Below, in pieces: positions 1 through 64,000 of a DNA stretch of 64,000 bases. Both the position numbers and the translations under genes were made by a program. The notes beneath the pieces were generated by a model, which was not told the origin of the DNA, did no database searches, and saw only the letters and a program-made list of their open reading frames with translations. Numbering within the stretch: position 1 is the first letter of the stretch; every line of letters starts with the position of its first letter. Source of the DNA: Enterococcus sp. ZJ1622 (GTDB lineage: Bacteria; Bacillota; Bacilli; Lactobacillales; Enterococcaceae); the NCBI RefSeq assembly GCF_011038845.1, contig NZ_JAAKDW010000001.1:248001-312000 (forward strand), given 5' to 3'.

Positions 1-1
1 A

Positions 2-694
2 GAGACAACAGAAAAAGTCAGAGAATACATGCGTGACGTAGTGGAAAGCGAGAACTACGGTAGTGCTTACGGCGTATATAGTGTGCCGGGCTACAATGTT
101 TCAGCAAAAACCGGAACAGCACAGATCGCCTCAGATACCGGTGGTTACCAGACTGGAGATACTGCTTACCTGTATTCGATCGTTGAAATGGTGCCATCGG
201 AAGATCCTGATTATGTCTTGTATCTCACGATGAAACATCCAAAAACATATGATCGCATGGCTTTAGCAAAAATTGCCAACCCGCTGATGAAACGTGCGAT
301 GGATTTTCAAGAAACAGAATCAGAAACAGACACTGAACCAAAAACAGAAAAAATAACAGTTGCAGATTACCGCAATTTAGCTACTGATGTCGCAGCTGCA
401 GATGCACAAAAAAGCGGATTGCAGCCTATCGTCATTGGTAACGGAAAAAAGGTGGAAGCACAGTCAACCGCAAATGGCGACAAGCTGATTTCCGGAGAGA
501 AACTGATCTTGTATACTGGTGGCGACAAACTGATGCCTGATGTTACTGGCTGGTCAAAAGCCGATATCATGAAACTCGGGAAGATCCTGGGCGTCGAAGT
601 CAGCTTCCACGGGGATGGCTATTGCGTGAAACAAAGCGTAGCCCCTTATGACAAAATCACGGATGATAAATTAAGCTTTACTTTAGAAGAATAA
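2..694 (+). CDS. Class B penicillin-binding protein with C-terminal PASTA domains (3' end only)
   Basis: This is the C-terminal part of a division transpeptidase that cross-links septal peptidoglycan; the reading frame is open back to the window edge, so the start is missing. The transpeptidase KTG box (AKTGTAQIA) is at nt 104-130. After the catalytic domain comes an acidic linker (ETESETDTEPKTEK) and about 110 residues that look like PASTA repeats, with a GEKLILYTGG strand and a MPDVTGWSKAD motif that is typical of PASTA starts. Its place directly before mraY is that of PBP2X-type proteins (pbpB/pbpC in enterococci). The SxxK and SxN motifs lie outside the window. Family is sure; the gene name depends on the convention used. 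Confidence 0.93.
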   Translation, partial: ETTEKVREYMRDVVESENYGSAYGVYSVPGYNVSAKTGTAQIASDTGGYQTGDTAYLYSIVEMVPSEDPDYVLYLTMKHPKTYDRMALAKIANPLMKRAMDFQETESETDTEPKTEKITVADYRNLATDVAAADAQKSGLQPIVIGNGKKVEAQSTANGDKLISGEKLILYTGGDKLMPDVTGWSKADIMKLGKILGVEVSFHGDGYCVKQSVAPYDKITDDKLSFTLEE

Positions 695-724
695 GAAGAG
701 AATAGAAATAGGAGAGAAAAGAGC

Positions 725-1687
725 ATGGAGTGGACACAAGCATTGATACCCATTGTAAGCAGCTGCGCAATGACAGTTGCAGCAATGCCGTTATTCATCG
801 GTTACTTTCAAATGAAAAAACAAGGGCAAGCAATTCGTGAGGAGGGACCGAAATGGCATAACGTAAAAGCCGGCACCCCTACGATGGGCGGATTGGTGTT
901 CCTAGTTGCCGCATTACTAACGGGTATTTGGGTTGGGGCTTGGCAAGACCAGTTGACGCCAACTCTTTTCATCTTATTGTTTGTTTTAGCTTTATATGGA
1001 GTCATCGGTTTCTTAGATGATTTCATCAAGATTTTCAAAAAAAGAAACATGGGACTGAACTCGAAACAAAAATTGATCGGGCAAATCTTAGGTGGAGTCG
1101 TTTTCTATCTTGTCTATCGTTCAGAAGGCTATCCTGGTACGTTGAACTTCTTTGGGATCGATGTTCCGTTAAGCATCATTTACGGTATTTTTGCTATTTT
1201 CTGGTTAGTTGGTTTCTCGAATGCTGTGAATCTGACCGATGGAATTGACGGTCTGGTTGCAGGCCTAGGATCAATCTCATTTGCTACTTATGCCATCATT
1301 GCTTGGCATCAGCAGCAAATGGATGTATTGATCATCTGCTTAAGTGTATTAGGCGGACTTCTTGGCTTTTTCGTTTATAACCGCAAACCAGCAAAGATAT
1401 TCATGGGTGATGTCGGCTCATTAGCTTTAGGCGGACTTTTGGCAGCAATTTCGATCATGCTGAATCAGGAATGGACATTGCTGCTGATCGGATTGATCTA
1501 TGTGATTGAAACAGCTAGTGTGATGCTTCAAGTTACTTCTTTCAAACTGACAGGAAAACGTATCTTTAAAATGTCACCTATCCATCATCATTTTGAAATG
1601 AGTGGATGGTCAGAATGGAAGATCGACACAGTTTTTTGGATGGTCAGCGTTGTGACTTCTTTGATTACACTTTGGATTGTTTGGTAG
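725..1687 (+). CDS. mraY: Phospho-N-acetylmuramoyl-pentapeptide-transferase (lipid I synthase)
   Basis: MraY transfers phospho-MurNAc-pentapeptide from UDP to undecaprenyl phosphate at the inner membrane face, making lipid I. The 320-residue product has the usual family length and about ten hydrophobic segments. Visible signatures are the DD pair in FLDDFIK near residue 97, NAVNLTDGIDGL near residue 167 and HHHFE near residue 288. An AGGAGAGAAA ribosome site precedes the ATG. It sits 30 nt after the PBP gene and 13 nt before murD, as in other Firmicute dcw clusters. Confidence 0.98.
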   Translation: MEWTQALIPIVSSCAMTVAAMPLFIGYFQMKKQGQAIREEGPKWHNVKAGTPTMGGLVFLVAALLTGIWVGAWQDQLTPTLFILLFVLALYGVIGFLDDFIKIFKKRNMGLNSKQKLIGQILGGVVFYLVYRSEGYPGTLNFFGIDVPLSIIYGIFAIFWLVGFSNAVNLTDGIDGLVAGLGSISFATYAIIAWHQQQMDVLIICLSVLGGLLGFFVYNRKPAKIFMGDVGSLALGGLLAAISIMLNQEWTLLLIGLIYVIETASVMLQVTSFKLTGKRIFKMSPIHHHFEMSGWSEWKIDTVFWMVSVVTSLITLWIVW

Positions 1688-1700
1688 GAGATGACTGGAA

Positions 1701-3062
1701 ATGAAAAAAATTTCAACTTATGAAAATAAAAAAGTCCTTGTATTAGGACTTGCAAAAAGCGGATTTAGTGCGGCCAAATTGTTACATGAATTGGGCGCAC
1801 TTGTCACTGTTAATGACGGAAAACCATTTGACGAGAATCCCGAAGCACAAGATTTGTTGGCACTAGGAATCAAAGTGGTCACTGGCAGCCATCCAATCGA
1901 GCTATTAGATGAAGAATTTTCATTGATGGTAAAAAACCCTGGGATTCCATATCATCATCCTTTGGTAGCAAAAGCACAAGAAATGGGTATTCCGGTAATT
2001 ACGGAAGTTGAATTAGCTTACGAAGTAGCGGAATGTCCAATTATTGGCATTACAGGGACCAACGGCAAAACGACGACGACGACGATGGCAGGACTGTTAT
2101 TGAATGCGGGAAAAGAAAAAGGAGTCGCCCGCTTAGCAGGGAATATCGGTTATCCTGCAAGTAGCGTTGCTCAAGAAGCTGATCCTGAAGACAAATTAGT
2201 CATGGAATTATCCAGCTTTCAATTAATGGGGATCACTGCCTTTCATCCCCATGTTGCTGTCATTACGAATATTTATGAAGCACATATCGATTATCATGGT
2301 TCAAGAGAAGAATATGTCAAAGCAAAATGGCATCTGCAAAAAAATATGACAGCTAAAGATTATCTGATTTTGAATTGGAATCAAGAAGAGCTGCAAGAAT
2401 TAGCGAAAAAAACGAAAGCACAGGTGCTGCCTTTTTCTACAGAAGAGGTATTAGAAAAAGGAGCATATGCTTTAGATGGTGCCATCTACTATGATCAGAT
2501 CAAAGTGATGGAGGTCTCAGAACTTGGTGTCCCCGGTTCACATAACGTAGAAAATGCACTTGCTGCGATTTCAGTCGCAAAACTATATGGTATTTCAAAC
2601 GAGGCGATTCGTGAGACGCTCCATTTGTTCCATGGTGTTCCTCACCGAACACAGTATGTCGGTGAAGTGCAAGGCAGAAAGTTCTACAATGATTCAAAAG
2701 CGACCAACATATTAGCGACAAAAATGGCATTGAGCGGCTTCGAGCCGGAAAAAGTGGTTCTTTTAGCAGGTGGACTTGATCGCGGGAATACATTTGATGA
2801 ACTGATCCCTTCACTTAAAGGGATCAAAGCATTGATCGTCTTTGGTGAAACAAAAGACAAACTGATCGATGCAGGGAAAAAAGCTGGTATCGCAAGTATC
2901 CAGACAGCACAGACAGCAGAAGCAGCAGTTCCTTTGGCATTAGCTGCTAGTGAAGCAGGGGATGTCGTCTTGTTATCACCTGCAAATGCCAGTTGGGATC
3001 AATACCCTAATTTTGAGACTAGAGGGAACCGATTTATGGAAGCTGTGAATCGATTAAAATAG
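1701..3062 (+). CDS. murD: UDP-N-acetylmuramoylalanine--D-glutamate ligase
   Basis: MurD adds D-Glu to UDP-MurNAc-L-Ala in the cytoplasm, using ATP. The protein has 453 residues, normal for the family. The P-loop [12 protein letters not shown] lies near residues 117-128, preceded by a Rossmann-like UDP-binding domain ([15 protein letters not shown]). HRTQYVG and NDSKATN in the middle and C-terminal parts are conserved Mur ligase features. A GGAG ribosome site precedes the ATG. It is co-directional with mraY and murG in the same probable operon. Confidence 0.98.
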
Positions 3063-3089
3063 AAAATAGAAGAAGCGAGCGATAAAATA

Positions 3090-4178
3090 ATGAAAATTTT
3101 GGTTACAGGTGGAGGAACGGGTGGTCACATCTATCCAGCACTAGCCTTTGTCAATTATGTTAAATCCCAAGACCCGGATGCTGAATTTATGTATGTTGGC
3201 GCAAAACGTGGATTGGAAAATAAAATCGTACCGGAAACCGGTATCCCCTTCCATACTTTAGAGATCCAAGGATTTCAGCGGAAACTTTCTCTGCATAATG
3301 TGAAGACGATCCAGCTGTTTCTTAAAAGTATTCGTCAGGCAAAAAGGATTTTGAAAGACTTCCGACCTGATGTCGTGATCGGAACGGGCGGTTATGTTTC
3401 GGGAGCGGTAGTCTATGCTTCGGCAAAATTAAAGATTCCGACGATCATCCACGAACAAAACAGTGTACCTGGTATCACAAATAAATTCCTAAGTCGCTAC
3501 GTGGATCATATTGCGCTCTCATTCAAGGACGCAGCTTCTTATTTTCCAGAAGAAAAAACGATTCTGATCGGCAATCCAAGAGCACAAGAAGTAGCGGACA
3601 CGAAGAAGTCATCGATCTTAGAAGATTATGGCCTTGATCCAATGAAAAAAACTGTACTGATCTTTGGCGGCAGCCAAGGCGCATTGAAAATCAATCAAGC
3701 AGTCACCGAGTTTCTGGAGCAGCTGGACGAACCGGAATACCAAGTATTGTATGCTTCCGGCGATCGTTATTATCAAGAGATCAAAGAAAAAGTGACTTCT
3801 GAAATAAAAAATGTGAGTATCCAGCCGTACATCACGAAGATGGCTGAGGTCATGGCGAACAGCGATCTTCTTGTAGGACGTGCCGGTGCTACCTCGATCG
3901 CAGAGTTCACTGCATTGGGACTTCCAGCGATCCTCGTGCCCAGTCCTTATGTCACCAACGATCACCAGACGAAAAATGCGATGAGTCTTGTCCAAGCCGG
4001 CGCTGCAAAAATGATCGCAGACGGCGAACTGACGGGTGAAACATTAGGCAAAGCTATCAATGAGATCATGACAGATGACAAGCTTCAGCAAAAAATGTCC
4101 CAAGCATCAAAAGAACAAGGGATTCCTGATTCGTCAAAAAGACTGTATGAACTAGTTGGGACAGTAATCAAAAAGTAA
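3090..4178 (+). CDS. murG: Lipid II synthase, UDP-GlcNAc transferase MurG
   Basis: MurG is a GT28 enzyme that adds GlcNAc to lipid I at the cytoplasmic membrane face, giving lipid II. The N-terminal [12 protein letters not shown] loop, the second G-rich loop FGGSQGAL, and the donor-site stretch [17 protein letters not shown] are all present. At 362 residues it has the expected length. It follows murD after 27 nt and is followed closely by divIB. Confidence 0.98.
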
Positions 4179-4193
4179 AAGGCGGTGGTCTTA

Positions 4194-5324
4194 GTGAGTA
4201 AGAAAAAAGAACCAGAAAAATTGCCGAATCCATCCCCTGAGGAAAGTAATTTGACTCCTTGGCAAAAGGCCAACCGAAAATATCTAGCAGAGCACGGCAA
4301 ACAAAAAGACCAGTCAGAAAGTCTTGCCGAACAGCAAGACAGCGGCAACGCGCCAAAAGATGCAAGTGAGCTAGATGAGCAGATACAAGAAGAAAACGCT
4401 AAGCAATTCGAACCTGAACAAGCACCTGAACAAGACTTTGAAGAAATCGAACAAAAGAAAATAGGCGGACCATACAACGGTTCTTTTCTCAATCGGCTGC
4501 CTAATTTGAAAAGCCATAGAAACAAAGTATTGTATCGTCGTTTAGGACTGATCATTGCCGTACTTGGTATTCCTCTGATTTTCTTGATCTATTATGTCTC
4601 GCCTTATAGCAAGCTAGAAGCAGTAACGGTGACAGGAAATCAAGTGGTGACTAGTCAAGAAGCGATAGCTGAAACGAAGCTGAAACTCGGCGCCAATATT
4701 TGGAAGCAATATTGGCATAAAGATCAGTATATCGATCAGCTGAAAAAAGAGCAGCCGAGAATCAAAACAGCTGCCATAAGTTTCAGATCGGTCAATCAAT
4801 TGGATCTGAAAGTTACCGAGTATAAAGAAATCGCTCTTGTATCGAAAGAGAATCAATATTACCCTGTAATCGAAAACGGAGTGGTCCTGAGCGAAAAAGT
4901 AGCGAATCCGACGAAAAATCTTCCTATTTTGGAAGACTTCAACGAAAATGCGAAGATCCAGGAATTTGCAAAACAATACAATCAATTGTCAGCAGAACTG
5001 CAAAAAGCGATCTCAGAAATCAAATATACACCAAGAGACAGCAACAAGGATCTGATCCAGTTGAATATGAACGATGGGAATCAAGTCATTGTCAATATCA
5101 CGAATTTGGCTAGCCAGATGAAATACTACCCGCAAGTAGCAAAAGAAATGGATGAAAAAGGGGTAGTCGATATGGAAGTCGGCATTTTTTCTTACCCTTA
5201 CAGCAGCCAAGACAGCACACAAGGTTCTGAAGCAAGCGAAGAGACAGCAGAAACCGCAGTAAATGAGGAAGCAGCTAGCCAAGATGGCGAGTCAAATGAG
5301 ACGGCAGGTGTCAGGATCATCTGA
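4194..5324 (+). CDS. divIB: Cell division protein DivIB/FtsQ, with an apparent frameshift in the C-terminal tail
   Basis: DivIB is a single-pass membrane protein of the FtsL-DivIC-DivIB division subcomplex. An acidic, Gln-rich cytoplasmic region of about 100 residues is followed by a transmembrane segment (LIIAVLGIPLIFLIYYV), a POTRA-like domain (LEAVTVTGNQVV) and a Ser/Glu-rich tail. I chose the GTG at 4194 because the AAGGCGGTGG ribosome site fits it; a GTG at 4185 overlaps that site. The frame stops at 5322-5324, but removing one base near 5310 opens 35 more codons to a TGA at 5416-5418 with the same Ser/Thr/Asp/Glu-rich composition, so the native protein probably ended there. The lost part is a disordered tail, so function is probably kept. 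Confidence 0.93.
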   Translation: MSKKKEPEKLPNPSPEESNLTPWQKANRKYLAEHGKQKDQSESLAEQQDSGNAPKDASELDEQIQEENAKQFEPEQAPEQDFEEIEQKKIGGPYNGSFLNRLPNLKSHRNKVLYRRLGLIIAVLGIPLIFLIYYVSPYSKLEAVTVTGNQVVTSQEAIAETKLKLGANIWKQYWHKDQYIDQLKKEQPRIKTAAISFRSVNQLDLKVTEYKEIALVSKENQYYPVIENGVVLSEKVANPTKNLPILEDFNENAKIQEFAKQYNQLSAELQKAISEIKYTPRDSNKDLIQLNMNDGNQVIVNITNLASQMKYYPQVAKEMDEKGVVDMEVGIFSYPYSSQDSTQGSEASEETAETAVNEEAASQDGESNETAGVRII

Positions 5325-5476
5325 TACGAATGAAGCAGACCAGACAGGGAATACAAGTGAAACTAGCCAAATAGATAACGATTCAAGTCCATCTTCGTCC
5401 GATTTAGCTGGAAATTGATAAAACAACCTTAAAAAGTAAGAATCTACTTTCTAAAAACCAGTAATTTATGGTAGAA

Positions 5477-5505
5477 TTGAAAGCAGTGAATATATCTATT
5501 ATAGT
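5477..5505 (+). promoter_or_regulatory. Probable sigma-A promoter for ftsA-ftsZ
   Basis: TTGAAA and TATAGT are separated by 17 nt in the roughly 150-nt gap upstream of ftsA, the only sizeable gap in this part of the dcw cluster. It would give ftsAZ a promoter of their own in addition to read-through. Confidence 0.6.
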
Positions 5506-5571
5506 ATATTTAAAAACGGACGTTAGTTGTTCGCTTGTATATGGAATAGTAAGTAGGAGGGAATCCCATTC

Positions 5572-6894
5572 ATGGCAAAAACAGGAATGTATGTAGGCCT
5601 TGATATTGGAACGACATCTGTCAAAGTTGTCGTGGCTGAATATATCGACAGCCAAATGAATATTATTGGAGTAGGAAACGCAAAATCAGAGGGGATTAAC
5701 CGCGGCATTATCGTTGATATCGATAAAACAGTCCAAGCGATACAACGTGCAGTGCGACAAGCAGAGGAAAAAGCAGGCATCCAAATCAAGAGCGTAAGCG
5801 TTGGTCTGCCGGCTAACATGCTTGAAGTTGAAAATTGCCAGGGAATGATTGCAGTGAACGGTGATTCAAAAGAGATCACTGACGAAGATGTACGTAATGT
5901 AGCATCGGCTGCCCTTGTTCGTTCAATACCTCCTGAACGTCAAATCGTGTCAATTTTTCCACAAGACTTTACTGTAGATGGTTTTGAAGGCATCAAAGAT
6001 CCCCGCGGAATGATCGGTGTCAGATTAGAAATGTACGGTCTGTTATTTACCGGACCTAAGACAATCATCCATAACATTCGGAAATGTGTCGAAAATGCAG
6101 GCCTGATCGTCAATGAGCTAGTGATCACTCCATTAGCTTTAACGGAATCAATCCTTTCAGACGGAGAAAAAGATTTTGGTACGATTGTCATTGATATGGG
6201 AGGCGGCCAGACAACGACTGCTGTGATGCATGACAAGCAATTGAAATTCACTCATCTTGATCAAGAAGGCGGAGAATTCGTCACAAAAGATATTTCGATT
6301 GTTTTGAATACCTCTTTTAATAATGCAGAAGCGCTAAAAATAAATTATGGTGATGCGTATCCAGAACGAACATCAGAAGACGAAGAATTCCCAGTAGATG
6401 TAATTGGACAGTCAGAACCTGTAAAAGTTGACGAACGTTATTTATCAGAAGTCATCTCAGCACGGATGGAACAAATCTTCAACAAGGCAAAAGACGCATT
6501 GGATCAAATCGAAGCTTTGGAATTGCCTGGTGGTGTCGTGCTGACAGGTGGTGCAGCAAGTCTTCCTGGTGTGGTAGACTTGGCACAAGAGATATTTGGC
6601 GTAAATGTGAAATTATATGTCCCAAACCATATGGGACTAAGAAATCCGGTATTTACGAATGTTATCAGCATTGTTGACTATTCAGCGAACTTAAGCGAAG
6701 TATACCAGTTGGCAAAAATAGCTGTGACAGGCGAAACGACAGTCACAAATCATGTATCTGTTGAGCAAGACACAAGTTCATATGATAATTATGATGTTCC
6801 TGAAGAAGCAACATACGATGATCCGGAACCAAAACAATCCGGTGAAAATGTAACAAATAAAATCAAGGGTTTCTTTACAAATATTTTTGATTAA
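5572..6894 (+). CDS. ftsA: Cell division protein FtsA
   Basis: FtsA is the actin-like ATPase that anchors FtsZ to the membrane and recruits later divisome proteins. The phosphate-1 motif VGLDIGTTSVKVVVAE is at the N terminus, followed by the 1C domain (residues about 85-165), IVIDMGGGQTTTAV near 205 and GVVLTGGAASLPG near 325. The C-terminal NKIKGFFTNIFD is the amphipathic membrane-targeting helix. A strong GTAGGAGGGA ribosome site precedes the ATG. 440 residues is the normal length for lactic acid bacteria. Confidence 0.98.
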   Translation: MAKTGMYVGLDIGTTSVKVVVAEYIDSQMNIIGVGNAKSEGINRGIIVDIDKTVQAIQRAVRQAEEKAGIQIKSVSVGLPANMLEVENCQGMIAVNGDSKEITDEDVRNVASAALVRSIPPERQIVSIFPQDFTVDGFEGIKDPRGMIGVRLEMYGLLFTGPKTIIHNIRKCVENAGLIVNELVITPLALTESILSDGEKDFGTIVIDMGGGQTTTAVMHDKQLKFTHLDQEGGEFVTKDISIVLNTSFNNAEALKINYGDAYPERTSEDEEFPVDVIGQSEPVKVDERYLSEVISARMEQIFNKAKDALDQIEALELPGGVVLTGGAASLPGVVDLAQEIFGVNVKLYVPNHMGLRNPVFTNVISIVDYSANLSEVYQLAKIAVTGETTVTNHVSVEQDTSSYDNYDVPEEATYDDPEPKQSGENVTNKIKGFFTNIFD

Positions 6895-6916
6895 TTCATC
6901 CTGGGAGGAATAAAAT

Positions 6917-8158
6917 ATGGAATTCTCAATTGATAATAATATCAATGACGGCGCAGTAATCAAAGTCATCGGAGTCGGTGGCGGCGGTGGTAATGCTGTG
7001 AACCGTATGATCGAAGAAAATGTTAAGGGCGTTGAGTTCATCACTGCGAATACTGATGTTCAGGCTTTAAAAAATTCAAAAGCTGAAACAGTGATCCAAT
7101 TAGGGCCTAAATATACACGCGGTCTAGGAGCAGGTTCTCAACCTGAAGTAGGACAAAAAGCGGCAGAAGAAAGTGAACAGTCATTACGCGAAGCATTGGA
7201 TGGCGCAGACATGATCTTCATCACAGCCGGAATGGGTGGCGGTACTGGTACTGGTGCTGCACCGATCGTCGCAGGTATTGCCAGAGAATTAGGCGCTTTG
7301 ACTGTCGGTGTGGTGACACGACCATTTACATTTGAAGGTCCAAAACGCGGACGCTTTGCTGCTGAAGGGATCGCTAGACTGAAAGAAAATGTAGATACAT
7401 TACTGATTATCTCAAATAACCGTCTTCTTGAAGTTGTTGACAAGAAAACGCCAATGCTAGAAGCATTCCGCGAAGCTGACAACGTGCTTCGTCAAGGGGT
7501 ACAAGGGATCTCTGATCTGATCACAGCACCTGGTTACGTGAACCTTGACTTTGCTGACGTGAAAACAGTGATGGAAAACCAAGGAACAGCATTGATGGGA
7601 ATCGGTGTTGCAAGTGGAGAAGACCGTGTCGTTGAAGCAACGAAAAAAGCGATCTCCTCACCTCTTCTTGAAACATCTATTGATGGCGCAGAACAAGTGC
7701 TTCTGAACATCACAGGTGGTTTGGACATGACATTATTTGAAGCGCAAGACGCTTCTGATATCGTGGCAAATGCCGCAACTGGCGATGTGAACATCATCTT
7801 AGGTACATCGATCAACGAAGAAATGGGCGATGAAATCCGTGTAACGGTTATCGCAACAGGTATCGATGAATCAAAAAAGGAGCGCAAGTCTAGCCGACCA
7901 GCTAGACAAGCCCAAATGCAATCATCTGCTCAAAAAACAGTGTTAGACATGGATCAGGCAAAACCAACTTCAGCTGAGGACGAAAACAGTTTTGGCGACT
8001 GGGATATCAGACGCGAACAAAACATCCGTCCAAGAGTTGACGAATCAAACTTCGATCCAATCGAAAAAAAAGAATTTGATACATTTAACCGTGAAGAACC
8101 AAAATCTACTGGCGATGATGAATTAAACACGCCACCATTTTTCCGACGCAAAAAATAA
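6917..8158 (+). CDS. ftsZ: Cell division GTPase FtsZ
   Basis: FtsZ is the tubulin homologue that forms the cytokinetic ring. The nucleotide-binding start [13 protein letters not shown], the tubulin signature [10 protein letters not shown] near residues 105-114 and the T7 loop region ([11 protein letters not shown]) are visible. A variable linker from about residue 320 leads to the conserved C-terminal peptide [14 protein letters not shown] that binds FtsA and SepF. It is preceded by CTGGGAGGAA and lies 22 nt after ftsA. Confidence 0.99.
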
Positions 8159-8174
8159 AGGAGAGGAAGAGCAC

Positions 8175-8852
8175 ATGATTGCTGACAACTTGCAGAAAAT
8201 CGAGCAAGAAATTCAGGATTCGTGTGCTCTTGTTCATCGTAATCCGAAAGAAGTCACCTTAGTAGCTGTAACAAAATCTGTCGAATCGGCAAAGGCAAAA
8301 GAGCTGGTAGAAGCAGGTGTTACGCATTGCGCAGAAAATCGTGTAGATAAATTGTTGCAAAAGAAACAAGATTTACTTGATCATCCTGAAATAAAGTGGC
8401 ATTTAATTGGTAATTTACAACGTAGAAAGGTAAAATTGATTATAAATGAAATTGATTACTTTCATGCGTTGGACAGTTTAAAATTAGCAGAAGAAATTCA
8501 AAAAAGAGCAGAAAAGCAAATCGCTTGTTTTGTTGAAGTAAACGTCTCTGGAGAAGAATCCAAACAAGGAATCTCCCCCGAAGAACTTCTTCCTTTCTTG
8601 GAATCTTTAGCTGCCTATTCAAAAATAAAGGTTGTTGGGTTGATGACGATGGCACCTAAAGAAGCTTCTGCAGAAGAAATCCATAAAGTATTTGGAACGC
8701 TGAAAGAATTGCGTGATCTTGTTCAAGCAAAAGGCTATGCACATGCACCATGTACAGAATTAAGCATGGGGATGAGCCAGGATTTTCAACTTGCGATCGA
8801 AGAAGGAGCAACATTTATCCGCGTAGGCACAGCGCTATTCAAAGACGAATAA
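8175..8852 (+). CDS. ylmE: YggS/PLPBP-family pyridoxal phosphate homeostasis protein
   Basis: This small alanine-racemase-like fold protein binds PLP and affects PLP and amino-acid homeostasis; it has no firmly known catalytic reaction. VTLVAVTKSV near residue 30 holds the PLP lysine, and HLIGNLQRRK and the C-terminal LSMGMSQDFQLAIEEGATFIRVGTALF are the family signatures. At 225 residues it has the usual length. Its position between ftsZ and sepF matches the ylmDEFGH block of Firmicutes; no ylmD is present here. Confidence 0.94.
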   Translation: MIADNLQKIEQEIQDSCALVHRNPKEVTLVAVTKSVESAKAKELVEAGVTHCAENRVDKLLQKKQDLLDHPEIKWHLIGNLQRRKVKLIINEIDYFHALDSLKLAEEIQKRAEKQIACFVEVNVSGEESKQGISPEELLPFLESLAAYSKIKVVGLMTMAPKEASAEEIHKVFGTLKELRDLVQAKGYAHAPCTELSMGMSQDFQLAIEEGATFIRVGTALFKDE

Positions 8853-8865
8853 GGGAGGAACAAAC

Positions 8866-9474
8866 ATGCCGCTTTTAAATAGAGGAGCAATTGCTAATTT
8901 TTTCGGATTAGCTGATGAAGAAGAGTACGAATATCAAGATCATCCTGAAACAACACAAAAAGCACAAAAGGCTGTACCACAGCCAACAAAAAAAATAACA
9001 ACACAGAATCATCAAACACAGACTGTATCGGCTGCACCTTCTCGTGAGACACAACGGACTGCAACTACTCGTCCAGTAACTCGCGAAAAAACACAGCCAA
9101 GTGAAAAGAAAGTAATTGAACTGCACCAGTCACCTGCAAAAAATGTACGAAAAGAAGAAACAGTTTCAAGAAACTCTTTTCAGCCGAAAGCAAATCTAGC
9201 TGGAAAAATCACTGTGATGGAACCACGCGCTTATTCAGAAGCAATGACGATCGCTAAACGTATCCTCGCTGGCGAAGCTACTTTAGTGAATTTTCACTTG
9301 GTAGAAGAAAAACAAGCGAGACGGATCGTGGATTTCCTAACAGGAACTGTCTACGCGTTAGATGGAGATATCAAACGTGTAGGAGATGAGATCTTCCTTT
9401 GTACACCTACAGGAATGGAGATTGACAGTTCAACTGCTCAATCTTTTGCAGATGCGAATTTGTTTGATCTGTAA
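8866..9474 (+). CDS. sepF: Cell division protein SepF
   Basis: SepF binds the FtsZ C-terminal peptide and membranes and bundles FtsZ filaments. The N terminus (MPLLNRGAIANFFGL) can form the amphipathic membrane helix. A long Gln/Thr/Lys-rich linker of roughly 90 residues follows, then the conserved globular domain from about residue 110 (ITVMEPRAYSEAMTIAKRIL, FLTGTVYALDGDIKRVGD, IFLCTPTGM). 202 residues fits the family. It follows ylmE after 13 nt. Confidence 0.96.
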   Translation: MPLLNRGAIANFFGLADEEEYEYQDHPETTQKAQKAVPQPTKKITTQNHQTQTVSAAPSRETQRTATTRPVTREKTQPSEKKVIELHQSPAKNVRKEETVSRNSFQPKANLAGKITVMEPRAYSEAMTIAKRILAGEATLVNFHLVEEKQARRIVDFLTGTVYALDGDIKRVGDEIFLCTPTGMEIDSSTAQSFADANLFDL

Positions 9475-9488
9475 GAGGAGGAACTACG

Positions 9489-9776
9489 ATTTATATTATT
9501 TTTATGCTATTTCAATTATTAGAGCGTGTAGTCTATTTCTATACGATACTCTTAGTCGTTTATGCATTACTTTCATGGTTTCCGGGCGGGTATCAATCGG
9601 GACTCGGTCGTTTTCTATCGAAAATATGTGAACCATATCTCAGTTTGTTTGATCGCTTGCCCTTAAGAATCGGTCCATTCGATTTTACGATTTTGGGAGC
9701 AATCATCATCTTGAATTTAGCCATGCAGGGACTTGCGCATATCTTAGTCTGGATCGTTGCGGGGGCAATTATTTAA
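9489..9776 (+). CDS. ylmG: YggT-family membrane protein YlmG, possibly with an ATT start
   Basis: A small two-helix membrane protein of the YggT family encoded with sepF; its exact role is unknown but it is linked to division or membrane organisation. The core LLVVYALLSWFPGGYQ and the segment FLSKICEPYLSLFDRLP are characteristic. The AAGAGGAGG ribosome site (9473-9481) fits an in-frame ATT at 9489 (spacing 7) and is about 22 nt from the first ATG at 9504. If the ATG is used the protein starts MLFQLLERVV (90 residues); with ATT it gains IYIIF at the N terminus, which would extend the first hydrophobic segment. Family sure, start uncertain. Confidence 0.88.
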   Translation: MYIIFMLFQLLERVVYFYTILLVVYALLSWFPGGYQSGLGRFLSKICEPYLSLFDRLPLRIGPFDFTILGAIIILNLAMQGLAHILVWIVAGAII

Positions 9777-9833
9777 CTTAGATATAAGTAGACGATCTTA
9801 TTTCCATCATAAACAAGCAGGGAGGTAAAAAAG

Positions 9834-10616
9834 TTGGACGCAAATGTATATCAGCACTTTCGAGCAGATGAGCGTTCGTTCATCGACTCCGTGGGTGATT
9901 GGATCGAGCAGGTACAGGGACAGTATGCACCTTATCTGACTGAGTTCCTTGATCCAAGACAGTCTTATATCTTAGAAACACTGATCCGTCAAAACAGCGA
10001 TTTACGGTTCATGTTTTATGGAGGATATGAGCAAGCGGAGAGAAAAAGATGCCTGATTTTCCCAGACTATTACCAACCTGAAGAGGAAGATTTCGAGATC
10101 GCCCTTTATGAGATCCATTATCCTAGTAAATTTGCCAGTTTGAGTCATGGAAAGATCCTTGGAACTTTAGTAGGGACAGGCATCAAACGTTCTTATTTTG
10201 GTGATATCATCTCAGATGGCGAACGTTGGCAAGTATTCATCGCACAAGAAGTCGATCATTTCGTCACTGCACAAATCACGAAGATCGGCAAAGTAGCTGC
10301 GCGACTAGAACCGATGAAATACACAGAAATGATCTTACCTAAAGACAGCTGGACACAAGAAAGAGGAACGGTCACCTCTATGCGTCTGGATAGTGTGATC
10401 TCAGAGATTTATAATATTTCCAGACAACGATCGAAACAATTGATCGAATCAGGGAAAGTGAAAGTGAACTGGACTGAAAATACCAGACCTGATTTTCTGC
10501 TTGAACTATTAGATATTATTTCCATCAGAGGATACGGGAGAATCCAGATCCAAGAGCTTGAGGGAAAAACGAAAAAAGAAAAATACAGGGTGCTGTTTGG
10601 TGTATTACGTAAATAA
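9834..10616 (+). CDS. ylmH: S4-domain RNA-binding protein YlmH
   Basis: YlmH is an RNA-binding protein with a C-terminal S4 domain, located between the division genes ylmG and divIVA; in Bacillus-type bacteria it is linked to ribosome rescue and quality control. The S4 domain (residues about 180-245) includes MRLDSVISEIYNISRQRSKQ, IESGKVKVNW and the DIISIRGYGRI loop. The start is TTG at 9834, supported by a perfect GGAGGT ribosome site 7 nt upstream. 260 residues is typical. Confidence 0.93.
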   Translation: MDANVYQHFRADERSFIDSVGDWIEQVQGQYAPYLTEFLDPRQSYILETLIRQNSDLRFMFYGGYEQAERKRCLIFPDYYQPEEEDFEIALYEIHYPSKFASLSHGKILGTLVGTGIKRSYFGDIISDGERWQVFIAQEVDHFVTAQITKIGKVAARLEPMKYTEMILPKDSWTQERGTVTSMRLDSVISEIYNISRQRSKQLIESGKVKVNWTENTRPDFLLELLDIISIRGYGRIQIQELEGKTKKEKYRVLFGVLRK

Positions 10617-10636
10617 AACAAAAAGGTGGTTTACTC

Positions 10637-11350
10637 ATGGCTTTAACTCCATTAGATATCCAAAATAAAACATTCCCGACAAAAATGCGGGGATATAATC
10701 AAGACGAAGTAGATGACTTCTTGGACCTTGTTGTCCGTGATTATGAAGAAGTGACTCAAAGAAATCGTGAATTAGAAAAAGCAGTGAAACATTCTGAAGA
10801 AAAGCTGGAATATTTCAATGAATTGAAAGATGCGTTGAATCAGTCGATCATTGTCGCACAAGATACTGCTGACAAAGTAAAAACAAGCGCAAGCAAAGAA
10901 TCAGAAGTCATCGTGACATCTGCTCAAAACAAAGCAGATGAATTAGTGGCGAATGCGGAAAAACGTGCGCATCAGTTGACGACAGACGCAGAAGAAAAAG
11001 CAAGAAAAATCTTAACAGACGCAACGGAAAAAGCAAGACAGCTTGCGACCGAAACAGAAGATCTCAAGAAGAAAACACGTGTCTTCCATCAGCGAATCAG
11101 CTTGATGTTGGAATCACAGCTTGAACAAGTGAAAAGTCCGGAATGGGATGAAATCTTACAGCCATTCTCAAGCTACGTAACAGATAGCCATGAAGTCATC
11201 AAAGAAGTTTTGGCAAAACAGCTTGACAACGAAAATGGAACTGATGTAAACTCAGAAACAGGAGTAATCGAAGCTCCTATGACTGCATTTGACACACAGG
11301 CTATCGACATTTCGATCGTTCCTGGAGATCATGAAAACGAAAACGAGTAG
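10637..11350 (+). CDS. divIVA: Cell division initiation protein DivIVA
   Basis: DivIVA is a coiled-coil protein that senses negative membrane curvature and organises poles and septa. The N-terminal lipid-binding region reads MALTPLDIQNKTFPTKMRGY and is followed by NQDEVDDFLD. Coiled coil runs from about residue 30 to 165 with many Ala/Glu/Lys heptads (ADELVANAEKRAHQL), followed by an acidic tail. AAAAGGTGG precedes the ATG. It closes the dcw cluster, as is usual. Confidence 0.97.
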   Translation: MALTPLDIQNKTFPTKMRGYNQDEVDDFLDLVVRDYEEVTQRNRELEKAVKHSEEKLEYFNELKDALNQSIIVAQDTADKVKTSASKESEVIVTSAQNKADELVANAEKRAHQLTTDAEEKARKILTDATEKARQLATETEDLKKKTRVFHQRISLMLESQLEQVKSPEWDEILQPFSSYVTDSHEVIKEVLAKQLDNENGTDVNSETGVIEAPMTAFDTQAIDISIVPGDHENENE

Positions 11351-11354
11351 AACA

Positions 11355-11568
11355 GAAAAGCACTTTGGTATTCTTCCAGCGAGCCGATGAGAGTGAAAGT
11401 TCGGCAAGACTCTGCAAAGTGAAAGATCCTCTACTTGACTTGTTTCTGAATCGTTAGTAAGAAACAACGGCTGACCTCGTTACTGGTCTTTGAGAGTTGC
11501 GCAAAAGGCGTAACTGAATTTGGGTGGTACCACGGCATGTTCGTCCCTTGTGACGAGCATGCCTTTTT
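11355..11568 (+). promoter_or_regulatory. T-box riboswitch leader of ileS with its terminator
   Basis: The T-box core GGGTGGTACCACG (11522-11534) pairs with the tRNA acceptor end when tRNA-Ile is uncharged. It is followed by an intrinsic terminator whose arms GGCATG (11534-11539) and GCATGCC (11557-11563) lead into a T5 run. Upstream, a long stem I is closed by GCACTTT/AAAGTG pairs, and an ATC triplet at 11427-11429 is a reasonable specifier codon for isoleucine. Uncharged tRNA-Ile would favour the antiterminator and ileS transcription. The T-box is clear; the specifier assignment is an inference. Confidence 0.92.
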
Positions 11569-11605
11569 GCGTCCGGAAAAACAATCGAAGGAGTGTGTTT
11601 GTTTT

Positions 11606-14404
11606 ATGAAAATGAAAGAAACGCTGCAATTAGGAAAAACAAAATTTCCTATGCGCGGGAACTTGCCAAACCGTGAAGGCGAATGGCAAAAAGAATGGGA
11701 AGAAAATAAAATCTATCAAAAAAGACAAGAATTGAACGAAGGAAAACCAAGTTTCATCCTTCATGATGGTCCTCCCTATGCAAATGGGAATATCCATTTA
11801 GGACATTCTTTGAATAAAATCAGTAAAGACATCATTATCCGTTCAAAATCAATGTCTGGCTTCCGTGCACCTTATGTACCGGGATGGGATACACACGGAT
11901 TACCGATCGAACAAGTACTGGCTAACAAAGGCGTGAAACGAAAAGAAATGTCAATGGCTGAGTATTTGGAAAAATGTCGTGAATACGCACTTTCTCAAGT
12001 CAGCAAACAACGTGATGATTTCAAACGTCTAGGTGTAGCCGGAGATTGGGATCATCCTTATGTGACACTTGATCCTTCTTATGAAGCTGCACAAGTACGC
12101 GTGTTTGGGAAAATGGCAGAAAAAGGCTACATTTACAAAGGCTTGAAGCCTATCTACTGGTCACCTTCCAGTGAATCCTCTTTAGCAGAAGCAGAGATCG
12201 AGTATAAAGATGTGAAGTCGCCATCGATCTTTGTCGCATTCAATGTAAAAGATGGCAAAGGTCTTCTTGATGGAGATACAGCCTTCGTGATTTGGACGAC
12301 GACACCTTGGACATTGCCTGCAAACCAAGGGATCGCAGTGAATCCTTCATTCATGTATGTATTGATTGAAGCAGATGGACGTAAATTTGTCGTAGCAAAA
12401 GACTTGCTTGAAAATGTCCAGTCAGAAATCGGCTGGGAAAATGTATCAGTCATCAAAGAATTTTCTGGTCAGGAAATGGAATACATGACGGCTCAACATC
12501 CTTTCTATGATCGTGAATCCTTAGTGATTTTAGGCGATCACGTGACGTTAGAAGCAGGTACTGGATTAGTGCATACTGCTCCTGGACATGGGGAAGATGA
12601 CTATATCGCAGGAAACAAATACAAATTGCCAGTCGTATCACCAGTAGATTCTAAAGGAGTATTTACGGATGAAGCACCTGGTTTTGAAGGAATCTTCTAC
12701 GACAAAGCAAATCCGATGATCACAGATCTATTGAAGGAAAAAGGCGCTTTACTGAAACTTGATTTCTTTACCCATAGTTATCCTCATGATTGGCGTACAA
12801 AGAAACCTGTGATTTATCGTGCCACTCCGCAATGGTTTGCTTCGATCGATGATTTCCGTCAAAACATCCTTGACGAAGTAGAAAAAGTCGACTGGGTGAT
12901 CCCATGGGGCAAAACTCGTCTGTACAACATGATCCGCGACCGCGGGGACTGGGTGATTTCCCGCCAACGTGCATGGGGTGTACCATTACCGATCTTCTAT
13001 GCGGAAAATGGCGAAGCAATCATCACACCGGAAACGATCGAGCATGTCGCAAAATTATTTGCGGAACACGGTTCGATCATCTGGTTTGAAAAAGAAGCAA
13101 AAGAATTACTTCCTGAAGGATTCACTCATCCTGGCTCTCCAAATGGGGAATTCACGAAGGAAAAAGATATCATGGATGTCTGGTTCGATTCAGGTTCTTC
13201 TCATGAAGCAGTTCTACGCCAACGTCCAGAATTAACATTCCCAGCTGATATGTACTTAGAAGGATCAGACCAGTACCGCGGCTGGTTCAACTCAAGTATT
13301 ACGACAAGTGTAGCGATCAATGGGGTAGCACCTTATAAATCTGTGATCTCTCAAGGATTTGCACTTGACGGTGAAGGTCGGAAAATGAGTAAATCATTGG
13401 GCAACATCATTGCACCAGAAAAAGTCATCAAACAATTCGGCGCAGATATTCTTCGTCTATGGGTCTCAAGTGTTGATTATGAAGCAGATGTACGTGTTTC
13501 TATGGATATTTTGGGGCAAGTCGCAGAAGTTTATCGTAAAATCAGAAATACGATGCGTTTCCTGATTGCAAATACGGAGGATTTCGATCCTAAAAAAGAT
13601 ACTGTTCCTTATACGGAATTGCGTTCGGTGGATAAATATATGACCGTTCGTTTGAATCAAGTGATCAAAGAAATCCGTGACGAAGGCTATGACAAATATA
13701 ATTTCATGCATATCTACCGCACAGTCATGAATTTCTTGACAGCTGACTTGTCATCCTTCTATTTAGACTTTGCAAAAGATGTCGTTTATATCGAAGCAGA
13801 AAATGATTACCAACGTCGATGCATGCAAACAGTGTTCTACCAAACAGCTGTTGCTTTGGCAAAACTGTTGACACCAATCATCCCTCATACATCAGAAGAA
13901 ATCTGGTCCTTCTTGAAGGAAGAAGAAGAGTATGTTCAATTGAGCGAATTACCTGGCTACGTTGAATTTACGAACCAAGAAGAATTGATGGATACTTGGG
14001 CAGCATTCATGGATTTCCGAGATAAAGTATTGAAATCTTTGGAAGAAGCACGAAACAGCAAGCTGATCGGAAAATCGCTAGAAGCGAAATTGACGATTTA
14101 TCCAAATCGCCAAGTACGTGAAATGCTGACTGCTGTCGATGCTGATATCCCTCAATTACTGATCGTGTCACCTGATTATTTTGAAATCAAGTCAGAAGAC
14201 GCAGAAGTACCAGGATCAGCAATCGCTTTTGATGATGTAGCTATCCTAGTCGAAAAAGCTGACGGCGACACATGTGATCGTTGCCGACAAGTAAGAAAAG
14301 ACGTTGGAGTAGACGAAAAACTTCCGCATCTATGCGGTCGCTGCGCACACATCGTTGAAGAACATTATCCAGAAGCTGTAGCAGAAGGATTCGAAGAAAA
14401 ATAA
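11606..14404 (+). CDS. ileS: Isoleucyl-tRNA synthetase
   Basis: This class I synthetase charges tRNA-Ile and edits misactivated valine. The HIGH motif is HLGH within [17 protein letters not shown], the KMSKS motif is [10 protein letters not shown], and the editing-domain motif [15 protein letters not shown] is present. The C terminus carries a zinc-finger-like Cys set (CDRCRQVR and LCGRCAHI). I place the start at the ATG 11606 ([10 protein letters not shown]) after a GAAGGAG site; the frame opens further upstream but only through the T-box terminator. 932 residues is normal. Expression is controlled by the T-box. Confidence 0.98.
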
Positions 14405-14410
14405 CAAAAA

Positions 14411-14442
14411 AACGTCAGAGGCTTAGCCTCTGGCGTTTTTTG
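14411..14442. terminator. Bidirectional terminator between ileS and zwf
   Basis: A 12-bp stem AACGTCAGAGGC/GCCTCTGGCGTT with a TTA loop is flanked by A7 on the left and T6 on the right, so it can end ileS on + and zwf on -. Confidence 0.9.
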
Positions 14443-14446
14443 CGGT

Positions 14447-15970
14447 TCAATCCAATTTTCCTCGTTCTCTGTACCAGTTGTCAGGCTGCCAGATCCATTC
14501 AAAGCCGTCTTTTTCCAAAAGCTCGAAGGCGGCTTGTGGCCCCATAGATCCTGCTTTATAGTTAGGGAATTCAGGATGTGACTGATCCCAAGCTTTACGT
14601 ATCACATCAACGATATGCCAGGATTGAGCAACTTCTTCCCAGTGAGAAAAGTTCGTCCCGTCACCATTCAATGCATCTAAAAGCAGTTTTTCGTAAGCTT
14701 CAGGGCTGTTTTCGACCATTTCAGCACTATTACGATATTCTAGTTTGATCGGTTCCGTGTCAAATCCCTGACCAACTTCTTTCCCATTCAATGACAAAGA
14801 AAAACCTTCTGTCGGCTGGATATAGATAGTCAGTACATTTGGCGGAAGCGTGGTGTCTTTGCAAGGTTCATCGATCGATGTCTTGAAGACATTCACAGGA
14901 ACTTGTTTGAACACGATATTGATACGTGTACCTTTTTCAGTCAAGCGTTTCCCTGTTCGAACGTAGAAAGGAACACCGGACCAGCGGAAATTGTCGATGG
15001 TGAATTTCCCAGCAACGAAGGTCTCTGTTTCAGATTGCGGATCGACTTTGTCTTCTTCTCTGTAGCCTTTGAATGTTGTTCCATCCAGTTTGCCTTGTGC
15101 ATATTGACCGCGTACGAAGTTTTCAAGTACTTCTTTTTCATTGTAGATGCGGATCGCTTTCAGCGCTTTGATTTTTTCAGTCCGGATTTCTTTTTCCGAA
15201 AAAGCCACAGGAGGTTCCATTGCCAGTAAAGCAACGACTTGAAGAATATGATTTTGCACCATGTCTTTCAGTGCGCCACTATGATCGTAATATCCGCCTC
15301 GATCTTCTACTCCAAGGCTTTCGCCGAATGTGATCTGGATATTGTCGATGTAGCGGTTATTCCATTGCGATTCAAAAATGTTATTGGCAAAACGGATTGC
15401 TGAGATGTTTTGGATCATTTCTTTTCCTAGATAATGATCGATCCGGAAAATATCTTTCTCAGGAAAAACTTCGCGGATTTGTTGGTTCAATTCAAAAGCG
15501 GACTGATAGTCAGAACCAAAAGGCTTTTCGATGATCAGCCGATTGAAGCCAGTTTCTGTCACGATCTTCTGAGATTTCAGATGAGAGACGATCGTACCGA
15601 AGAATTGCGGAGCCATGGCCAGATAATAGACCCGGTTACCATTCAGTTGATATTGTTCATCTAATTGATCAGCTAGGATTTTCAATGTTTGATAATGTGT
15701 CGAATCATTGACATCATGTGACTGATAATAAAAATGACTCGCAAAGGTGTTTGCTTCAGCATCAGTCGGATTTAATGAACGGATCGTTTCTTTGACTACT
15801 TCACGGTAATGCTCATTGCTCCAAGGACGTCTGGCCGTACCGATAACAGCGAAATGTTCTCCGAGATTTCCTTTTCTGTAAAGACGGAATAAAGAGGGGT
15901 ATAATTTACGTTGTGCCAAATCGCCTGTACCGCCAAAAATCGTAAATAATGCATTCTTTTCATTAGACAT
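14447..15970 (-). CDS. zwf: Glucose-6-phosphate 1-dehydrogenase
   Basis: Zwf oxidises glucose-6-phosphate to 6-phosphogluconolactone and makes NADPH, the entry step of the oxidative pentose phosphate pathway. The N-terminal coenzyme motif IFGGTGDLAQRKLYP and the substrate signature RIDHYLGKEMIQN are present. The chosen start (MSNEKNALF, AAAGGAG upstream) gives 507 residues, the normal length; the frame is open further upstream but overlaps the neighbouring regulator. It lies 13 nt downstream of that regulator and is probably co-transcribed with it. Confidence 0.97.
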   Translation of the reverse strand: MSNEKNALFTIFGGTGDLAQRKLYPSLFRLYRKGNLGEHFAVIGTARRPWSNEHYREVVKETIRSLNPTDAEANTFASHFYYQSHDVNDSTHYQTLKILADQLDEQYQLNGNRVYYLAMAPQFFGTIVSHLKSQKIVTETGFNRLIIEKPFGSDYQSAFELNQQIREVFPEKDIFRIDHYLGKEMIQNISAIRFANNIFESQWNNRYIDNIQITFGESLGVEDRGGYYDHSGALKDMVQNHILQVVALLAMEPPVAFSEKEIRTEKIKALKAIRIYNEKEVLENFVRGQYAQGKLDGTTFKGYREEDKVDPQSETETFVAGKFTIDNFRWSGVPFYVRTGKRLTEKGTRINIVFKQVPVNVFKTSIDEPCKDTTLPPNVLTIYIQPTEGFSLSLNGKEVGQGFDTEPIKLEYRNSAEMVENSPEAYEKLLLDALNGDGTNFSHWEEVAQSWHIVDVIRKAWDQSHPEFPNYKAGSMGPQAAFELLEKDGFEWIWQPDNWYRERGKLD

Positions 15971-15983
15971 AGGGCATGCTCCT

Positions 15984-16631
15984 TTATAATTTATCGACAA
16001 AAATCGTGCTTGCCGCTTTGAAGCTGACAGGAATTTTTTTTGTTTGATTCTGGATCGTAACGGGTCCTTCATAAGCTGCGATATCGATGATCTCATATTC
16101 CTCATCGATGTTCAGATCGATCGTCACCAAATAATCAAGCAGCTCTTTTTCATCAAGCACCCGTGCAATGCGGATCTTCGTTCCGACCGGGTAGGATTCT
16201 AATGTCTGGCGCCGTTCTTCGTGGACAACCTGTTCTTTTTTTGGAATGATCCCTCCATGCGGACAGTGTTCAGGATGATTCAAATAGTCTTCTAAATGGT
16301 CAGCAAGCTGTTCTGAAGTCACATGTTCCAGTACTTCGGCATCATCGTGTACTTCATTCCAGCTATACGCTAAATGTTCAACTAAAAAAACTTCCCATAA
16401 ACGATGCTTGCGAATCAAACTGCTTGCTTTTTGCAATCCGCTTGCTGTTAATTGTACTCCTTGATAGGGAGAGTGTTCAACAAGCTGTTCCTTCACAAGT
16501 TTAGAAATCATTTCGCTGACAGATGCTGGTGAGACATCCAGACTGGATACGATTTGCTTATTGTTTACTTTTGTTGTATCACCGCCTAGTTCCAAAATGA
16601 TCTTCAAATAATCTTCTCGGTTTGGTGTCAT
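15984..16631 (-). CDS. DtxR/MntR-family metal-dependent repressor (EfaR-like)
   Basis: A metal-responsive repressor, probably for manganese. The N-terminal winged helix covers residues 1-65 (NNKQIVSSLDVSPASVSEMISKL). The dimerisation domain has the metal-ligand pattern D7, H75 and EVLEHV, like MntR. A C-terminal FeoA/SH3-like domain follows from about residue 145. At 215 residues it belongs to the longer IdeR/EfaR/ScaR subgroup rather than the short Bacillus MntR. AAAGGATG precedes the ATG. EfaR-type regulators control the EfaCBA Mn transporter in enterococci; that this is the orthologue is an inference. Confidence 0.9.
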   Translation of the reverse strand: MTPNREDYLKIILELGGDTTKVNNKQIVSSLDVSPASVSEMISKLVKEQLVEHSPYQGVQLTASGLQKASSLIRKHRLWEVFLVEHLAYSWNEVHDDAEVLEHVTSEQLADHLEDYLNHPEHCPHGGIIPKKEQVVHEERRQTLESYPVGTKIRIARVLDEKELLDYLVTIDLNIDEEYEIIDIAAYEGPVTIQNQTKKIPVSFKAASTIFVDKL

Positions 16632-16741
16632 ATTCGATCATCCTTTCATGGTAAGAAACCATCATTAGTTAGTGTAACAAAAAAAAGAGAAATTGACTAT
16701 TTTTCTAGGCAAAAAACAACAAGAAAATGTGCGTATTCTGC

Positions 16742-16780
16742 AAAAAAAGACGAAAGCACAGGATCGTCCTGATGCTTTCG
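16742..16780 (-). terminator. Intrinsic terminator (minus strand)
   Basis: An arm pair CGAAAGCA-CAGGA / TCCTG-TGCTTTCG (16751-16780) is followed on the minus strand by a T7 run. It ends the small gene at 16806-17114. Confidence 0.88.
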
Positions 16781-16805
16781 CCGGTTGTCGAAAAATGTTT
16801 CATGT

Positions 16806-17114
16806 TTATGATCTGGATAGAGGGTAATAAGATTCGGCAGATTCATCATAAAAAGTCATATCTGGGTAAGAAAAAGTCAAATAAAAACCATACTGATCAC
16901 GTACGACTAGTTGATCCGCATCGACTTTGATCACCGTAGTGCCAAGTGGATGATCATTGATCGAAAGGGTGAAATCTGAGGAGATCGTCAAATGATGTTT
17001 TTGGCCGTTTTCATCTTCAAAGCTCCAAGTACCGCAATACTGTGCAGGATCGAACAGCTGTCTCGTCTGTTTTTTCTTTCGAAAGAACAGACTGCCGGCT
17101 AAAGTAACGAACAA
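16806..17114 (-). CDS. Small membrane-anchored protein (DUF4828-like), 5' end shifted out of frame
   Basis: A small hypothetical protein with a soluble beta-rich domain (YCGTWSFEDENGQKHHLTIS, DQLVVRDQYGFYLTF) that resembles the DUF4828 family of Lactobacillales; its function is unknown. As written the frame begins at a TTG with no good ribosome site. Upstream on the minus strand there is a clear AAGGAG and an ATG at 17146 followed by Arg and an A7 tract. One extra A would join that ATG to the frame and give RKKIVYLLGTLFVTLAGS, a convincing N-terminal transmembrane anchor. The gene is therefore either frameshifted in the A7 tract (plus-strand T7, 17135-17141) or affected by a homopolymer error. 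The family name is tentative. Confidence 0.72.
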   Translation of the reverse strand: MFVTLAGSLFFRKKKQTRQLFDPAQYCGTWSFEDENGQKHHLTISSDFTLSINDHPLGTTVIKVDADQLVVRDQYGFYLTFSYPDMTFYDESAESYYPLSRS

Positions 17115-17313
17115 TGTTCCAAGCAGATAAACAATTTTTTTCTCATCGAACCACTCCTTCTCAGCTGTTTACTCATCCTGTATCTTCACGCTTTTCTGTT
17201 ACCTCCATTCTACAGAAAAAAAACTAAAATTTCTCTAAGACTTTCGACTGGTTTTTCAAGTGTTTTTGTTAAAATTATGATAGGATACATAGTAGGAAGA
17301 CAGGTGGCATATT

Positions 17314-18041
17314 TTGAAGTATCAACAGGTAGAGACAGCTTTTTTCATTGACCGGCCGAATCGTTTCATAGCGAATTGTGTGAAAAAAGACGGAGAAGCG
17401 ATCATCGCTCATGTGAAAAATACCGGACGCGGCAAAGAAGTCCTGATTTCGGGAGCAGAAGTTGCTGTTGCCTTTGCACCTGGCCCAAAGCGGAAAACAA
17501 ATTATGACTTGATCGCAGTGAAAAAAAGCAGCAGTGGTTCAACATCGACAGTCAACTTCCCAATAAACTGGCGATTGACGCGATCTTGGACGGGACGATC
17601 CAGCTGCCTGGTGCAATGGGGGAGTTCACCTTGTACAAACGGGAAGTGAAGTATCGGCACTCCAAGTTCGATATTTACCTGGAGACCTCTTCTGGGCAAA
17701 AAATATTTGTCGAAGTAAAAGGAATGACTTTGGAAAATGAATCGGTAGGCGCTTTTCCAGATGCACCGACACTCAGAGGGCTGAAGCATATAGAAGAATT
17801 AACACAAGCGCAGTTAGAGGGATATCATGCCTATGTTCTTTTCATTGCGCAATTCGAACACTTGCATATAGCAACGATCCATGAGGTCATGCAGCCAGAG
17901 CTTGCGAATATGACCCGCTACGCACAATTAAACGGCGTACAGGTTCTTGCTTATAATTGTCAGGTAACATCAGATGAAGTAAGGGTGAAACAAGCGATTC
18001 CATTCGATGTGGACTATCCCTTCAAAGATCCTATCTTATAG
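17314..18041 (+). pseudogene. sfsA: SfsA-like DNA-binding/nuclease-fold protein, frameshifted
   Basis: SfsA proteins have a nuclease-like fold and are linked to sugar-fermentation gene expression; their biochemical role is unclear. The first frame from TTG 17314 reads FIDRPNRFIANC, HVKNTGRGKEVLISGAEV and RKTNYDLIAV. It then runs into A7 at 17521-17527, after which the family sequence continues in another frame (QQWFNIDSQLPNKLAIDAIL, VEVKGMTLEN, FPDAPTLRGLKHIEEL) to 18041. Adding one A or removing two restores a protein of about 242 residues. Either the gene is broken or the assembly lost one base in the tract. Confidence 0.9.
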
Positions 18042-18057
18042 AAAGAAGGCGGAAAGA

Positions 18058-19071
18058 ATGATCAATTTAGGAATAATCGGTACAAATTGGATCACACATC
18101 AATTTGTCCAGGCAGCATTAAGTACGAACGAGTATGAGTTGACAGCTGTCTACTCGAGACACTTGGAAAAAGCGCAGGAATTCGGTTCAAAATATGAAGG
18201 AGATATCGAATTTGCGACCGATTTAGAGGCCTTTTTCGGGATCGCTCATATGGATACGATATATATCGCTTCTCCTAATAGTCTGCACTTCCAGCAGGCA
18301 AAGCAGGCAATCTTGGCAGGGAAAAATGTGATCGTGGAAAAACCGGCTTTTTCCACACCAAAAGAGATGGATGAGATCATCCATCTGGCCAACCAGCAAA
18401 ATGTCTATTTCTTTGAAGCAGCTCGAAACATCCATGAATCTGGCTTCAAAAAAATCGCTGAGTATTTGCCGCTGAAAGATGAGATCCTTGGAGCAAACTT
18501 CAGTTATATGAAGTATTCTTCTCGTTACGATCAGGTATTGGATGGCGAAGAGCCAAACATTTTCTCCATGCATTTTTCTGGTGGTGCAATGATGGATCTA
18601 GGCGTTTATTTAGTCTATGCAGCGGTAGCGTGGTTCGGTATGCCGTCAGAAGTACATTATTTCCCAAGAAAAATCTCAACCGGTGTAGATGGCCTAGGCT
18701 GGGGGATCTTGCGTTATGAGTCATTTGATGTAGCGATCCAACCAGGGAAAATCGGTGATTCTTACTTGCCTTCTGAAATCTATTTTGATTCCGGGACTTT
18801 GATAATGAATGGGGTCAATGCCATCACGCAAGCAGAATACCACGATCGTACACATAACGAAACAGCTGATTTGTCGATCACAGCGGCAGAAAATCCGATG
18901 GCAGACGAAGCGATGGATTTCGCCAATGTATTGAACCATCCAAAAGATCCGGCATGGGGACTTCTCTATGAAGAATGGATCGAATTAGCAAGGAATGTGA
19001 ACCAAGTGATTTACGATTTAAGAAAAAATGGCGGTATCAAATTTGATGCTGATAATGAGGAAGATTTTTAA
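18058..19071 (+). CDS. Gfo/Idh/MocA-family NAD(P)-dependent oxidoreductase
   Basis: A cytoplasmic sugar or polyol dehydrogenase-like protein. The N-terminal Rossmann motif is INLGIIGTNWITHQF, followed by AVYSRHLEKAQEF and YIASPNSLHFQQA. GKNVIVEKPAFSTPKEMDE is the conserved EKP motif. The C-terminal half is the usual alpha/beta domain. The start is ATG 18058 after GAAGGCGG; 337 residues is typical. The substrate cannot be read from sequence. It overlaps the helicase start by one base. Confidence 0.92.
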   Translation: MINLGIIGTNWITHQFVQAALSTNEYELTAVYSRHLEKAQEFGSKYEGDIEFATDLEAFFGIAHMDTIYIASPNSLHFQQAKQAILAGKNVIVEKPAFSTPKEMDEIIHLANQQNVYFFEAARNIHESGFKKIAEYLPLKDEILGANFSYMKYSSRYDQVLDGEEPNIFSMHFSGGAMMDLGVYLVYAAVAWFGMPSEVHYFPRKISTGVDGLGWGILRYESFDVAIQPGKIGDSYLPSEIYFDSGTLIMNGVNAITQAEYHDRTHNETADLSITAAENPMADEAMDFANVLNHPKDPAWGLLYEEWIELARNVNQVIYDLRKNGGIKFDADNEEDF

Positions 19072-20348
19072 TGAATGAATGGACAATGGAATTTCCGAAG
19101 CAATGGCAAGAAAAATGGGCGGACAAAGCATTTGCTGCGCCTTCTCTGATCCAAGAAGCAGTATTTCAGCCACTGCGCGACAAACAAAGTATCATAGGAG
19201 TATCTCCGACAGGTTCTGGGAAAACGCTGGCTTATCTTTTGCCACTGCTTTTGAATGTTTCACCAAGTGAAGGAAGTTCGTTGCTGATCCTAGCTTCTTC
19301 TCAGGAACTTGCGATCCAAGTGGCAGATGTTACCCGAGAATGGGCAAAAGAGCTAGACTTGAATGTGCAGTCATTAGTAGGGGGCGCGAATGTCAAACGC
19401 CAGATCGAAGGATTGAAGAAAAAACCGGAAATCCTCGTAGGGACACCGGGTCGCGTGCTAGAATTGATGAAAACGAAAAAAGTCAAGGCACATCAGATCA
19501 AAACGATCGTATTCGATGAAGCAGACCAGCTGTTTGCAGACAGCAGCGTCCAATTGGTCGAGCAGATCCTGCACCAAGCACCAGTGGAATATCAGTTAGC
19601 CTTTTTCTCTGCTACAGCAGATCGCTCGATCGAAGCAATCGAAAAAGTGACGGGACGATCTTTTGAAACGATCGACGTGACACATGAAGATGATTCGAGA
19701 AAAGGTCTGAAGCATTATTTTCTTCGCGTACCATCAAGGAAAAAAGATGATTATTTAAGACGGATCGCTCACGTCAAAGATTTCCAAGGATTGGTGTTTT
19801 TCAATCAGTTGAGTGAATTAGGTGTGATGGAAGAGAAGATGGTTTATCGGGGCGTGCCTGTAGCAAGTTTAGCCTCTGATCAGAACAAGTTGCTTCGTAA
19901 AGCTGCACTTGATCAATTGAAAGAAAAACGTGTCCGTGCACTATTCACTACAGATGTCTCGGCTAGAGGTCTGGATATTGATGCACTTCCTTATGTGATC
20001 AATGCGGAAGTCCCTTTGAGCGAAGAATCATATCTGCACCGGTCGGGTAGAACTGGTCGAATGGGGAACGACGGGATCGTTGTCACATTCGTCCAAGATA
20101 ACACTCTGAGAGATCTGAAACGGATCGCTAGCCACACAAACATAACAATTGAAGAAGTTTATCTTCATGGCGGGTCGTTACAAACGGAGCCTCCACAAAA
20201 AGAGGAACAGTTCACCCAAACAAAAAGCAAGCAGTCTGCACTTCCTGTAAAAAAAGAAGTAGAGACGAAACATAACGAGAGTACAATCAAGAAAAAACGT
20301 AAAAATAAATCAAAAAAAAGTAAAAATAAAGGAGCAAGGCGCAAATAA
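19071..20348 (+). CDS. DEAD-box ATP-dependent RNA helicase
   Basis: An RNA helicase, likely for cold-shock or ribosome-assembly remodelling. Motif I is PTGSGKTLAYLLP near residue 44, motif II is DEAD within VFDEADQLF, motif III is SAT in AFFSATADRS, and motif VI is HRSGRTGRMG. The last 45 residues form a very Lys-rich tail that could add RNA affinity. It resembles the shorter CshB/YfmL-type helicases of Firmicutes. Start codon and preceding stop overlap (TAATG), suggesting translational coupling to the oxidoreductase. The exact orthologue name is not certain. Confidence 0.93.
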   Translation: MNEWTMEFPKQWQEKWADKAFAAPSLIQEAVFQPLRDKQSIIGVSPTGSGKTLAYLLPLLLNVSPSEGSSLLILASSQELAIQVADVTREWAKELDLNVQSLVGGANVKRQIEGLKKKPEILVGTPGRVLELMKTKKVKAHQIKTIVFDEADQLFADSSVQLVEQILHQAPVEYQLAFFSATADRSIEAIEKVTGRSFETIDVTHEDDSRKGLKHYFLRVPSRKKDDYLRRIAHVKDFQGLVFFNQLSELGVMEEKMVYRGVPVASLASDQNKLLRKAALDQLKEKRVRALFTTDVSARGLDIDALPYVINAEVPLSEESYLHRSGRTGRMGNDGIVVTFVQDNTLRDLKRIASHTNITIEEVYLHGGSLQTEPPQKEEQFTQTKSKQSALPVKKEVETKHNESTIKKKRKNKSKKSKNKGARRK

Positions 20349-20360
20349 GCGCCTTTTTTA
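20336..20360 (+). terminator. Intrinsic terminator after the helicase gene
   Basis: AGGCGC / GCGCCT arms with an AAATAA loop overlap the stop codon and lead into T6. Confidence 0.85.
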
Positions 20361-20407
20361 TGATATGATGAAAACGGAAACAAGAAAATGATTAAAGGAG
20401 GGATTAT

Positions 20408-23110
20408 GTGAACGAAAGGCAAGAAGAAATCTTGGATTTGCTGACTGAGAACCAACAGGGATTATCTGCAAGCGATGTAGCCAGTCACCTGAAAATCGAT
20501 CGAAGCAACGCGAGCCGCTATTTAAGCGAGCTTTATAAAGAACGTTATATCATTAAGTCAGCTGGCCGTCCTGTCATTTACTCGATGCCTCCTAAAAAAT
20601 CCTCTTCAGATAAAGTCCATGTGGATTCTTCGACACAAGTGACATTCGAGACACTTGTGGGCGAGAATGATTCATTGAAAGTCAGTATCCAGCAGGCAAA
20701 AGCAGCCATACTTTACCCGCCGAGAGGATTGCATACCATTATATTTGGAGAAACCGGCACAGGGAAATCGATGTTCGCTGAGTGCATGTATCATTTTGCG
20801 ATCGACTCGGAGATGCTTTCGCCGGATGCGCCGTTTGTCTCTTTCAATTGTGCAGATTATGCACAGAATCCGCAATTGCTTTTTGGGCATATTTTCGGGA
20901 TCAAGAAGGGGGCTTACACCGGAGCTTCACAGGACAGCCTTGGGTTGATGGCAAAAGCCGATGGCGGTATTTTGTTTTTAGATGAAATCCATCGTTTGCC
21001 TCCAGAAGGACAGGAAATGCTGTTTACCTTTATCGATAAAGGTGTTTATAGGCCATTAGGAGAAAGTGCACATGTCCATGAAGCATCTGTCCAGATCATA
21101 GGAGCTACGACAGAATCTTCCGAAAGCTTTTTGACGACGTTCAATCGCAGGATACCAATGGCAATCACTTTGCCGAATCTAGCTTCCCGCTCCTTAGATG
21201 AACGCTATGAGATCATTTCGCTATTTATCAAACAAGAAGCTAATCGGCTGAATCAGCGGATCGACATCGAAAAAGAAGCGATCCTCGCTTTTATGTTATA
21301 TGATGCAGAAGGAAACATCGGACAGGTCAAGCGTGATCTGAAACTCGTCTGTGCAAAATCCTTTCTTCATTACCGAACACATAATGAAGAGAAACTGATC
21401 ATTCGAAAAGAAGAGCTTTCGCTCCACGTCCAGAAAGGTCTTTTGAAAATCAGAGAGATCCCAGAACGCCTGGACCGTTTCATGGATAGCAAAAGCCAGT
21501 ATCTGACTTTTGAACCTGGATTTGCTGATGTGGTCTGGTCTCAAGATCCTGAAAGAAATATGCAGGTTTATAATGATATCGAAGAAAAAGTCACTACTCT
21601 TTCTGAAACAGGAGTAGAAAGTGTGGATCTTGAAACACTGATTTCAAAAGATGTCGATGCCTATTTCCAAACTTACGTCAAAGAACTTACCAATAGTACG
21701 ATCCCTAAAGACCTTTTGCCTGATGATATCTGGCGACTGACGAATGAATTGTATGATATAGCCGAAAAACGGTTGGATCGTGTGTACAATGAAAAAGCCC
21801 GATTCGCTTTTGCACTCCATCTGCAAAGCACATTGGACAGGGTAAGGGAAGGGCATATGATCGTTCATCCAGATTTAAATAACGTACGTAAGAATTTCAA
21901 GAAAGAATTCCAAGTCGCCATCGATCTCTCAACGATCATCGAAGAAGAGCAGCAAGTAGAGATCCCTTTCGATGAGATCGGCTTTATCAGTATGTTCCTT
22001 TCGATCAGTCTAGGTGAAAGTGAGCCAGTCAAAGAAAACAAAGTGGATGTCCTCGTCTTGATGCACGGCCGGCAAACAGCTTCCAGCATGCTGGAAATGG
22101 CCCAAGAATTGTTGGGAACGAAGCTGGGCAAAGCATTCAACATGCCATTAGCGATGGAAGTCCAAACCATGTATGAAGAAGTACTGCACTATGTCCAAAG
22201 TCGGCAAAGTTCGCTTACGAACGGACTGATGTTGTTAACAGACATGGGCTCATTGAACACATTCAGTGATCTGATCTTTGAAGAAACAGGGATCAGGACC
22301 AAAGCGATCACTATGAGCAGCACGATGGTCGTGATCGAAGCGGTACGAATGGCCAATGTCGGACGAAGCCTAGAAGATATCTATCAGAATATCCAGATTT
22401 CTTTCGAATCGATCATAAAGGATCAGTTCAAAGTAGAAAAGCAAGAAGAACAGCAACGGAAAAAAGCAGTGATCGTGACTTGTTTCACTGGAGAAGGTGT
22501 TGCTGCCAAACTATACCAGCGGATCGTGCCGGTGATCAATCAAAACAAAGTCGAAGTGATCCAGATGCAGTTTTTAGAAAGAGAATCATTCAAAAAACAT
22601 ATCGATGCACTGCTGGAAGAATACGAGATCAAAGCAATCGCTGGAACAGTCGACGTGGATTATCAGAATATCCCTTTTTTCTCCGCGTATGACGTGTTCG
22701 ATGACGAAAAATTGAACACACTGAAGCGTATCGCAGACGATGAAATCCCGATAGCCAAAATCGTGGATTCTTTGACAGGTTCGTTAGATGCGACTTTTTC
22801 TGTCGAAGAACTGATCCGTTCCCTGCAAAAAATCGTGCAGCAGATCCAATCTGATCTGTCGATTATCGTAGAACCAGGTGTAGATGCAGGTATCTTGATC
22901 CATATTGCATTTATGTTGGATGGTCTAGTCAGAAATGAACAAAGCCGAGTGTTTGAAAAATTGTCGATGTTTGTCAAAATCTATCGGTTGGAAATGGATA
23001 TCGTTCGAGCCAATCTCATGGCGCTAGAGCGGAAATATGGGATAAAGATCCCAGAAGACGAGATCGCCTTTCTTACGCAGATGTTCATTGAGAATAAAAT
23101 AAAAAAATAA
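20408..23110 (+). CDS. LevR-type sigma-54-dependent activator with PRD and PTS-like domains
   Basis: A PTS-controlled activator of RNA polymerase with sigma-54. The 900 residues hold, in order: a winged HTH (residues 1-60), an AAA+ domain with Walker A GETGTGKS (114-121), the sigma-54 contact loop GAYTGAS (168-174) and Walker B GGILFLDE (186-193), a first PRD (about 450-550), an EIIA-Man-like domain (VLVLMHGRQTASSM), an EIIB-like domain (AVIVTCFTGEGVAAKL), and a second PRD at the C terminus. Start is GTG 20408 after AAAGGAGGG. A -24/-12 promoter and twin operator repeats lie just downstream, so it almost certainly drives the following PTS operon. Phosphorylation of PRD histidines by HPr or the cognate EIIB is expected from the family. 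Confidence 0.95.
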   Translation: MNERQEEILDLLTENQQGLSASDVASHLKIDRSNASRYLSELYKERYIIKSAGRPVIYSMPPKKSSSDKVHVDSSTQVTFETLVGENDSLKVSIQQAKAAILYPPRGLHTIIFGETGTGKSMFAECMYHFAIDSEMLSPDAPFVSFNCADYAQNPQLLFGHIFGIKKGAYTGASQDSLGLMAKADGGILFLDEIHRLPPEGQEMLFTFIDKGVYRPLGESAHVHEASVQIIGATTESSESFLTTFNRRIPMAITLPNLASRSLDERYEIISLFIKQEANRLNQRIDIEKEAILAFMLYDAEGNIGQVKRDLKLVCAKSFLHYRTHNEEKLIIRKEELSLHVQKGLLKIREIPERLDRFMDSKSQYLTFEPGFADVVWSQDPERNMQVYNDIEEKVTTLSETGVESVDLETLISKDVDAYFQTYVKELTNSTIPKDLLPDDIWRLTNELYDIAEKRLDRVYNEKARFAFALHLQSTLDRVREGHMIVHPDLNNVRKNFKKEFQVAIDLSTIIEEEQQVEIPFDEIGFISMFLSISLGESEPVKENKVDVLVLMHGRQTASSMLEMAQELLGTKLGKAFNMPLAMEVQTMYEEVLHYVQSRQSSLTNGLMLLTDMGSLNTFSDLIFEETGIRTKAITMSSTMVVIEAVRMANVGRSLEDIYQNIQISFESIIKDQFKVEKQEEQQRKKAVIVTCFTGEGVAAKLYQRIVPVINQNKVEVIQMQFLERESFKKHIDALLEEYEIKAIAGTVDVDYQNIPFFSAYDVFDDEKLNTLKRIADDEIPIAKIVDSLTGSLDATFSVEELIRSLQKIVQQIQSDLSIIVEPGVDAGILIHIAFMLDGLVRNEQSRVFEKLSMFVKIYRLEMDIVRANLMALERKYGIKIPEDEIAFLTQMFIENKIKK

Positions 23111-23111
23111 A

Positions 23112-23150
23112 GCACACTAAGCGTTCTGTTTACACACTAAGCCGTTGTGT
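23112..23150 (+). promoter_or_regulatory. Probable upstream activator sites for the LevR-type regulator
   Basis: CACACTAAG occurs at 23112-23120 and again at 23132-23140, exactly 20 nt apart (two helical turns). The second copy is followed by GTGTG at 23146-23150, making a CACAC/GTGTG inverted repeat. It lies about 60-95 nt upstream of the -24 element, the usual distance for an enhancer-like site. Confidence 0.72.
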
Positions 23151-23207
23151 GCGCACAAAGAAAAAGAACTAAAAGGCATGAAAACGCTATTTTGGTTCTT
23201 TTTTTAT

Positions 23208-23225
23208 TTGGCATGTTTCTTGCAT
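23208..23225 (+). promoter_or_regulatory. Sigma-54 (-24/-12) promoter of the PTS operon
   Basis: TTGGCATGTTTCTTGCAT matches the TTGGCAC-N5-TTGCA consensus with correct GG-to-GC spacing. It is about 40 nt upstream of the IIB start codon and downstream of a sigma-54 activator gene, which makes the assignment strong. Confidence 0.92.
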
Positions 23226-23264
23226 TATAATTATGTGTAAAACAAATTAAAAGGAGTGGAGAAA

Positions 23265-23582
23265 ATGGAGAAAAAAACGATTATGTTAGTATGTTCTGCT
23301 GGGATGAGTACAAGTTTATTGGTGACAAAAATGCAAAAAGCTGCGGAAGAAAAAGGAATGGATGCAGATATCTTTGCCGTTTCTGCCTCTGATGCAGACA
23401 ACAATTTAGAAGCAAAGAATGTCGATGTATTACTATTGGGGCCTCAAGTCCGCTTTATGAAAGCTCAATTTGAACAAAAACTAGCGCCTAAAGGTATCCC
23501 GCTAGATGTGATCAATATGCAAGATTATGGGATGATGAATGGTGCCAAAGTATTGGAACAAGCTGAAAAGCTGATGCAATAA
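23265..23582 (+). CDS. PTS lactose/cellobiose-family EIIB component
   Basis: EIIB passes phosphate from EIIA to the incoming sugar through a cysteine. The P-loop LVCSAGMSTSLLV with the phosphorylatable Cys is at the N terminus, and the 105-residue length matches stand-alone CelA/LicB-type proteins. The ATG at 23265 follows AAGGAG; an in-frame GTG nine bases upstream overlaps the ribosome site. First gene of the sigma-54-controlled operon. Confidence 0.96.
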   Translation: MEKKTIMLVCSAGMSTSLLVTKMQKAAEEKGMDADIFAVSASDADNNLEAKNVDVLLLGPQVRFMKAQFEQKLAPKGIPLDVINMQDYGMMNGAKVLEQAEKLMQ

Positions 23583-23600
23583 GAAAAGCTGGAGGAAAAA

Positions 23601-23921
23601 ATGGAGGATCAACAAAATCTAGAAGCAATCATGGGATTGATCATGTTTGGCGGAAATGCAAAAAGCGATGCAATGGAAGCGATTGCAGCAGCGAAGCACG
23701 GTGATTTCGAATTAGCGGAGCAAAAAATCGCTGAAGCGGAAGAATCGCTTGTTCAAGCCCATCATTCACAAACAGATATGCTGACTCAAGAAGCACAAGG
23801 CAATCATGTACAGGTCACACTACTAACTGTCCACAGTCAGGATCACTTGATGACGTCAATCGCATTCACTGATTTGGCAAAAGAAATCATTGATCTTTAC
23901 CGTCGGACCTATAGCGAATAA
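23601..23921 (+). CDS. PTS lactose/cellobiose-family EIIA component
   Basis: EIIA accepts phosphate from HPr on histidine. The 106-residue all-helical sequence includes LIMFGGNAKSDAMEAI, AHHSQTDMLTQEA and the conserved TVHSQDHLMTSI near residue 75 that carries the active histidine. It lies 18 nt after EIIB with its own GGAGGAAAA site. Confidence 0.96.
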   Translation: MEDQQNLEAIMGLIMFGGNAKSDAMEAIAAAKHGDFELAEQKIAEAEESLVQAHHSQTDMLTQEAQGNHVQVTLLTVHSQDHLMTSIAFTDLAKEIIDLYRRTYSE

Positions 23922-24035
23922 ATACCACCTTCTTTTTTGAACGGAAGAAGCTACTAAAAAATTTTTGAACGGATTTTTTAATTTGGTATAAAGAGAAGAC
24001 TCTTTGTATAAAAAACTTATAGGAGGAAATAAAAA

Positions 24036-25505
24036 ATGAACGGTTTAACAAGTTGGATGGAGAAATACATCCTGCCCGTTGCCGCTAAGATCGGCGCGCA
24101 AAAGCACCTAGTTGCTTTGCGTGACGCCTTTATCGGTACATTGCCTGCAACCATGGCTGGATCTGTCGCTGTAATGATCAATGCAATTATTCGAGATTTG
24201 CCACAGCAATTTATCAGCACTTATGCAGACAGTCTGGCAGCAGACAAAGGAATCTTTGCAGTCTTGAATGTCATCATCGGCATCAACGGATTTGTATGGA
24301 ACGGCACATTGGCTATCGCAGGTTTGATCTTTGCTTTTTCGTGGGGGTATAACTTAGCTCGAGCATATGGGGTGAACGATCTAGCCGGAGGGATTGTCGG
24401 ATTAGCTACATTGATCCAGGGAATCGCTTTTGGTCCCGCACTTTCTGCTCCTTTGAATGTGAATGTCCCTGCAAACGTCGCAGATGCAATCAATGGAACA
24501 GAATTGGGAGCAACGATCACAGACGGCACATTATCTGTCGGCCTGTGGGGCTGGTTGAAGCTGGATCATTTAAATGGAAATGCTTATTTCACCGTAATGA
24601 TCATGGGTGCGATCTCAGTAATCATCTTCTGTAAATTGATGTTGGCTAATATCACTATTAAAATGCCGGATTCAGTTCCACCTGCAGTATCGAAAGCTTT
24701 TGCGGCGATTTTGCCCGCAACGATCGCTTTATATATCATTGCAATCATCAATTATATCGTAGGACGTTTAGCAGATGGTCAACTGATCATCGACTTAGTC
24801 CAAAAATATATCGCAGAGCCATTCCTAGGATTGTCTCAAGGCTTAGGAGCTGTATTGATCGTTACCGTGTTTGTCCAAGTATTCTGGTTCTTCGGGATCC
24901 ATGGTCCAAACGTTTTGGCACCTGTCCTAGAAGGAATCTGGGGACAAGCACAGCTGATTAATATCGACATCTTTCAAAAGGGATACAATGGCAAAACGGG
25001 TACACCAGCAGTGTTAGATGCGATTGAAGATGGAAAAGCATACATGTGGGTACGCGGTTCCTTTGACGCATTCGCATGGTTTGGTGGATCTGGTGGAACG
25101 ATCGTCTTGTTGATCGCTATCTTGCTGTTTTCAAAACGGGCAGATTATTTAACTGTTGCGAAGCTGTCGATCGGACCTGGTATCTTCAATATCAATGAAC
25201 CAGTGATGTTTGGTTTGCCGATCGTGCTGAATGCGATCATGTTCATCCCATTCTTGATCGCACCAGTCGTTGCTACTGCAATAGGCTGGATAGCAACATA
25301 TCTTGGATTAGTAGCACCAGTCTCGCAACAAGTGACCTGGGTAGTACCGCCGTTCCTGCTTTCTTTCTTAGCAACCGGGGCAGACTGGCGCGCACCGATC
25401 GTTACTTTAGTATGTATGGTCGTCACCTTCGTGATCTGGGCACCATTTGTGATCTCAGCAAACAAAATGGACCCAGCAGCTGGTGAACAGAAACTGAATC
25501 AGTAG
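24036..25505 (+). CDS. PTS lactose/cellobiose-family EIIC permease
   Basis: The membrane channel of the PTS, importing and positioning a sugar, probably a beta-glucoside or oligosaccharide, for phosphorylation. It has about ten hydrophobic segments and the family features FWFFGIHGPNVLAPV, FNINEPVMFGLPIVLN and an N-terminal ALRDAFIGTLPATMAGS. At 489 residues it is longer than most CelB-type proteins; a polar stretch around residues 135-180 may account for this. The operon holds no phospho-glycosidase, so the substrate is not settled by context. Confidence 0.95.
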   Translation: MNGLTSWMEKYILPVAAKIGAQKHLVALRDAFIGTLPATMAGSVAVMINAIIRDLPQQFISTYADSLAADKGIFAVLNVIIGINGFVWNGTLAIAGLIFAFSWGYNLARAYGVNDLAGGIVGLATLIQGIAFGPALSAPLNVNVPANVADAINGTELGATITDGTLSVGLWGWLKLDHLNGNAYFTVMIMGAISVIIFCKLMLANITIKMPDSVPPAVSKAFAAILPATIALYIIAIINYIVGRLADGQLIIDLVQKYIAEPFLGLSQGLGAVLIVTVFVQVFWFFGIHGPNVLAPVLEGIWGQAQLINIDIFQKGYNGKTGTPAVLDAIEDGKAYMWVRGSFDAFAWFGGSGGTIVLLIAILLFSKRADYLTVAKLSIGPGIFNINEPVMFGLPIVLNAIMFIPFLIAPVVATAIGWIATYLGLVAPVSQQVTWVVPPFLLSFLATGADWRAPIVTLVCMVVTFVIWAPFVISANKMDPAAGEQKLNQ

Positions 25506-25581
25506 AATGTAAAAAAGAAGGAGGCGGGGCAGCGAATCATGTGCCTCGTCCTCTTATAGATAAACGTTAGGAGAGATGGAA

Positions 25582-25803
25582 ATGATTTCGATCGCAAGTG
25601 CAATGCAGCAAGAGGCTATCAAAGAATTATTGGAAGGGTATAATGAAGAAGGCATCACGTTTACGTTCAAAGAAAAACAAGGAATCAAAATGTTGTTTGA
25701 CACAACTGCAGAAGATCCAGAAGCAGCTGCCAGAAAAGCCAAGGAACTGATCAAAGCGCAGCCTTGGGGAACAGTCCTTTATTTCCAGGCTGCAGCTGTT
25801 TAA
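25582..25803 (+). CDS. Small conserved protein of the PTS operon
   Basis: A 73-residue protein of unknown function (MISIASAMQQEAIKELL; AAARKAKELIKAQPWGTVLYF). It has no hydrophobic segment or Cys pair. The ATG at 25582 is favoured because AGGAG (25569-25573) lies 8 nt upstream; the ATG at 25576 would be only 2 nt from it. It lies between EIIC and two more small genes and probably belongs to the same transcript. I do not recognise a named family. Confidence 0.78.
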   Translation: MISIASAMQQEAIKELLEGYNEEGITFTFKEKQGIKMLFDTTAEDPEAAARKAKELIKAQPWGTVLYFQAAAV

Positions 25804-25834
25804 GAAAAAAGAGTGAAAAGACAGGGTGGTTCAC

Positions 25835-26017
25835 ATGATGAAAAATGGTTTATTTTTATGCAGTCTCGGTTCATTGATTGTATTGTACAGCTTGAATCCA
25901 AATTCACAAAACTATGATTTATACAGTATGGTCACGGGCCTTTTTCTAACAGGGCTAGGCATCTATTTCTTTTTAAAAGGAAAGAAAAGAGAAGAGACGA
26001 AGGAGAAGAACAACTAA
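25835..26017 (+). CDS. Small two-helix membrane protein
   Basis: About 60 residues with two transmembrane segments (LFLCSLGSLIVLYSL and MVTGLFLTGLGIYFFL) and a short Lys/Glu-rich C terminus. The ATG at 25835 follows AGGGTGG; ATG 25838 is also possible. Its last base overlaps the start of the next gene. Function unknown; co-location suggests a role in the PTS operon. Confidence 0.72.
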   Translation: MMKNGLFLCSLGSLIVLYSLNPNSQNYDLYSMVTGLFLTGLGIYFFLKGKKREETKEKNN

Positions 26018-26430
26018 TGGAAATCGTAAAGAAGTTAAATATCCCAGCATCGTTTTTCTATGATAAAGTAATGGATTCTGTTCTTTTCGATGTACGCAAG
26101 GCGACTGGAAAATCTGTGACACGCAAGCAGCTAAAAAATCTAGAATATGTCAAGCAATTCTCTCAAAACAATCGAGCACGTATAAAAATCGAAGAAGTCA
26201 TCGAAAACCAGTCTTATAAATTCCGTACATCAACGACGAAAAATGAATTTGTCGTCCATTATCAGATCAAACCATTAGATGAAAAAACGTGTGAAGTCCA
26301 TTACACGGAACAGATGGAATCTCACGGTATGTTACAGAAGCTGAATGATATGCTGCTAGGTACGCTTCTGATGTACTTCAAGCGTCGGCGTTTCAAAAAA
26401 ATGCTCGTGATGATTGAAGAAACCTATTGA
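26017..26430 (+). CDS. DUF3284-family protein
   Basis: A 137-residue soluble protein resembling DUF3284, a START-like family often found in enterococcal and lactobacillal PTS operons. It begins MEIVKKLNIPASFFYDKV and ends with a basic helix (LLMYFKRRRFKKMLVMIEE). It overlaps the upstream membrane protein gene by one base, indicating coupled translation. Biochemical role unknown; the family call is from memory of the sequence pattern. Confidence 0.8.
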   Translation: MEIVKKLNIPASFFYDKVMDSVLFDVRKATGKSVTRKQLKNLEYVKQFSQNNRARIKIEEVIENQSYKFRTSTTKNEFVVHYQIKPLDEKTCEVHYTEQMESHGMLQKLNDMLLGTLLMYFKRRRFKKMLVMIEETY

Positions 26431-26460
26431 GCAATAGAGATATCAATCAAAAGAAAGACG

Positions 26461-26532
26461 GCTAGAGAGAAATGCTGTTAAAAGTATGCAGGAACAACTG
26501 CATGACTAGGCAGTGTTTCTGCTAGCTTTTTT
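26461..26532 (+). terminator. Branched terminator of the PTS operon
   Basis: GCTAG (26461) pairs with CTAGC before T6 (26521-26532), and an inner hairpin ATGCAG/CTGCAT sits within it, so the RNA folds as a nested structure before the T-run. Confidence 0.75.
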
Positions 26533-26550
26533 GTAGGAAGGGGAAGCAAC

Positions 26551-27738
26551 ATGACAAAACAGGTAAAAGAACTGGCTGTATCTTACATTGGAGAAATGTT
26601 CGAGCTGGCTGCTTATGCATTCAATGGAGAAGATACACCGAAACGGCGGGAACGATTTCGAATGCTCGCAGAAAATTCATGGAATTACGGATTTTTTGAT
26701 GAGGAGGATCGATTAACGAGCCAAGTCATGGCGACACCTTTTTCGATTGATTTTTATGGTCAAGAATATTTGATGGCTGGGATCGGCTATGTCGCTTCTT
26801 ATCCGGAGGCAAGAGGACAAGGCGGGATCAATCGTATCATGGAAAGAATCCTTGAAGATTGTCGCGACCGAAATGTCACCTTATCTTACTTAGCGCCATT
26901 TTCTTATCCTTTCTATCGTCGCTACGGTTATGAGCAGGTATTCGATCAGATCCATTATCAGTTGAACAGTCGTGACGTACCTGCACCGAAAAAGACTGCA
27001 GGAAAGATGAAACGAACGACTTTTGAAGAAGCAAAAGAGGCGATCAAAGATATCTATGGACGAATGCCGGAAAATCAGCGGGCTGGATTGAAACGTGAAG
27101 ACTGGTGGTACACGTATAAATTTGATCAAAAAGGAAACAATCGTTATGCTCTTTATTACGATAAAGAAGGTCAAACAACTGGCTACGTGGTCTATCAGAC
27201 AGTAGCGCCTGTTTTTACCATTGTAGAATGGGGATATTTGGACCATGAGGCTTTTCGAAGTCTTGCTCGTTTCGTCAGTTCCCACAGCGGGGCATTTGAT
27301 CGATTTGAGTATGCCTGCGGTTATTCCGGAAGCAGCAAAAATTATCTTCTCGACAATCCGTTTGCCTCAGTGACTGTCTCCCCTTATATGATGGCGAGAA
27401 TCGTAGAGATGCAGCGATTTCTAGAGTCTTATCCATTCAAAACAGCTCAGGCTTCCTTTGCGTTACATGTGGAAGCAGATGATTATGCCAAATGGAATGA
27501 AGGGATTTTTGAAATAAAGATTGAAGATGGAATCATTCACGTAGCTAGAACAGAACAAACTATTCTGCCGACCATTCGCGGGAATATCCAGCATTTGACT
27601 CAGCTGTTATTAGGTTATCGAAAAGTTGAAGAACTTGTTTTTTATGAAAAAGTGCAGGTATCGGATACAGACGAGCTGATTCCGTTGTTGACCCGCTTGC
27701 TGCCACAGCAGCAGCCGGTACTTAATGATTACTTTTGA
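26551..27738 (+). CDS. Eis-like GNAT N-acetyltransferase
   Basis: A multi-domain acetyltransferase of the Eis family, which includes aminoglycoside and polyamine or lysine acetylases. The N-terminal GNAT domain contains LMAGIGYVASYPEARGQGGI, where RGQGG is the acetyl-CoA loop, and PFSYPFYRRYGYE. A second GNAT-like domain and a C-terminal SCP2-like domain complete the 395 residues, the usual length. Start ATG follows GGAAGGGGAAGC. It is separated from the PTS operon by a terminator, so it is likely a separate unit. Substrate unknown. Confidence 0.88.
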   Translation: MTKQVKELAVSYIGEMFELAAYAFNGEDTPKRRERFRMLAENSWNYGFFDEEDRLTSQVMATPFSIDFYGQEYLMAGIGYVASYPEARGQGGINRIMERILEDCRDRNVTLSYLAPFSYPFYRRYGYEQVFDQIHYQLNSRDVPAPKKTAGKMKRTTFEEAKEAIKDIYGRMPENQRAGLKREDWWYTYKFDQKGNNRYALYYDKEGQTTGYVVYQTVAPVFTIVEWGYLDHEAFRSLARFVSSHSGAFDRFEYACGYSGSSKNYLLDNPFASVTVSPYMMARIVEMQRFLESYPFKTAQASFALHVEADDYAKWNEGIFEIKIEDGIIHVARTEQTILPTIRGNIQHLTQLLLGYRKVEELVFYEKVQVSDTDELIPLLTRLLPQQQPVLNDYF

Positions 27739-27765
27739 TGAGATACACGAAAAAAGAGGTTGTGA

Positions 27766-27862
27766 CAGAAGTGGGCAACTTCAAGAAATAAGAAGGAATT
27801 TACGAAAATTGCTTCTCAAATTTTTGTGAAATTTCGGCTTATTTTCGAAGAAGCTACTTCTG
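27766..27862. repeat. Imperfect palindromic intergenic element
   Basis: The two ends, CAGAAGTGGGCAACTTC and the complement of GAAGCTACTTCTG, form an imperfect inverted repeat, and the interior (AATTTACGAAAATT against AAATTTTTGTGAAATT) continues the pairing, so almost 100 nt can fold into one long hairpin. The flanks carry near-identical direct copies of AAAAAGAGGTTGTGACA (27751) and AAAAGAAGTTGTGACA (27881). It looks like a small non-coding repeat of REP/MITE type inserted beside a terminator. Confidence 0.6.
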
Positions 27863-27880
27863 GAACACCGTTTATTCGGA

Positions 27881-27919
27881 AAAAGAAGTTGTGACAAGAC
27901 TTTTGTCACAGCTTCTTTT
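27881..27919. terminator. Strong bidirectional terminator
   Basis: AAAAGAAGTTGTGACA pairs with TGTCACAGCTTCTTTT around a short loop. It can serve both the acetyltransferase on + and the microprotein gene on -. Confidence 0.82.
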
Positions 27920-27950
27920 GTGTACTTTGGCAATAATGTTTTTTAAGTGA

Positions 27951-28115
27951 CTAGAGTAAGTCTTCTTTTTTCGTAAACTTGAATTTTTTCTTTTCTTTTG
28001 TTTCAGGGTTTTCTTTTTTATGCTCTTCGATGGCTTCTTTTGAGATCTGTTCGCGGTTTTTTTTCGATGAATCTAAACGTTCTGCGTATACTTTCTCTTT
28101 TGATTTTTCAGGCAT
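27951..28115 (-). CDS. Charged 54-residue microprotein
   Basis: A short frame beginning MPEKSKEKVYAERLDSSKKN and ending KFKFTKKEDLL with TAG. The ATG is preceded on the minus strand by TAAGGAGG at ideal spacing, the frame is clean, and a terminator follows, so it is probably real. Composition is very rich in Lys and Glu with no hydrophobic segment; it may be largely disordered. I know no function. It sits between the Eis-like gene and tRNA-Arg. Confidence 0.75.
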   Translation of the reverse strand: MPEKSKEKVYAERLDSSKKNREQISKEAIEEHKKENPETKEKKKFKFTKKEDLL

Positions 28116-28225
28116 TGTCAGAACCTCCTTACTAACAAGTTATCCATAATTTGATTTTATCATCTGATGCAGTATGTATGGAAACGTTTTGCTTAAGGAA
28201 AATGTGGATTTTCTGTGATATAGTC

Positions 28226-28254
28226 TTGCATGAAAAAAACAAACAGGCTACAAT
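28226..28254 (+). promoter_or_regulatory. Promoter of tRNA-Arg
   Basis: TTGCAT and TACAAT with a 17-nt spacer, ending 15 nt before the mature tRNA. Confidence 0.75.
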
Positions 28255-28269
28255 TGATATATTGAAGCT

Positions 28270-28342
28270 GTTCCTGTAGCTCAGTAGGATAGAGCAATCG
28301 CCTCCTAAGCGATAGGTCGCTGGTTCGATCCCAGTCAGGAAC
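28270..28342 (+). tRNA. tRNA-Arg (anticodon CCT)
   Basis: A 73-nt cloverleaf: acceptor GTTCCTG / CAGGAAC, D-arm around GCTCAGTAGGATAGAGC, anticodon stem ATCGC/GCGAT with loop CTCCTAA giving anticodon CCT (reads AGG), and a T-arm with GGTTCGATCC. No CCA is encoded. Confidence 0.97.
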
Positions 28343-28349
28343 GTATATA

Positions 28350-28391
28350 AAATCCTTGCCTTTTTTGAATGAAAGCGTAAGGATTTTTTTG
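28350..28391 (+). terminator. Terminator after tRNA-Arg
   Basis: AATCCTT at 28351 pairs with AAGGATT at 28379-28385 across a long loop and is followed by T7. Confidence 0.75.
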
Positions 28392-28506
28392 TGCTGAAAA
28401 ACAAGAACACATAAAAATAAAATAACTAAAAGAATGATGCTGATGATTAAAAAAACTTGTTTATTTATATATAGATGTTAAACTAAAGATAGGGAGTTTT
28501 TTTAAA

Positions 28507-28535
28507 AATAACGTTATTGTTTTGGTGATTATAAT
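28507..28535 (+). promoter_or_regulatory. Possible regulated promoter of the secreted lectin-like gene
   Basis: A perfect palindrome AATAACGTTATT (28507-28518) lies where the -35 box would be, 17 nt from a consensus TATAAT (28530-28535). The lack of a -35 box and the palindrome suggest control by a DNA-binding protein. AATAACGT recurs at 29407 and 29523 near the related remnant. Confidence 0.45.
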
Positions 28536-28556
28536 AAAAGAAAAGAGGGATAAAAA

Positions 28557-29159
28557 ATGAAGGTATTAAAAAAAGGAATTGTAGGCTTATTGTTATCTTT
28601 GTTTGTTGGAACGATCATAGGAGCAGGCACTGCATCAGCAAGTGAAAAAACTGTTGGCGGTATATATGATAGAAAAATAGTAACGATCCAAAGTGTGATT
28701 GATCCGTGGTACGTGGTTGATTGGAGCCAGACAAACCTTGATGAAGCTGTTCTTTTTCATAACAATGGAGTTTGGAACCAGAAATGGTGGATGTGGTACA
28801 ATCCTGAAAACGATACGTATGATATAGCAACGGGATTTATTCCTCCTAGTCCTAATAAAGTAGGATCATGGTTACAGGCTACAGATAAAACAGATGCAAA
28901 TGGTAATCCGTTCGTTGGAGGAGACATGTATAATCCACATGAATCATTGTTTTGGAAATTGATCCCAGTGGGCAGTCATCCAAACGGAACAGTTGTCATG
29001 TTAAAAAACTTACATACGAATACGGTGATGGATATTGCGGATAGTCAGATTTATAATGGTAGTAGATTAATCACTTATCCACAGCATGGTGGGAGAAATC
29101 AGCAGTTTATTATCCATGTAGAAGGAGATTCTAATAGCTCCGCACTAATAAATCGCTGA
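28557..29159 (+). CDS. Secreted protein with ricin-type beta-trefoil-like domain
   Basis: A 200-residue exported protein of unknown function. The signal peptide has a basic start (MKVLKKGIVG), a hydrophobic core (LLLSLFVGTIIGAG) and a likely cleavage at ASA. The mature part is Trp-rich (NQKWWMWYNPENDTYD, SLFWKLIPV), and VMLKNLHTNTVMDIADSQIYNGSRLITYP followed by GGRNQQF resembles the QxW-type repeats of ricin B lectin domains. It lies alone between two terminators in an AT-rich patch, suggesting acquisition. It might bind carbohydrate; that is inferred from the fold-like pattern only. Confidence 0.82.
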   Translation: MKVLKKGIVGLLLSLFVGTIIGAGTASASEKTVGGIYDRKIVTIQSVIDPWYVVDWSQTNLDEAVLFHNNGVWNQKWWMWYNPENDTYDIATGFIPPSPNKVGSWLQATDKTDANGNPFVGGDMYNPHESLFWKLIPVGSHPNGTVVMLKNLHTNTVMDIADSQIYNGSRLITYPQHGGRNQQFIIHVEGDSNSSALINR

Positions 29160-29241
29160 AGTCATTGAATGAAAAAACCACCTGTTTTTGAATGAAGAGG
29201 CACATAAACAAACTCCTAGAAATATAAACAATAACGAAAGA

Positions 29242-29276
29242 AGTCTCGAAATAAAATTATTTTGAGGCTTTTTTTG
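29242..29276 (+). terminator. Intrinsic terminator after the lectin-like gene
   Basis: AGTCTCGAAATA and TATTTTGAGGCT pair fully when G-T pairs are allowed, around AAAT, followed by T7. Confidence 0.78.
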
Positions 29277-29701
29277 ATTTTGTTTAGAAGAAAAGTCCGA
29301 TTAAAGAAACGGTTTTAGGAGATAAAAAAACTATTTATAGATTCATAAAAAAAGAAGAAATAAATAGTGAAGAAGCTAAATCAACATTTTTTAGATAGTA
29401 TAAATTAATAACGTTAAAATATAATAAAATAACTTAATATATAAGTGTGATTTATGTTTGTTTTTTGATTTAGCCTTTTAAAATTTATTTTTTTATGATA
29501 AAAAATTTTTTAGGAGGTGAAAAATAACGTATTTAAAATAGAAAATAAAGATAGTAGATTTTAAAAAGGAACATATATCTTAGCACTTGATTCTGCCAAA
29601 GAAAGAGGAAAGAAATAGACGCTGTGTGAAACAAATGCAGGGTGATCAAATAATTGATACATATATTGATGGAGAGAACCACAAAGAAAGGATGAGAGAA
29701 A
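29277..29701. other. AT-rich non-coding stretch with possible gene remnants
   Basis: No intact gene was found. A short in-frame stretch ending at about 29396 (VLGDKKTIYRFIKKEEINSE, then EAKSTFFR and stop) has no start and looks like the end of a decayed gene. AATAACGT motifs occur at 29407-29414 (just before a TATAAT) and 29523-29530, and a clean AGGAGGTG ribosome site at about 29512-29520 leads into no open frame. Composition is far more AT-rich than the flanking core genes. Confidence 0.5.
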
Positions 29702-29939
29702 ATGAAAAAACAAAGTTGATGCTTAGTGCAGTCGTATAGATGTATTTATGTAGTGGGTTTTTAGGAAGTAGTACGGTGGATGCCAGTGAATATAACAAAG
29801 ATACATATAATAATAAAGTTGTTTCGCTTCGAGCTGCTAGGGACACAACGCTTACTGTGTCACGCATACCTTATAATCCTAATCTATATTTTGAAATTTC
29901 AATGGAAAATTATGATCAATCTGACTCAACCCAATATAT
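29702..29939 (+). pseudogene. Remnant of a second small secreted protein
   Basis: An ATG after GAGAGAA starts MKKQS and then stops, but a shift of frame restores a signal-peptide-like sequence (KLMLSAVV, stop, MYLCSGFLGSSTVDAS) and then a mature-like part (EYNKDTYNNKVVSLRAARDT, PYNPNLYFEISMENYDQ). The end runs into a terminator. Frameshift, internal stop and short 3' end show decay. The signal-peptide layout and location suggest it was related in role to the lectin-like gene, though the mature parts are too different to claim homology. Confidence 0.6.
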
Positions 29940-29941
29940 GG

Positions 29942-29980
29942 AAAAACCACTGTTCCTGAAACATAGGACAGTGGTTTTTT
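29942..29980. terminator. Bidirectional terminator
   Basis: AAAAACCACTGTTCC pairs with GGACAGTGGTTTTT around a short loop, A-rich on the left and T-rich on the right, serving the remnant on + and the membrane protein on -. Confidence 0.85.
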
Positions 29981-29985
29981 CCATA

Positions 29986-30276
29986 TTAAGAGATACTACC
30001 TAGAAATTGGATACATAGTCCAAGGATAAATAATAAGATCAACCCGGTGGACAAGCGTCTTCCGGCTAAAGCACCAAAATCTTTCGGATATTTTTTTGTT
30101 AAATATACCGAAAAAGGTAAAGAAGAGAGTAACAAGATGGTTAGGGTATTTTGTAAAGGGAGAGGCATCAATGTAACAAGTGAGTTTCCTTTATAGTAAA
30201 TAAGCATGAAGGTGATAAATACGAAATTGATTACTAAAGAAAAGCTTCCTGGCCCCACAGTTCGTTTTGTTTTCAT
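29986..30276 (-). CDS. Small three-helix membrane protein of unknown function
   Basis: 96 residues with three hydrophobic segments (LVINFVFITFMLIYY, TLTILLLSSLPFSVYL, STGLILLFILGLCIQFLGS) and short basic loops. Its ATG overlaps the TGA of a 23-codon hydrophobic frame upstream (ATGA), and there is no strong ribosome site of its own, so translation is probably coupled. A terminator follows. Size and layout resemble bacteriocin immunity or accessory membrane proteins, but no family is recognised and that is only a suggestion. Confidence 0.62.
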   Translation of the reverse strand: MKTKRTVGPGSFSLVINFVFITFMLIYYKGNSLVTLMPLPLQNTLTILLLSSLPFSVYLTKKYPKDFGALAGRRLSTGLILLFILGLCIQFLGSIS

Positions 30277-30344
30277 GCTTCATCAAATTCCGAAAAAAAG
30301 GTCAAAGCAAAAAAACTGATCATGATTAATATTACTTTTTTCAT
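30273..30344 (-). CDS. 23-residue hydrophobic peptide coupled to the downstream membrane protein
   Basis: An ATG at 30344 (minus) opens MKKVILIMISFFALTFFSEF and ends DEA-TGA, with the stop overlapping the next ATG. It reads like a single membrane helix or a signal peptide with an acidic end. The ribosome site (AAGTAGGTC) is weak. It could be a leader peptide, a tiny membrane peptide, or the 5' end of the downstream gene after a frameshift. Confidence 0.4.
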   Translation of the reverse strand: MKKVILIMISFFALTFFSEFDEA

Positions 30345-30542
30345 TTTCAGACCTACTTTCTTTGGTTGATTGTGTGAATAAACTCCTAATATAGAGTGTT
30401 TCTGAATCTACATAAATACTAAATCAGGTCACCTCTCATCTATTTTAGAATATCAGATAAAGAAAACGGTTTCGATACATTTCGATGTATTTAAATTTAT
30501 ATATAACGCTATTTTATGAGGGCGATTTTTCGATTTATTTGC
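30345..30542. other. AT-rich intergenic stretch
   Basis: No gene is visible. It must hold the promoter of the minus-strand peptide and membrane protein, but no good -35/-10 pair stands out. AGAAAACGGTTTCGAT near 30458 is a partial palindrome faintly like a catabolite-response element; too weak to call. Confidence 0.4.
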
Positions 30543-30583
30543 AAAAAAACAGAAGCTGAGTAAAGATCTCAGCTTCTGTTTTT
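30543..30583 (-). terminator. Terminator of the aminopeptidase gene
   Basis: AAACAGAAGCTGAG / CTCAGCTTCTGTTT stem around TAAAGAT, with A7 on the plus-strand left side that becomes the T-run on the minus strand. Confidence 0.88.
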
Positions 30584-30620
30584 GCTTGTCCAATCGTTCT
30601 TTATAAATACAGAATTAGGG

Positions 30621-31853
30621 TTAAGCCCAATCCCCATTGCGGAAAATCGGTACGGTAGATCCATCTTCACGGATGCCGTCAATGTTCATTTTGTCAGAAC
30701 CAACCATAAAGTCGACATGCGTTTGGCTTCGGTTCAATCCAGCTTCTGCCAGTTCCTCTTCAGACATTTCTGTTCCGCCTTGGATACTGAACGCGTAGGC
30801 AGAACCTAGAGCTAAATGATTTGAAGCATTTTCGTCGAACAAAGTATTGTAGAAGATGATGCCGGATTGAGAGATAGGAGATGGATCTGGAACAAGAGCG
30901 ACTTCTCCTAAACGACGTGCGCCTTCATCTGTATCAAGCAGCTTGGCTAGTACTTCTTGTCCATGCTCTGCTGAAAAATCGACCACTTTGCCATCCTTGA
31001 ATGTGAATTTCATGCCCGAAATCGTTGTGCCTGCATAGCTCAAAGGTTTCGTGCTGGAAATATATCCATCGATCCGACGGCTGTCAGGAGCTGTGAAGAC
31101 TTCTTCGGTCGGCATGTTGGCCATGAATTTTTCACCGCGGGCATTATAGCTTCCGGCACCTTCCCAAAGATGGTTTTTAGGCAACCCGATCATGAGGTCT
31201 GTGCCTGGAGCAGTATAATGCAGGGCAGTAAATTGTTCTTCATTCAATTCATTTGCTTTTTTTGCCAGTTTTTCGTCATGTTTTTCCCAAGCAAGCACTG
31301 GATCTTCTTCATACACACGAGTAGTTTTGAAGATTTGATCCCATAGTGCATCGACTTGTTCTTCTTCTGGCAAGTCAGGAAAGACCTTTGCCGCCCATTG
31401 CTTGCCGGCAGCTGCTACGACTGTCCAGCTGACTTTATTTGCCTGAGTCGCTTTTCGCAAATTCATCATCGCTTTTCCTGCTGCGGCTTGATAAGTGGCT
31501 ACTCGGTCACGATCAACGCCAGAAAAGGCATCGGGATCAGCTGATACGACGCTGATTCGACTTGCGCCTTTAGCAATCCAGTCATCTGCCTGATCGATTT
31601 TATATTGAGGAACAGATTCGATTCGATCAGCTGCAGCATGAGTAAGAAACTCTTTTTGGATTTGATCATCTGTCCATTGAACGATCACTTCAGCAGCACC
31701 TAATTTATAGGCCTCTTCAGTGATCAGACGAGCTAGCGGCGCTTGGTCTACACTGATTTGCAAAACGACAGTGTGTCTGTCTGTGACACTGACCCCGGTT
31801 TCTGCGATTAGACGTGCGTATTTTTTTAGAAGTTTATTAAAATCTGTTAACAT
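30621..31853 (-). CDS. pepS: M29-family aminopeptidase PepS/AmpS
   Basis: A cytoplasmic metallo-aminopeptidase of the thermophilic aminopeptidase (M29) family, releasing N-terminal residues from peptides. LTDFNKLLKKYARLIAETGV is a typical start, and GTDLMIGLPKNHLWEGAGS, NMPTEEVFTAPD and HLALGSAYAFSIQGG are the conserved metal-site and C-terminal stretches; the Glu in the TEEVF motif is a metal ligand in the family. 410 residues is the normal length. GGAGGAAC precedes the ATG. Monocistronic between a promoter and a terminator. Confidence 0.95.
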   Translation of the reverse strand: MLTDFNKLLKKYARLIAETGVSVTDRHTVVLQISVDQAPLARLITEEAYKLGAAEVIVQWTDDQIQKEFLTHAAADRIESVPQYKIDQADDWIAKGASRISVVSADPDAFSGVDRDRVATYQAAAGKAMMNLRKATQANKVSWTVVAAAGKQWAAKVFPDLPEEEQVDALWDQIFKTTRVYEEDPVLAWEKHDEKLAKKANELNEEQFTALHYTAPGTDLMIGLPKNHLWEGAGSYNARGEKFMANMPTEEVFTAPDSRRIDGYISSTKPLSYAGTTISGMKFTFKDGKVVDFSAEHGQEVLAKLLDTDEGARRLGEVALVPDPSPISQSGIIFYNTLFDENASNHLALGSAYAFSIQGGTEMSEEELAEAGLNRSQTHVDFMVGSDKMNIDGIREDGSTVPIFRNGDWA

Positions 31854-31895
31854 GACTGCTGTTCCTCCTCATTTGTTTATTTGATAATTAATAAT

Positions 31896-31924
31896 ATGAT
31901 AACATTTTATTAGAATCGATACAA
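31896..31924 (-). promoter_or_regulatory. Probable promoter of pepS
   Basis: On the minus strand TTGTAT and TATCAT are separated by 17 nt, about 45 nt before the pepS ATG. Confidence 0.6.
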
Positions 31925-32026
31925 TGAACGAAAGGATAAAATAAAGCCTATTTTTTTATTAGGAAATTTCTTTACTTGTAGAACCAAGTCTTTGAGGGAG
32001 CGAATGAAGAAATTTAAAAACAAATT

Positions 32027-32054
32027 TTGCATATCAAAAAAAACGTGTTACAAT
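32027..32054 (+). promoter_or_regulatory. Probable promoter of the TetR-type regulator
   Basis: TTGCAT and TACAAT with a 16-nt spacer, about 55 nt upstream of the regulator ATG. Confidence 0.6.
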
Positions 32055-32109
32055 AAAATTAATCAATGGTGGAAGCGTTATAAAAAAATTTTGAGGAGAT
32101 TAAAAAACT

Positions 32110-32679
32110 ATGGCAAGAAAAAAGACGATTACAAAAGAACAGATTTTGGCAGCTGCTTACGAAGTAGCTGCCACCGAGGGATTTTCAAGATTTACAGCGA
32201 GAAATATTGCAAACAAAATGAACTGTTCGACACAGCCGATCTATCTGGAATTCAAAAATATGGAAGAGCTGAAGCAGTCACTATTCGAACAGATCTATGA
32301 CTACTTGAAATATGAAGTGTTTCCTGTAGAGCACACGGGCAATTCGATCATTGATCTGGCATTCAACTATATCCATTTCGCAAATCGTGAGAAGAAACTG
32401 TATCGTTCACTATACTTGGAAGAGTATGGCGGCGGAAGAGAGATGCAGAAATTTTCTTATAATTATTTCGTGGATATTGTCAAAAAAGATCCGGAGTACG
32501 CAGATCTGACAGAAGAACAGATTGAGTCTCTGCACAATGGGACCTGGTTCATTGCTACAGGGATCGCAGCATTGATGTCATCTAATATCATTCATCCATC
32601 TGACCTGCAGATCGAGAAAATGATCCAAGACAGTATTGATGCGATCCTCAGATTGAAAGAACCGATTGAAGTCGAGTAG
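32110..32679 (+). CDS. TetR/AcrR-family transcriptional regulator
   Basis: A 189-residue one-component repressor type protein. The N-terminal HTH (ITKEQILAAAYEVAATEGFS, TARNIANKMNCSTQPIYLEF) is the TetR signature, with the unusual CSTQPIY in the recognition helix. The C-terminal ligand domain is helical and has no recognisable ligand signature. GAGGAGA precedes the ATG. The adjacent genes (PepS, flavodoxin) are convergent or divergent, so the target is unclear; autoregulation is possible. Confidence 0.92.
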   Translation: MARKKTITKEQILAAAYEVAATEGFSRFTARNIANKMNCSTQPIYLEFKNMEELKQSLFEQIYDYLKYEVFPVEHTGNSIIDLAFNYIHFANREKKLYRSLYLEEYGGGREMQKFSYNYFVDIVKKDPEYADLTEEQIESLHNGTWFIATGIAALMSSNIIHPSDLQIEKMIQDSIDAILRLKEPIEVE

Positions 32680-32998
32680 TGCGTATTTGAGAAGAGCATC
32701 TAGAAGGCTGAACGATCTACATTTTGTGACATGAATTTTCTGGACATCGTTTCATTAGACTCCCGAAAAATAAAGCAAAATGCTTCCATAAACACCACTA
32801 AAAAAGACGCCGAGGCAAAAGTCTCGGCGTCTTTTTTAGTGACATGCTTGGATAAAAAATATGATGATACTGCTTGATGCAGGTCATTTTTTTCAATCTC
32901 TAATAAGCAGCTGACTCTCGACATTCGTTCAGAAAAATGCAAAATATAGAGAGCGATTTTCCATTTTCCCTCTCTAATGCCCAAATTAAATGCGACTG
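32680..32998. other. Intergenic stretch with a terminator and no gene
   Basis: Apart from the hairpin at 32796-32841, I see nothing convincing here. One minus-strand frame crosses the whole stretch but runs straight through the terminator hairpin and has no ribosome site. Confidence 0.6.
32796..32841. terminator. Very strong bidirectional terminator
   Basis: A perfect 19-bp inverted repeat, CACTAAAAAAGACGCCGAG and its complement, around GCAAAAGT. It separates the TetR gene (+) from flavodoxin (-). Confidence 0.93.
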
Positions 32999-33445
32999 TC
33001 ACGCGCGCTCTTTTTCGACTAACTCTTTTGCAAATGCCTCTAGATTTTCGATGTCTTCTTCTTCGGCGTTTAGATCGACTTTGACGTTTTCAGCGCCTTT
33101 TGTTGCTCCGGTTTTTGCAAAAGCTGCATCGAAATCATCAACTGATTTACAGAATTCATCATAGAAAGTATCGCCAGATCCGCAAACTCCGTAGATTTTT
33201 CCAGAAAGATCCAATTCCTGCAAGTCTTCATAAAAATCAACGATCTCATCTGGCAAATCGCCGTCATCATATGTATAAGTTGCAACGACACAAATGTCCG
33301 CATCTTCAAATTCATCTGCGTCTACTTGCGTACATTCATTGATCTCTACATCGATATCTAGGTTTTCTAAAGCTTCTGCGACAATATCTGCGATTTCTTC
33401 TGTATTGCCTGTCATACTTGCGTAAACGATTTTTGCTAAAGTCAT
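32999..33445 (-). CDS. Flavodoxin
   Basis: A small FMN electron carrier. The phosphate loop YASMTGNTEEIA is at the N terminus, followed by ATYTYDDGDLPDEIVDF (around the first ring-binding loop) and GVCGSGDTFYDEFCKSVDDF (the 90s loop). 148 residues and a strongly acidic composition are standard. CAGGAGGCAC precedes the ATG. In lactic acid bacteria such flavodoxins may serve isoprenoid or radical-SAM enzymes; the partner is not evident here. Confidence 0.94.
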   Translation of the reverse strand: MTLAKIVYASMTGNTEEIADIVAEALENLDIDVEINECTQVDADEFEDADICVVATYTYDDGDLPDEIVDFYEDLQELDLSGKIYGVCGSGDTFYDEFCKSVDDFDAAFAKTGATKGAENVKVDLNAEEEDIENLEAFAKELVEKERA

Positions 33446-33489
33446 ACTGTGCCTCCTGAATAGATATGATTTGTTTCTATCAACTATGG

Positions 33490-33498
33490 ATTATACCA
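33490..33498 (-). promoter_or_regulatory. Extended -10 of the flavodoxin promoter
   Basis: TGGTATAAT on the minus strand, a consensus extended -10, about 45 nt before the flavodoxin ATG; the -35 region (TTTTCT) is weak. Confidence 0.5.
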
Positions 33499-33547
33499 AA
33501 ACATGGAACAAAAGAAAACAAGACTTGAAAACGATAGAGAATGTGAT

Positions 33548-33577
33548 TTGGCGAAATACGTACCACTATGGTAAAAT
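33548..33577 (+). promoter_or_regulatory. Probable promoter of map
   Basis: TTGGCG, an 18-nt spacer and TAAAAT preceded by TGG, 30 nt upstream of the map ATG. Confidence 0.55.
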
Positions 33578-33607
33578 AAGAAAGATTTGTAAAAAGGAGA
33601 CGAAAAT

Positions 33608-34372
33608 ATGATCACATTAAAATCAGCACGAGAAATTGAAATGATGGCTGAGTCTGGTGCTTTACTGGCAGATGTACATAAGAATCTGCGTGATTTTATC
33701 AAACCGGGCGTTACAAGCTGGGATATCGAAGTATTTGTCAGAAACTATATTGAAAGCCATGGCGGGATTGCTGCTCAAATCGGATTTGAAGGTTATGAAT
33801 ATGCAACATGTATCAGCATAAATGATGAGATCTGTCATGGATTTCCTCGTAAAAAACCGTTGAAGAGCGGAGATCTAGTCAAAGTGGATATGTGTATCGA
33901 CTTAAAAGGCGGCATTTCTGATTCTTGCTGGGCTTATGTCGTAGGAGAATCGACACCTGAAATCGACCGCTTGATGGAAGTAACGAAGAAAGCACTGTAT
34001 CTTGGGATCGAGCAAGCACAAGTCGGCAATCGGATCGGGGATATCGGTCATGCGATCCAAACTTACGTCGAAGGCGAAAACTTTTCTGTGGTTCGTGATT
34101 TTATCGGACATGGCGTTGGACCAACGATCCACGAAGAACCACCTGTGCCTCATTACGGGGAAGCTGGTAAAGGGCTGCGCTTGAAAGAAGGCATGGTCAT
34201 CACGATTGAACCGATGGTAAACACAGGTACTTGGAAAATGAAAATGGATCCTAATGGCTGGACCGCTTATACAAGAGATGGCGGGTTGTCTTGCCAATAT
34301 GAACATACTTTGGCAATCACGAAAGAAGGACCAAAGATCTTGACTTCTCAAGGAGAAGAAGGAACCTATTAA
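33608..34372 (+). CDS. map: Type I methionine aminopeptidase
   Basis: Map removes the initiator methionine from new proteins, using two metal ions. Metal and active-site motifs are present: HGFPRKKPLKSGDLVKVDMC, DSCWAYVVGE, FIGHGVGPTIHEEP, ITIEPMVNTG and the C-terminal QYEHTLAIT. The 254-residue protein carries an internal insertion (GTWKMKMDPNGWTAYTRDGG) seen in many Firmicute type Ia enzymes. AAAAGGAGACG precedes the ATG. Confidence 0.97.
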   Translation: MITLKSAREIEMMAESGALLADVHKNLRDFIKPGVTSWDIEVFVRNYIESHGGIAAQIGFEGYEYATCISINDEICHGFPRKKPLKSGDLVKVDMCIDLKGGISDSCWAYVVGESTPEIDRLMEVTKKALYLGIEQAQVGNRIGDIGHAIQTYVEGENFSVVRDFIGHGVGPTIHEEPPVPHYGEAGKGLRLKEGMVITIEPMVNTGTWKMKMDPNGWTAYTRDGGLSCQYEHTLAITKEGPKILTSQGEEGTY

Positions 34373-34416
34373 TTCGTTTGACCAGTTTTTTATTTCATCA
34401 GATACAGGAGAAGCAA

Positions 34417-35340
34417 ATGGGAATTTGGCAAAAAATAAAGCAAAATGACAATCTTATGCGTTTTATAGAAACAACGCAAAAACGTATAACAGATTCAGAG
34501 ATGAGCACGACTTCAGTGGTTGTCGCTTACTATTTACTTCTATCTTTATTTCCATTGATCATTGCATTTGGCAATCTTCTGCCGTATCTCCACATTGACC
34601 AAGAGACAGTGTTGACTTATGTCCGTGAAGTGATCCCTGAAACAGTCTACCAATTCATTGGACCGGCTATCAAGGATCTGCTCACACAAAGCTCAGGCGG
34701 ATTACTCTCTGTGTCCGCCTTGGCGGCTTTGTGGTCGGCAAGTCAAAGCATCAATGCGTTGCAGATTGCGATGAACAAAGCGTATGGTGTAGAGAATAGA
34801 AAAAATTTTTTGATCGTACGCTTTTTTTCATTGATCGTTATTGTTTTATTCATGGTCGCTATCAGTGGGGTAACGATCGTTCTTGGTTTGGGGCAGGTTA
34901 TTTTGGAAGCGATACAACCGATCGTGAATATACCTGTCAATTTTATCGATCAGTTTCAGGCGTTGAAGTGGCCGATCACGTTAGTTGCACTATTTGTTAT
35001 TATGTTTTTGATTTATTTGATTGTGCCAAACGCCCAATTGAAACTAAAAACGGTGATCCCTGGAACCATATTTGCAACAGTCGGTTGGATGCTTTTATCT
35101 CAAGTATTCAGTATTTATGCGAGATATTTTGCTACTCGGATCAGCGGTTATCAGATCATAGGAAGTTTTATCGTTCTCATGCTGTGGCTGAATTTTGCAG
35201 CAACGATCATCATTCTTGGCGGGATCATCAATGCGGTGGTTCAAGAATACGTAACTGGGAATGAGATAAAGAAACGCCGAAATCCGGCAAATAAATGGTT
35301 CGGCAAACTAAAAGCTAAATTTTCTCATAAAAAAAAGTAG
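34417..35340 (+). CDS. YihY/BrkB-family membrane protein
   Basis: A 307-residue polytopic membrane protein of the YihY/virulence factor BrkB family, once misnamed RNase BN; its role is unknown. Typical motifs include VVAYYLLLSLFPLIIAFGNL, SALAALWSASQSINALQIAMNKAYG and LWLNFAATIIILGGIINA. About six hydrophobic segments and a Lys-rich cytoplasmic end are seen. The ATG at 34417 follows CAGGAG and gives MGIWQKIKQ; a longer frame from TTG 34378 has no ribosome site. It lies 45 nt after map. Confidence 0.92.
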   Translation: MGIWQKIKQNDNLMRFIETTQKRITDSEMSTTSVVVAYYLLLSLFPLIIAFGNLLPYLHIDQETVLTYVREVIPETVYQFIGPAIKDLLTQSSGGLLSVSALAALWSASQSINALQIAMNKAYGVENRKNFLIVRFFSLIVIVLFMVAISGVTIVLGLGQVILEAIQPIVNIPVNFIDQFQALKWPITLVALFVIMFLIYLIVPNAQLKLKTVIPGTIFATVGWMLLSQVFSIYARYFATRISGYQIIGSFIVLMLWLNFAATIIILGGIINAVVQEYVTGNEIKKRRNPANKWFGKLKAKFSHKKK

Positions 35341-35355
35341 AAACAAGAGTTCTTA

Positions 35356-35383
35356 TTGTAAATTCGATCGAGTGTTTTATAAT
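35356..35383 (+). promoter_or_regulatory. Promoter of the epa operon
   Basis: TTGTAA, 16 nt and a consensus TATAAT, 33 nt upstream of epaA. Confidence 0.72.
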
Positions 35384-35415
35384 AATGATGACTCTTAATT
35401 AAAGTAGGTGCCCAT

Positions 35416-36546
35416 ATGCTCGTTTCTTTTAGTATGGTTGTAAGATTTTTTTTCACAATATTGTTATCTTTGATATTGACACCCGTATTTAAAATCATTT
35501 CTGTCCAAACTGGGATGGTCGACAAACCCAATGAACGGAGGATCAATAAAGTTCCTATGCCTTCAGCTGGCGGACTGCCGATTTTCATTTCATTTGTCGT
35601 TTCGACCTTATTTTTGTTCAGAGACATCATTCCGCGATTTTATATCCTGCCGATCCTGCTGGCAGCATTGGTGATTGTTGCCACTGGGGTTTTGGATGAC
35701 AAATTCGAATTGACCCCGAAACAGAAAAGTTTGGGGATTCTGCTTGCGTCACTCATCATTTATTTCGTTGCGGATATCCATATCGATTCGTTCACGATTC
35801 CTTTTTTGGGACATATCGAGCTGGGATGGTTCAGTTTTCCTGTCACGCTCTTTTGGATCTTCGGAATCACGAATGCAGTCAATCTGATTGATGGACTAGA
35901 TGGTTTAGCGGCAGGAATCTCACTGATTGGTCTGATCACGATCGGGATCATCGGGTATTTCTTTCTACACGCTTCAACAGTGTACATTCCTATTGTTATT
36001 TTCTGTCTGGTGGCAAGTATTATTGGCTTCTTTCCTTATAATTTTTACCCTGCAAAGATTTATTTAGGAGATACGGGCGCTTTGTTTTTAGGCTTTATGA
36101 TGGCGGTGCTTTCGCTCCAGGGCTTAAAAAACGTGACGTTTGTTTCTTCAATCTCGTTATTGATCGTTATGGGTGTGCCGGTAACAGATACTTTTTTTGC
36201 GATCGTTCGACGAAAAGCCAATCGCGTCTCTTTTTCGACTGCAGATAAAAAGCATCTGCATCATCGACTGATCAGTTTAGGCTTCACCCATAAAGGCGCA
36301 GTCCTGACGATCTATGCGATGGCGCTGATGTTTTCATTCACCGCGATGATCATGAATTATACAGGAAGTATCGGTACGATCGTGTTGATCGGTGCCATGC
36401 TGTTTGCAGCAGTCCTTTTGTTCGAGCTGATCGGGCTGATCAATGAGAAACATCAGTTTATTTTAAAAACGCTGCGGTTCTTGGGGAACAAAGAATACCG
36501 GACGCAAGTGATACAGAAATATAAGAAGAAGTGGGACCGACATTAG
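35416..36546 (+). CDS. epaA: Undecaprenyl-phosphate GlcNAc-1-phosphate transferase (EpaA/TagO)
   Basis: The initiating enzyme of the epa polysaccharide: it moves GlcNAc-1-P from UDP-GlcNAc onto undecaprenyl phosphate at the membrane. The 376-residue protein has about ten transmembrane segments and the PNPT signatures GVLDDKFELTPKQKS near residue 97, NAVNLIDGLDGLAAG near residue 155, AKIYLGDTGALFLGF and HLHHRLISLGF. It is the first gene of an operon with epaB-D and the rml genes and ends one base before epaB. A TagO-type enzyme could also feed wall teichoic acid synthesis. Confidence 0.95.
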   Translation: MLVSFSMVVRFFFTILLSLILTPVFKIISVQTGMVDKPNERRINKVPMPSAGGLPIFISFVVSTLFLFRDIIPRFYILPILLAALVIVATGVLDDKFELTPKQKSLGILLASLIIYFVADIHIDSFTIPFLGHIELGWFSFPVTLFWIFGITNAVNLIDGLDGLAAGISLIGLITIGIIGYFFLHASTVYIPIVIFCLVASIIGFFPYNFYPAKIYLGDTGALFLGFMMAVLSLQGLKNVTFVSSISLLIVMGVPVTDTFFAIVRRKANRVSFSTADKKHLHHRLISLGFTHKGAVLTIYAMALMFSFTAMIMNYTGSIGTIVLIGAMLFAAVLLFELIGLINEKHQFILKTLRFLGNKEYRTQVIQKYKKKWDRH

Positions 36547-37344
36547 ATGGAGAACAAAGTAAAAAAGCCGATCCTGATTAGTATCGTGACGGCGAACAGT
36601 AAAAAGATTTTTCAAACATTAGATACGTTTATCGCAACAGTTGATCAGCCAGCAGTAGATATTTTGATTTTTGACAATAACTCGACGCCAGAATACAAAG
36701 AAAAGCTGAAAACTTATCTAAAATATCCTTATATCAAGATAAATTTCCATCATGAGAATCGCGGGTTTGGCTATGGTCATAACCAGAATCTGCTTCATAG
36801 CCAATATCAGTATGCAGTGATTTTCAATCCGGATATCCTGGTCAGTGAACAAACAGTGATCGATTTGGTGGCTCTTCTTCAAGAACATCCAGAATGCGCA
36901 ATGCTGGCGCCTAAGATTCTTAATGAAGATGGATCAGTCCAGCATTTGATAAGAGAACGACTAGATGTATTTGACTATATGCTTCGCTTTGTTCCTTTCC
37001 AGGGAGTAAAGAAGCGTTTCGATAAACGCTTGGCGAAATTTGAATGCCGTTATCTACCAGAGGATCGAGCGACTTATGTACGAATGATCTCTGGGAGTTT
37101 CATGGTGACCGATGTCGCTAAGTTTAAGGAAGTCGGCGGATTTGACGAAAGATTTTTTATGTATTTTGAAGATAATGATCTATGCATGAAAATTGAAAAA
37201 GCGGGTTACAAGCTTTTATATACGCCGCTTTTTTCTGTTGTTCATTTGTATGGAAAAGGGGCACATCGGAATTTCAAGCTTTTTCGTGTGTTTCTCGCTT
37301 CTATGGCGAAATTTTTCCATAAGTGGGGGTGGCACTTTTTCTGA
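36547..37344 (+). CDS. epaB: GT2 glycosyltransferase, rhamnosyltransferase type (EpaB)
   Basis: A GT2 enzyme of 265 residues, probably adding the first rhamnose to the lipid-linked GlcNAc. N-terminal ISIVTANSKKIFQTLDTF and DILIFDNNSTPEYKEKL, then NRGFGYGHNQNLLHS, FNPDILVSEQT (DxD-like) and GSFMVTDVAKFKEVGGFDER fit the rhamnosyltransferase/WsaF-like branch. It directly follows epaA without a gap and overlaps epaC by one base (TGATG), so the three are translated as a unit. The sugar specificity is inferred from position in the cluster. Confidence 0.9.
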   Translation: MENKVKKPILISIVTANSKKIFQTLDTFIATVDQPAVDILIFDNNSTPEYKEKLKTYLKYPYIKINFHHENRGFGYGHNQNLLHSQYQYAVIFNPDILVSEQTVIDLVALLQEHPECAMLAPKILNEDGSVQHLIRERLDVFDYMLRFVPFQGVKKRFDKRLAKFECRYLPEDRATYVRMISGSFMVTDVAKFKEVGGFDERFFMYFEDNDLCMKIEKAGYKLLYTPLFSVVHLYGKGAHRNFKLFRVFLASMAKFFHKWGWHFF

Positions 37345-38171
37345 TGAAACCGAAGATAGCAGTGACGATCGTATTATATCAGCAGTTATTTTCCCGGATT
37401 CCTGCTTTTGAAGAACTGAAAAGAGCTGTAGAAGAGAAAAAGATCCAGCTTGTCATCTATGATAACAGCGAACATGAACAAAAGAATCCGGTTTTTGACG
37501 AAGAAAATGTCCTCTATCATCATGATCCTAAAAATCCGGGACTTGCGGCTGCCTATAATTTTTCCTTGGCACAGCTGCCGTCAGATACTTGCTGCTTTGT
37601 CACGCTGGATCAAGATACTGTTCTGACGGAGTCGTATGTTCATGCACTGTCTGAGATCCATTTTGAAGAAGACGTGATAGCAGCAGTCCCAATGGTTTTT
37701 GACCATGGGAAACAAGTCTCTCCCGTTTATTCAGACGACTATGTGAATCGTACGTTCCAAGCGGTCAAAGAATCTGGGATCATCTCAGAGCGCGTGATGG
37801 CGATCAATTCAGGAGCAGCTTTCTCGTTCTCTTTTTTACAGGAGATTGGGGGATTCAATCCAGTCTTTGCTTTGGATTTTTTGGATCACTGGCTGTTTTG
37901 GAAGATCCATGAGGCGGGGAAAAAGGTAGAAGTTTTACCTGTTCGATTGGAACACGAGCTGTCCGTGATGGACTATGCGAATGTGACCACGAAACGATAT
38001 CATTCGATCCTGACAGCAGAAAATCAATTTTATCAGAAGTATGATCATAGTCATTGGCCAGATCATCGACGTCAATTGCTGCTGCGAACGTTCAAGCAAT
38101 TTTTGACCGTTAAAAATCGTGAAATCTGGCGTTTGACATTACGTTCATATATCGAGAATTGGAAGGTGTGA
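37344..38171 (+). CDS. epaC: GT2 glycosyltransferase (EpaC, rhamnosyltransferase type)
   Basis: A 275-residue GT2 enzyme: IAVTIVLYQQLFSRIPAFEE, LVIYDNSEHEQKNP, NPGLAAAYNFSLAQLP and FVTLDQDTVLTESYV carry the nucleotide-sugar and metal sites, resembling RfbF/RgpB-like rhamnosyltransferases. The ATG at 37344 overlaps the epaB stop (TGATG) after GGGGGTGG; longer frames have no independent site. It likely extends the rhamnan. Confidence 0.9.
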   Translation: MKPKIAVTIVLYQQLFSRIPAFEELKRAVEEKKIQLVIYDNSEHEQKNPVFDEENVLYHHDPKNPGLAAAYNFSLAQLPSDTCCFVTLDQDTVLTESYVHALSEIHFEEDVIAAVPMVFDHGKQVSPVYSDDYVNRTFQAVKESGIISERVMAINSGAAFSFSFLQEIGGFNPVFALDFLDHWLFWKIHEAGKKVEVLPVRLEHELSVMDYANVTTKRYHSILTAENQFYQKYDHSHWPDHRRQLLLRTFKQFLTVKNREIWRLTLRSYIENWKV

Positions 38172-38175
38172 ATTT

Positions 38176-38883
38176 GTGCGTTCGGTTTGTATAGCTACCT
38201 TTAATGGCGGCAGATATTTAAGAGAACAATTAGATAGTATTTTGCAGCAGCTGGCAGAAGAAGACGAAGTCATTATTTCTGATGATGGTTCAGTTGACGA
38301 TACATGGGCTATCTTGAATGATTATGCTGAGAAAGATCACCGAATCAAGCTTTTTGAGGGACCAAAGCAGGGATTGATCGCTAATTTCGGCTATGCTATC
38401 CAACAAGCAAAAGGAGAACTCATTTTCTTAGCAGACCAAGATGATGTCTGGCTGGAGCATAAAGTAGAGAAAATAACAGATTATTTCAAAAAAAATCCGG
38501 ATAAAACAGTAGTTGTTTCTGATTTGGTAATCGTCGACAGTGAGTTGAAAGAGATCCACGCTTCTTATTTTTCCTACCGTCGTTCAAAAGAAGGCTGGCT
38601 GAATAATCTGATACGCAGTCATTATATCGGAGCGGGGATGGCTTTTCGCTCTACCTTGAAAAAAGAGATATTGCCGATCCCGGCTGATGTACCGATGCAT
38701 GATATGTGGATCGGTCTGTTAGGCGGAAAGCATACCGGTTTTCTGCGGGAACCTCTGACGCTTTACCGCAGACATGATTTCAATGCAAGTGAGATCGAAA
38801 CCCATTCATCTTTGATGCAGAAATTATCTTGGCGAGTCCATTTAGCTGCGGCACTTATCAAGCGAAGAGGATTCAAGCACTAA
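38176..38883 (+). CDS. epaD: GT2 glycosyltransferase (EpaD)
   Basis: A 235-residue GT2 enzyme beginning at GTG 38176 (VRSVCIATFNGGRYLREQLD after GGAAGGTG). EEDEVIISDDGSVDDTW and ELIFLADQDDVWLEHKV hold the donor and DxD sites; MHDMWIGLLGG and LTLYRRHDFNASE are family features of RfbG-like rhamnosyltransferases. It ends the first run of the operon; a possible promoter follows before epaE. Confidence 0.9.
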   Translation: MRSVCIATFNGGRYLREQLDSILQQLAEEDEVIISDDGSVDDTWAILNDYAEKDHRIKLFEGPKQGLIANFGYAIQQAKGELIFLADQDDVWLEHKVEKITDYFKKNPDKTVVVSDLVIVDSELKEIHASYFSYRRSKEGWLNNLIRSHYIGAGMAFRSTLKKEILPIPADVPMHDMWIGLLGGKHTGFLREPLTLYRRHDFNASEIETHSSLMQKLSWRVHLAAALIKRRGFKH

Positions 38884-38912
38884 TAAAAGAAAGTTAAATT
38901 CTAAATAATTCC

Positions 38913-38941
38913 ATGACAAATATTACGATTGATGAGATAAT
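38913..38941 (+). promoter_or_regulatory. Possible internal promoter before the rhamnose genes
   Basis: ATGACA and GATAAT separated by 17 nt, 40 nt upstream of the epaE ATG. Confidence 0.5.
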
Positions 38942-38980
38942 AACAAAGTGAAATTAGAAATCAAAAAGGAGCTTATATCC

Positions 38981-39847
38981 ATGAAGGGAATCATCCTCGC
39001 TGGGGGAAGCGGAACACGTTTGTACCCCTTAACAAAGGCAACTTCAAAACAATTGATGCCAATCTATGATAAACCAATGATCTACTATCCAATGTCTACT
39101 TTGATGTTGGCAGGGATCAAAGAAATCCTGATCATCTCAACACCACAGGATACACCGAGATTCAAAGAATTATTCGGCGACGGAAAAGATTTGGGCCTTC
39201 AAATCGAATACGCCGTACAAGAAAGTCCAGATGGCTTGGCACAAGCCTTCATTATCGGTGAAGAGTTCATCGGAGACGATAGTGTGTGCCTTGTACTCGG
39301 CGATAACATCTATTATGGCGGCGGATTGTCAAAAATGCTGCAACGTGCTGCTTCAAAAGAAACAGGAGCAACGGTATTCGGCTATCATGTCAATGACCCA
39401 GAACGCTTTGGTGTTGTTGAATTTGACGAGAATATGCAAGCTTTGTCTATCGAAGAAAAACCGGCACAGCCAAAATCGAATTATGCAGTGACTGGTTTGT
39501 ACTTTTATGATAACGACGTCGTGTCGATCGCCAAAAGCATCAAACCTTCTGAGCGCGGCGAGCTAGAGATCACAGATGTGAATAAAGCTTACCTTGAAAA
39601 AGGAAACTTATCCGTTGAATTGATGGGACGAGGATTTGCTTGGCTAGATACAGGCACACACGAATCTTTACTGGAAGCTTCGACCTTTATCGAGACGATC
39701 GAAAAACGTCAAAACTTGAAAGTAGCTTGTCTAGAAGAAATCGCGTATCGTATGGGCTATATCGATAAAGAGCAGCTGTCTGCACTGGCCCAGCCTTTGA
39801 AAAAAAATCAATACGGTCAATATCTATTGAAATTGGCCGCTGAATAG
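38981..39847 (+). CDS. rmlA: Glucose-1-phosphate thymidylyltransferase (RmlA/EpaE)
   Basis: First step of dTDP-L-rhamnose synthesis: glucose-1-phosphate plus dTTP gives dTDP-glucose. The nucleotidyltransferase signature [20 protein letters not shown] is at the N terminus, followed by [31 protein letters not shown] and [20 protein letters not shown]. 288 residues is exact for the family. The ATG at 38981 follows AAAAAGGAG. It is the epaE position of enterococci. Confidence 0.98.
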
Positions 39848-39860
39848 GGAGTCTTCAACT

Positions 39861-40433
39861 ATGAAAGTAACAGATACCAAATTAACAGATGTCAAGATCA
39901 TCGAAATGGATGTTTTTGGCGATCACCGTGGCTTTTTTACAGAAAGTTATTCAAAAGCGAAATTTGCGGAACATGGCTTGGACTTCGACTTTGTTCAAGA
40001 CAATCATTCATTATCTGCAGAAGCAGGTGTGATTCGTGGTCTTCATTTCCAAAAAGGAGAAGCAGCGCAAACGAAATTGATCCGTGTGACTTCTGGTGCG
40101 GTACTGGATGTCATCGTGGATATTCGTAAAGGCAGCCCTACCTATGGACAGTGGGACGGATTTATCCTGTCTGAGCACAACCACCGTCAATTGCTTGTAC
40201 CAAAAGGCTATGCACATGGTTTCGTGACATTGACGCCTAATGTCAATTTCTTATACAAATGCGATAATTACTACAATGCAGAAGCAGATGGAGGCATCGC
40301 GTTCGATGATCCTGATCTAGCGATTGAATGGCCGATCGACATCTCAAAAGCGATCATGTCAGAAAAAGACCATCATCATCCGACTTTGAAAGAATTTGAA
40401 GCAGAAAATCCATTTGTTTATGGTGAAATCTAA
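39861..40433 (+). CDS. rmlC: dTDP-4-dehydrorhamnose 3,5-epimerase (RmlC/EpaF)
   Basis: Third step of the rhamnose pathway. Cupin protein of 190 residues with DHRGFFTESYSKAKF, VIRGLHFQKGEAAQTKLIRV holding the catalytic His, and VPKGYAHGFVTL. It starts 13 nt after rmlA with its own GGGAG. Gene order rmlA-C-B-D is the usual one in epa loci. Confidence 0.98.
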   Translation: MKVTDTKLTDVKIIEMDVFGDHRGFFTESYSKAKFAEHGLDFDFVQDNHSLSAEAGVIRGLHFQKGEAAQTKLIRVTSGAVLDVIVDIRKGSPTYGQWDGFILSEHNHRQLLVPKGYAHGFVTLTPNVNFLYKCDNYYNAEADGGIAFDDPDLAIEWPIDISKAIMSEKDHHHPTLKEFEAENPFVYGEI

Positions 40434-40443
40434 CATTTGATAA

Positions 40444-41487
<1,044 letters not shown>

Positions 41488-41526
41488 TACAGGCAGCTTA
41501 CATCTGTATTAATGGAAAAACACATG

Positions 41527-41555
41527 GGAGGCAGGCGCTCGTCTGTCTCTTTTTT
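41527..41555 (+). terminator. Attenuator-like hairpin between rmlB and rmlD
   Basis: GAGGCAG pairs with CTGTCTC (one G-T pair) around a short loop and is followed by T6. It lies inside the operon, so it is likely a partial terminator. Confidence 0.6.
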
Positions 41556-41583
41556 AAAATAAAAGTCAAGGAGTGAACATCAT

Positions 41584-42435
41584 ATGTTTTTATTAACCGG
41601 AGGAAATGGCCAGCTTGGCACAGAATTACGACATTTACTAGATGAAAAGAATTTACCATATGTATCCACAGACGCACAGGAACTGGATATCACAGACGCG
41701 GATAAAACGATGGCGTATATCACAGAATTAAAACCAGACGTAATCTTCCATTGCGCCGCTTATACAGCTGTAGACAAAGCGGAAGAAGAAGGAAAGGAAC
41801 TAGACGAAAAAATCAACATTGACGGTACAAGAAATGTTGCCCTTGCAGCAAAAGCAGTAAATGCCAAATTAGTTTACATCAGCACAGACTATGTGTTCGA
41901 TGGCAAAAAGAAAAACGAGGAATATCAAGTCGACGATCCAACCAATCCTCTGAATGAGTACGGACGCACGAAATTATTAGGGGAACAAGCAGTCCAAGAA
42001 ATCTTAGATGAATACTATATCATCCGTACTTCATGGGTATTCGGTATTTACGGACACAACTTTGTATTCACTATGCAACGCTTGGCACAAACCCATGATC
42101 GCTTGACAGTCGTGAATGACCAGTTCGGGCGACCAACTTGGACACGGACATTGGCTGAATTCATGACTTATGTGATCGAACAGCAGGCGCCATTTGGCAT
42201 CTATCAGCTATCTAATGAAAACAGCTGTTCATGGTATGAATTTGCCAAAGAGATTTTGAAGGATACAGATGTGGAAGTAGCACCTGTCACATCAGAAGAA
42301 TTTCCGCAAAAAGCGACACGTCCTCAATATTCAGTGATGAGTCTGGAAAAAGCAGAAAAATTAGGATTCACTATCCCAACATGGCAAGAAGCGCTCCATC
42401 AAATGCTTGCTGCGGCAGAAAAAATGAATCAGTAA
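41584..42435 (+). CDS. rmlD: dTDP-4-dehydrorhamnose reductase (RmlD/EpaH)
   Basis: Last step of dTDP-L-rhamnose synthesis, an NAD(P)H-dependent SDR. LLTGGNGQLGTELRHLL, HCAAYTAVDKAEEE, ISTDYVFDGKKKNEEYQVDD and YGRTKLLGEQAV (Tyr-x3-Lys) are present. 283 residues fits. Ribosome site AAGGAG precedes the ATG. Confidence 0.98.
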   Translation: MFLLTGGNGQLGTELRHLLDEKNLPYVSTDAQELDITDADKTMAYITELKPDVIFHCAAYTAVDKAEEEGKELDEKINIDGTRNVALAAKAVNAKLVYISTDYVFDGKKKNEEYQVDDPTNPLNEYGRTKLLGEQAVQEILDEYYIIRTSWVFGIYGHNFVFTMQRLAQTHDRLTVVNDQFGRPTWTRTLAEFMTYVIEQQAPFGIYQLSNENSCSWYEFAKEILKDTDVEVAPVTSEEFPQKATRPQYSVMSLEKAEKLGFTIPTWQEALHQMLAAAEKMNQ

Positions 42436-42480
42436 CATTTTTTCTTTCTGACAGAATCTAAAGAGAAATTGGAGACATTT

Positions 42481-44490
42481 ATGGAAAATCAAACAAGAAG
42501 TGCGCGAAGAAGGAAGAAATCCGCCACAACACAGCAGTCTTCCCATCCGATTTTAGATGTATTGCTGAAGCTTCGTTATCTTTTTGGACTTCTAGCAATC
42601 GTCGTCATCGTGTCTTTTAATTTGAATGGCAGCTCGATCGGTGTATGGGACAACTATGTTTCACAAAGAGACGATGGTAAGAAAACTGATGTCATCTTTG
42701 GGCAGAACAGAGAGGTGCGATCGGATGAATGGCTTGTACAGACGCCGTTTTACCTTTCGCAAGCAGAAGAAGGTTATCCGTTAGTGAACGAAGATTATTC
42801 GCTGAATGGTCAGAACATGGTCATTGCGTATAATTCTCCAGTGAAAGATCTGACAGTGATCGGCAAACCTTTTAACTGGGGGTTCTTTTTCCTTGGGAGA
42901 GATCGCGGATTATCCTTTTACTGGGCAGTGAAACTAGTAGGGATGATTCTTTTAGGCTTTGAATTGCTGATGATTCTGACGAAAAGAAAAAAGGCATTAT
43001 CACTAGTCGGTTCTTTTGCATTGACTTTTTCTCCCGCAGTCCAGTGGTGGTTCATGCAGCATGTCGGCGATTTGATTTTCTTTACGTTGGGGCTTATGGT
43101 GGCCTTTTACCATTATTTCTATCAGCATGAGAAAAAATGGCTGAGAACATTGCTGATGATATTGATCGTGATATTCGGGATCGGCTTTGTTCTGGTCATC
43201 TATCCAGCTCATCAAGTCATGCTGGCCTATCTATTGATTATCTATTTTGTCGGTCTGCTGATCTATTATGGCAAAAGAATCACTTGGGACCTATTTGACG
43301 CTTTACTGATCGGTGGTGCGATCGTATTCATTGGCATCGTGCTGTTTTATTTCTGGTCTACTTCCAAAGATGCACTGGAAGCGTCACTGAATACATTGTA
43401 CCCAGGAAAACGAGTAAGTACGGGCGGGAAATGGACTTTTGGCGAATTCTTTTACTTTTTGACGAATTGGAAGATTCCGTTCAAAGATATCAGCTTTTCT
43501 AATAATTCAGAAGTGGCGCTGTTCTATCATTTCTTTCCAATCGTGTTTTTAGCCAGCCCGTTTGTTTTGTTCGGCAAAAAAGACAGTGAACAAAAATTAT
43601 TAGGACGTATACTGATGGTTTTTTGTTTATTCTCTCTTTTCTGGATCACGATCGGTTTGCCAAAAGGAATCGCTGAACTCACCTTGTTGTCTTATGTTCC
43701 TGCAGAAAGAGCTTTACTGACATTCAGTTTTGCTGCTTGTTTACTGACGATTTGGTTCATTGCTTATATCTGGCGGGAAGAAGTGATCCCCACTTGGTAC
43801 AAGTTCATTTTGCTGATTGTCAACGCTGGAATGTACGTGTATGCGATCGACAGCTCCCGTATGTCAGGTTATTTTTCAGTAATCGAAACAGCAGGGATTG
43901 CCATTGCGGGTACTTTGATATTAGCTTTCGCTTTATTTGGATGCAGACGTCTGTTTTATCTGTCTTTTGCTGCCTTGGTCATCGCTTCAGGATTTTTCGT
44001 TAATCCAGTTGTCGAAGGGACAGGTGCGATCTATGAAAAAACACTGGCAAAAGAGATCCGAAAGATCGATCAGGCAGACCCAGGGAAAATCTGGCTGTCA
44101 GAAGATCAACTGTACAATTTCACACCTGCACTTGGAGTAAAATCTTTCAACACCGTACGTTTTTATCCTGACATGGCGGCTTGGAAACTGATCGATCCAG
44201 ATGGCAACGCAGAAAGATTCTACAATCGCTATGCGCATACGAGAGCGTTTATCGCAAAAGAAGAGACCTCGTACGTTTTGGATCGTCCGGATATGTTTAC
44301 TGTGACGCTGAACTTTGAGGATGCGAAGAAATTAGGGATCAATTACGTGGTCAGCAAACGGCCGCTAAATGATTATAACCAGTTGGGAGAGGCCCAGTTC
44401 ACACAGCTGTATGGTCCGGATCAGGATGGTTACAGGATTTTTGGAATCAGTTATCCGAATGACCAGCAAAATCAGCTGCTAGGACAATAA
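42481..44490 (+). CDS. Large polytopic membrane protein of the epa locus (GT-C-like)
   Basis: 669 residues with a basic cytoplasmic start (NQTRSARRRKKS) and about eleven transmembrane segments, plus an extracellular first loop (DNYVSQRDDGKKTDVIFGQN, REVRSDEWLVQTPFYLSQ) and a C-terminal external domain. The layout resembles GT-C lipid-sugar-dependent transferases or the YfhO type of membrane protein, which would place it in decorating exported chains. It occupies the epaI region of enterococcal loci, but I cannot prove orthology. ATG 42481 fits GGAGA; a TTG upstream would place the ribosome site inside the gene. Confidence 0.82.
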   Translation: MENQTRSARRRKKSATTQQSSHPILDVLLKLRYLFGLLAIVVIVSFNLNGSSIGVWDNYVSQRDDGKKTDVIFGQNREVRSDEWLVQTPFYLSQAEEGYPLVNEDYSLNGQNMVIAYNSPVKDLTVIGKPFNWGFFFLGRDRGLSFYWAVKLVGMILLGFELLMILTKRKKALSLVGSFALTFSPAVQWWFMQHVGDLIFFTLGLMVAFYHYFYQHEKKWLRTLLMILIVIFGIGFVLVIYPAHQVMLAYLLIIYFVGLLIYYGKRITWDLFDALLIGGAIVFIGIVLFYFWSTSKDALEASLNTLYPGKRVSTGGKWTFGEFFYFLTNWKIPFKDISFSNNSEVALFYHFFPIVFLASPFVLFGKKDSEQKLLGRILMVFCLFSLFWITIGLPKGIAELTLLSYVPAERALLTFSFAACLLTIWFIAYIWREEVIPTWYKFILLIVNAGMYVYAIDSSRMSGYFSVIETAGIAIAGTLILAFALFGCRRLFYLSFAALVIASGFFVNPVVEGTGAIYEKTLAKEIRKIDQADPGKIWLSEDQLYNFTPALGVKSFNTVRFYPDMAAWKLIDPDGNAERFYNRYAHTRAFIAKEETSYVLDRPDMFTVTLNFEDAKKLGINYVVSKRPLNDYNQLGEAQFTQLYGPDQDGYRIFGISYPNDQQNQLLGQ

Positions 44491-44538
44491 AACGTGTGAA
44501 AAATAGAGTTTCCAACAAATGGGAGCAACGAAAGGAGA

Positions 44539-45807
44539 GTGAAAAAAATTCAACAAATCGTACAGAAATTCAGTAATAAAATGAGTGCTGCTCTTTTGCT
44601 CATGCTCACATCAATCCTCTTTTTTGTATGGACAGCTGGGCTTAGTGTCCCGGCTGCTTCCTTTTTATATGACAACAGCCCTAAATTGATTGCTATGAGT
44701 ATTTTGATTTTGTTAGGACTGAATATCTACAAGGCACGAGGGGCTGATTTTTTCTATTTAGGCGCAACGGTAGTGATTTTTCTTTTCTTTTCGTTTTTTA
44801 GAGAGATAAGAAATGAGTCGCTTTCTGGGGATCTGCTTCTTCCACTTGTGATCATTTTTGTCTTAGTCGTGAAGTGGATCGAGTTTACCAAATGGGATCG
44901 TGCCATGTATTTGCTTGTTTTTTATCTTTTTTTAGGCATCACAGTCTATCGAGTATTCACAGAGATCCAAGTACCGGAAGGGCAGAGTATCTGGTTGCCA
45001 GGCAATTCACTTTCAGATATTTGGATCAATACGAATACGATTGGTGGTTCATTGTTGACCCTTGCCCTGCTAATCAGCGGGTTTGCCAGTTCGTTTGAAA
45101 AATGGTATGTCCGAATGTTGGCACTGCCGGCTGTAGTTGCCGCATTGCTAGGTATCTGGGTTTGTCAATCCAGAGGCGCTTTAGTTGCGCTGATTGTTTT
45201 TGCAGTATTGGATATCTTGCCTAAGTTTTCAATGAAAATTATCCGAGCGCCATTTATCGCTTATACGGCCACGATCATTTTAGCCTTGCCATTATCCTAC
45301 TTAGCAGGAAGCTCTGAAAAAGTAAACTTGTTTACCGGAAGAGAAGATATCTGGAATCATTTTTATCAGACACTCTCAGAAAAAACAGAGCAGATCTGGC
45401 TTGGGATGCAGCCATTTGTTTTCCATCGCGGTCATCAGGTGTTAGGAAATCACAACAGTTATAATTCTATCCTTAATCTTTATGGATTGGTCGGGTTCGG
45501 ACTTGTTGTACTGCTGTTGTTAGGCTATATCGGCAAGTTGACGTTGCGCGCCGATCTATCGAATGGGCAAATGACTTTTCTTTGGGCATTCTTTGCCATA
45601 TTGATGCAGTCGTTCATGGAAGACACACTTACTTCTTATCCATGGCTGCCTCTGATCTATCTGCTGCTGGCGATGGCTTCTCACCGATATGATGGATACG
45701 ACGAATATATTGAATATGATGAATCCGAGATACCGGGACACATTGAAAGCAGAGATTTTGAAGATGATACAGAAGGATCATTCTCAAGAATCAAACGGTA
45801 TCATTAA
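44539..45807 (+). CDS. O-antigen ligase/Wzy-family membrane protein
   Basis: About 420 residues with some ten transmembrane segments and the Wzy_C-type signature around WVCQSRGALVALIVFAVLD and GREDIWNHFY plus HNSYNSILNLYGLVG. Such proteins polymerise or ligate lipid-linked glycans outside the membrane. The C-terminal tail is acidic and cytoplasmic. GTG 44539 lies only one base after AAAGGAG, so the true start is unsure; ATT 44548 and ATG 44581 are alternatives. It could ligate epa decorations, which is inferred. Confidence 0.85.
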   Translation: MKKIQQIVQKFSNKMSAALLLMLTSILFFVWTAGLSVPAASFLYDNSPKLIAMSILILLGLNIYKARGADFFYLGATVVIFLFFSFFREIRNESLSGDLLLPLVIIFVLVVKWIEFTKWDRAMYLLVFYLFLGITVYRVFTEIQVPEGQSIWLPGNSLSDIWINTNTIGGSLLTLALLISGFASSFEKWYVRMLALPAVVAALLGIWVCQSRGALVALIVFAVLDILPKFSMKIIRAPFIAYTATIILALPLSYLAGSSEKVNLFTGREDIWNHFYQTLSEKTEQIWLGMQPFVFHRGHQVLGNHNSYNSILNLYGLVGFGLVVLLLLGYIGKLTLRADLSNGQMTFLWAFFAILMQSFMEDTLTSYPWLPLIYLLLAMASHRYDGYDEYIEYDESEIPGHIESRDFEDDTEGSFSRIKRYH

Positions 45808-45872
45808 ACACGTTTGTAAAAAGCCGCTCTGCATCAGGCAGGTAGCATAGATTTATCAAAAAAATCAGGGAA

Positions 45873-45908
45873 GTAGTCAAGACAAAACGATGTCTTGGCT
45901 GCTTTTTT
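45873..45908 (+). terminator. Terminator after the ligase-like gene
   Basis: GTAGTCAAGACA pairs along its full length with TGTCTTGGCTGC, allowing G-T pairs, followed by T6. Confidence 0.85.
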
Positions 45909-45915
45909 GGGTTTA

Positions 45916-45944
45916 TTGCAATTGCTTGTTATCTTTTGTAGAAT
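45916..45944 (+). promoter_or_regulatory. Probable promoter of the export genes
   Basis: TTGCAA, 17 nt and TAGAAT, about 125 nt upstream of the ABC permease and just after the preceding terminator, giving the wzm-wzt block its own start. Confidence 0.6.
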
Positions 45945-46069
45945 AGAAACGTTAGAGCAAAGTTTACAAAGCAGAAAGTTAAGAAAAAAATAATATCGCA
46001 GTCCATTGGTGAATTTGTGGTAAAATGACACTTGACTGTAATTCATAGAAATCGCTTGGAGGAACACAA

Positions 46070-46876
46070 ATGTTTAAAGATCTGTTTTTATTTATGAAGG
46101 ATATCTATCAGAACAGAAAATTGCTGCTTCAATTCTCACTGAATGATTTTAAATCACGCTATGCGGGATCATTTTTGGGGATTTTATGGGCATTCATCAA
46201 TCCTGTTTTCACTGTCCTGATCTACTGGCTGGTTTTCGGCTTCGGTTTGAAGGCGCAGATGGTCGATGCAAAATATCCATTTATCGTTTATCTAGTCACT
46301 GGAATAGTCCCATGGTTCTTTTTCTCTGATGCTTTTGCATCGACAACGGTCGTTTTTCGAGAGTATACGTATCTGGTAAAAAAAGTCGTCTTCAATATAA
46401 GGATCTTACCTACGACAAAAATCTTGTCTAATCTGTATACGCATCTTTTCTTTATCCTGATCGGGCTAGGTATAGCGATCGGATACGGCTTTTATCCCTC
46501 GGTGATGACTTTACAATTATTTTACTACCTGTTTTGTATGTGTGCATTCTTGACAGGACTGACATGGCTGACTGCTTCGATCCAACCATTTTTACCTGAC
46601 ATCATGCAGCTGATCACGATCGTTTTGCAGCTGATCATGTGGACTTTGCCGATTCTTTGGAGTACGAACCAGTTCAATCCACAGATCGTGAGAGTGCTGA
46701 AATTGAATCCACTGTACTATATCGTTCAAGGCTATCGCGAATCATTTTTGAGTGAAGCATGGTTCTGGCAGCACGGTGCATATAGCTTGTACTTTTGGAT
46801 CTTCACATTAGCATTGTTTGTGATTGGTTCCGCAGTGTTCCGTAGATTGAAACCACATTTTTCAGATGTGTTGTAA
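46070..46876 (+). CDS. Polysaccharide ABC exporter permease (Wzm/TagG type, EpaL-like)
   Basis: Membrane half of an ABC-2 exporter for lipid-linked polysaccharide. 268 residues, six hydrophobic segments, with the N-terminal LLLQFSLNDFKSRYAGSFLG and WAFINPVFTVLIYWLVF, and ILWSTNQFNPQIVRVLKLNP. CTTGGAGG precedes the ATG. It pairs with the ATPase 11 nt downstream. The corresponding enterococcal gene is usually called epaL; I leave the symbol blank because numbering varies. Confidence 0.94.
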   Translation: MFKDLFLFMKDIYQNRKLLLQFSLNDFKSRYAGSFLGILWAFINPVFTVLIYWLVFGFGLKAQMVDAKYPFIVYLVTGIVPWFFFSDAFASTTVVFREYTYLVKKVVFNIRILPTTKILSNLYTHLFFILIGLGIAIGYGFYPSVMTLQLFYYLFCMCAFLTGLTWLTASIQPFLPDIMQLITIVLQLIMWTLPILWSTNQFNPQIVRVLKLNPLYYIVQGYRESFLSEAWFWQHGAYSLYFWIFTLALFVIGSAVFRRLKPHFSDVL

Positions 46877-46887
46877 GGAGAATAAAC

Positions 46888-48108
46888 ATGACAGAATATG
46901 CGATTAAATTAAACAACATCACAAAATCATATAATATGTACGCAAAACCAACGGATCGCTTCCGTGAAGCACTCAATCCATTCAAAAAATCCTACCATGA
47001 TGTGTTTTATGCATTGAAGAATATCAATGTGGAGATCAAAAAAGGAGAAATGATCGGCTTCGTGGGCGAAAATGGCTCGGGAAAATCAACCATGCTGAAA
47101 ATCATCACTGGCGTATTGACACCCACATCCGGCACGATGGAAATCGAAGGGAAGATTTCTGCGCTGCTTGAATTGGGCTCAGGATTCAATCCTGAATATT
47201 CGGGCTACGACAATATCTATCTGAATGGGATGGTCCTCGGTTTTTCTCGCGAAGAAATCGATGGGATGGTCGATGACATCATTGAATTTGCAGATATCGG
47301 CGATCATATCTATCAGCCAGTCAAGACGTATTCAAGCGGGATGTTTGTCCGACTGGCATTTGCTGTGGCGATCAATGTCAACCCTGATATTTTGATCGTA
47401 GACGAAGCTTTAGCCGTTGGCGATTTGGAATTCCAGTTGAAATGTATGGAAAAATTCACAGAAATCAAAAATTCTGGAAAAACGATTTTATTCGTCTCTC
47501 ACGATATCAGTTCGATCCGTCGTTTCTGTGACCGTTCTTATTGGCTGAAAAACGGAGAGGTCGTTGAATACGGAGATACGATGGACGTTACGACAAACTA
47601 TGAGAACTTTCTGAAGAAAAAGTCAGTAAAAACTGTTGATCGTAACAAGAATCAAGTAGAACGTTTTGCGTCACCTGACATCGTGGATGTACTCAGTGCA
47701 GAATTATTGGACAAAGACAAAAATCCGATCGATGTTTTAGACCAAGGAGAGACGCTTTTAGTCAAAGTGACCTATGAAGTAAAAGATGACTCGATCAAAA
47801 ATCCGGTACTGGGAATCGCTTTGCGCACCGTCGATAATTTTTATGTGTGCGGCTTGAATACGTTATTGGATGGGATCAAGATTCCTTGGAAAAAAGGAAA
47901 GAATGTCTTTTATCTTGAATACGAAAAGTTAGGTTTATTAGCTGGCGAGTATTATTTTGATGTGGCGGTTTTTGAAGAAAACGCGACTGTTCCTTTGGTT
48001 TACAAGACGAAATACATGAATCTATTTGTAAATGGTTCTTATATCGGTGAAGGAATCGTGATCTTGGATCATAAGTGGGAAGAAGGTAGTCATAACGATG
48101 AAGTATGA
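46888..48108 (+). CDS. Polysaccharide ABC exporter ATPase with glycan-recognition domain (Wzt type, EpaM-like)
   Basis: ATP-binding half of the exporter. Walker A GENGSGKSTM near residue 61, signature YSSGMFVRLAFAV, Walker B PDILIVDEALAVGD and the H-loop LFVSHDISSIRRF are complete. From about residue 250 a C-terminal beta-sandwich (VDVLSAELLDKDKNPIDVLD, GLLAGEYYFDVAVFE) matches the Wzt C-terminal domain that reads a terminal group on the chain in O9a-type systems. 406 residues. It overlaps the next gene by 11 nt, which may tie export to the modifying enzyme. Confidence 0.94.
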   Translation: MTEYAIKLNNITKSYNMYAKPTDRFREALNPFKKSYHDVFYALKNINVEIKKGEMIGFVGENGSGKSTMLKIITGVLTPTSGTMEIEGKISALLELGSGFNPEYSGYDNIYLNGMVLGFSREEIDGMVDDIIEFADIGDHIYQPVKTYSSGMFVRLAFAVAINVNPDILIVDEALAVGDLEFQLKCMEKFTEIKNSGKTILFVSHDISSIRRFCDRSYWLKNGEVVEYGDTMDVTTNYENFLKKKSVKTVDRNKNQVERFASPDIVDVLSAELLDKDKNPIDVLDQGETLLVKVTYEVKDDSIKNPVLGIALRTVDNFYVCGLNTLLDGIKIPWKKGKNVFYLEYEKLGLLAGEYYFDVAVFEENATVPLVYKTKYMNLFVNGSYIGEGIVILDHKWEEGSHNDEV

Positions 48109-49681
48109 TTTTGAAATGGATCTAGACGAACAAAGCAGTGTAGGGAAAATCGCTGCTCAGATCAAGCTTGGAAGTAAGGTCTTAGAATTCGGACCGGGAA
48201 ATGGCCGATTAACGAAGCATATGATCGGCGCAAAAAATTGTGAAGTAAGCATCGTCGAATTAGACAAGGAATTGTTCGATTATGTCAGCGATTTTGCACA
48301 AGACGGGTTTTACGGCGATATCGAAAGCTTCGAATGGGCCAACTATTTTGCCGGACAGACCTTTGATTATGTATTGTTTGCTGATGTGTTAGAGCATTTA
48401 GTGGATCCAGGCAAAACACTGGCTAAAGTCAGAGAATTTCTGAATGAAGAAGGCGAAATCCTGATCACGTTTCCTAACTTGGCACACAATTCAGTCTTGA
48501 TCGATCTATTCAACAATGAATTGCCATGGGCTTCTTATGGCTTGTTAGATGAGACACACAATTCTTTTTACACACATACAGGATTCAAGAAAGTGTTTGA
48601 AAGAGCTGGGTTGCATATCAATATTGAGGACTATCTTTACTTAGCAGTAGGAGATACAGAACTGGACTCTACTTATGAAGAATTACCGAAAGCTGTTCGA
48701 TATGATTTTAAAATGCGTCCATTCGGCGAAGTGTATCAATACTTCTTCTCGTTGAAAAAACACCCAGTCGAAAGCAAAGCGGTCCAGCCGCAAAACTCGA
48801 ATTATGTCAAAGTCATGGAAATGATCCAGCAAACCGCGCAAGGGGAAACCGCACAGCAGATCCCATTCAACAATTTTACTGGCGAAAATCAGACATTGAC
48901 ATTTCCAATCGCAGAAAGCACGGAAACAGTAGCGATACGATTTGAAAAGCAACCAGGCTTTATTGAATTCCGTGCAGAAGTAGCAGGTGACTGCGTCGAA
49001 TTTATCCAATCGAATGCAGTGATCAAGACTCCAAGTGATTGCTACTTATTCGATGGCGAAGAAGTACCAGAATTCTTGATTACCGAAGCAGCTGGCAAAG
49101 ACTTGACGATCCATTGTCATTATCGATTTATCGGCGAATTGACAGATACGATGAAAGAAGTTCTAGCTGTAATCAAACCGATGAATGAAGTCAAGAAAGA
49201 ATTACGCCAAAAAAACGCAGAATTGGAAAAAGAACTCCAAGAATCAAATGAAGAAAAAGAAGCGTTAGATCATTATCTTCAAACGACAACAAATCGTTAC
49301 TGCTCTTTATTGGACAAAAATGAATGGTCTATCAAACCAAAAGGAATGCGTCGTACAAAAGAAACAGCCAAAAAGATCCAAGCAAAAGAGTTATCTCTGC
49401 GGATCGACGAAAAAACATGGGATGCAGAAACAAAAATCTTGAAAATCGTTGGCTGGGGAATCTCAAAAGAAGATCGGACACCGCTATCTTATAAATTGTC
49501 AGCAGATCAATCGCCTTATTTCGATGCAACTCCGATCCTTCGTGATGAAGTCAATCAAGCAGAACAGTTGCCGGAAGACACCAAAGCAGGGTTCGAACTA
49601 CAGATCCTCTGTGAACAGGAACAAGCCTTTCTGGTAGAAGTCATTGCTGAAAACGGCCGTTCATGGCATGTTGAAATGTAG
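48098..49681 (+). CDS. SAM-dependent methyltransferase with coiled coil and C-terminal accessory domain
   Basis: The 527-residue protein begins with a class I methyltransferase domain: LGSKVLEFGPGNGRLTKHMI is the SAM loop, then VSIVELDKE and FDYVLFADVLEHLVDPG (residues 25-220). A middle domain (220-360) is followed by a coiled coil (ELRQKNAELEKELQESNEEK) and a C-terminal domain that resembles the N-terminal domain of the next protein. In Wzt-linked systems such enzymes cap the chain end to stop growth; the overlap with the ATPase gene supports this, but the methylated sugar is unknown. Confidence 0.88.
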   Translation: MKYDFEMDLDEQSSVGKIAAQIKLGSKVLEFGPGNGRLTKHMIGAKNCEVSIVELDKELFDYVSDFAQDGFYGDIESFEWANYFAGQTFDYVLFADVLEHLVDPGKTLAKVREFLNEEGEILITFPNLAHNSVLIDLFNNELPWASYGLLDETHNSFYTHTGFKKVFERAGLHINIEDYLYLAVGDTELDSTYEELPKAVRYDFKMRPFGEVYQYFFSLKKHPVESKAVQPQNSNYVKVMEMIQQTAQGETAQQIPFNNFTGENQTLTFPIAESTETVAIRFEKQPGFIEFRAEVAGDCVEFIQSNAVIKTPSDCYLFDGEEVPEFLITEAAGKDLTIHCHYRFIGELTDTMKEVLAVIKPMNEVKKELRQKNAELEKELQESNEEKEALDHYLQTTTNRYCSLLDKNEWSIKPKGMRRTKETAKKIQAKELSLRIDEKTWDAETKILKIVGWGISKEDRTPLSYKLSADQSPYFDATPILRDEVNQAEQLPEDTKAGFELQILCEQEQAFLVEVIAENGRSWHVEM

Positions 49682-49722
49682 ACAATCACAACTAACTTAT
49701 TTGATAAAGGAGTAACTGAACT

Positions 49723-51861
49723 GTGCAGAAGAAAGAAATTGCCGTATTTATAGATCAGATCACTCGTGAGCGCGCTTCAGGGGATCTGCTCGTTGTCGGC
49801 TGGGCAATTGATGAAGTGACAAAAGAAATCCCTAAAATAAAAGTGGATAAAGACAATCTATTAGCAGAAACGACACCCGTTGTAAGACTGGACATCAACC
49901 ATCTCTATGGTTTAGATGTGAAAACACAAAGCGGCTTCAAGATCCGCCTTTCCGGCAAGATGAGAGGAAGAGCGATTCTGGATTTCCAGACAAAAGAACA
50001 CCAGAATGGGATCGCAGTGAAGTTGAATGCCCATTACCCTTATGATGACGGAATCGAGTCGGCATGGCAGAAACAAAAACGGTTATTAAAAAAAGGAATC
50101 AACTATGCACGTACACATGGTGTGAAAAAAGCGATCCGTCGTATAAAACTAGAATTGAAGCCAGGCTCCGTAGATTATGCAGAATGGATCACCAGACACG
50201 AGAAAGTGGATCTGAAAGCTCAGCAGAATCAAGCAAAAGAATTTGCTTATCGTCCACTGATCTCAGTAGTGATGCCTGTTTACAACGTAGAGATCAAATG
50301 GCTGGAAAAATGTATCGATTCAGTCTTAGCTCAAACCTATGATCATTGGGAATTATGCATCAGTGATGACGCTTCGACAGATCCAGCGATTCGAAAATGT
50401 CTCGAAGCTTATCAGGCAAAAGATGAACGGATCAAAGTCGTTTTTCGGGAAGAAAACGGTCATATCAGTTTAGCGACTAATTCTGCGTTGGAAAAGGCAG
50501 AAGGTGAATTTATCGCCTTGTTAGATAATGACGATGAATTACCGCCATTTGCTTTATATGAAGTTGCAAAAGTCTTGAATGAACGCCCGGAACTGGATTT
50601 GATCTATAGTGATGAAGATAAAATCGATGCAGATGGGAATCGGTTCGATCCTCATTTCAAAGCAGACTGGTCCCCAGATACCTTGATGGGCAATAATTAC
50701 ATCTCTCATTTAGGTGTATATCGAACCAGTATCGTCAAAGAGCTTGGCGGATTTCGCAAAGGCTATGAAGGTTCACAGGATTACGATCTGGTCCTTCGAT
50801 TCACAGAAAAGATTCCGGCAGAGCATATCTATCATATCGATCGGGTCTTGTATCATTGGCGTACGATCCCTGGCTCGACTGCTAGCAGCGGCGAAGCTAA
50901 GAGCTATATCTATGACTCTGGCGTAAAAGCATTGACAGACGCATTAGCAAGACGGAAAATCAAAGGGAAAGTCCGTCCTGGGAGAATCTCCGGATTTTAT
51001 GAAGTCACTTATGAAGTGCTAGAGGAAGAGTTGGTCAGTGTCATCATCCCGACTAAAAACGGCTATGATGATTTGAAAGTATGTGTTGATTCGATTATCG
51101 AGAAGACCACGTACCCGAATTATGAGATCATCATCGCAGACAATGGAAGCACCGATCCTAAAATGCAGGAATTGTTTGCCGAGTACAAAAAACAGCTGAA
51201 TGATCGGTTTATCGTCGAATTGATCGATATTCCTTTCAATTATTCACGCATCAATAATCTAGCCGCTGAAAAAGCAAGCGGAAAGTACTATTTATTCCTG
51301 AACAACGATACAGAAGTCATCGAACCGAATTGGATGACGACAATGGTTTCCTATGCGCAATTCGATCGGATCGGCTGTGTCGGTGCGAAGCTCTTTTATC
51401 CAGATGACACGACACAGCATGCCGGTGTTCTCTTAGGAATTGGTGGAGTTGCGGGACATGCGTTGAATAATTACGACCGGACACATTGCGGGTACTTCGG
51501 CCGTTTGGTTATCGATGTCGATTATTTAGCAGTCACAGCCGCTTGCATGATGGTCAAAGCAGCAGATTTCAAAGCAGTCAACGGGTTTGACGAAACATTA
51601 GAAGTAGCCTTCAATGATGTCGATCTTTGCTTGAAAGTCTATGAATTAGGCCGCAACAATGTTTATGCCCATCAGGCAGAACTTTATCATTTCGAATCGA
51701 AATCAAGAGGATACGAAGATACACCGGAAAAACAAAAACGTTTCGCCGGAGAAATCAAGAAGATGCAGGACAAATGGCCTGCGTATATCGCACATGATCC
51801 TTTTTATAATGATAACCTGACAAAAGAAGGGATCGGCGACTTCTCGCTGAGACCGGATTAA
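49723..51861 (+). CDS. Tandem GT2 glycosyltransferase with N-terminal accessory domain (EpaN-like)
   Basis: 712 residues starting at GTG 49723 (AAAGGAG upstream). Residues 1-110 form a domain (AVFIDQITRERASGDLLVVG) resembling the end of the preceding protein. The first GT2 domain spans about 180-420 (SVVMPVYNVEIKWLEKCIDS, LCISDDASTD, LLDNDDELPP) and the second about 440-700 (SVIIPTKNGYDDLKVCVDSI, IIADNGSTD, LFLNNDTEVIEPNW). Two catalytic domains suggest a bifunctional polymerase or rhamnosyltransferase of the rhamnan. A strong terminator follows. Confidence 0.92.
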   Translation: MQKKEIAVFIDQITRERASGDLLVVGWAIDEVTKEIPKIKVDKDNLLAETTPVVRLDINHLYGLDVKTQSGFKIRLSGKMRGRAILDFQTKEHQNGIAVKLNAHYPYDDGIESAWQKQKRLLKKGINYARTHGVKKAIRRIKLELKPGSVDYAEWITRHEKVDLKAQQNQAKEFAYRPLISVVMPVYNVEIKWLEKCIDSVLAQTYDHWELCISDDASTDPAIRKCLEAYQAKDERIKVVFREENGHISLATNSALEKAEGEFIALLDNDDELPPFALYEVAKVLNERPELDLIYSDEDKIDADGNRFDPHFKADWSPDTLMGNNYISHLGVYRTSIVKELGGFRKGYEGSQDYDLVLRFTEKIPAEHIYHIDRVLYHWRTIPGSTASSGEAKSYIYDSGVKALTDALARRKIKGKVRPGRISGFYEVTYEVLEEELVSVIIPTKNGYDDLKVCVDSIIEKTTYPNYEIIIADNGSTDPKMQELFAEYKKQLNDRFIVELIDIPFNYSRINNLAAEKASGKYYLFLNNDTEVIEPNWMTTMVSYAQFDRIGCVGAKLFYPDDTTQHAGVLLGIGGVAGHALNNYDRTHCGYFGRLVIDVDYLAVTAACMMVKAADFKAVNGFDETLEVAFNDVDLCLKVYELGRNNVYAHQAELYHFESKSRGYEDTPEKQKRFAGEIKKMQDKWPAYIAHDPFYNDNLTKEGIGDFSLRPD

Positions 51862-51865
51862 AAAC

Positions 51866-51910
51866 AAAAAACTGTTTCTTCATCTAAATGGATGAAGAGA
51901 CAGTTTTTTT
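51866..51910 (+). terminator. Strong terminator ending the export block
   Basis: AAAAACTGTTTCTTCATC pairs with GATGAAGAGACAGTTTTT around TAAATG, ending in T7. Confidence 0.93.
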
Positions 51911-52064
51911 ACTTCGGCAATATTGTATAGGAAGTTGCATCATTCCGTATAAAAGACAAGGTTTTTTTCTTTTAATTTATTTTACAATTTGGTTATTCAC
52001 TAGGTTTTTAAAGTTGGCTATGGTAAGATGATAGAGGCATTATTTAATGGTTAGGAGTGTATAT

Positions 52065-53456
52065 ATGAATAAAAATGGGGAGTGGAATGCAGCACGTCGG
52101 ATATTTATTATCCTGATGGATGTTGTTGTTTTCAACGTATCGATCTATCTTAGCTTTCTGCTGAAATTCCAAGGAGAAGTTCCAGCAAGAAACTTTGAGA
52201 CCTTCCAGCGATCAGCGATCTTTATTTCTATCATCTTTATTGCATTGAATATTTTATTAGGTGCATATGTCTTTTATAATCGGACGATCAGTGACATTGT
52301 TTTCATTACGGTGATCGGGCAAGTCTTGATGATGCTCGGGATCATGGTCGTAACATTTGCTGGCCGCTGGTTTGCTTTTCCGCGTCTGGTGATCATGATG
52401 TCCTTTATTCTCGGTACGCTTTTGCTGAGTTTGTACCGAATACTCGTTTACAAATTGTATTTGAGTGTCAGCCGCGATAAAAAAGTCTTGATCGTGGGAA
52501 AAGAAAAAGACGTAGCGCCTGCTATCCAGAACTTCCAATCGAAGAAAAACAACAAGCATAAGGTAGAAGCAGTGGTGATCGGTGATTACTATGCGCATAC
52601 GAAAGAATTGATCGATGACATCGATATCGTTTATCTGGCTTCTCATATCGAAGAAGAAGAGAAAATCAAAATCTATCAGCTAGTGACGAAAAAAGATAAA
52701 AAGCTATTCTTGAATACGACTTTTGAGAATCTGACAATGATCAATCCGAATATCATGAATTTTGAAGACGAAAGCATCATTGAAGCTTCTGGTTTCAGGA
52801 TCCAGCCGGAATACGAACTGTTCAAACGGCTATTCGATATTCTCGTATCTCTAGTCTTATTGATCATCGCTTCACCGTTCATGCTGATCACAGCAATTTT
52901 AGTGAAAACGACATCCCCAGGTCCGATCATCTACAAACAAGTACGGATCACGAAAAACCAGAAAGAATTTTCGATCTATAAATTTCGCTCGATGAGTGCC
53001 ACAGCTGAAGCAAAATCAGGCCCAGTCCTGGCAAAAAGCAACGATGCACGAGTGACACCAGTTGGTAAATTTATCCGTGCCGTGCGTTTTGATGAGCTGC
53101 CACAGATTTTCAACGTCTTGAAAGGGGATATGTCGATCGTTGGGCCACGTCCGGAAAGACCATTTTTCGTGGATCAGTTCAACGAAGAGAATCCTTATTA
53201 TTACTTGAGACACAATGTGCGCGCTGGGATCACCGGTTATGCACAAGTCTATGGGAAATATGTCTCTGATTACAACAGCAAACTGCGCTTTGACTTGCTG
53301 TACATCAAAAAATATTCCTTGCTGCTAGATTTAAAAATCTTACTGCAAACAATCAAAATCTTGTTTGACAAAATGTCTTCTCAAGGACTGGATGAAGACG
53401 AAAATATCCGCTCATTAGCAGAAATTGCATTTCCAAAAGAAAAAACGTATCGTTAG
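52065..53456 (+). CDS. Polyprenyl glycosylphosphotransferase (WbaP/EpaR-like)
   Basis: An initiating sugar-1-phosphate transferase to undecaprenyl phosphate, distinct in family from EpaA. Four or five N-terminal transmembrane helices and a cytoplasmic CoA-binding-like domain (KKVLIVGKEKDVAPAIQNF) precede the catalytic domain: FKRLFDILVSLVLLI, ITAILVKTTSPGPIIYKQVR, FSIYKFRSMS, RFDELPQIFNVLKGDMSIVG, GPRPERPFFV. The ATG at 52065 fits TTAGGAG. In enterococci epaR has this type and sits where the conserved and variable epa parts meet; the same position here supports an epaR assignment. Confidence 0.93.
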   Translation: MNKNGEWNAARRIFIILMDVVVFNVSIYLSFLLKFQGEVPARNFETFQRSAIFISIIFIALNILLGAYVFYNRTISDIVFITVIGQVLMMLGIMVVTFAGRWFAFPRLVIMMSFILGTLLLSLYRILVYKLYLSVSRDKKVLIVGKEKDVAPAIQNFQSKKNNKHKVEAVVIGDYYAHTKELIDDIDIVYLASHIEEEEKIKIYQLVTKKDKKLFLNTTFENLTMINPNIMNFEDESIIEASGFRIQPEYELFKRLFDILVSLVLLIIASPFMLITAILVKTTSPGPIIYKQVRITKNQKEFSIYKFRSMSATAEAKSGPVLAKSNDARVTPVGKFIRAVRFDELPQIFNVLKGDMSIVGPRPERPFFVDQFNEENPYYYLRHNVRAGITGYAQVYGKYVSDYNSKLRFDLLYIKKYSLLLDLKILLQTIKILFDKMSSQGLDEDENIRSLAEIAFPKEKTYR

Positions 53457-53475
53457 ATGGAGGCATTAGAAATAA

Positions 53476-54516
53476 ATGAATCATCCGACATTTAGTATTA
53501 TCGTCCCAGTTTATAATGCTGAAGACACGATTTTACGGACATTAGAAACGCTAAGTCAATTGGATTTTCCAGATTATGAAGTGCTATTGATCAATGACGG
53601 CTCCACCGATCATACGGAACAGATCATTTCGGAATTTGTTAAAGAAGATGAGAAAATCCGATTGATCACGACAAAGAATCAAGGTCCCGGACTTGCGCGA
53701 AATGAAGGAATCACACGCGCGAAAGGTAAGTATCTTCTGTTTTTTGATGCGGATGATGCGCCGATAAAAGAAGTTTTATCAGACTATCATACATTATTGA
53801 TGGAAGAACCCGATTCAGATTTGATTATCAGTTCTTTTACATTCCGTACGCTAAGCGATGAAAAATTGATTTCAGAAAAAGACTATCTGGTTCCAGCATA
53901 TCGATACACAAGTCACGAGTTGTTTGTTAATGATATGTATCAGCTGATGAACCAGCAACTGATGTACGTTGTTTGGAACAAGTGCTATCGACGAGACATC
54001 ATAGAACAGCATCAGATTAGGTTCAAAAACTATAGCAGCTGTGAAGATCGTATCTTCAATCTCAATTATTATGAACACTGCCGACAAGTGATTTTGAATC
54101 CTAAGATCGAATATATCTATGATTTCGAAGGCGGGAAAGGAATCACGAACAAATATAATCCAAATAAATTCCAAACATTTAAAGAATTTTATGAACTTGC
54201 TAATTTTGTGACAAAAGAAAAAGACAAGGCTGGGATGGCTTCACTTTTTTTAAAAGGTACTACTTCGGTGATTTTTTCAATCTATGAAACTTCTACGCGA
54301 ACATCTAAAGAGAAAAAACAAGAAGCAATGCAGATACTAAATGATGAAGCGATAAAAGAAGCAAAAAAAATTGCATTAGCTGATTCAAATGCAAAAAAAG
54401 TGACAAAATGGCTCTATAACATGCCAGCGCCATTATTCTTGTCAGCAGTTAAAATGGGAAGCTTCGTGGAAGTCAAAATGCCTGGATTGATGGCGGCTTT
54501 GAAGCGTGTTTATTAG
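53476..54516 (+). CDS. GT2 glycosyltransferase
   Basis: 346 residues. FSIIVPVYNAEDTILRTLET, LLINDGSTDHTEQ, GPGLARNEGITRAKGKYLLF and FFDADDAPI carry the GT2 donor and metal sites. The C-terminal half (residues 200-346) is helical. The start follows ATGGAGGC after the WbaP-like gene, so it is probably the second sugar transferase of the WbaP-initiated glycan. Sugar unknown. From here on the base composition turns more AT-rich. Confidence 0.9.
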   Translation: MNHPTFSIIVPVYNAEDTILRTLETLSQLDFPDYEVLLINDGSTDHTEQIISEFVKEDEKIRLITTKNQGPGLARNEGITRAKGKYLLFFDADDAPIKEVLSDYHTLLMEEPDSDLIISSFTFRTLSDEKLISEKDYLVPAYRYTSHELFVNDMYQLMNQQLMYVVWNKCYRRDIIEQHQIRFKNYSSCEDRIFNLNYYEHCRQVILNPKIEYIYDFEGGKGITNKYNPNKFQTFKEFYELANFVTKEKDKAGMASLFLKGTTSVIFSIYETSTRTSKEKKQEAMQILNDEAIKEAKKIALADSNAKKVTKWLYNMPAPLFLSAVKMGSFVEVKMPGLMAALKRVY

Positions 54517-54532
54517 TTTATGGAGGCGAAAA

Positions 54533-55627
54533 ATGATTAAAAGAATCTTACATTTTCAAGGGAGAATGGGATTAGGCGGTGCTGAATCATTCATGATGAA
54601 CTTGTACCGCAAGATTGACCGTTCAAAATACCAATTTGATTTTTTAATCTATGATGATTATGAGGATGTTCAAGATTACCATGCAGAAATTGAAAAATTA
54701 GGTGGCAGAATATTTGTTGTTACAAATCCTAAAAAAAATATTATCAAATATTTGATTCAAGTCAATCGACTGTTAAAAAAAGAATCATTCAGCATAGCTC
54801 ATAATGAAGTTTATTTTGGTGGCGGTATTAATCTATGGCTAGCGAAAAAAAATGGTATCAAACAAAGAATCGCTCACAGTCATGCTACAGAGGACGGGAA
54901 ATCTCAAAATATGGTAATGAGTTGGCTACGTAGATTTCTGACATATTTGCTTTTAACGAATGCAACAGATTTTCTTGCTGTCAGTAAAGAGGCTGGGGAA
55001 AGTTTATTTAAAGGCCATCCATTTGAAATAGTGCACAATGGGATTAATTTGCAAAGTTATCAGTTTACTGACGAAGAAAAAGCAAGCAAGCGAAAGGAAT
55101 TAGGCTTGTCTACAGAGGACTTTATTATCGGAAATATAGGAAGACTTGAAAAACAAAAAAATCAAGAACGTTTATTAGAAATAACAAAAGAATTAAACCA
55201 TATAAATGAACATACCAAGCTTTTGTTAATCGGAGAAGGAAGTCTTCGAGCAATGTTAGAAGAAAAAATATCCGATCTGGGGATCAAGGACTCAGTAATT
55301 ATGACGGGCGAACGAAACGATATTCCAGAATTATTGTCTATTATGGATGTTTTTGTTATGACATCTTTATATGAAGGATTGCCAATGGTCGGATTAGAAG
55401 CGCAAGCAGCAGAATTAAAGTTAGTATTGGCAGACACAATTTCAAGAGATACTAAACTTACAGATAATGTTGTATTTGTATCTTTGAATGATACAGCAAA
55501 AGAATGGGCAAATCAAATCAATACAAAGCCATATACTAATAAAATAACAGAAGAACTAAAAAGCTATGATGTTTCATATACCACTGCACAAATGGAAAAC
55601 ATATATAGCAGGGAGATTGGAAAGTAA
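54533..55627 (+). CDS. GT4-family glycosyltransferase
   Basis: 364 residues, GT-B fold. N-terminal HFQGRMGLGGAESFMMNLYR and FDFLIYDDYEDVQDYHAEIE, then FIIGNIGRLEKQKNQERLLE, LLIGEGSLRAMLEE and the EX7E-type donor site MTSLYEGLPMVGLEAQAAE. It resembles EpsF/CapM-like capsule enzymes. The ATG at 54533 follows ATGGAGGCG. Sugar unknown. Confidence 0.92.
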   Translation: MIKRILHFQGRMGLGGAESFMMNLYRKIDRSKYQFDFLIYDDYEDVQDYHAEIEKLGGRIFVVTNPKKNIIKYLIQVNRLLKKESFSIAHNEVYFGGGINLWLAKKNGIKQRIAHSHATEDGKSQNMVMSWLRRFLTYLLLTNATDFLAVSKEAGESLFKGHPFEIVHNGINLQSYQFTDEEKASKRKELGLSTEDFIIGNIGRLEKQKNQERLLEITKELNHINEHTKLLLIGEGSLRAMLEEKISDLGIKDSVIMTGERNDIPELLSIMDVFVMTSLYEGLPMVGLEAQAAELKLVLADTISRDTKLTDNVVFVSLNDTAKEWANQINTKPYTNKITEELKSYDVSYTTAQMENIYSREIGK

Positions 55628-55654
55628 ATTTAAATCTTTGGAGTGTGATTTTTT

Positions 55655-56617
55655 TTGGAAATTTGCTATTTAATATTGGCATATAATGATATTGAAAACT
55701 TAAAAAGATTGATTGATCGTTTAAATAAAAATGCTGTTTTTTTTATTCATATTGATAAAAAAACTAATATTGAACCATTTATACAAGAATTTAAATTGTA
55801 TAAAAACGTGAATTTTTTACGAGGAAATGACCGTGTAAAAATTTATTGGGGAGGTTTTTCAATTGTTCAAGCTGAAATTAATTTAGTTTTAAAGGCGTTA
55901 CAAAATGGAAAGTATTTAAAATATGTTTTATTGTCGGGAGCGGATTATCCAATCAAAGATAATGAATATATATATAATTACTTTAAAAAAAATCAATCAA
56001 TAGAATTTATCAGGGGAATAAATTTAGATAATTTAGACCACAAGGAATTTTATGCTAAACATATAGATGTTTATCAAAAACATGATTATCCTATGATAAA
56101 TAAAAACAATACAATTGTCTTTAAAACATTTAGAGCAATGGTTAATCGTTTTTTAAGGTTAGTTAAGCTTCCCCCAAAAATTAGGCATCATAAATTTGAT
56201 CTATACCATGGCTCTCAATGGTGGGCTCTTTCCAAAGAATGTTTAGAGGAATTAATGACTATGTATAAAGATAATGAGGAAGACTATTTAAATTTCAAAA
56301 TTGGCATGTTTGCTTCCGATGAAAAATTTTTTCATACTCTTTTTTTCAACTCATCCTATAAAAATGAAAATGTTGTACATGGACCTGATGAACCATTGAA
56401 ATTGAGAAATGTAGAAGAAACTCCGTTACAAACTTCAAGGCTAGCAAATATTCATATTATTGATCCATCAATGAATAAGTGGTTTGATGAACGTGATTTT
56501 AATCAAATAAAAAAGAGTGATAAACTTTTTGTGAGAAAGGTTAAGTCAGGGTATTCTGATAAACTATTAAATAAAATTGACAATGAAATTCTGAAAGTTG
56601 GAAGTATAAATGAATAA
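55655..56617 (+). CDS. Core-2/I-branching-type beta-1,6-N-acetylglucosaminyltransferase family protein (GT14)
   Basis: 320 residues, beginning at TTG 55655 after TTTGGAG. YLILAYNDIENLKRLIDRLN, FFIHIDKKTN, VKIYWGGFSIVQAEINLVL, YVLLSGADYPIKDNEYIYNY and the GSQWWALSKECLEEL region with SDEKFFHTLFFNS are characteristic of GT14, here in its bacterial branch. In capsule loci such enzymes add a branch sugar; donor and linkage are not readable. It overlaps the next gene by 8 nt and the composition is clearly AT-rich. Confidence 0.88.
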   Translation: MEICYLILAYNDIENLKRLIDRLNKNAVFFIHIDKKTNIEPFIQEFKLYKNVNFLRGNDRVKIYWGGFSIVQAEINLVLKALQNGKYLKYVLLSGADYPIKDNEYIYNYFKKNQSIEFIRGINLDNLDHKEFYAKHIDVYQKHDYPMINKNNTIVFKTFRAMVNRFLRLVKLPPKIRHHKFDLYHGSQWWALSKECLEELMTMYKDNEEDYLNFKIGMFASDEKFFHTLFFNSSYKNENVVHGPDEPLKLRNVEETPLQTSRLANIHIIDPSMNKWFDERDFNQIKKSDKLFVRKVKSGYSDKLLNKIDNEILKVGSINE

Positions 56618-58037
56618 AATAATTTCTGTTTTCAAAAAAAATATTCTGAGCCGCGATTTATTTAGGATAGTAAATTTAATAATCTGTTTGTTCTATTTTA
56701 TGCCTAGTACCTTTAATATAACCAACATACCCATGAAAATAGCGTTTGTATGGGGAAGTGGTATAGTATTATACGAAATTTTTATACGAAAAAATTTTTT
56801 TAAAATGTCTTACTCCTTTTTATTAATTGTAGCAATACTTAGCTTTATGGTAACGATATTACTAAATAGAGAACATTTTTTAATTCCTTCACTTTATAAT
56901 TTGGGTTATTTATTAATCACCCTAATAGTAATTTTCCCTACTGATTTTTCGCAAAGTAAAGAAACAAAAAAAATGAAAATGCTGCAATTTAATAATGTTT
57001 TTATCATTATAGTTTTTTTTGCTGCATTGATATCACTTTACCAATTTGTGCTTTTAATTGCTTATCATGTTCCAACAGGTACTCCAGGCTTATTTGCTAG
57101 ACAAGGATTTATTGAACACAGATTATTTGGTGTATATACTAGCCCAAATGTGGGAGCTATGTTTGGATATACGTCTATTGTTTTGAGTTTAATTAGCGGG
57201 TTAATAAGAAAGTTAACTACGAAAACTCGTGTATTTTATGGGTTAAACTTTATTGTTCAAGTATTTTACATCACACTTTCGTCTTCAAGAGGAGCACAAG
57301 CAGTAATATGTAGCTTTTTAATATTGTTTGTTTTATTACTGTCCTTTTCAAGTTTTAGAAAAAGCATAGCTAAGGTCACATCTATAAAAACTAGATGGTT
57401 GTTAAGTCTACTACTTCTATTACTTTTATATTTTTCTGTTGGTAACACTTATGCTAAAGATTTTTTAGCTACAGTTCCTATATCAATTGAAAAAGAAGTC
57501 AAAATTGTAGAGCCTGAAAAAAATGAAGAAAATACAAATCCACCAAAGAAAGTGGTATTACAACATTCTGATAATGATTCAGAAGTTTCAGCTGGACGCT
57601 TTGCAATTTGGAAAGCGGCAGCAAAGGCGATGAAAACAGCACCGTTATTTGGATATGGTGAGACGGATTTTTACGGTAATAGTGATGGAAGAATTTTAAA
57701 TAAGGTTGAACTTAGTACTTCTGATCAGAATGAATTGAAGAGGGCTCATGGAAATATGCATAATGGATTCCTTCAAGTTTTTGTATCTAGTGGTATAATT
57801 GGATTTATATTCTTTTATATTTTTTATGCATGTAATCTTTTTAATCTGATTAAAGCATTCTTGACCAATAAAGTAGATTATGTTTTTCTCGGAATTGTTT
57901 TGATATTTATATTATCTATTTTTGTAGATGAAATGGTTGAAGCGCATGTACTTTTCAATAAACGCGATGTAATATCAATTGTTTTTTGGTATTATTTAGG
58001 TAATTTATCTTACCTATATTTAAAAAAGGAGAATTGA
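56610..58037 (+). CDS. Wzy-type polysaccharide polymerase / O-antigen ligase family
   Basis: 475 residues with about ten transmembrane segments and a large external loop (residues 285-370). SSSRGAQAVICSFLILFVLL, GRFAIWKAAAKAMKTAPLFG and GNMHNGFLQVFVSSGIIG match the Wzy_C/O-antigen ligase pattern. In a cluster with a Wzx flippase and a WbaP initiator it is the likely repeat-unit polymerase. One nucleotide separates it from the next gene. Confidence 0.9.
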   Translation: MNKIISVFKKNILSRDLFRIVNLIICLFYFMPSTFNITNIPMKIAFVWGSGIVLYEIFIRKNFFKMSYSFLLIVAILSFMVTILLNREHFLIPSLYNLGYLLITLIVIFPTDFSQSKETKKMKMLQFNNVFIIIVFFAALISLYQFVLLIAYHVPTGTPGLFARQGFIEHRLFGVYTSPNVGAMFGYTSIVLSLISGLIRKLTTKTRVFYGLNFIVQVFYITLSSSRGAQAVICSFLILFVLLLSFSSFRKSIAKVTSIKTRWLLSLLLLLLLYFSVGNTYAKDFLATVPISIEKEVKIVEPEKNEENTNPPKKVVLQHSDNDSEVSAGRFAIWKAAAKAMKTAPLFGYGETDFYGNSDGRILNKVELSTSDQNELKRAHGNMHNGFLQVFVSSGIIGFIFFYIFYACNLFNLIKAFLTNKVDYVFLGIVLIFILSIFVDEMVEAHVLFNKRDVISIVFWYYLGNLSYLYLKKEN

Positions 58038-58038
58038 G

Positions 58039-59100
58039 ATGAGGATTGCTTTTGTTGCCTGGACTCCTTTACATTTGATTAACATAATAAACGTTTATAA
58101 AAATTTTTATCAAGAATCAAAAAGTGACTTGTATATATATTCGGAGTTTGAAAATGCAACGACATATAGTCAACGTTTGGAAAAATTAGGGATATTCGAT
58201 AGAGTTATTTTAGTGGATCATAAAAAAATAGGCTCCACTTTAAAAAGAAAATTAAATTTAATTACTAATCATAACCAGTTTTTTTCTAATAAATTTGATT
58301 ATTATGATGAGATTTTTATACAAGGAGAGAATTATTTTACAAAGATTCTTTTTTCAAATGCTTATAAAAATAATAAAAATGTTAAATTGAATTATATAGA
58401 AGACGGTTTAGGGACCTATTTAAATAATAATATCTTTTTAACTAGTAAAAATATTCAAAAGTTTTTTATGACAATGAATAGATATAGCATTTTTTCTAAA
58501 AAGATTGATACCTATTTTGTTTATTGCCCGGAGTTGCTGCTTTATGACGTTAAAGACGTGAAAAAAATACCTAAAATAGCAGAAAAAAGTGAATTGATGA
58601 GTACTCTTACAGCTATTTTTGGTTTAGAGAAACTTTCTGTTGAAAATAAAAGTATTTTTTTTGATCAACCTTTGCTTAATGATGGTTATGGTGTTGATGA
58701 GACAATAATTTTTACTCGCGTAAAAAAAATACTACCTAAATCAAGAGAAACTGTGGTTAAATTACATCCTAGATCTGATTTAAATCGTTATGGGGAAAAT
58801 ATCAACTTATTGGGAACACAGCTACCGTTTGAAGTATTACTAGCTGAAAATGATTTTTCTTCTACACTTTTAATCAGTCCAATATCTACTATTTCTTTTT
58901 CTCCATCTATGATGTTTGAAAAAAATATAAACTCCATTTTGTTAGCAAAATTGATTCTCAGAGAATATCCAACATTGGCTGATGCAAAAAGAGAAACATT
59001 AGAAAACATAGCATTATTTTGTCAAAAATATAATAATTTATCAGAAAAGAAAATATTACTTCCCTCAAGTTGGGACGAACTAAGAAAGTTGGTTGAATAA
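58039..59100 (+). CDS. Candidate sialyltransferase-like protein (GT52/polysialyltransferase type)
   Basis: 353 residues with no transmembrane segment. It shows the motif pair of bacterial sialyltransferases: an acidic-acidic-Gly motif EDG at residues 121-123 ([11 protein letters not shown]) and a His-Pro motif at 243-244 (VKLHPRSD), followed by a Ser-rich [12 protein letters not shown] (279-290). The N terminus ([20 protein letters not shown]) resembles GT52/CpsK-like proteins. It lies between a polymerase and a flippase and upstream of neuB-neuC-neuD, so it is the best candidate to transfer the nonulosonic acid. Overall similarity cannot be tested here, so the call is an inference from motifs and context. 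Confidence 0.72.
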
Positions 59101-60526
59101 ATTCATGGGATTAATTAACACACTTTCCAAATCAAAACTAATCAAATCAAGTTTTTGGTACACAATCGGAAACTTTTTTATTAAAGGCATTTCATTTATA
59201 ACTATTCCAATTTTTGTAAATATTACTACTCAAGCTGAATATGGTTTAATTAATAATTTTGCATCTTTTGTCTCAATTTTTTCAATACTGGTTGGATTAA
59301 GTCTAAATTCAGCTATTAATAATGCTAGTTTTGATTATAAAAATGAAATAAATGAGTTCATGTCAGCTGCGCTTTCACTAGCTACCCTTTCATTAACTGT
59401 TTTTTTAATATTCGGAAATATATATTTTGTATTTACAGATGAATTTTTTAATATGAATCAAATTGTGTTTAATTTAATGTTGTTACAAAGTTTTGCTAGT
59501 TTTGTAATTAGTTATATTCAAGCATATTTTACTATTAACTTTAATCACTTTAAATACTTAATTTTATCATTTGTATCTACTATATTGAATGTGGCTGCTT
59601 CCGTAGCACTGATGCAAACTTTATACGTAGAAAATAAATATATTGGTAGAGTAGTTGGTGGAACATTAGCCTTTGTATTAATTGGTTTAATAATATATTT
59701 GCGAATAATGATTAAGGGAAAGCACTTTTTTGATAAAAAACAATGGAAATATGCTTTAAAAATTTCATTGCCTTTGATACCACATTCTTTAGCAAATATA
59801 GTTTTAGCTCAATTTGATAGAATTATGATTAATTCCTATTTAGGTCCTGCTGCTGGAGGAATATATTCATATATCAGCAATATAGGTATAATTTTAAGTG
59901 TAGTATGGATGTCAACTAATAACGCGTGGGTGCCGTGGTTTTATGGTGAAATGAGTAAAAAAAATGAGAAGACAGTGAAAAAAGTTAGCAATTACTATCT
60001 CTTAGCGTTTACTCTAATTACAATGATTGTGATGGTTGTTTCCATAGATTTGGCAAAATTTATGGCTCCAAAAGAATATTATCCTGGATTATCTTTGGTT
60101 ATTCCTATTACTTTAGGGTATTTCTTCCAATTTTTGTATAGTTTCCCAGTCAATGCGGAATTCTATGAGAAAAAAACATCTTTTATAGCTATCGGGACAA
60201 TAGCAAGTGCTGTAATCAATGTATTGTTAAATATAATTTTTATACCTGAATTTGGAATTATTGCTGCAGGGTATACGACAGTATTTACTTACTTTTTACT
60301 CTTCTTGTTCCATTATAATATTGCAAAAAAAATTACAGGCAAACAATTATTTGACACAAAAAAAATATGTATCATAATAGTTTTTGTATCGATTTTTTCA
60401 TTAGCACTTCATGTATTAATCAATCAAATAGTTATTCGCTATGTACTGACATTGTTATTGATTATTAGTTTCGGTATTTATTTTTTGAAAAACAAAGATC
60501 GAATTATAGATGATTATAATTCATAA
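59093..60526 (+). CDS. Wzx-type polysaccharide flippase (MATE/MOP superfamily)
   Basis: 477 residues and 12-14 transmembrane segments. [40 protein letters not shown] and [19 protein letters not shown] are typical of the polysaccharide-transport branch. It would flip the undecaprenyl-linked repeat unit. TTG 59093 overlaps the preceding gene's end; ATG 59105 is a close alternative, and neither has a good ribosome site, so coupling to the upstream gene is likely. Confidence 0.93.
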
Positions 60527-60538
60527 GGAGTGGTAGTA

Positions 60539-61546
60539 GTGTTTAAAGGAAAAACAATATTAGTTACTGGTGGAACTGGGTCCATTGGAAGTGAAATCGT
60601 TCGGCAACTATTGAAATTTGAACCAAAAGCAATTAGAATTTTTAGCCGTGGTGAAGAAAAACAATTTTATATGCAACAAGAACTTTCCCAGTATTCTAAT
60701 TTAAGATTTTTAATTGGTGATATCAGGGATCCTCAGAGAATTGATTATGCGTGTCGCGATGTCGACATTATCTTCCATGCTGCAGCCATGAAGCACGTTC
60801 CAGCAAGCGAGTATAATCCGATGGAAGCGGTGAAGACAAATGTGATGGGAACTCAAAACGTAATAGACGCCGCAATAAAAAATGATGTTAAACATTTTGT
60901 AGGTATTAGTACAGATAAAGTAGTAAGTCCTACTAATACGATGGGAACGACAAAATTGTTAAGTGAAAAGTTAATAATCGCTGCAAATCAATATAAAGGA
61001 AAAACAGAAACAAATTTTTCTTGCGTGAGATTTGGCAATGTCATGGGTTCAAGTGGATCGGTAATCCCCCTTTTTTGCAAACAATTAGAGAACAATAAGG
61101 ACATCACACTAACGGATAGTAATATGACTCGATTTATGATGTCTATACCAGATGCTGCAAAATTAGTATTGTCTGCTGCTATGAACTCAAAATTTGGAGA
61201 GACGTATGTTCTAAAAATGCCTTCAATCAAAATTTTAACTTTAGCTCAGGCATTGATAGATTTGTATAATAGTACGCATGAGAGTAAATATAAAGGTGAA
61301 ATCAAAATTGTAGGTGTGAGACCTGGTGAAAAGCTATATGAAGAGCTGATGACTGTGGACGAAATTGAGCGATCATATGAAAATGATAAAATGTATATTA
61401 TCCCACCACATTATCATGCAACTGATAAACTTTATGAAGACTATGAAAAAATAAAAATCACTGCATATTCTTCGGATACTACTGATTTAATGAGCGGACA
61501 AGAATTTATCAATATTGTAAAAGAGAATAAGATTATCGAGTGGTAA
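60539..61546 (+). CDS. Nucleotide-sugar 4,6-dehydratase (CapE/PseB/LegB-type SDR)
   Basis: An extended SDR of 335 residues that most likely removes water from UDP-GlcNAc. The NAD(P) loop VTGGTGSIGSE (residues 9-19), FHAAAMKHVPASEYNPMEAV, ISTDKVVSPTNTMGTTK and GVRPGEKLYEELMT are present. The catalytic position is Met135-x3-Lys139 rather than Tyr-x3-Lys, as in CapE/WbpM-type dehydratases. GTG 60539 fits TAAGGAG. Upstream of neuB and neuC it could start a legionaminic- or pseudaminic-type pathway, or make another amino sugar for the repeat unit. Confidence 0.88.
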   Translation: MFKGKTILVTGGTGSIGSEIVRQLLKFEPKAIRIFSRGEEKQFYMQQELSQYSNLRFLIGDIRDPQRIDYACRDVDIIFHAAAMKHVPASEYNPMEAVKTNVMGTQNVIDAAIKNDVKHFVGISTDKVVSPTNTMGTTKLLSEKLIIAANQYKGKTETNFSCVRFGNVMGSSGSVIPLFCKQLENNKDITLTDSNMTRFMMSIPDAAKLVLSAAMNSKFGETYVLKMPSIKILTLAQALIDLYNSTHESKYKGEIKIVGVRPGEKLYEELMTVDEIERSYENDKMYIIPPHYHATDKLYEDYEKIKITAYSSDTTDLMSGQEFINIVKENKIIEW

Positions 61547-61557
61547 GGGGGAGAAAA

Positions 61558-62562
61558 ATGGAATCTCAAGTATATATAATTGCGGAGATTGGAGTAAATC
61601 ACAATGGAAGTCTTGATTTAGCCTTAAAAAGTATTGATAAAGCCAAAGAATGTGGAGCTGATGCGGTTAAATTCCAAACATTTAAGACAAGTAAATTAGT
61701 TTCTAAAAAAGCTCCAATGGCAAAATATCAGAAAGCTAATTTGGAGAAAGATGGTTCTCAATTTGATATGTTAGAAAAATTGGAATTATCAAAGTCAGAT
61801 TTTATTGAAATAAAACAATATTGTGCGCAAAAGGAAATTGATTTTTTGTCTACCCCTTTCGATGACGAAAGTGCGGCATTTTTAAAAGAAATAGGGGTAG
61901 AAGGATTTAAAATTGGTTCCGGAGATCTAACCAATCTACCTTTTCTTAGAAAAATTGATATGTATGGACTACCAATCCTATTATCTACGGGTATGTCTAA
62001 TATGGATGAAGTCAGAGAAGCTATGGCGTGTTTTGTGGATAGTCCTGTAACAATCCTTCATTGTACATCTAACTATCCTGCTGCTCCTGAAGATATTAAT
62101 TTATTAGCTATCAATTCATTGAAGGAAACATTTAATGTGCCTGTAGGGTATTCTGACCATTCTTTAGGGTATGACGTTGGGATTTGCTCAGTTGCAATGG
62201 GTGCAAAAGTGATTGAAAAACATTTTACTTTGGATACGTCATTGCCTGGGCCAGACCACAAAGCTTCTTTGGATCCTAAAGAATTTAAGGAGTTTGTAAA
62301 TCATATTAGAAATGCTGAAGTTTTTCTAGGTGATGGTGTTAAAAGAGCAATGCCATCTGAACTTAGCACTAAAGATGTTTCTAGAAAAAGTTTAGTTGTT
62401 ACTAAAGATCTGAGTGTCGGAGATACTCTATCAGAAGAATCTCTTACAATTAAACGTCCGGGAAATGGATTAGCACCTAAATATTTATATCAATATATTG
62501 GGAAAAGGGTCAAGAAATCAATAAGCGCAGATAGCATTCTGCTTGAGGAAGATGTTGAATGA
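61558..62562 (+). CDS. neuB: N-acetylneuraminate (or related nonulosonate) synthase NeuB
   Basis: Condenses a six-carbon amino sugar with phosphoenolpyruvate to make a nine-carbon acid (Neu5Ac from ManNAc, or legionaminate from its analogue). AEIGVNHNGSLDLA (residues 9-22), FKIGSGDLTNLPFL, LHCTSNYPA, GYSDHSLGYDV and EKHFTLD are the barrel motifs; a C-terminal SAF antifreeze-like domain (VTKDLSVGDTLSEESL) follows. 334 residues is standard. ATG 61558 follows AAGGGGGAG. Its stop overlaps the neuC start (ATGA). Sequence inspection alone does not separate NeuB from LegI. Confidence 0.93.
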   Translation: MESQVYIIAEIGVNHNGSLDLALKSIDKAKECGADAVKFQTFKTSKLVSKKAPMAKYQKANLEKDGSQFDMLEKLELSKSDFIEIKQYCAQKEIDFLSTPFDDESAAFLKEIGVEGFKIGSGDLTNLPFLRKIDMYGLPILLSTGMSNMDEVREAMACFVDSPVTILHCTSNYPAAPEDINLLAINSLKETFNVPVGYSDHSLGYDVGICSVAMGAKVIEKHFTLDTSLPGPDHKASLDPKEFKEFVNHIRNAEVFLGDGVKRAMPSELSTKDVSRKSLVVTKDLSVGDTLSEESLTIKRPGNGLAPKYLYQYIGKRVKKSISADSILLEEDVE

Positions 62563-63707
62563 AGAAAATCTTTATAGTGAGTGGCACTCGTGCTGATTAT
62601 GGAATATATAAGCCAGTTGCTGAAGAATTAAAACGAAGCAATTGGGATGTGTCATTTGTTGTTTCTGGTATGCATCTAGCTCATCAATATGGATTTACCA
62701 AGGAAATAATTTTAAAAGATGGTTTTAAAATTGTTGGAGAAGTTCAGAGTCTCTTCTTAGAAAATACGAAGGGAAACATGGCACGCTCAGTTTCATTAGA
62801 AATAAGTGGTTTTACCAATATTTTTGAGCAACATAACCCTGATTTTGTTTTATTGTTAGGAGATAGAGGAGAAATGCTAGCAGCTGGAATTGCTTGCTTA
62901 TATCTGGGTATCAAAACAGCTCATATTCATGGGGGTGAAAGATCTGGTACCGTAGATGAATCAATTAGACATGCTGTTTCAAAGTTATCTTCAGTTCATT
63001 TTACTGCTACAAAGAAGAGTAAGGAACGTTTATTAAAAATGGGAGAGGATTCTTGGAGAATCTTTTCTGTAGGTGCTCCTAGAATCGATACAATCTTGAA
63101 TAGTAAATTACCTAGTTTTGAGAGTATACAAAAAAAATATAATTTTAATTTTGAGAAAAAAGAATATATTTTACAAGTGTTTCATCCTGTGGTTACAGAA
63201 TTAGAAAATATTGAAAAACAAGTATTGACTTTGATAAAGGCTATGAAGAATGAATCAGTTCCAATTATCTGCATTTTACCTAATAGCGATGCTGGAAGTG
63301 AGATTATTCGAAAAATATACCAAGAAAACTTTATTTCAAATATCATATATATAAGCAACTTAAATCCTGAAGAATATTTAACAGTATTGAAAGAATGTAG
63401 GTTTATGATTGGGAATTCTTCTTCTGGGATAATTGAAGCAGCTTCTTTCAAAATACCAGTTATAAATTTAGGAACTAGGCAAAACGGACGTGAGCAATCT
63501 CCAAACATTATAAATGCAAATTTAGAAGTTAATGAAATTGAAACTGCATTAAAGTATGTTCAAAATCCTGTCTTTTTAAACAAATTAAGTAACGTTGTAA
63601 ATATCTACGGCGATGGTAGAAGTGCCAAAAGAATAGTCAAAATATTGAATAAAATTTTGGATGAGAAGGAAGAGTTGAAGTGGATTCAGAAAAAAATAGC
63701 TTATTAA
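62559..63707 (+). CDS. neuC: Hydrolysing UDP-N-acetylhexosamine 2-epimerase NeuC
   Basis: Converts UDP-GlcNAc (or a UDP-diacetamido-sugar, LegG) into free ManNAc (or analogue), the substrate of NeuB. FIVSGTRADYGIYKPV at the N terminus, LLGDRGEMLAAGIAC, AHIHGGERSGTVDESIRHAV, GAPRIDTI and IGNSSSGIIEAASFKIP are conserved. 382 residues. ATGA overlap with neuB shows translational coupling, and it overlaps the neuD start by 28 nt. Confidence 0.93.
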   Translation: MKKIFIVSGTRADYGIYKPVAEELKRSNWDVSFVVSGMHLAHQYGFTKEIILKDGFKIVGEVQSLFLENTKGNMARSVSLEISGFTNIFEQHNPDFVLLLGDRGEMLAAGIACLYLGIKTAHIHGGERSGTVDESIRHAVSKLSSVHFTATKKSKERLLKMGEDSWRIFSVGAPRIDTILNSKLPSFESIQKKYNFNFEKKEYILQVFHPVVTELENIEKQVLTLIKAMKNESVPIICILPNSDAGSEIIRKIYQENFISNIIYISNLNPEEYLTVLKECRFMIGNSSSGIIEAASFKIPVINLGTRQNGREQSPNIINANLEVNEIETALKYVQNPVFLNKLSNVVNIYGDGRSAKRIVKILNKILDEKEELKWIQKKIAY

Positions 63708-64000
63708 AATATTCCAAATATCAATATATCATTATTGGCGCAGGTGGGCACGCAAAGGTCATTCTTGAGACTTTAAGATTAGAGAATAAAAAAATTTATG
63801 GATTTTTCGATGATAATAATGTTAAATTACAAGGACTAAAGTATCTTGGTACAATAAAAGAACTGAACAAATGGACGGATAAAGAGAAAGAAAAATATAA
63901 GTTTATTATAGCTATTGGTGATTGTGCTGTGAGAAAAAAAATTGTGGAACAATTGAATTTATCTAGTGAACAATATGGGGTAGCTATTCATCCTAGTGCT
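63680..64000 (+). CDS. neuD: NeuD-family sugar O-/N-acetyltransferase (5' part)
   Basis: Only the first 107 codons are in the window. GTG 63680 (AGGAAGAG upstream) starts MDSENSLLKYSKYQ, followed by the PglD/NeuD N-terminal nucleotide-binding fold YIIIGAGGHAKVILETL, GFFDDNN, YLGTIKEL and FIIAIGDCAVRKKI. The left-handed beta-helix acetyltransferase domain would follow beyond the edge. NeuD-type proteins acetylate sialic acid or its precursor. The 28-nt overlap with neuC is in a different frame. Confidence 0.9.
   Translation, partial: MDSEKNSLLKYSKYQYIIIGAGGHAKVILETLRLENKKIYGFFDDNNVKLQGLKYLGTIKELNKWTDKEKEKYKFIIAIGDCAVRKKIVEQLNLSSEQYGVAIHPSA

Follow-up and report, generated by a model that had tools for sequence, protein, structure and literature searches.

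The DNA analysed belongs to Enterococcus sp. ZJ1622 (contig NZ_JAAKDW010000001.1), and the window, which is the whole analysed stretch of 64,000 nt, carries an AT-rich polysaccharide cassette downstream of an epaR-like gene. The features of the cassette, including two genes past the window end, are as follows:

52047..53456, + strand: EpaR-like priming sugar-phosphate transferase (PF02397 Bac_transf, 222 bits), at the end of the conserved epa core
53476..54516, + strand: GT2-type glycosyltransferase (PF00535)
54527..55627, + strand: GT4-type glycosyltransferase (Pfam Glycos_transf_1)
55655..56617, + strand: Core-2/I-branching type glycosyltransferase (PF02485)
56610..58037, + strand: Wzy-like polymerase (PF04932 Wzy_C)
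58039..59100, + strand: candidate CMP-nonulosonate (legionaminyl) transferase, 353 aa, predicted GT38-like GT-B fold
59093..60526, + strand: Wzx-like flippase (PF01943 Polysacc_synt)
60530..61546, + strand: nucleotide-sugar 4,6-dehydratase, CapD type, with T-x9-M-x3-K (PF02719 Polysacc_synt_2, 379 bits)
61540..62562, + strand: NeuB/LegI-type nonulosonate synthase (NeuB+SAF; TIGR03569 448 bits, exceeding the cut-off of 399.65)
62559..63707, + strand: NeuC/LegG-type hydrolysing 2-epimerase (Epimerase_2; TIGR03568 437 bits, exceeding the cut-off of 235.9)
63680..64000, + strand: NeuD/PglD/LegH-type acetyltransferase, 5' part (PF17836 PglD_N)
L003:2348-3490, past the window end: aminotransferase
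L003:5388-6131, past the window end: cytidylyltransferase (CMP-nonulosonate synthetase; PF02348 51.4 bits, above the cut-off)

A nonulosonic-acid cassette after an epaR-like gene

The Wzy_C, Polysacc_synt, Polysacc_synt_2, NeuB+SAF, Epimerase_2 and PglD_N matches all exceed their Pfam cut-offs. The gene order given by the initial annotation, with the Wzy-like polymerase, the 353-aa protein and Wzx ahead of overlapping neuB, neuC and neuD, was recovered as stated, the overlaps being 7 bases for dehydratase/neuB, 4 for neuB/neuC and 28 for neuC/neuD. In full, the acetyltransferase has 225 aa (L003:1681-2358, end G000:C11:312357) and scores 232.6 bits against TIGR03570, above the cut-off. Downstream of the window lie the aminotransferase, two Gfo/Idh oxidoreductases, the CMP-nonulosonate synthetase and a galE-like gene; the initial annotation had looked to a CMP-sugar synthetase for support of its reading, and this one is found 3.4 kb beyond the window end. 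The two Gfo/Idh proteins have no role in the explanation proposed below.

Upstream, the gene kinds and their order (PF00953, rml genes recognized by eye, ABC2/ABC_tran+Wzt_C, GT2 and PF02397) fit the epa core, a fit drawn from kinds and order rather than from Epa reference proteins, and the name epaR for 52047..53456 is given by position, as PMC3433357 describes for E. faecium. An ABC exporter of the TagGH/Wzm-Wzt type at 46070-48108 belongs to this core by position. Among the four enterococcal loci compared, the window counted as one, homologues of the GT2 gene at 53476..54516 are present in all four, and so are a dehydratase and an aminotransferase directly flanking neuBCD. No homologue of the branching-type glycosyltransferase (55655..56617) was found in the loci of G020 and G026, and in the latter an unrelated-looking gene stands in place of the Wzy-like polymerase. 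The gene profiles and the fold match described below support a nonulosonic-acid module that follows an epaR-like gene and includes an enzyme of sialyltransferase fold.

The candidate transferase

The two motifs that the initial annotation had read in the 353-aa protein (58039-59100), EDG at residues 121-123 and HP at 243-244, are present. Together with two further elements they can be set beside the active site of the Mannheimia polysialyltransferase (GT38, MhPST), a correspondence made by order and not by residue alignment:

58399..58407, + strand: E121-D122-G123, presumed to be the motif of the catalytic base and matched to E152/E153 of MhPST (PMC5517516); E121 and G123 invariant in 15/15 family members, with D at residue 122 in 14 of them and E in the other
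58765..58773, + strand: H243-P244-R245, presumed to bind the CMP phosphate / stabilise the leaving group and matched to H291 of MhPST; 15/15
58831..58833, + strand: E265, presumed ribose-binding Glu, equated by order only with E323 of MhPST; 15/15
58885..58890, + strand: S283-T284, presumed phosphate-binding pair, equated by order only with S339/T340 of MhPST; S283 in 15/15, T284 in 14/15

The motif pair alone is weak evidence, as [DE][DE]G with an HP 90-160 residues after it occurs in 2 of the 39 window ORFs of at least 250 aa, the second being a methyltransferase-domain ORF at 48098; when the 353-aa protein is shuffled 5000 times, the pair arises in just 0.16% of cases. The pair has also misled before, because SpsB of B. 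subtilis has DEG and HP, yet its loss left spore Leg undiminished (PMC7439481). What raises the pair above chance is the Pfam match, the conservation of the motifs in 15 members and the fold match. The Pfam polysialyltransferase model PF07388 matches the protein with E 1.7e-9 and 38.2 bits (cut-off 23.3), a model that is not specific in that it also matches GT52 proteins in 5/5 PF07922 genomes. The predicted model of the protein, a confident one (pLDDT 90.6), places MhPST at rank 1 in both the Foldseek and the VIA comparisons. The Foldseek TM-scores are modest (5wcn, 0.52) and comparable to those of some GT-B UDP-GlcNAc 2-epimerases (1f6d, 0.54), and in the range 13-15 the Z-values of GT80 enzymes and of unrelated GT-B enzymes run together. 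A structural match to sialyltransferases, the lack of which would have counted against the initial annotation, was obtained.

The initial annotation had linked the two motifs to GT52 and related sialyltransferases. A sialyltransferase fold is supported, a GT52 identity is not: the GT52 model PF07922 gave no match for the protein at E 0.01 or E 1, nor any in genome G000. The GT52 enzyme NST (2yk4) nevertheless stands at Foldseek rank 3 (E 6.9e-7, TM 0.40), and is not among the 50 VIA rows listed. The two families do not overlap by genome, with PF07922 in 0/13 genomes that have the transferase family and the transferase family in 0/5 PF07922 genomes. Judged from sequence and predicted model, the 353-aa enzyme looks GT38-like rather than GT52.

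Across 395 order-level genomes, the transferase family is found in 13 and NeuB in 24; NeuB is present in 13/13 transferase genomes, and in 12 of these the two lie on the same contig at most 18 kb apart. An E. durans homologue shares 70% identity with the 353-aa enzyme. PF07388 missed the homologues in G026 (C25) and G020, and its match on contig C57 of G026 is a different gene. Weak, below-cut-off PF07388 matches in G004 and G006 (586-aa frames) do not belong to the family, as they do not match the family profile, and none of the window's genes was hit when the G004 stretch was searched with blastp. In G085 a NeuB-like gene scores 306.5 against TIGR03569 (cut-off 399.65), with no transferase match among those listed. 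A tblastn search of plasmids with the transferase gave no match.

These data bear on two other accounts of the enzyme. The likeness could be confined to the motifs, the 353-aa protein using a different donor or being no transferase, with another gene attaching the nonulosonic acid. The SpsB precedent and the modest TM-scores speak for this account, as does the sequence search of solved structures, where neither phmmer with the protein nor an 8-member profile found a chain; it is nevertheless improbable in view of the fold rank, the active-site set (E121, G123, H243, P244, E265, S283) kept in 15/15 members and the 13/13 linkage to NeuB. Still less probable is a true polysialyltransferase-like polymerase that makes a nonulosonic-acid homopolymer. 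Such an enzyme would suit the closest profile and fold, which are those of bacterial polysialyltransferases, and the ABC exporter upstream, although that exporter is epa core by position; the Wzx and Wzy-like genes directly flanking the transferase, and the three glycosyltransferases and priming transferase before them, are instead as expected for a repeat-unit polymer.

The nonulosonic acid and its assembly

Legionaminic acid (Leg) is a bacterial sugar and a cousin of human sialic acid. Where the initial annotation had left the product as sialic or legionaminic acid, a nonulosonic-acid gene set is confirmed, and it probably fits Leg better than Neu5Ac because it includes a dehydratase, an aminotransferase and an acetyltransferase. 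The NeuB and NeuC models failed as discriminators, since both kinds pass; TIGR03568, TIGR03569 and TIGR03570 are common to the Neu and Leg pathways. The best NCBIfam model of the aminotransferase is TIGR04181 (LegC), at 370 bits vs a cut-off of 420. The dehydratase (60530-61546) scores 351 bits against the PseB model (cut-off 407.75), is below all equivalog cut-offs listed, and has as its best solved relative 6bwc 'CapD', which we take to be Pen of B. thuringiensis; its T-x9-M-x3-K was read by eye. An inverting PseB step is weakened by both the sub-cut-off score and this relative. In a B. subtilis spsM mutant, Leg was restored by pen-pal or pglF, and by pen alone not or partly (PMC7439481). 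The best solved relatives of NeuC, 5zlr/5xvs, carry the molecule name UDP-diNAcBac 2-epimerase and the entry titles NeuC / UDP-GlcNAc 2-epimerase.

Alternatively, NeuC, NeuB and the cytidylyltransferase would yield CMP-Neu5Ac, which NeuD would O-acetylate, while the dehydratase and aminotransferase would serve the synthesis of a distinct amino sugar within the same repeat. This is unlikely, though it is the strongest of the competing accounts: NeuB and NeuC exceed the TIGR03569 and TIGR03568 cut-offs, and the transferase clade also sits beside Neu5Ac-like sets (NeuD, NeuB, GDSL-fused CMP synthetase, NeuC) in Carnobacterium jeotgali and G194. Against it stand the single acetyltransferase seen, of PglD type, the dehydratase and aminotransferase directly at neuBCD in 4/4 enterococcal loci, and the CMP synthetase, which shares 51-55% identity with its counterparts in four LegB/LegC genomes and 27% with the GDSL-fused type. 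By analogy with these four relatives, the cytidylyltransferase would accept Leg.

We therefore consider it likely that the cassette, sited after the epaR-like gene, builds and attaches di-N-acetyllegionaminic acid or a close derivative. UDP-diNAc-bacillosamine would arise from UDP-GlcNAc through the dehydratase (60530), the aminotransferase (L003:2348-3490) and N-acetylation by the acetyltransferase (63680-), and the NeuC-like enzyme (62559) would then hydrolyse and epimerise it. Condensation with PEP by the NeuB-like enzyme (61540) would give Leg5Ac7Ac, and the cytidylyltransferase (L003:5388-6131) would convert it to CMP-Leg. The 353-aa enzyme, with D122 as the base and H243 and S283/T284 holding the CMP phosphate, would act as an inverting transferase that adds Leg to a lipid-linked oligosaccharide; this chain would be begun by the EpaR-like enzyme and lengthened by the glycosyltransferases of GT2, GT4 and branching type. 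Wzx would flip the unit and Wzy polymerise it, the putative end point being most likely an EPA-type wall decoration or a capsule. The host-glycan mimicry suggested by the initial annotation is not supported.

Relatives, significance and known systems

The transferase is the interesting part of the locus; to our knowledge, enzymes that attach legionaminic acid have hardly been identified. Maf4 is a putative flagellin legionaminyltransferase, and information on such enzymes was described in 2024 as very limited (PMC11356810). The product itself is not new, since an E. faecium polysaccharide investigated as a vaccine antigen has already been reported to contain Leg (PMC12413058), and the locus supplies genes with which that report can be compared. 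Among the titles and abstract openings of the literature matches listed, none concerned an enterococcal nonulosonate gene locus or transferase. The locus presents a compact candidate legionaminyltransferase family, backed by strong evidence of linkage and with natural relatives beside other donors, so that donor specificity is directly testable.

These relatives adjoin Leg-, Neu5Ac-, Kdn- and Pse-like gene sets, and the clade may thus serve several CMP-nonulosonates. The clearest example is the pair C. jeotgali and G158, alike in Wzy (94%), Wzx (90%), the branching-type glycosyltransferase (80%) and the transferase (80%) but with different gene sets, Neu5Ac-like in the former and canonical Leg in the latter. 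The Neu5Ac reading of C. jeotgali is not watertight, since its genome also encodes, ~100 kb away, a CapD-like dehydratase and an aminotransferase resembling LegC (357.8 bits). The three rows furthest out in the transferase tree (G371, G194, G255) are on long branches and of unsure placement. Tentatively, and with slightly less than even confidence, a Gram-positive GT38-like clade may have come to be combined anew with various activated nonulosonic acids, namely Leg (two routes), Neu5Ac, a Kdn-like type and a fused PseF-PseG-like type; on that reading the clade would include dedicated legionaminyltransferases and would reveal what determines the choice of donor.

Among known systems, the EPA decoration regions (the E. 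faecalis variable region and E. faecium loci 1-4 after epaR) likewise follow an epaR-like gene directly and are AT-rich (PMC3433357, PMC8428557), the likeness to loci 1-4 (Locus 4 of E. faecium TX16 being HMPREF0351_10908-10923) being drawn from position and AT-richness; the words sialic, neuraminic and neuB are absent from the main text of PMC3433357. MhPST (5wcn/5wc6) shares the GT-B fold, D/E-D/E-G and HP, the Glu and S/T pair in the same order and a PF07388 match above cut-off, but identity in the structural alignment is 16%, and the 353-aa gene lies in a Gram-positive Wzx/Wzy locus with Leg-type donor genes, where polymerase activity is unlikely. The GT52 enzymes (N. meningitidis NST and the PF07922 proteins of five order-level genomes) are of the same superfamily and are likewise matched by PF07388, and differ by the PF07922 match that the 353-aa protein lacks. 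UDP-route Leg pathways occur in B. subtilis (sps), L. pneumophila and others; SpsG of B. subtilis is PseG-like. The sps pathway resembles the Enterococcus locus in its 4,6-dehydratase with T-x9-M-x3-K, aminotransferase, acetyltransferase, NeuB-type synthase and cytidylyltransferase (PMC7439481). It differs in that no Leg transferase is reported as found there (PMC7439481), and in having SpsG where the Enterococcus locus has a NeuC-type epimerase.

Genes past the window end

The features that the initial annotation had described at the end of the window, in a cassette of genes for a Wzy-like polymerase, a 353-aa protein (58039-59100, + strand), Wzx, a dehydratase, NeuB, NeuC and NeuD, were found in place when the sequence was re-read and searched with Pfam profiles. 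The window spans C11:248001-312000 of genome G000, and the cassette continues in L003, a stretch of the same contig (C11:310000-328000).

Genes of L003, in order
neuD, remainder; completed in this stretch past the window end
2348-3490, aminotransferase; best model LegC, below cut-off
3503-4480, oxidoreductase 1, Gfo/Idh family
4485-5387, oxidoreductase 2, Gfo/Idh family
5388-6131, cytidylyltransferase; PF02348 over cut-off
6148-7095, galE-like gene
7186-8358, - strand, PF00144 beta-lactamase-fold gene, closing the cassette
beyond it, YceG/MltG gene
beyond that, greA-like gene, named by eye

A genome devoid of CMP-sugar synthetase would have spoken against a nonulosonate module, an objection that falls because the PF02348 cytidylyltransferase sought downstream is present. 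G+C content is 0.40 in the epaR-like gene that precedes the cassette, 0.265-0.35 from there through the cytidylyltransferase gene (0.27-0.28 in the transferase, wzx and cytidylyltransferase genes), and 0.445 in the galE-like gene.

The candidate transferase and its linkage to NeuB

Motifs of the EDG/HP type occur as a pair in 2 of the 39 long ORFs of the window, and Bacillus subtilis SpsB has the pair yet is dispensable for legionaminic acid (Leg) transfer, according to PMC7439481; the pair alone is thus poor evidence, and the case for the 353-aa protein rests on other grounds. In MhPST, PMC5517516 places E153 as the base, H291 in the HP motif, S339/T340 near the phosphate and E323 near the ribose. 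All 15 family members share E121, G123, H243, P244, R245, E265 and S283; at position 122, 14 of them have D and one has E, and at position 284, 14 have T and one has S. Residues were equated with those of MhPST by order of motifs rather than by a printed structural alignment.

NeuB (over the TIGR03569 cut-off) occurs in 4 of 105 genomes of the window's family, all four of which also have the transferase, with the genes arranged alike; Enterococcus sp. 669A (G026) differs in having no Gfo/Idh pair and another polymerase-like gene, and a branching-type glycosyltransferase gene is missing from its locus and that of G020. Among 395 genomes of the order (judged from the named relatives to be Lactobacillales), a sample that includes neither of these two, the transferase (family profile A2, E <=1e-5) was found in 13 and NeuB (PF03102, E <=1e-20) in 24, all 13 lying within the 24, and in 12 of the 13 both genes share a contig at <=18 kb. 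The Fisher p values for this association, 3e-18 over the 395 genomes and 1e-10 for the seven that supplied no query sequence, are both optimistic owing to kinship. Five of the 11 remaining NeuB genomes carry GT52 (PF07922), six match neither PF07922 nor PF07388 above the cut-off, and none of the 24 combines the transferase family with PF07922. The 353-aa enzyme is likely to transfer a CMP-nonulosonate. A further PF07388 protein, distinct from the transferase, is encoded in a separate cluster of Enterococcus sp. 669A (contig C57, 21456-22145; stretch L023).

Donor types beside the transferase family

Neighbourhood classes of 15 members (13 from the order-level search, plus G020 and G026)
Leg-type, n=8: G000 (the window's genome), G002 (E. 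durans), G020, G026, G158, G179, G234, G371
Neu5Ac-like, n=2: G144 (Carnobacterium jeotgali), G194; NeuD, NeuB, GDSL-fused CMP synthetase, NeuC
CMP synthetase fused to PseG-like hydrolase, with NeuB, n=4: G147, G188, G266, G326
Kdn-like, n=1: G255; NF058599 142.1 bits, below the cut-off of 180

Fusions of CMP synthetase with a PseG-like part lie next to NeuB at L031:2685-5393, L032:17674-20437, L067:14662-17374, L072:6815-9524 and L050:11850-12965; the two fused proteins scanned scored 146.4 and 135.6 bits with the PseG model, both below its cut-off of 153.55, and the stretches around the fusions held no dehydratase or aminotransferase homologues. G266 has a 617-aa CapD-like gene (L051) ~20 kb from its fusion locus. 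The fusion locus of Marinilactibacillus has a non-hydrolysing UDP-GlcNAc 2-epimerase-like gene close by, which suggests that a ManNAc-derived nonulosonate is made there by an uncommon route. Elsewhere (L071:418-3939), NeuB, a CMP synthetase-HAD phosphatase fusion and a distant transferase-family member stand side by side, the phosphatase part resembling Kdn-9-phosphate phosphatase, below cut-off.

Between C. jeotgali and G158, Wzy, Wzx and the transferase are 94%, 90% and 80% identical, while NeuB, NeuC and NeuD are just 36-54% identical, and neither genome has a PF02348 match >29 bits beyond one locus gene each. The comparison suggests that the donor was swapped under an assembly line that stayed almost the same, with the caveat that, ~100 kb from the locus, C. 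jeotgali also encodes a LegC-like aminotransferase and a dehydratase. G194, a genome with no LegC match, has NeuB, NeuA and NeuC at 68%, 47% and 60% identity to the C. jeotgali proteins. Carnobacterium-type polysaccharide loci also encode very large related proteins (964-1112 aa) with no assigned function (L029:3423-6503, L029:13028-16366, L065:10540-13434, L069:7155-10412).

The sugar and its enterococcal setting

NeuB, NeuC and NeuD exceed the TIGR03569, TIGR03568 and TIGR03570 cut-offs, respectively, but the first two models also match NeuB (517.5 bits) and NeuC (503.9 bits) of the LegB/LegC set of G179. The aminotransferase has as nearest solved chains 1o61/4ztc, which we take to be PglE. 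The dehydratase matches PF02719, stays under the PseB cut-off and has 6bwc as its closest solved chain; it carries a T-x9-M-x3-K triad. SpsM, from the Leg pathway of B. subtilis, has this triad as well (PMC7439481). The inverting enzyme CapE has it too, and in that paper pen alone did not fully replace spsM, so the dehydratase may be retaining or inverting.

Cytidylyltransferases 51-55% identical to that of the window, in G158, G179, G234 and G371, accompany LegB, LegC (over cut-off in all four) and a nucleotidyltransferase like PtmE, the enzyme of the GDP-type route; in G179 the two parts are on separate contigs, and in stretch L049 LegB scores 515.6 bits (cut-off 475) and LegC 462.5 (cut-off 420). 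We read the enterococci as using the UDP route to legionaminic acid and these four genomes a GDP-type route. The sugar is probably legionaminic acid or a derivative. The tandem Gfo/Idh pair immediately precedes the CMP synthetase gene; in the stretches read it occurs in 7 of 8 Leg-type loci, G026 being the exception, and is absent from all 7 remaining loci, and it possibly tailors legionaminic acid by oxidation/reduction. What the initial annotation observed is confirmed and its interpretation is supported in part, the locus being best read as a Leg cassette with a GT38-like nonulosonate transferase; the proposed mimicry of host sialic acid is unsupported.

Upstream of the cassette lie PF00953, rml, ABC-exporter and GT2 genes and then the epaR-like PF02397 gene, and the placing after this gene is like that of the E. 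faecium epa extension loci described in PMC3433357. According to the same paper, some E. faecium carry a PF00144 gene in the epaO-epaR interval; E. durans has one between epaO-like and epaR-like genes (L026:2662-3645, - strand). Surface legionaminic acid already has an enterococcal precedent, since a review (PMC12413058) reports it in polysaccharides of E. faecium TX16.
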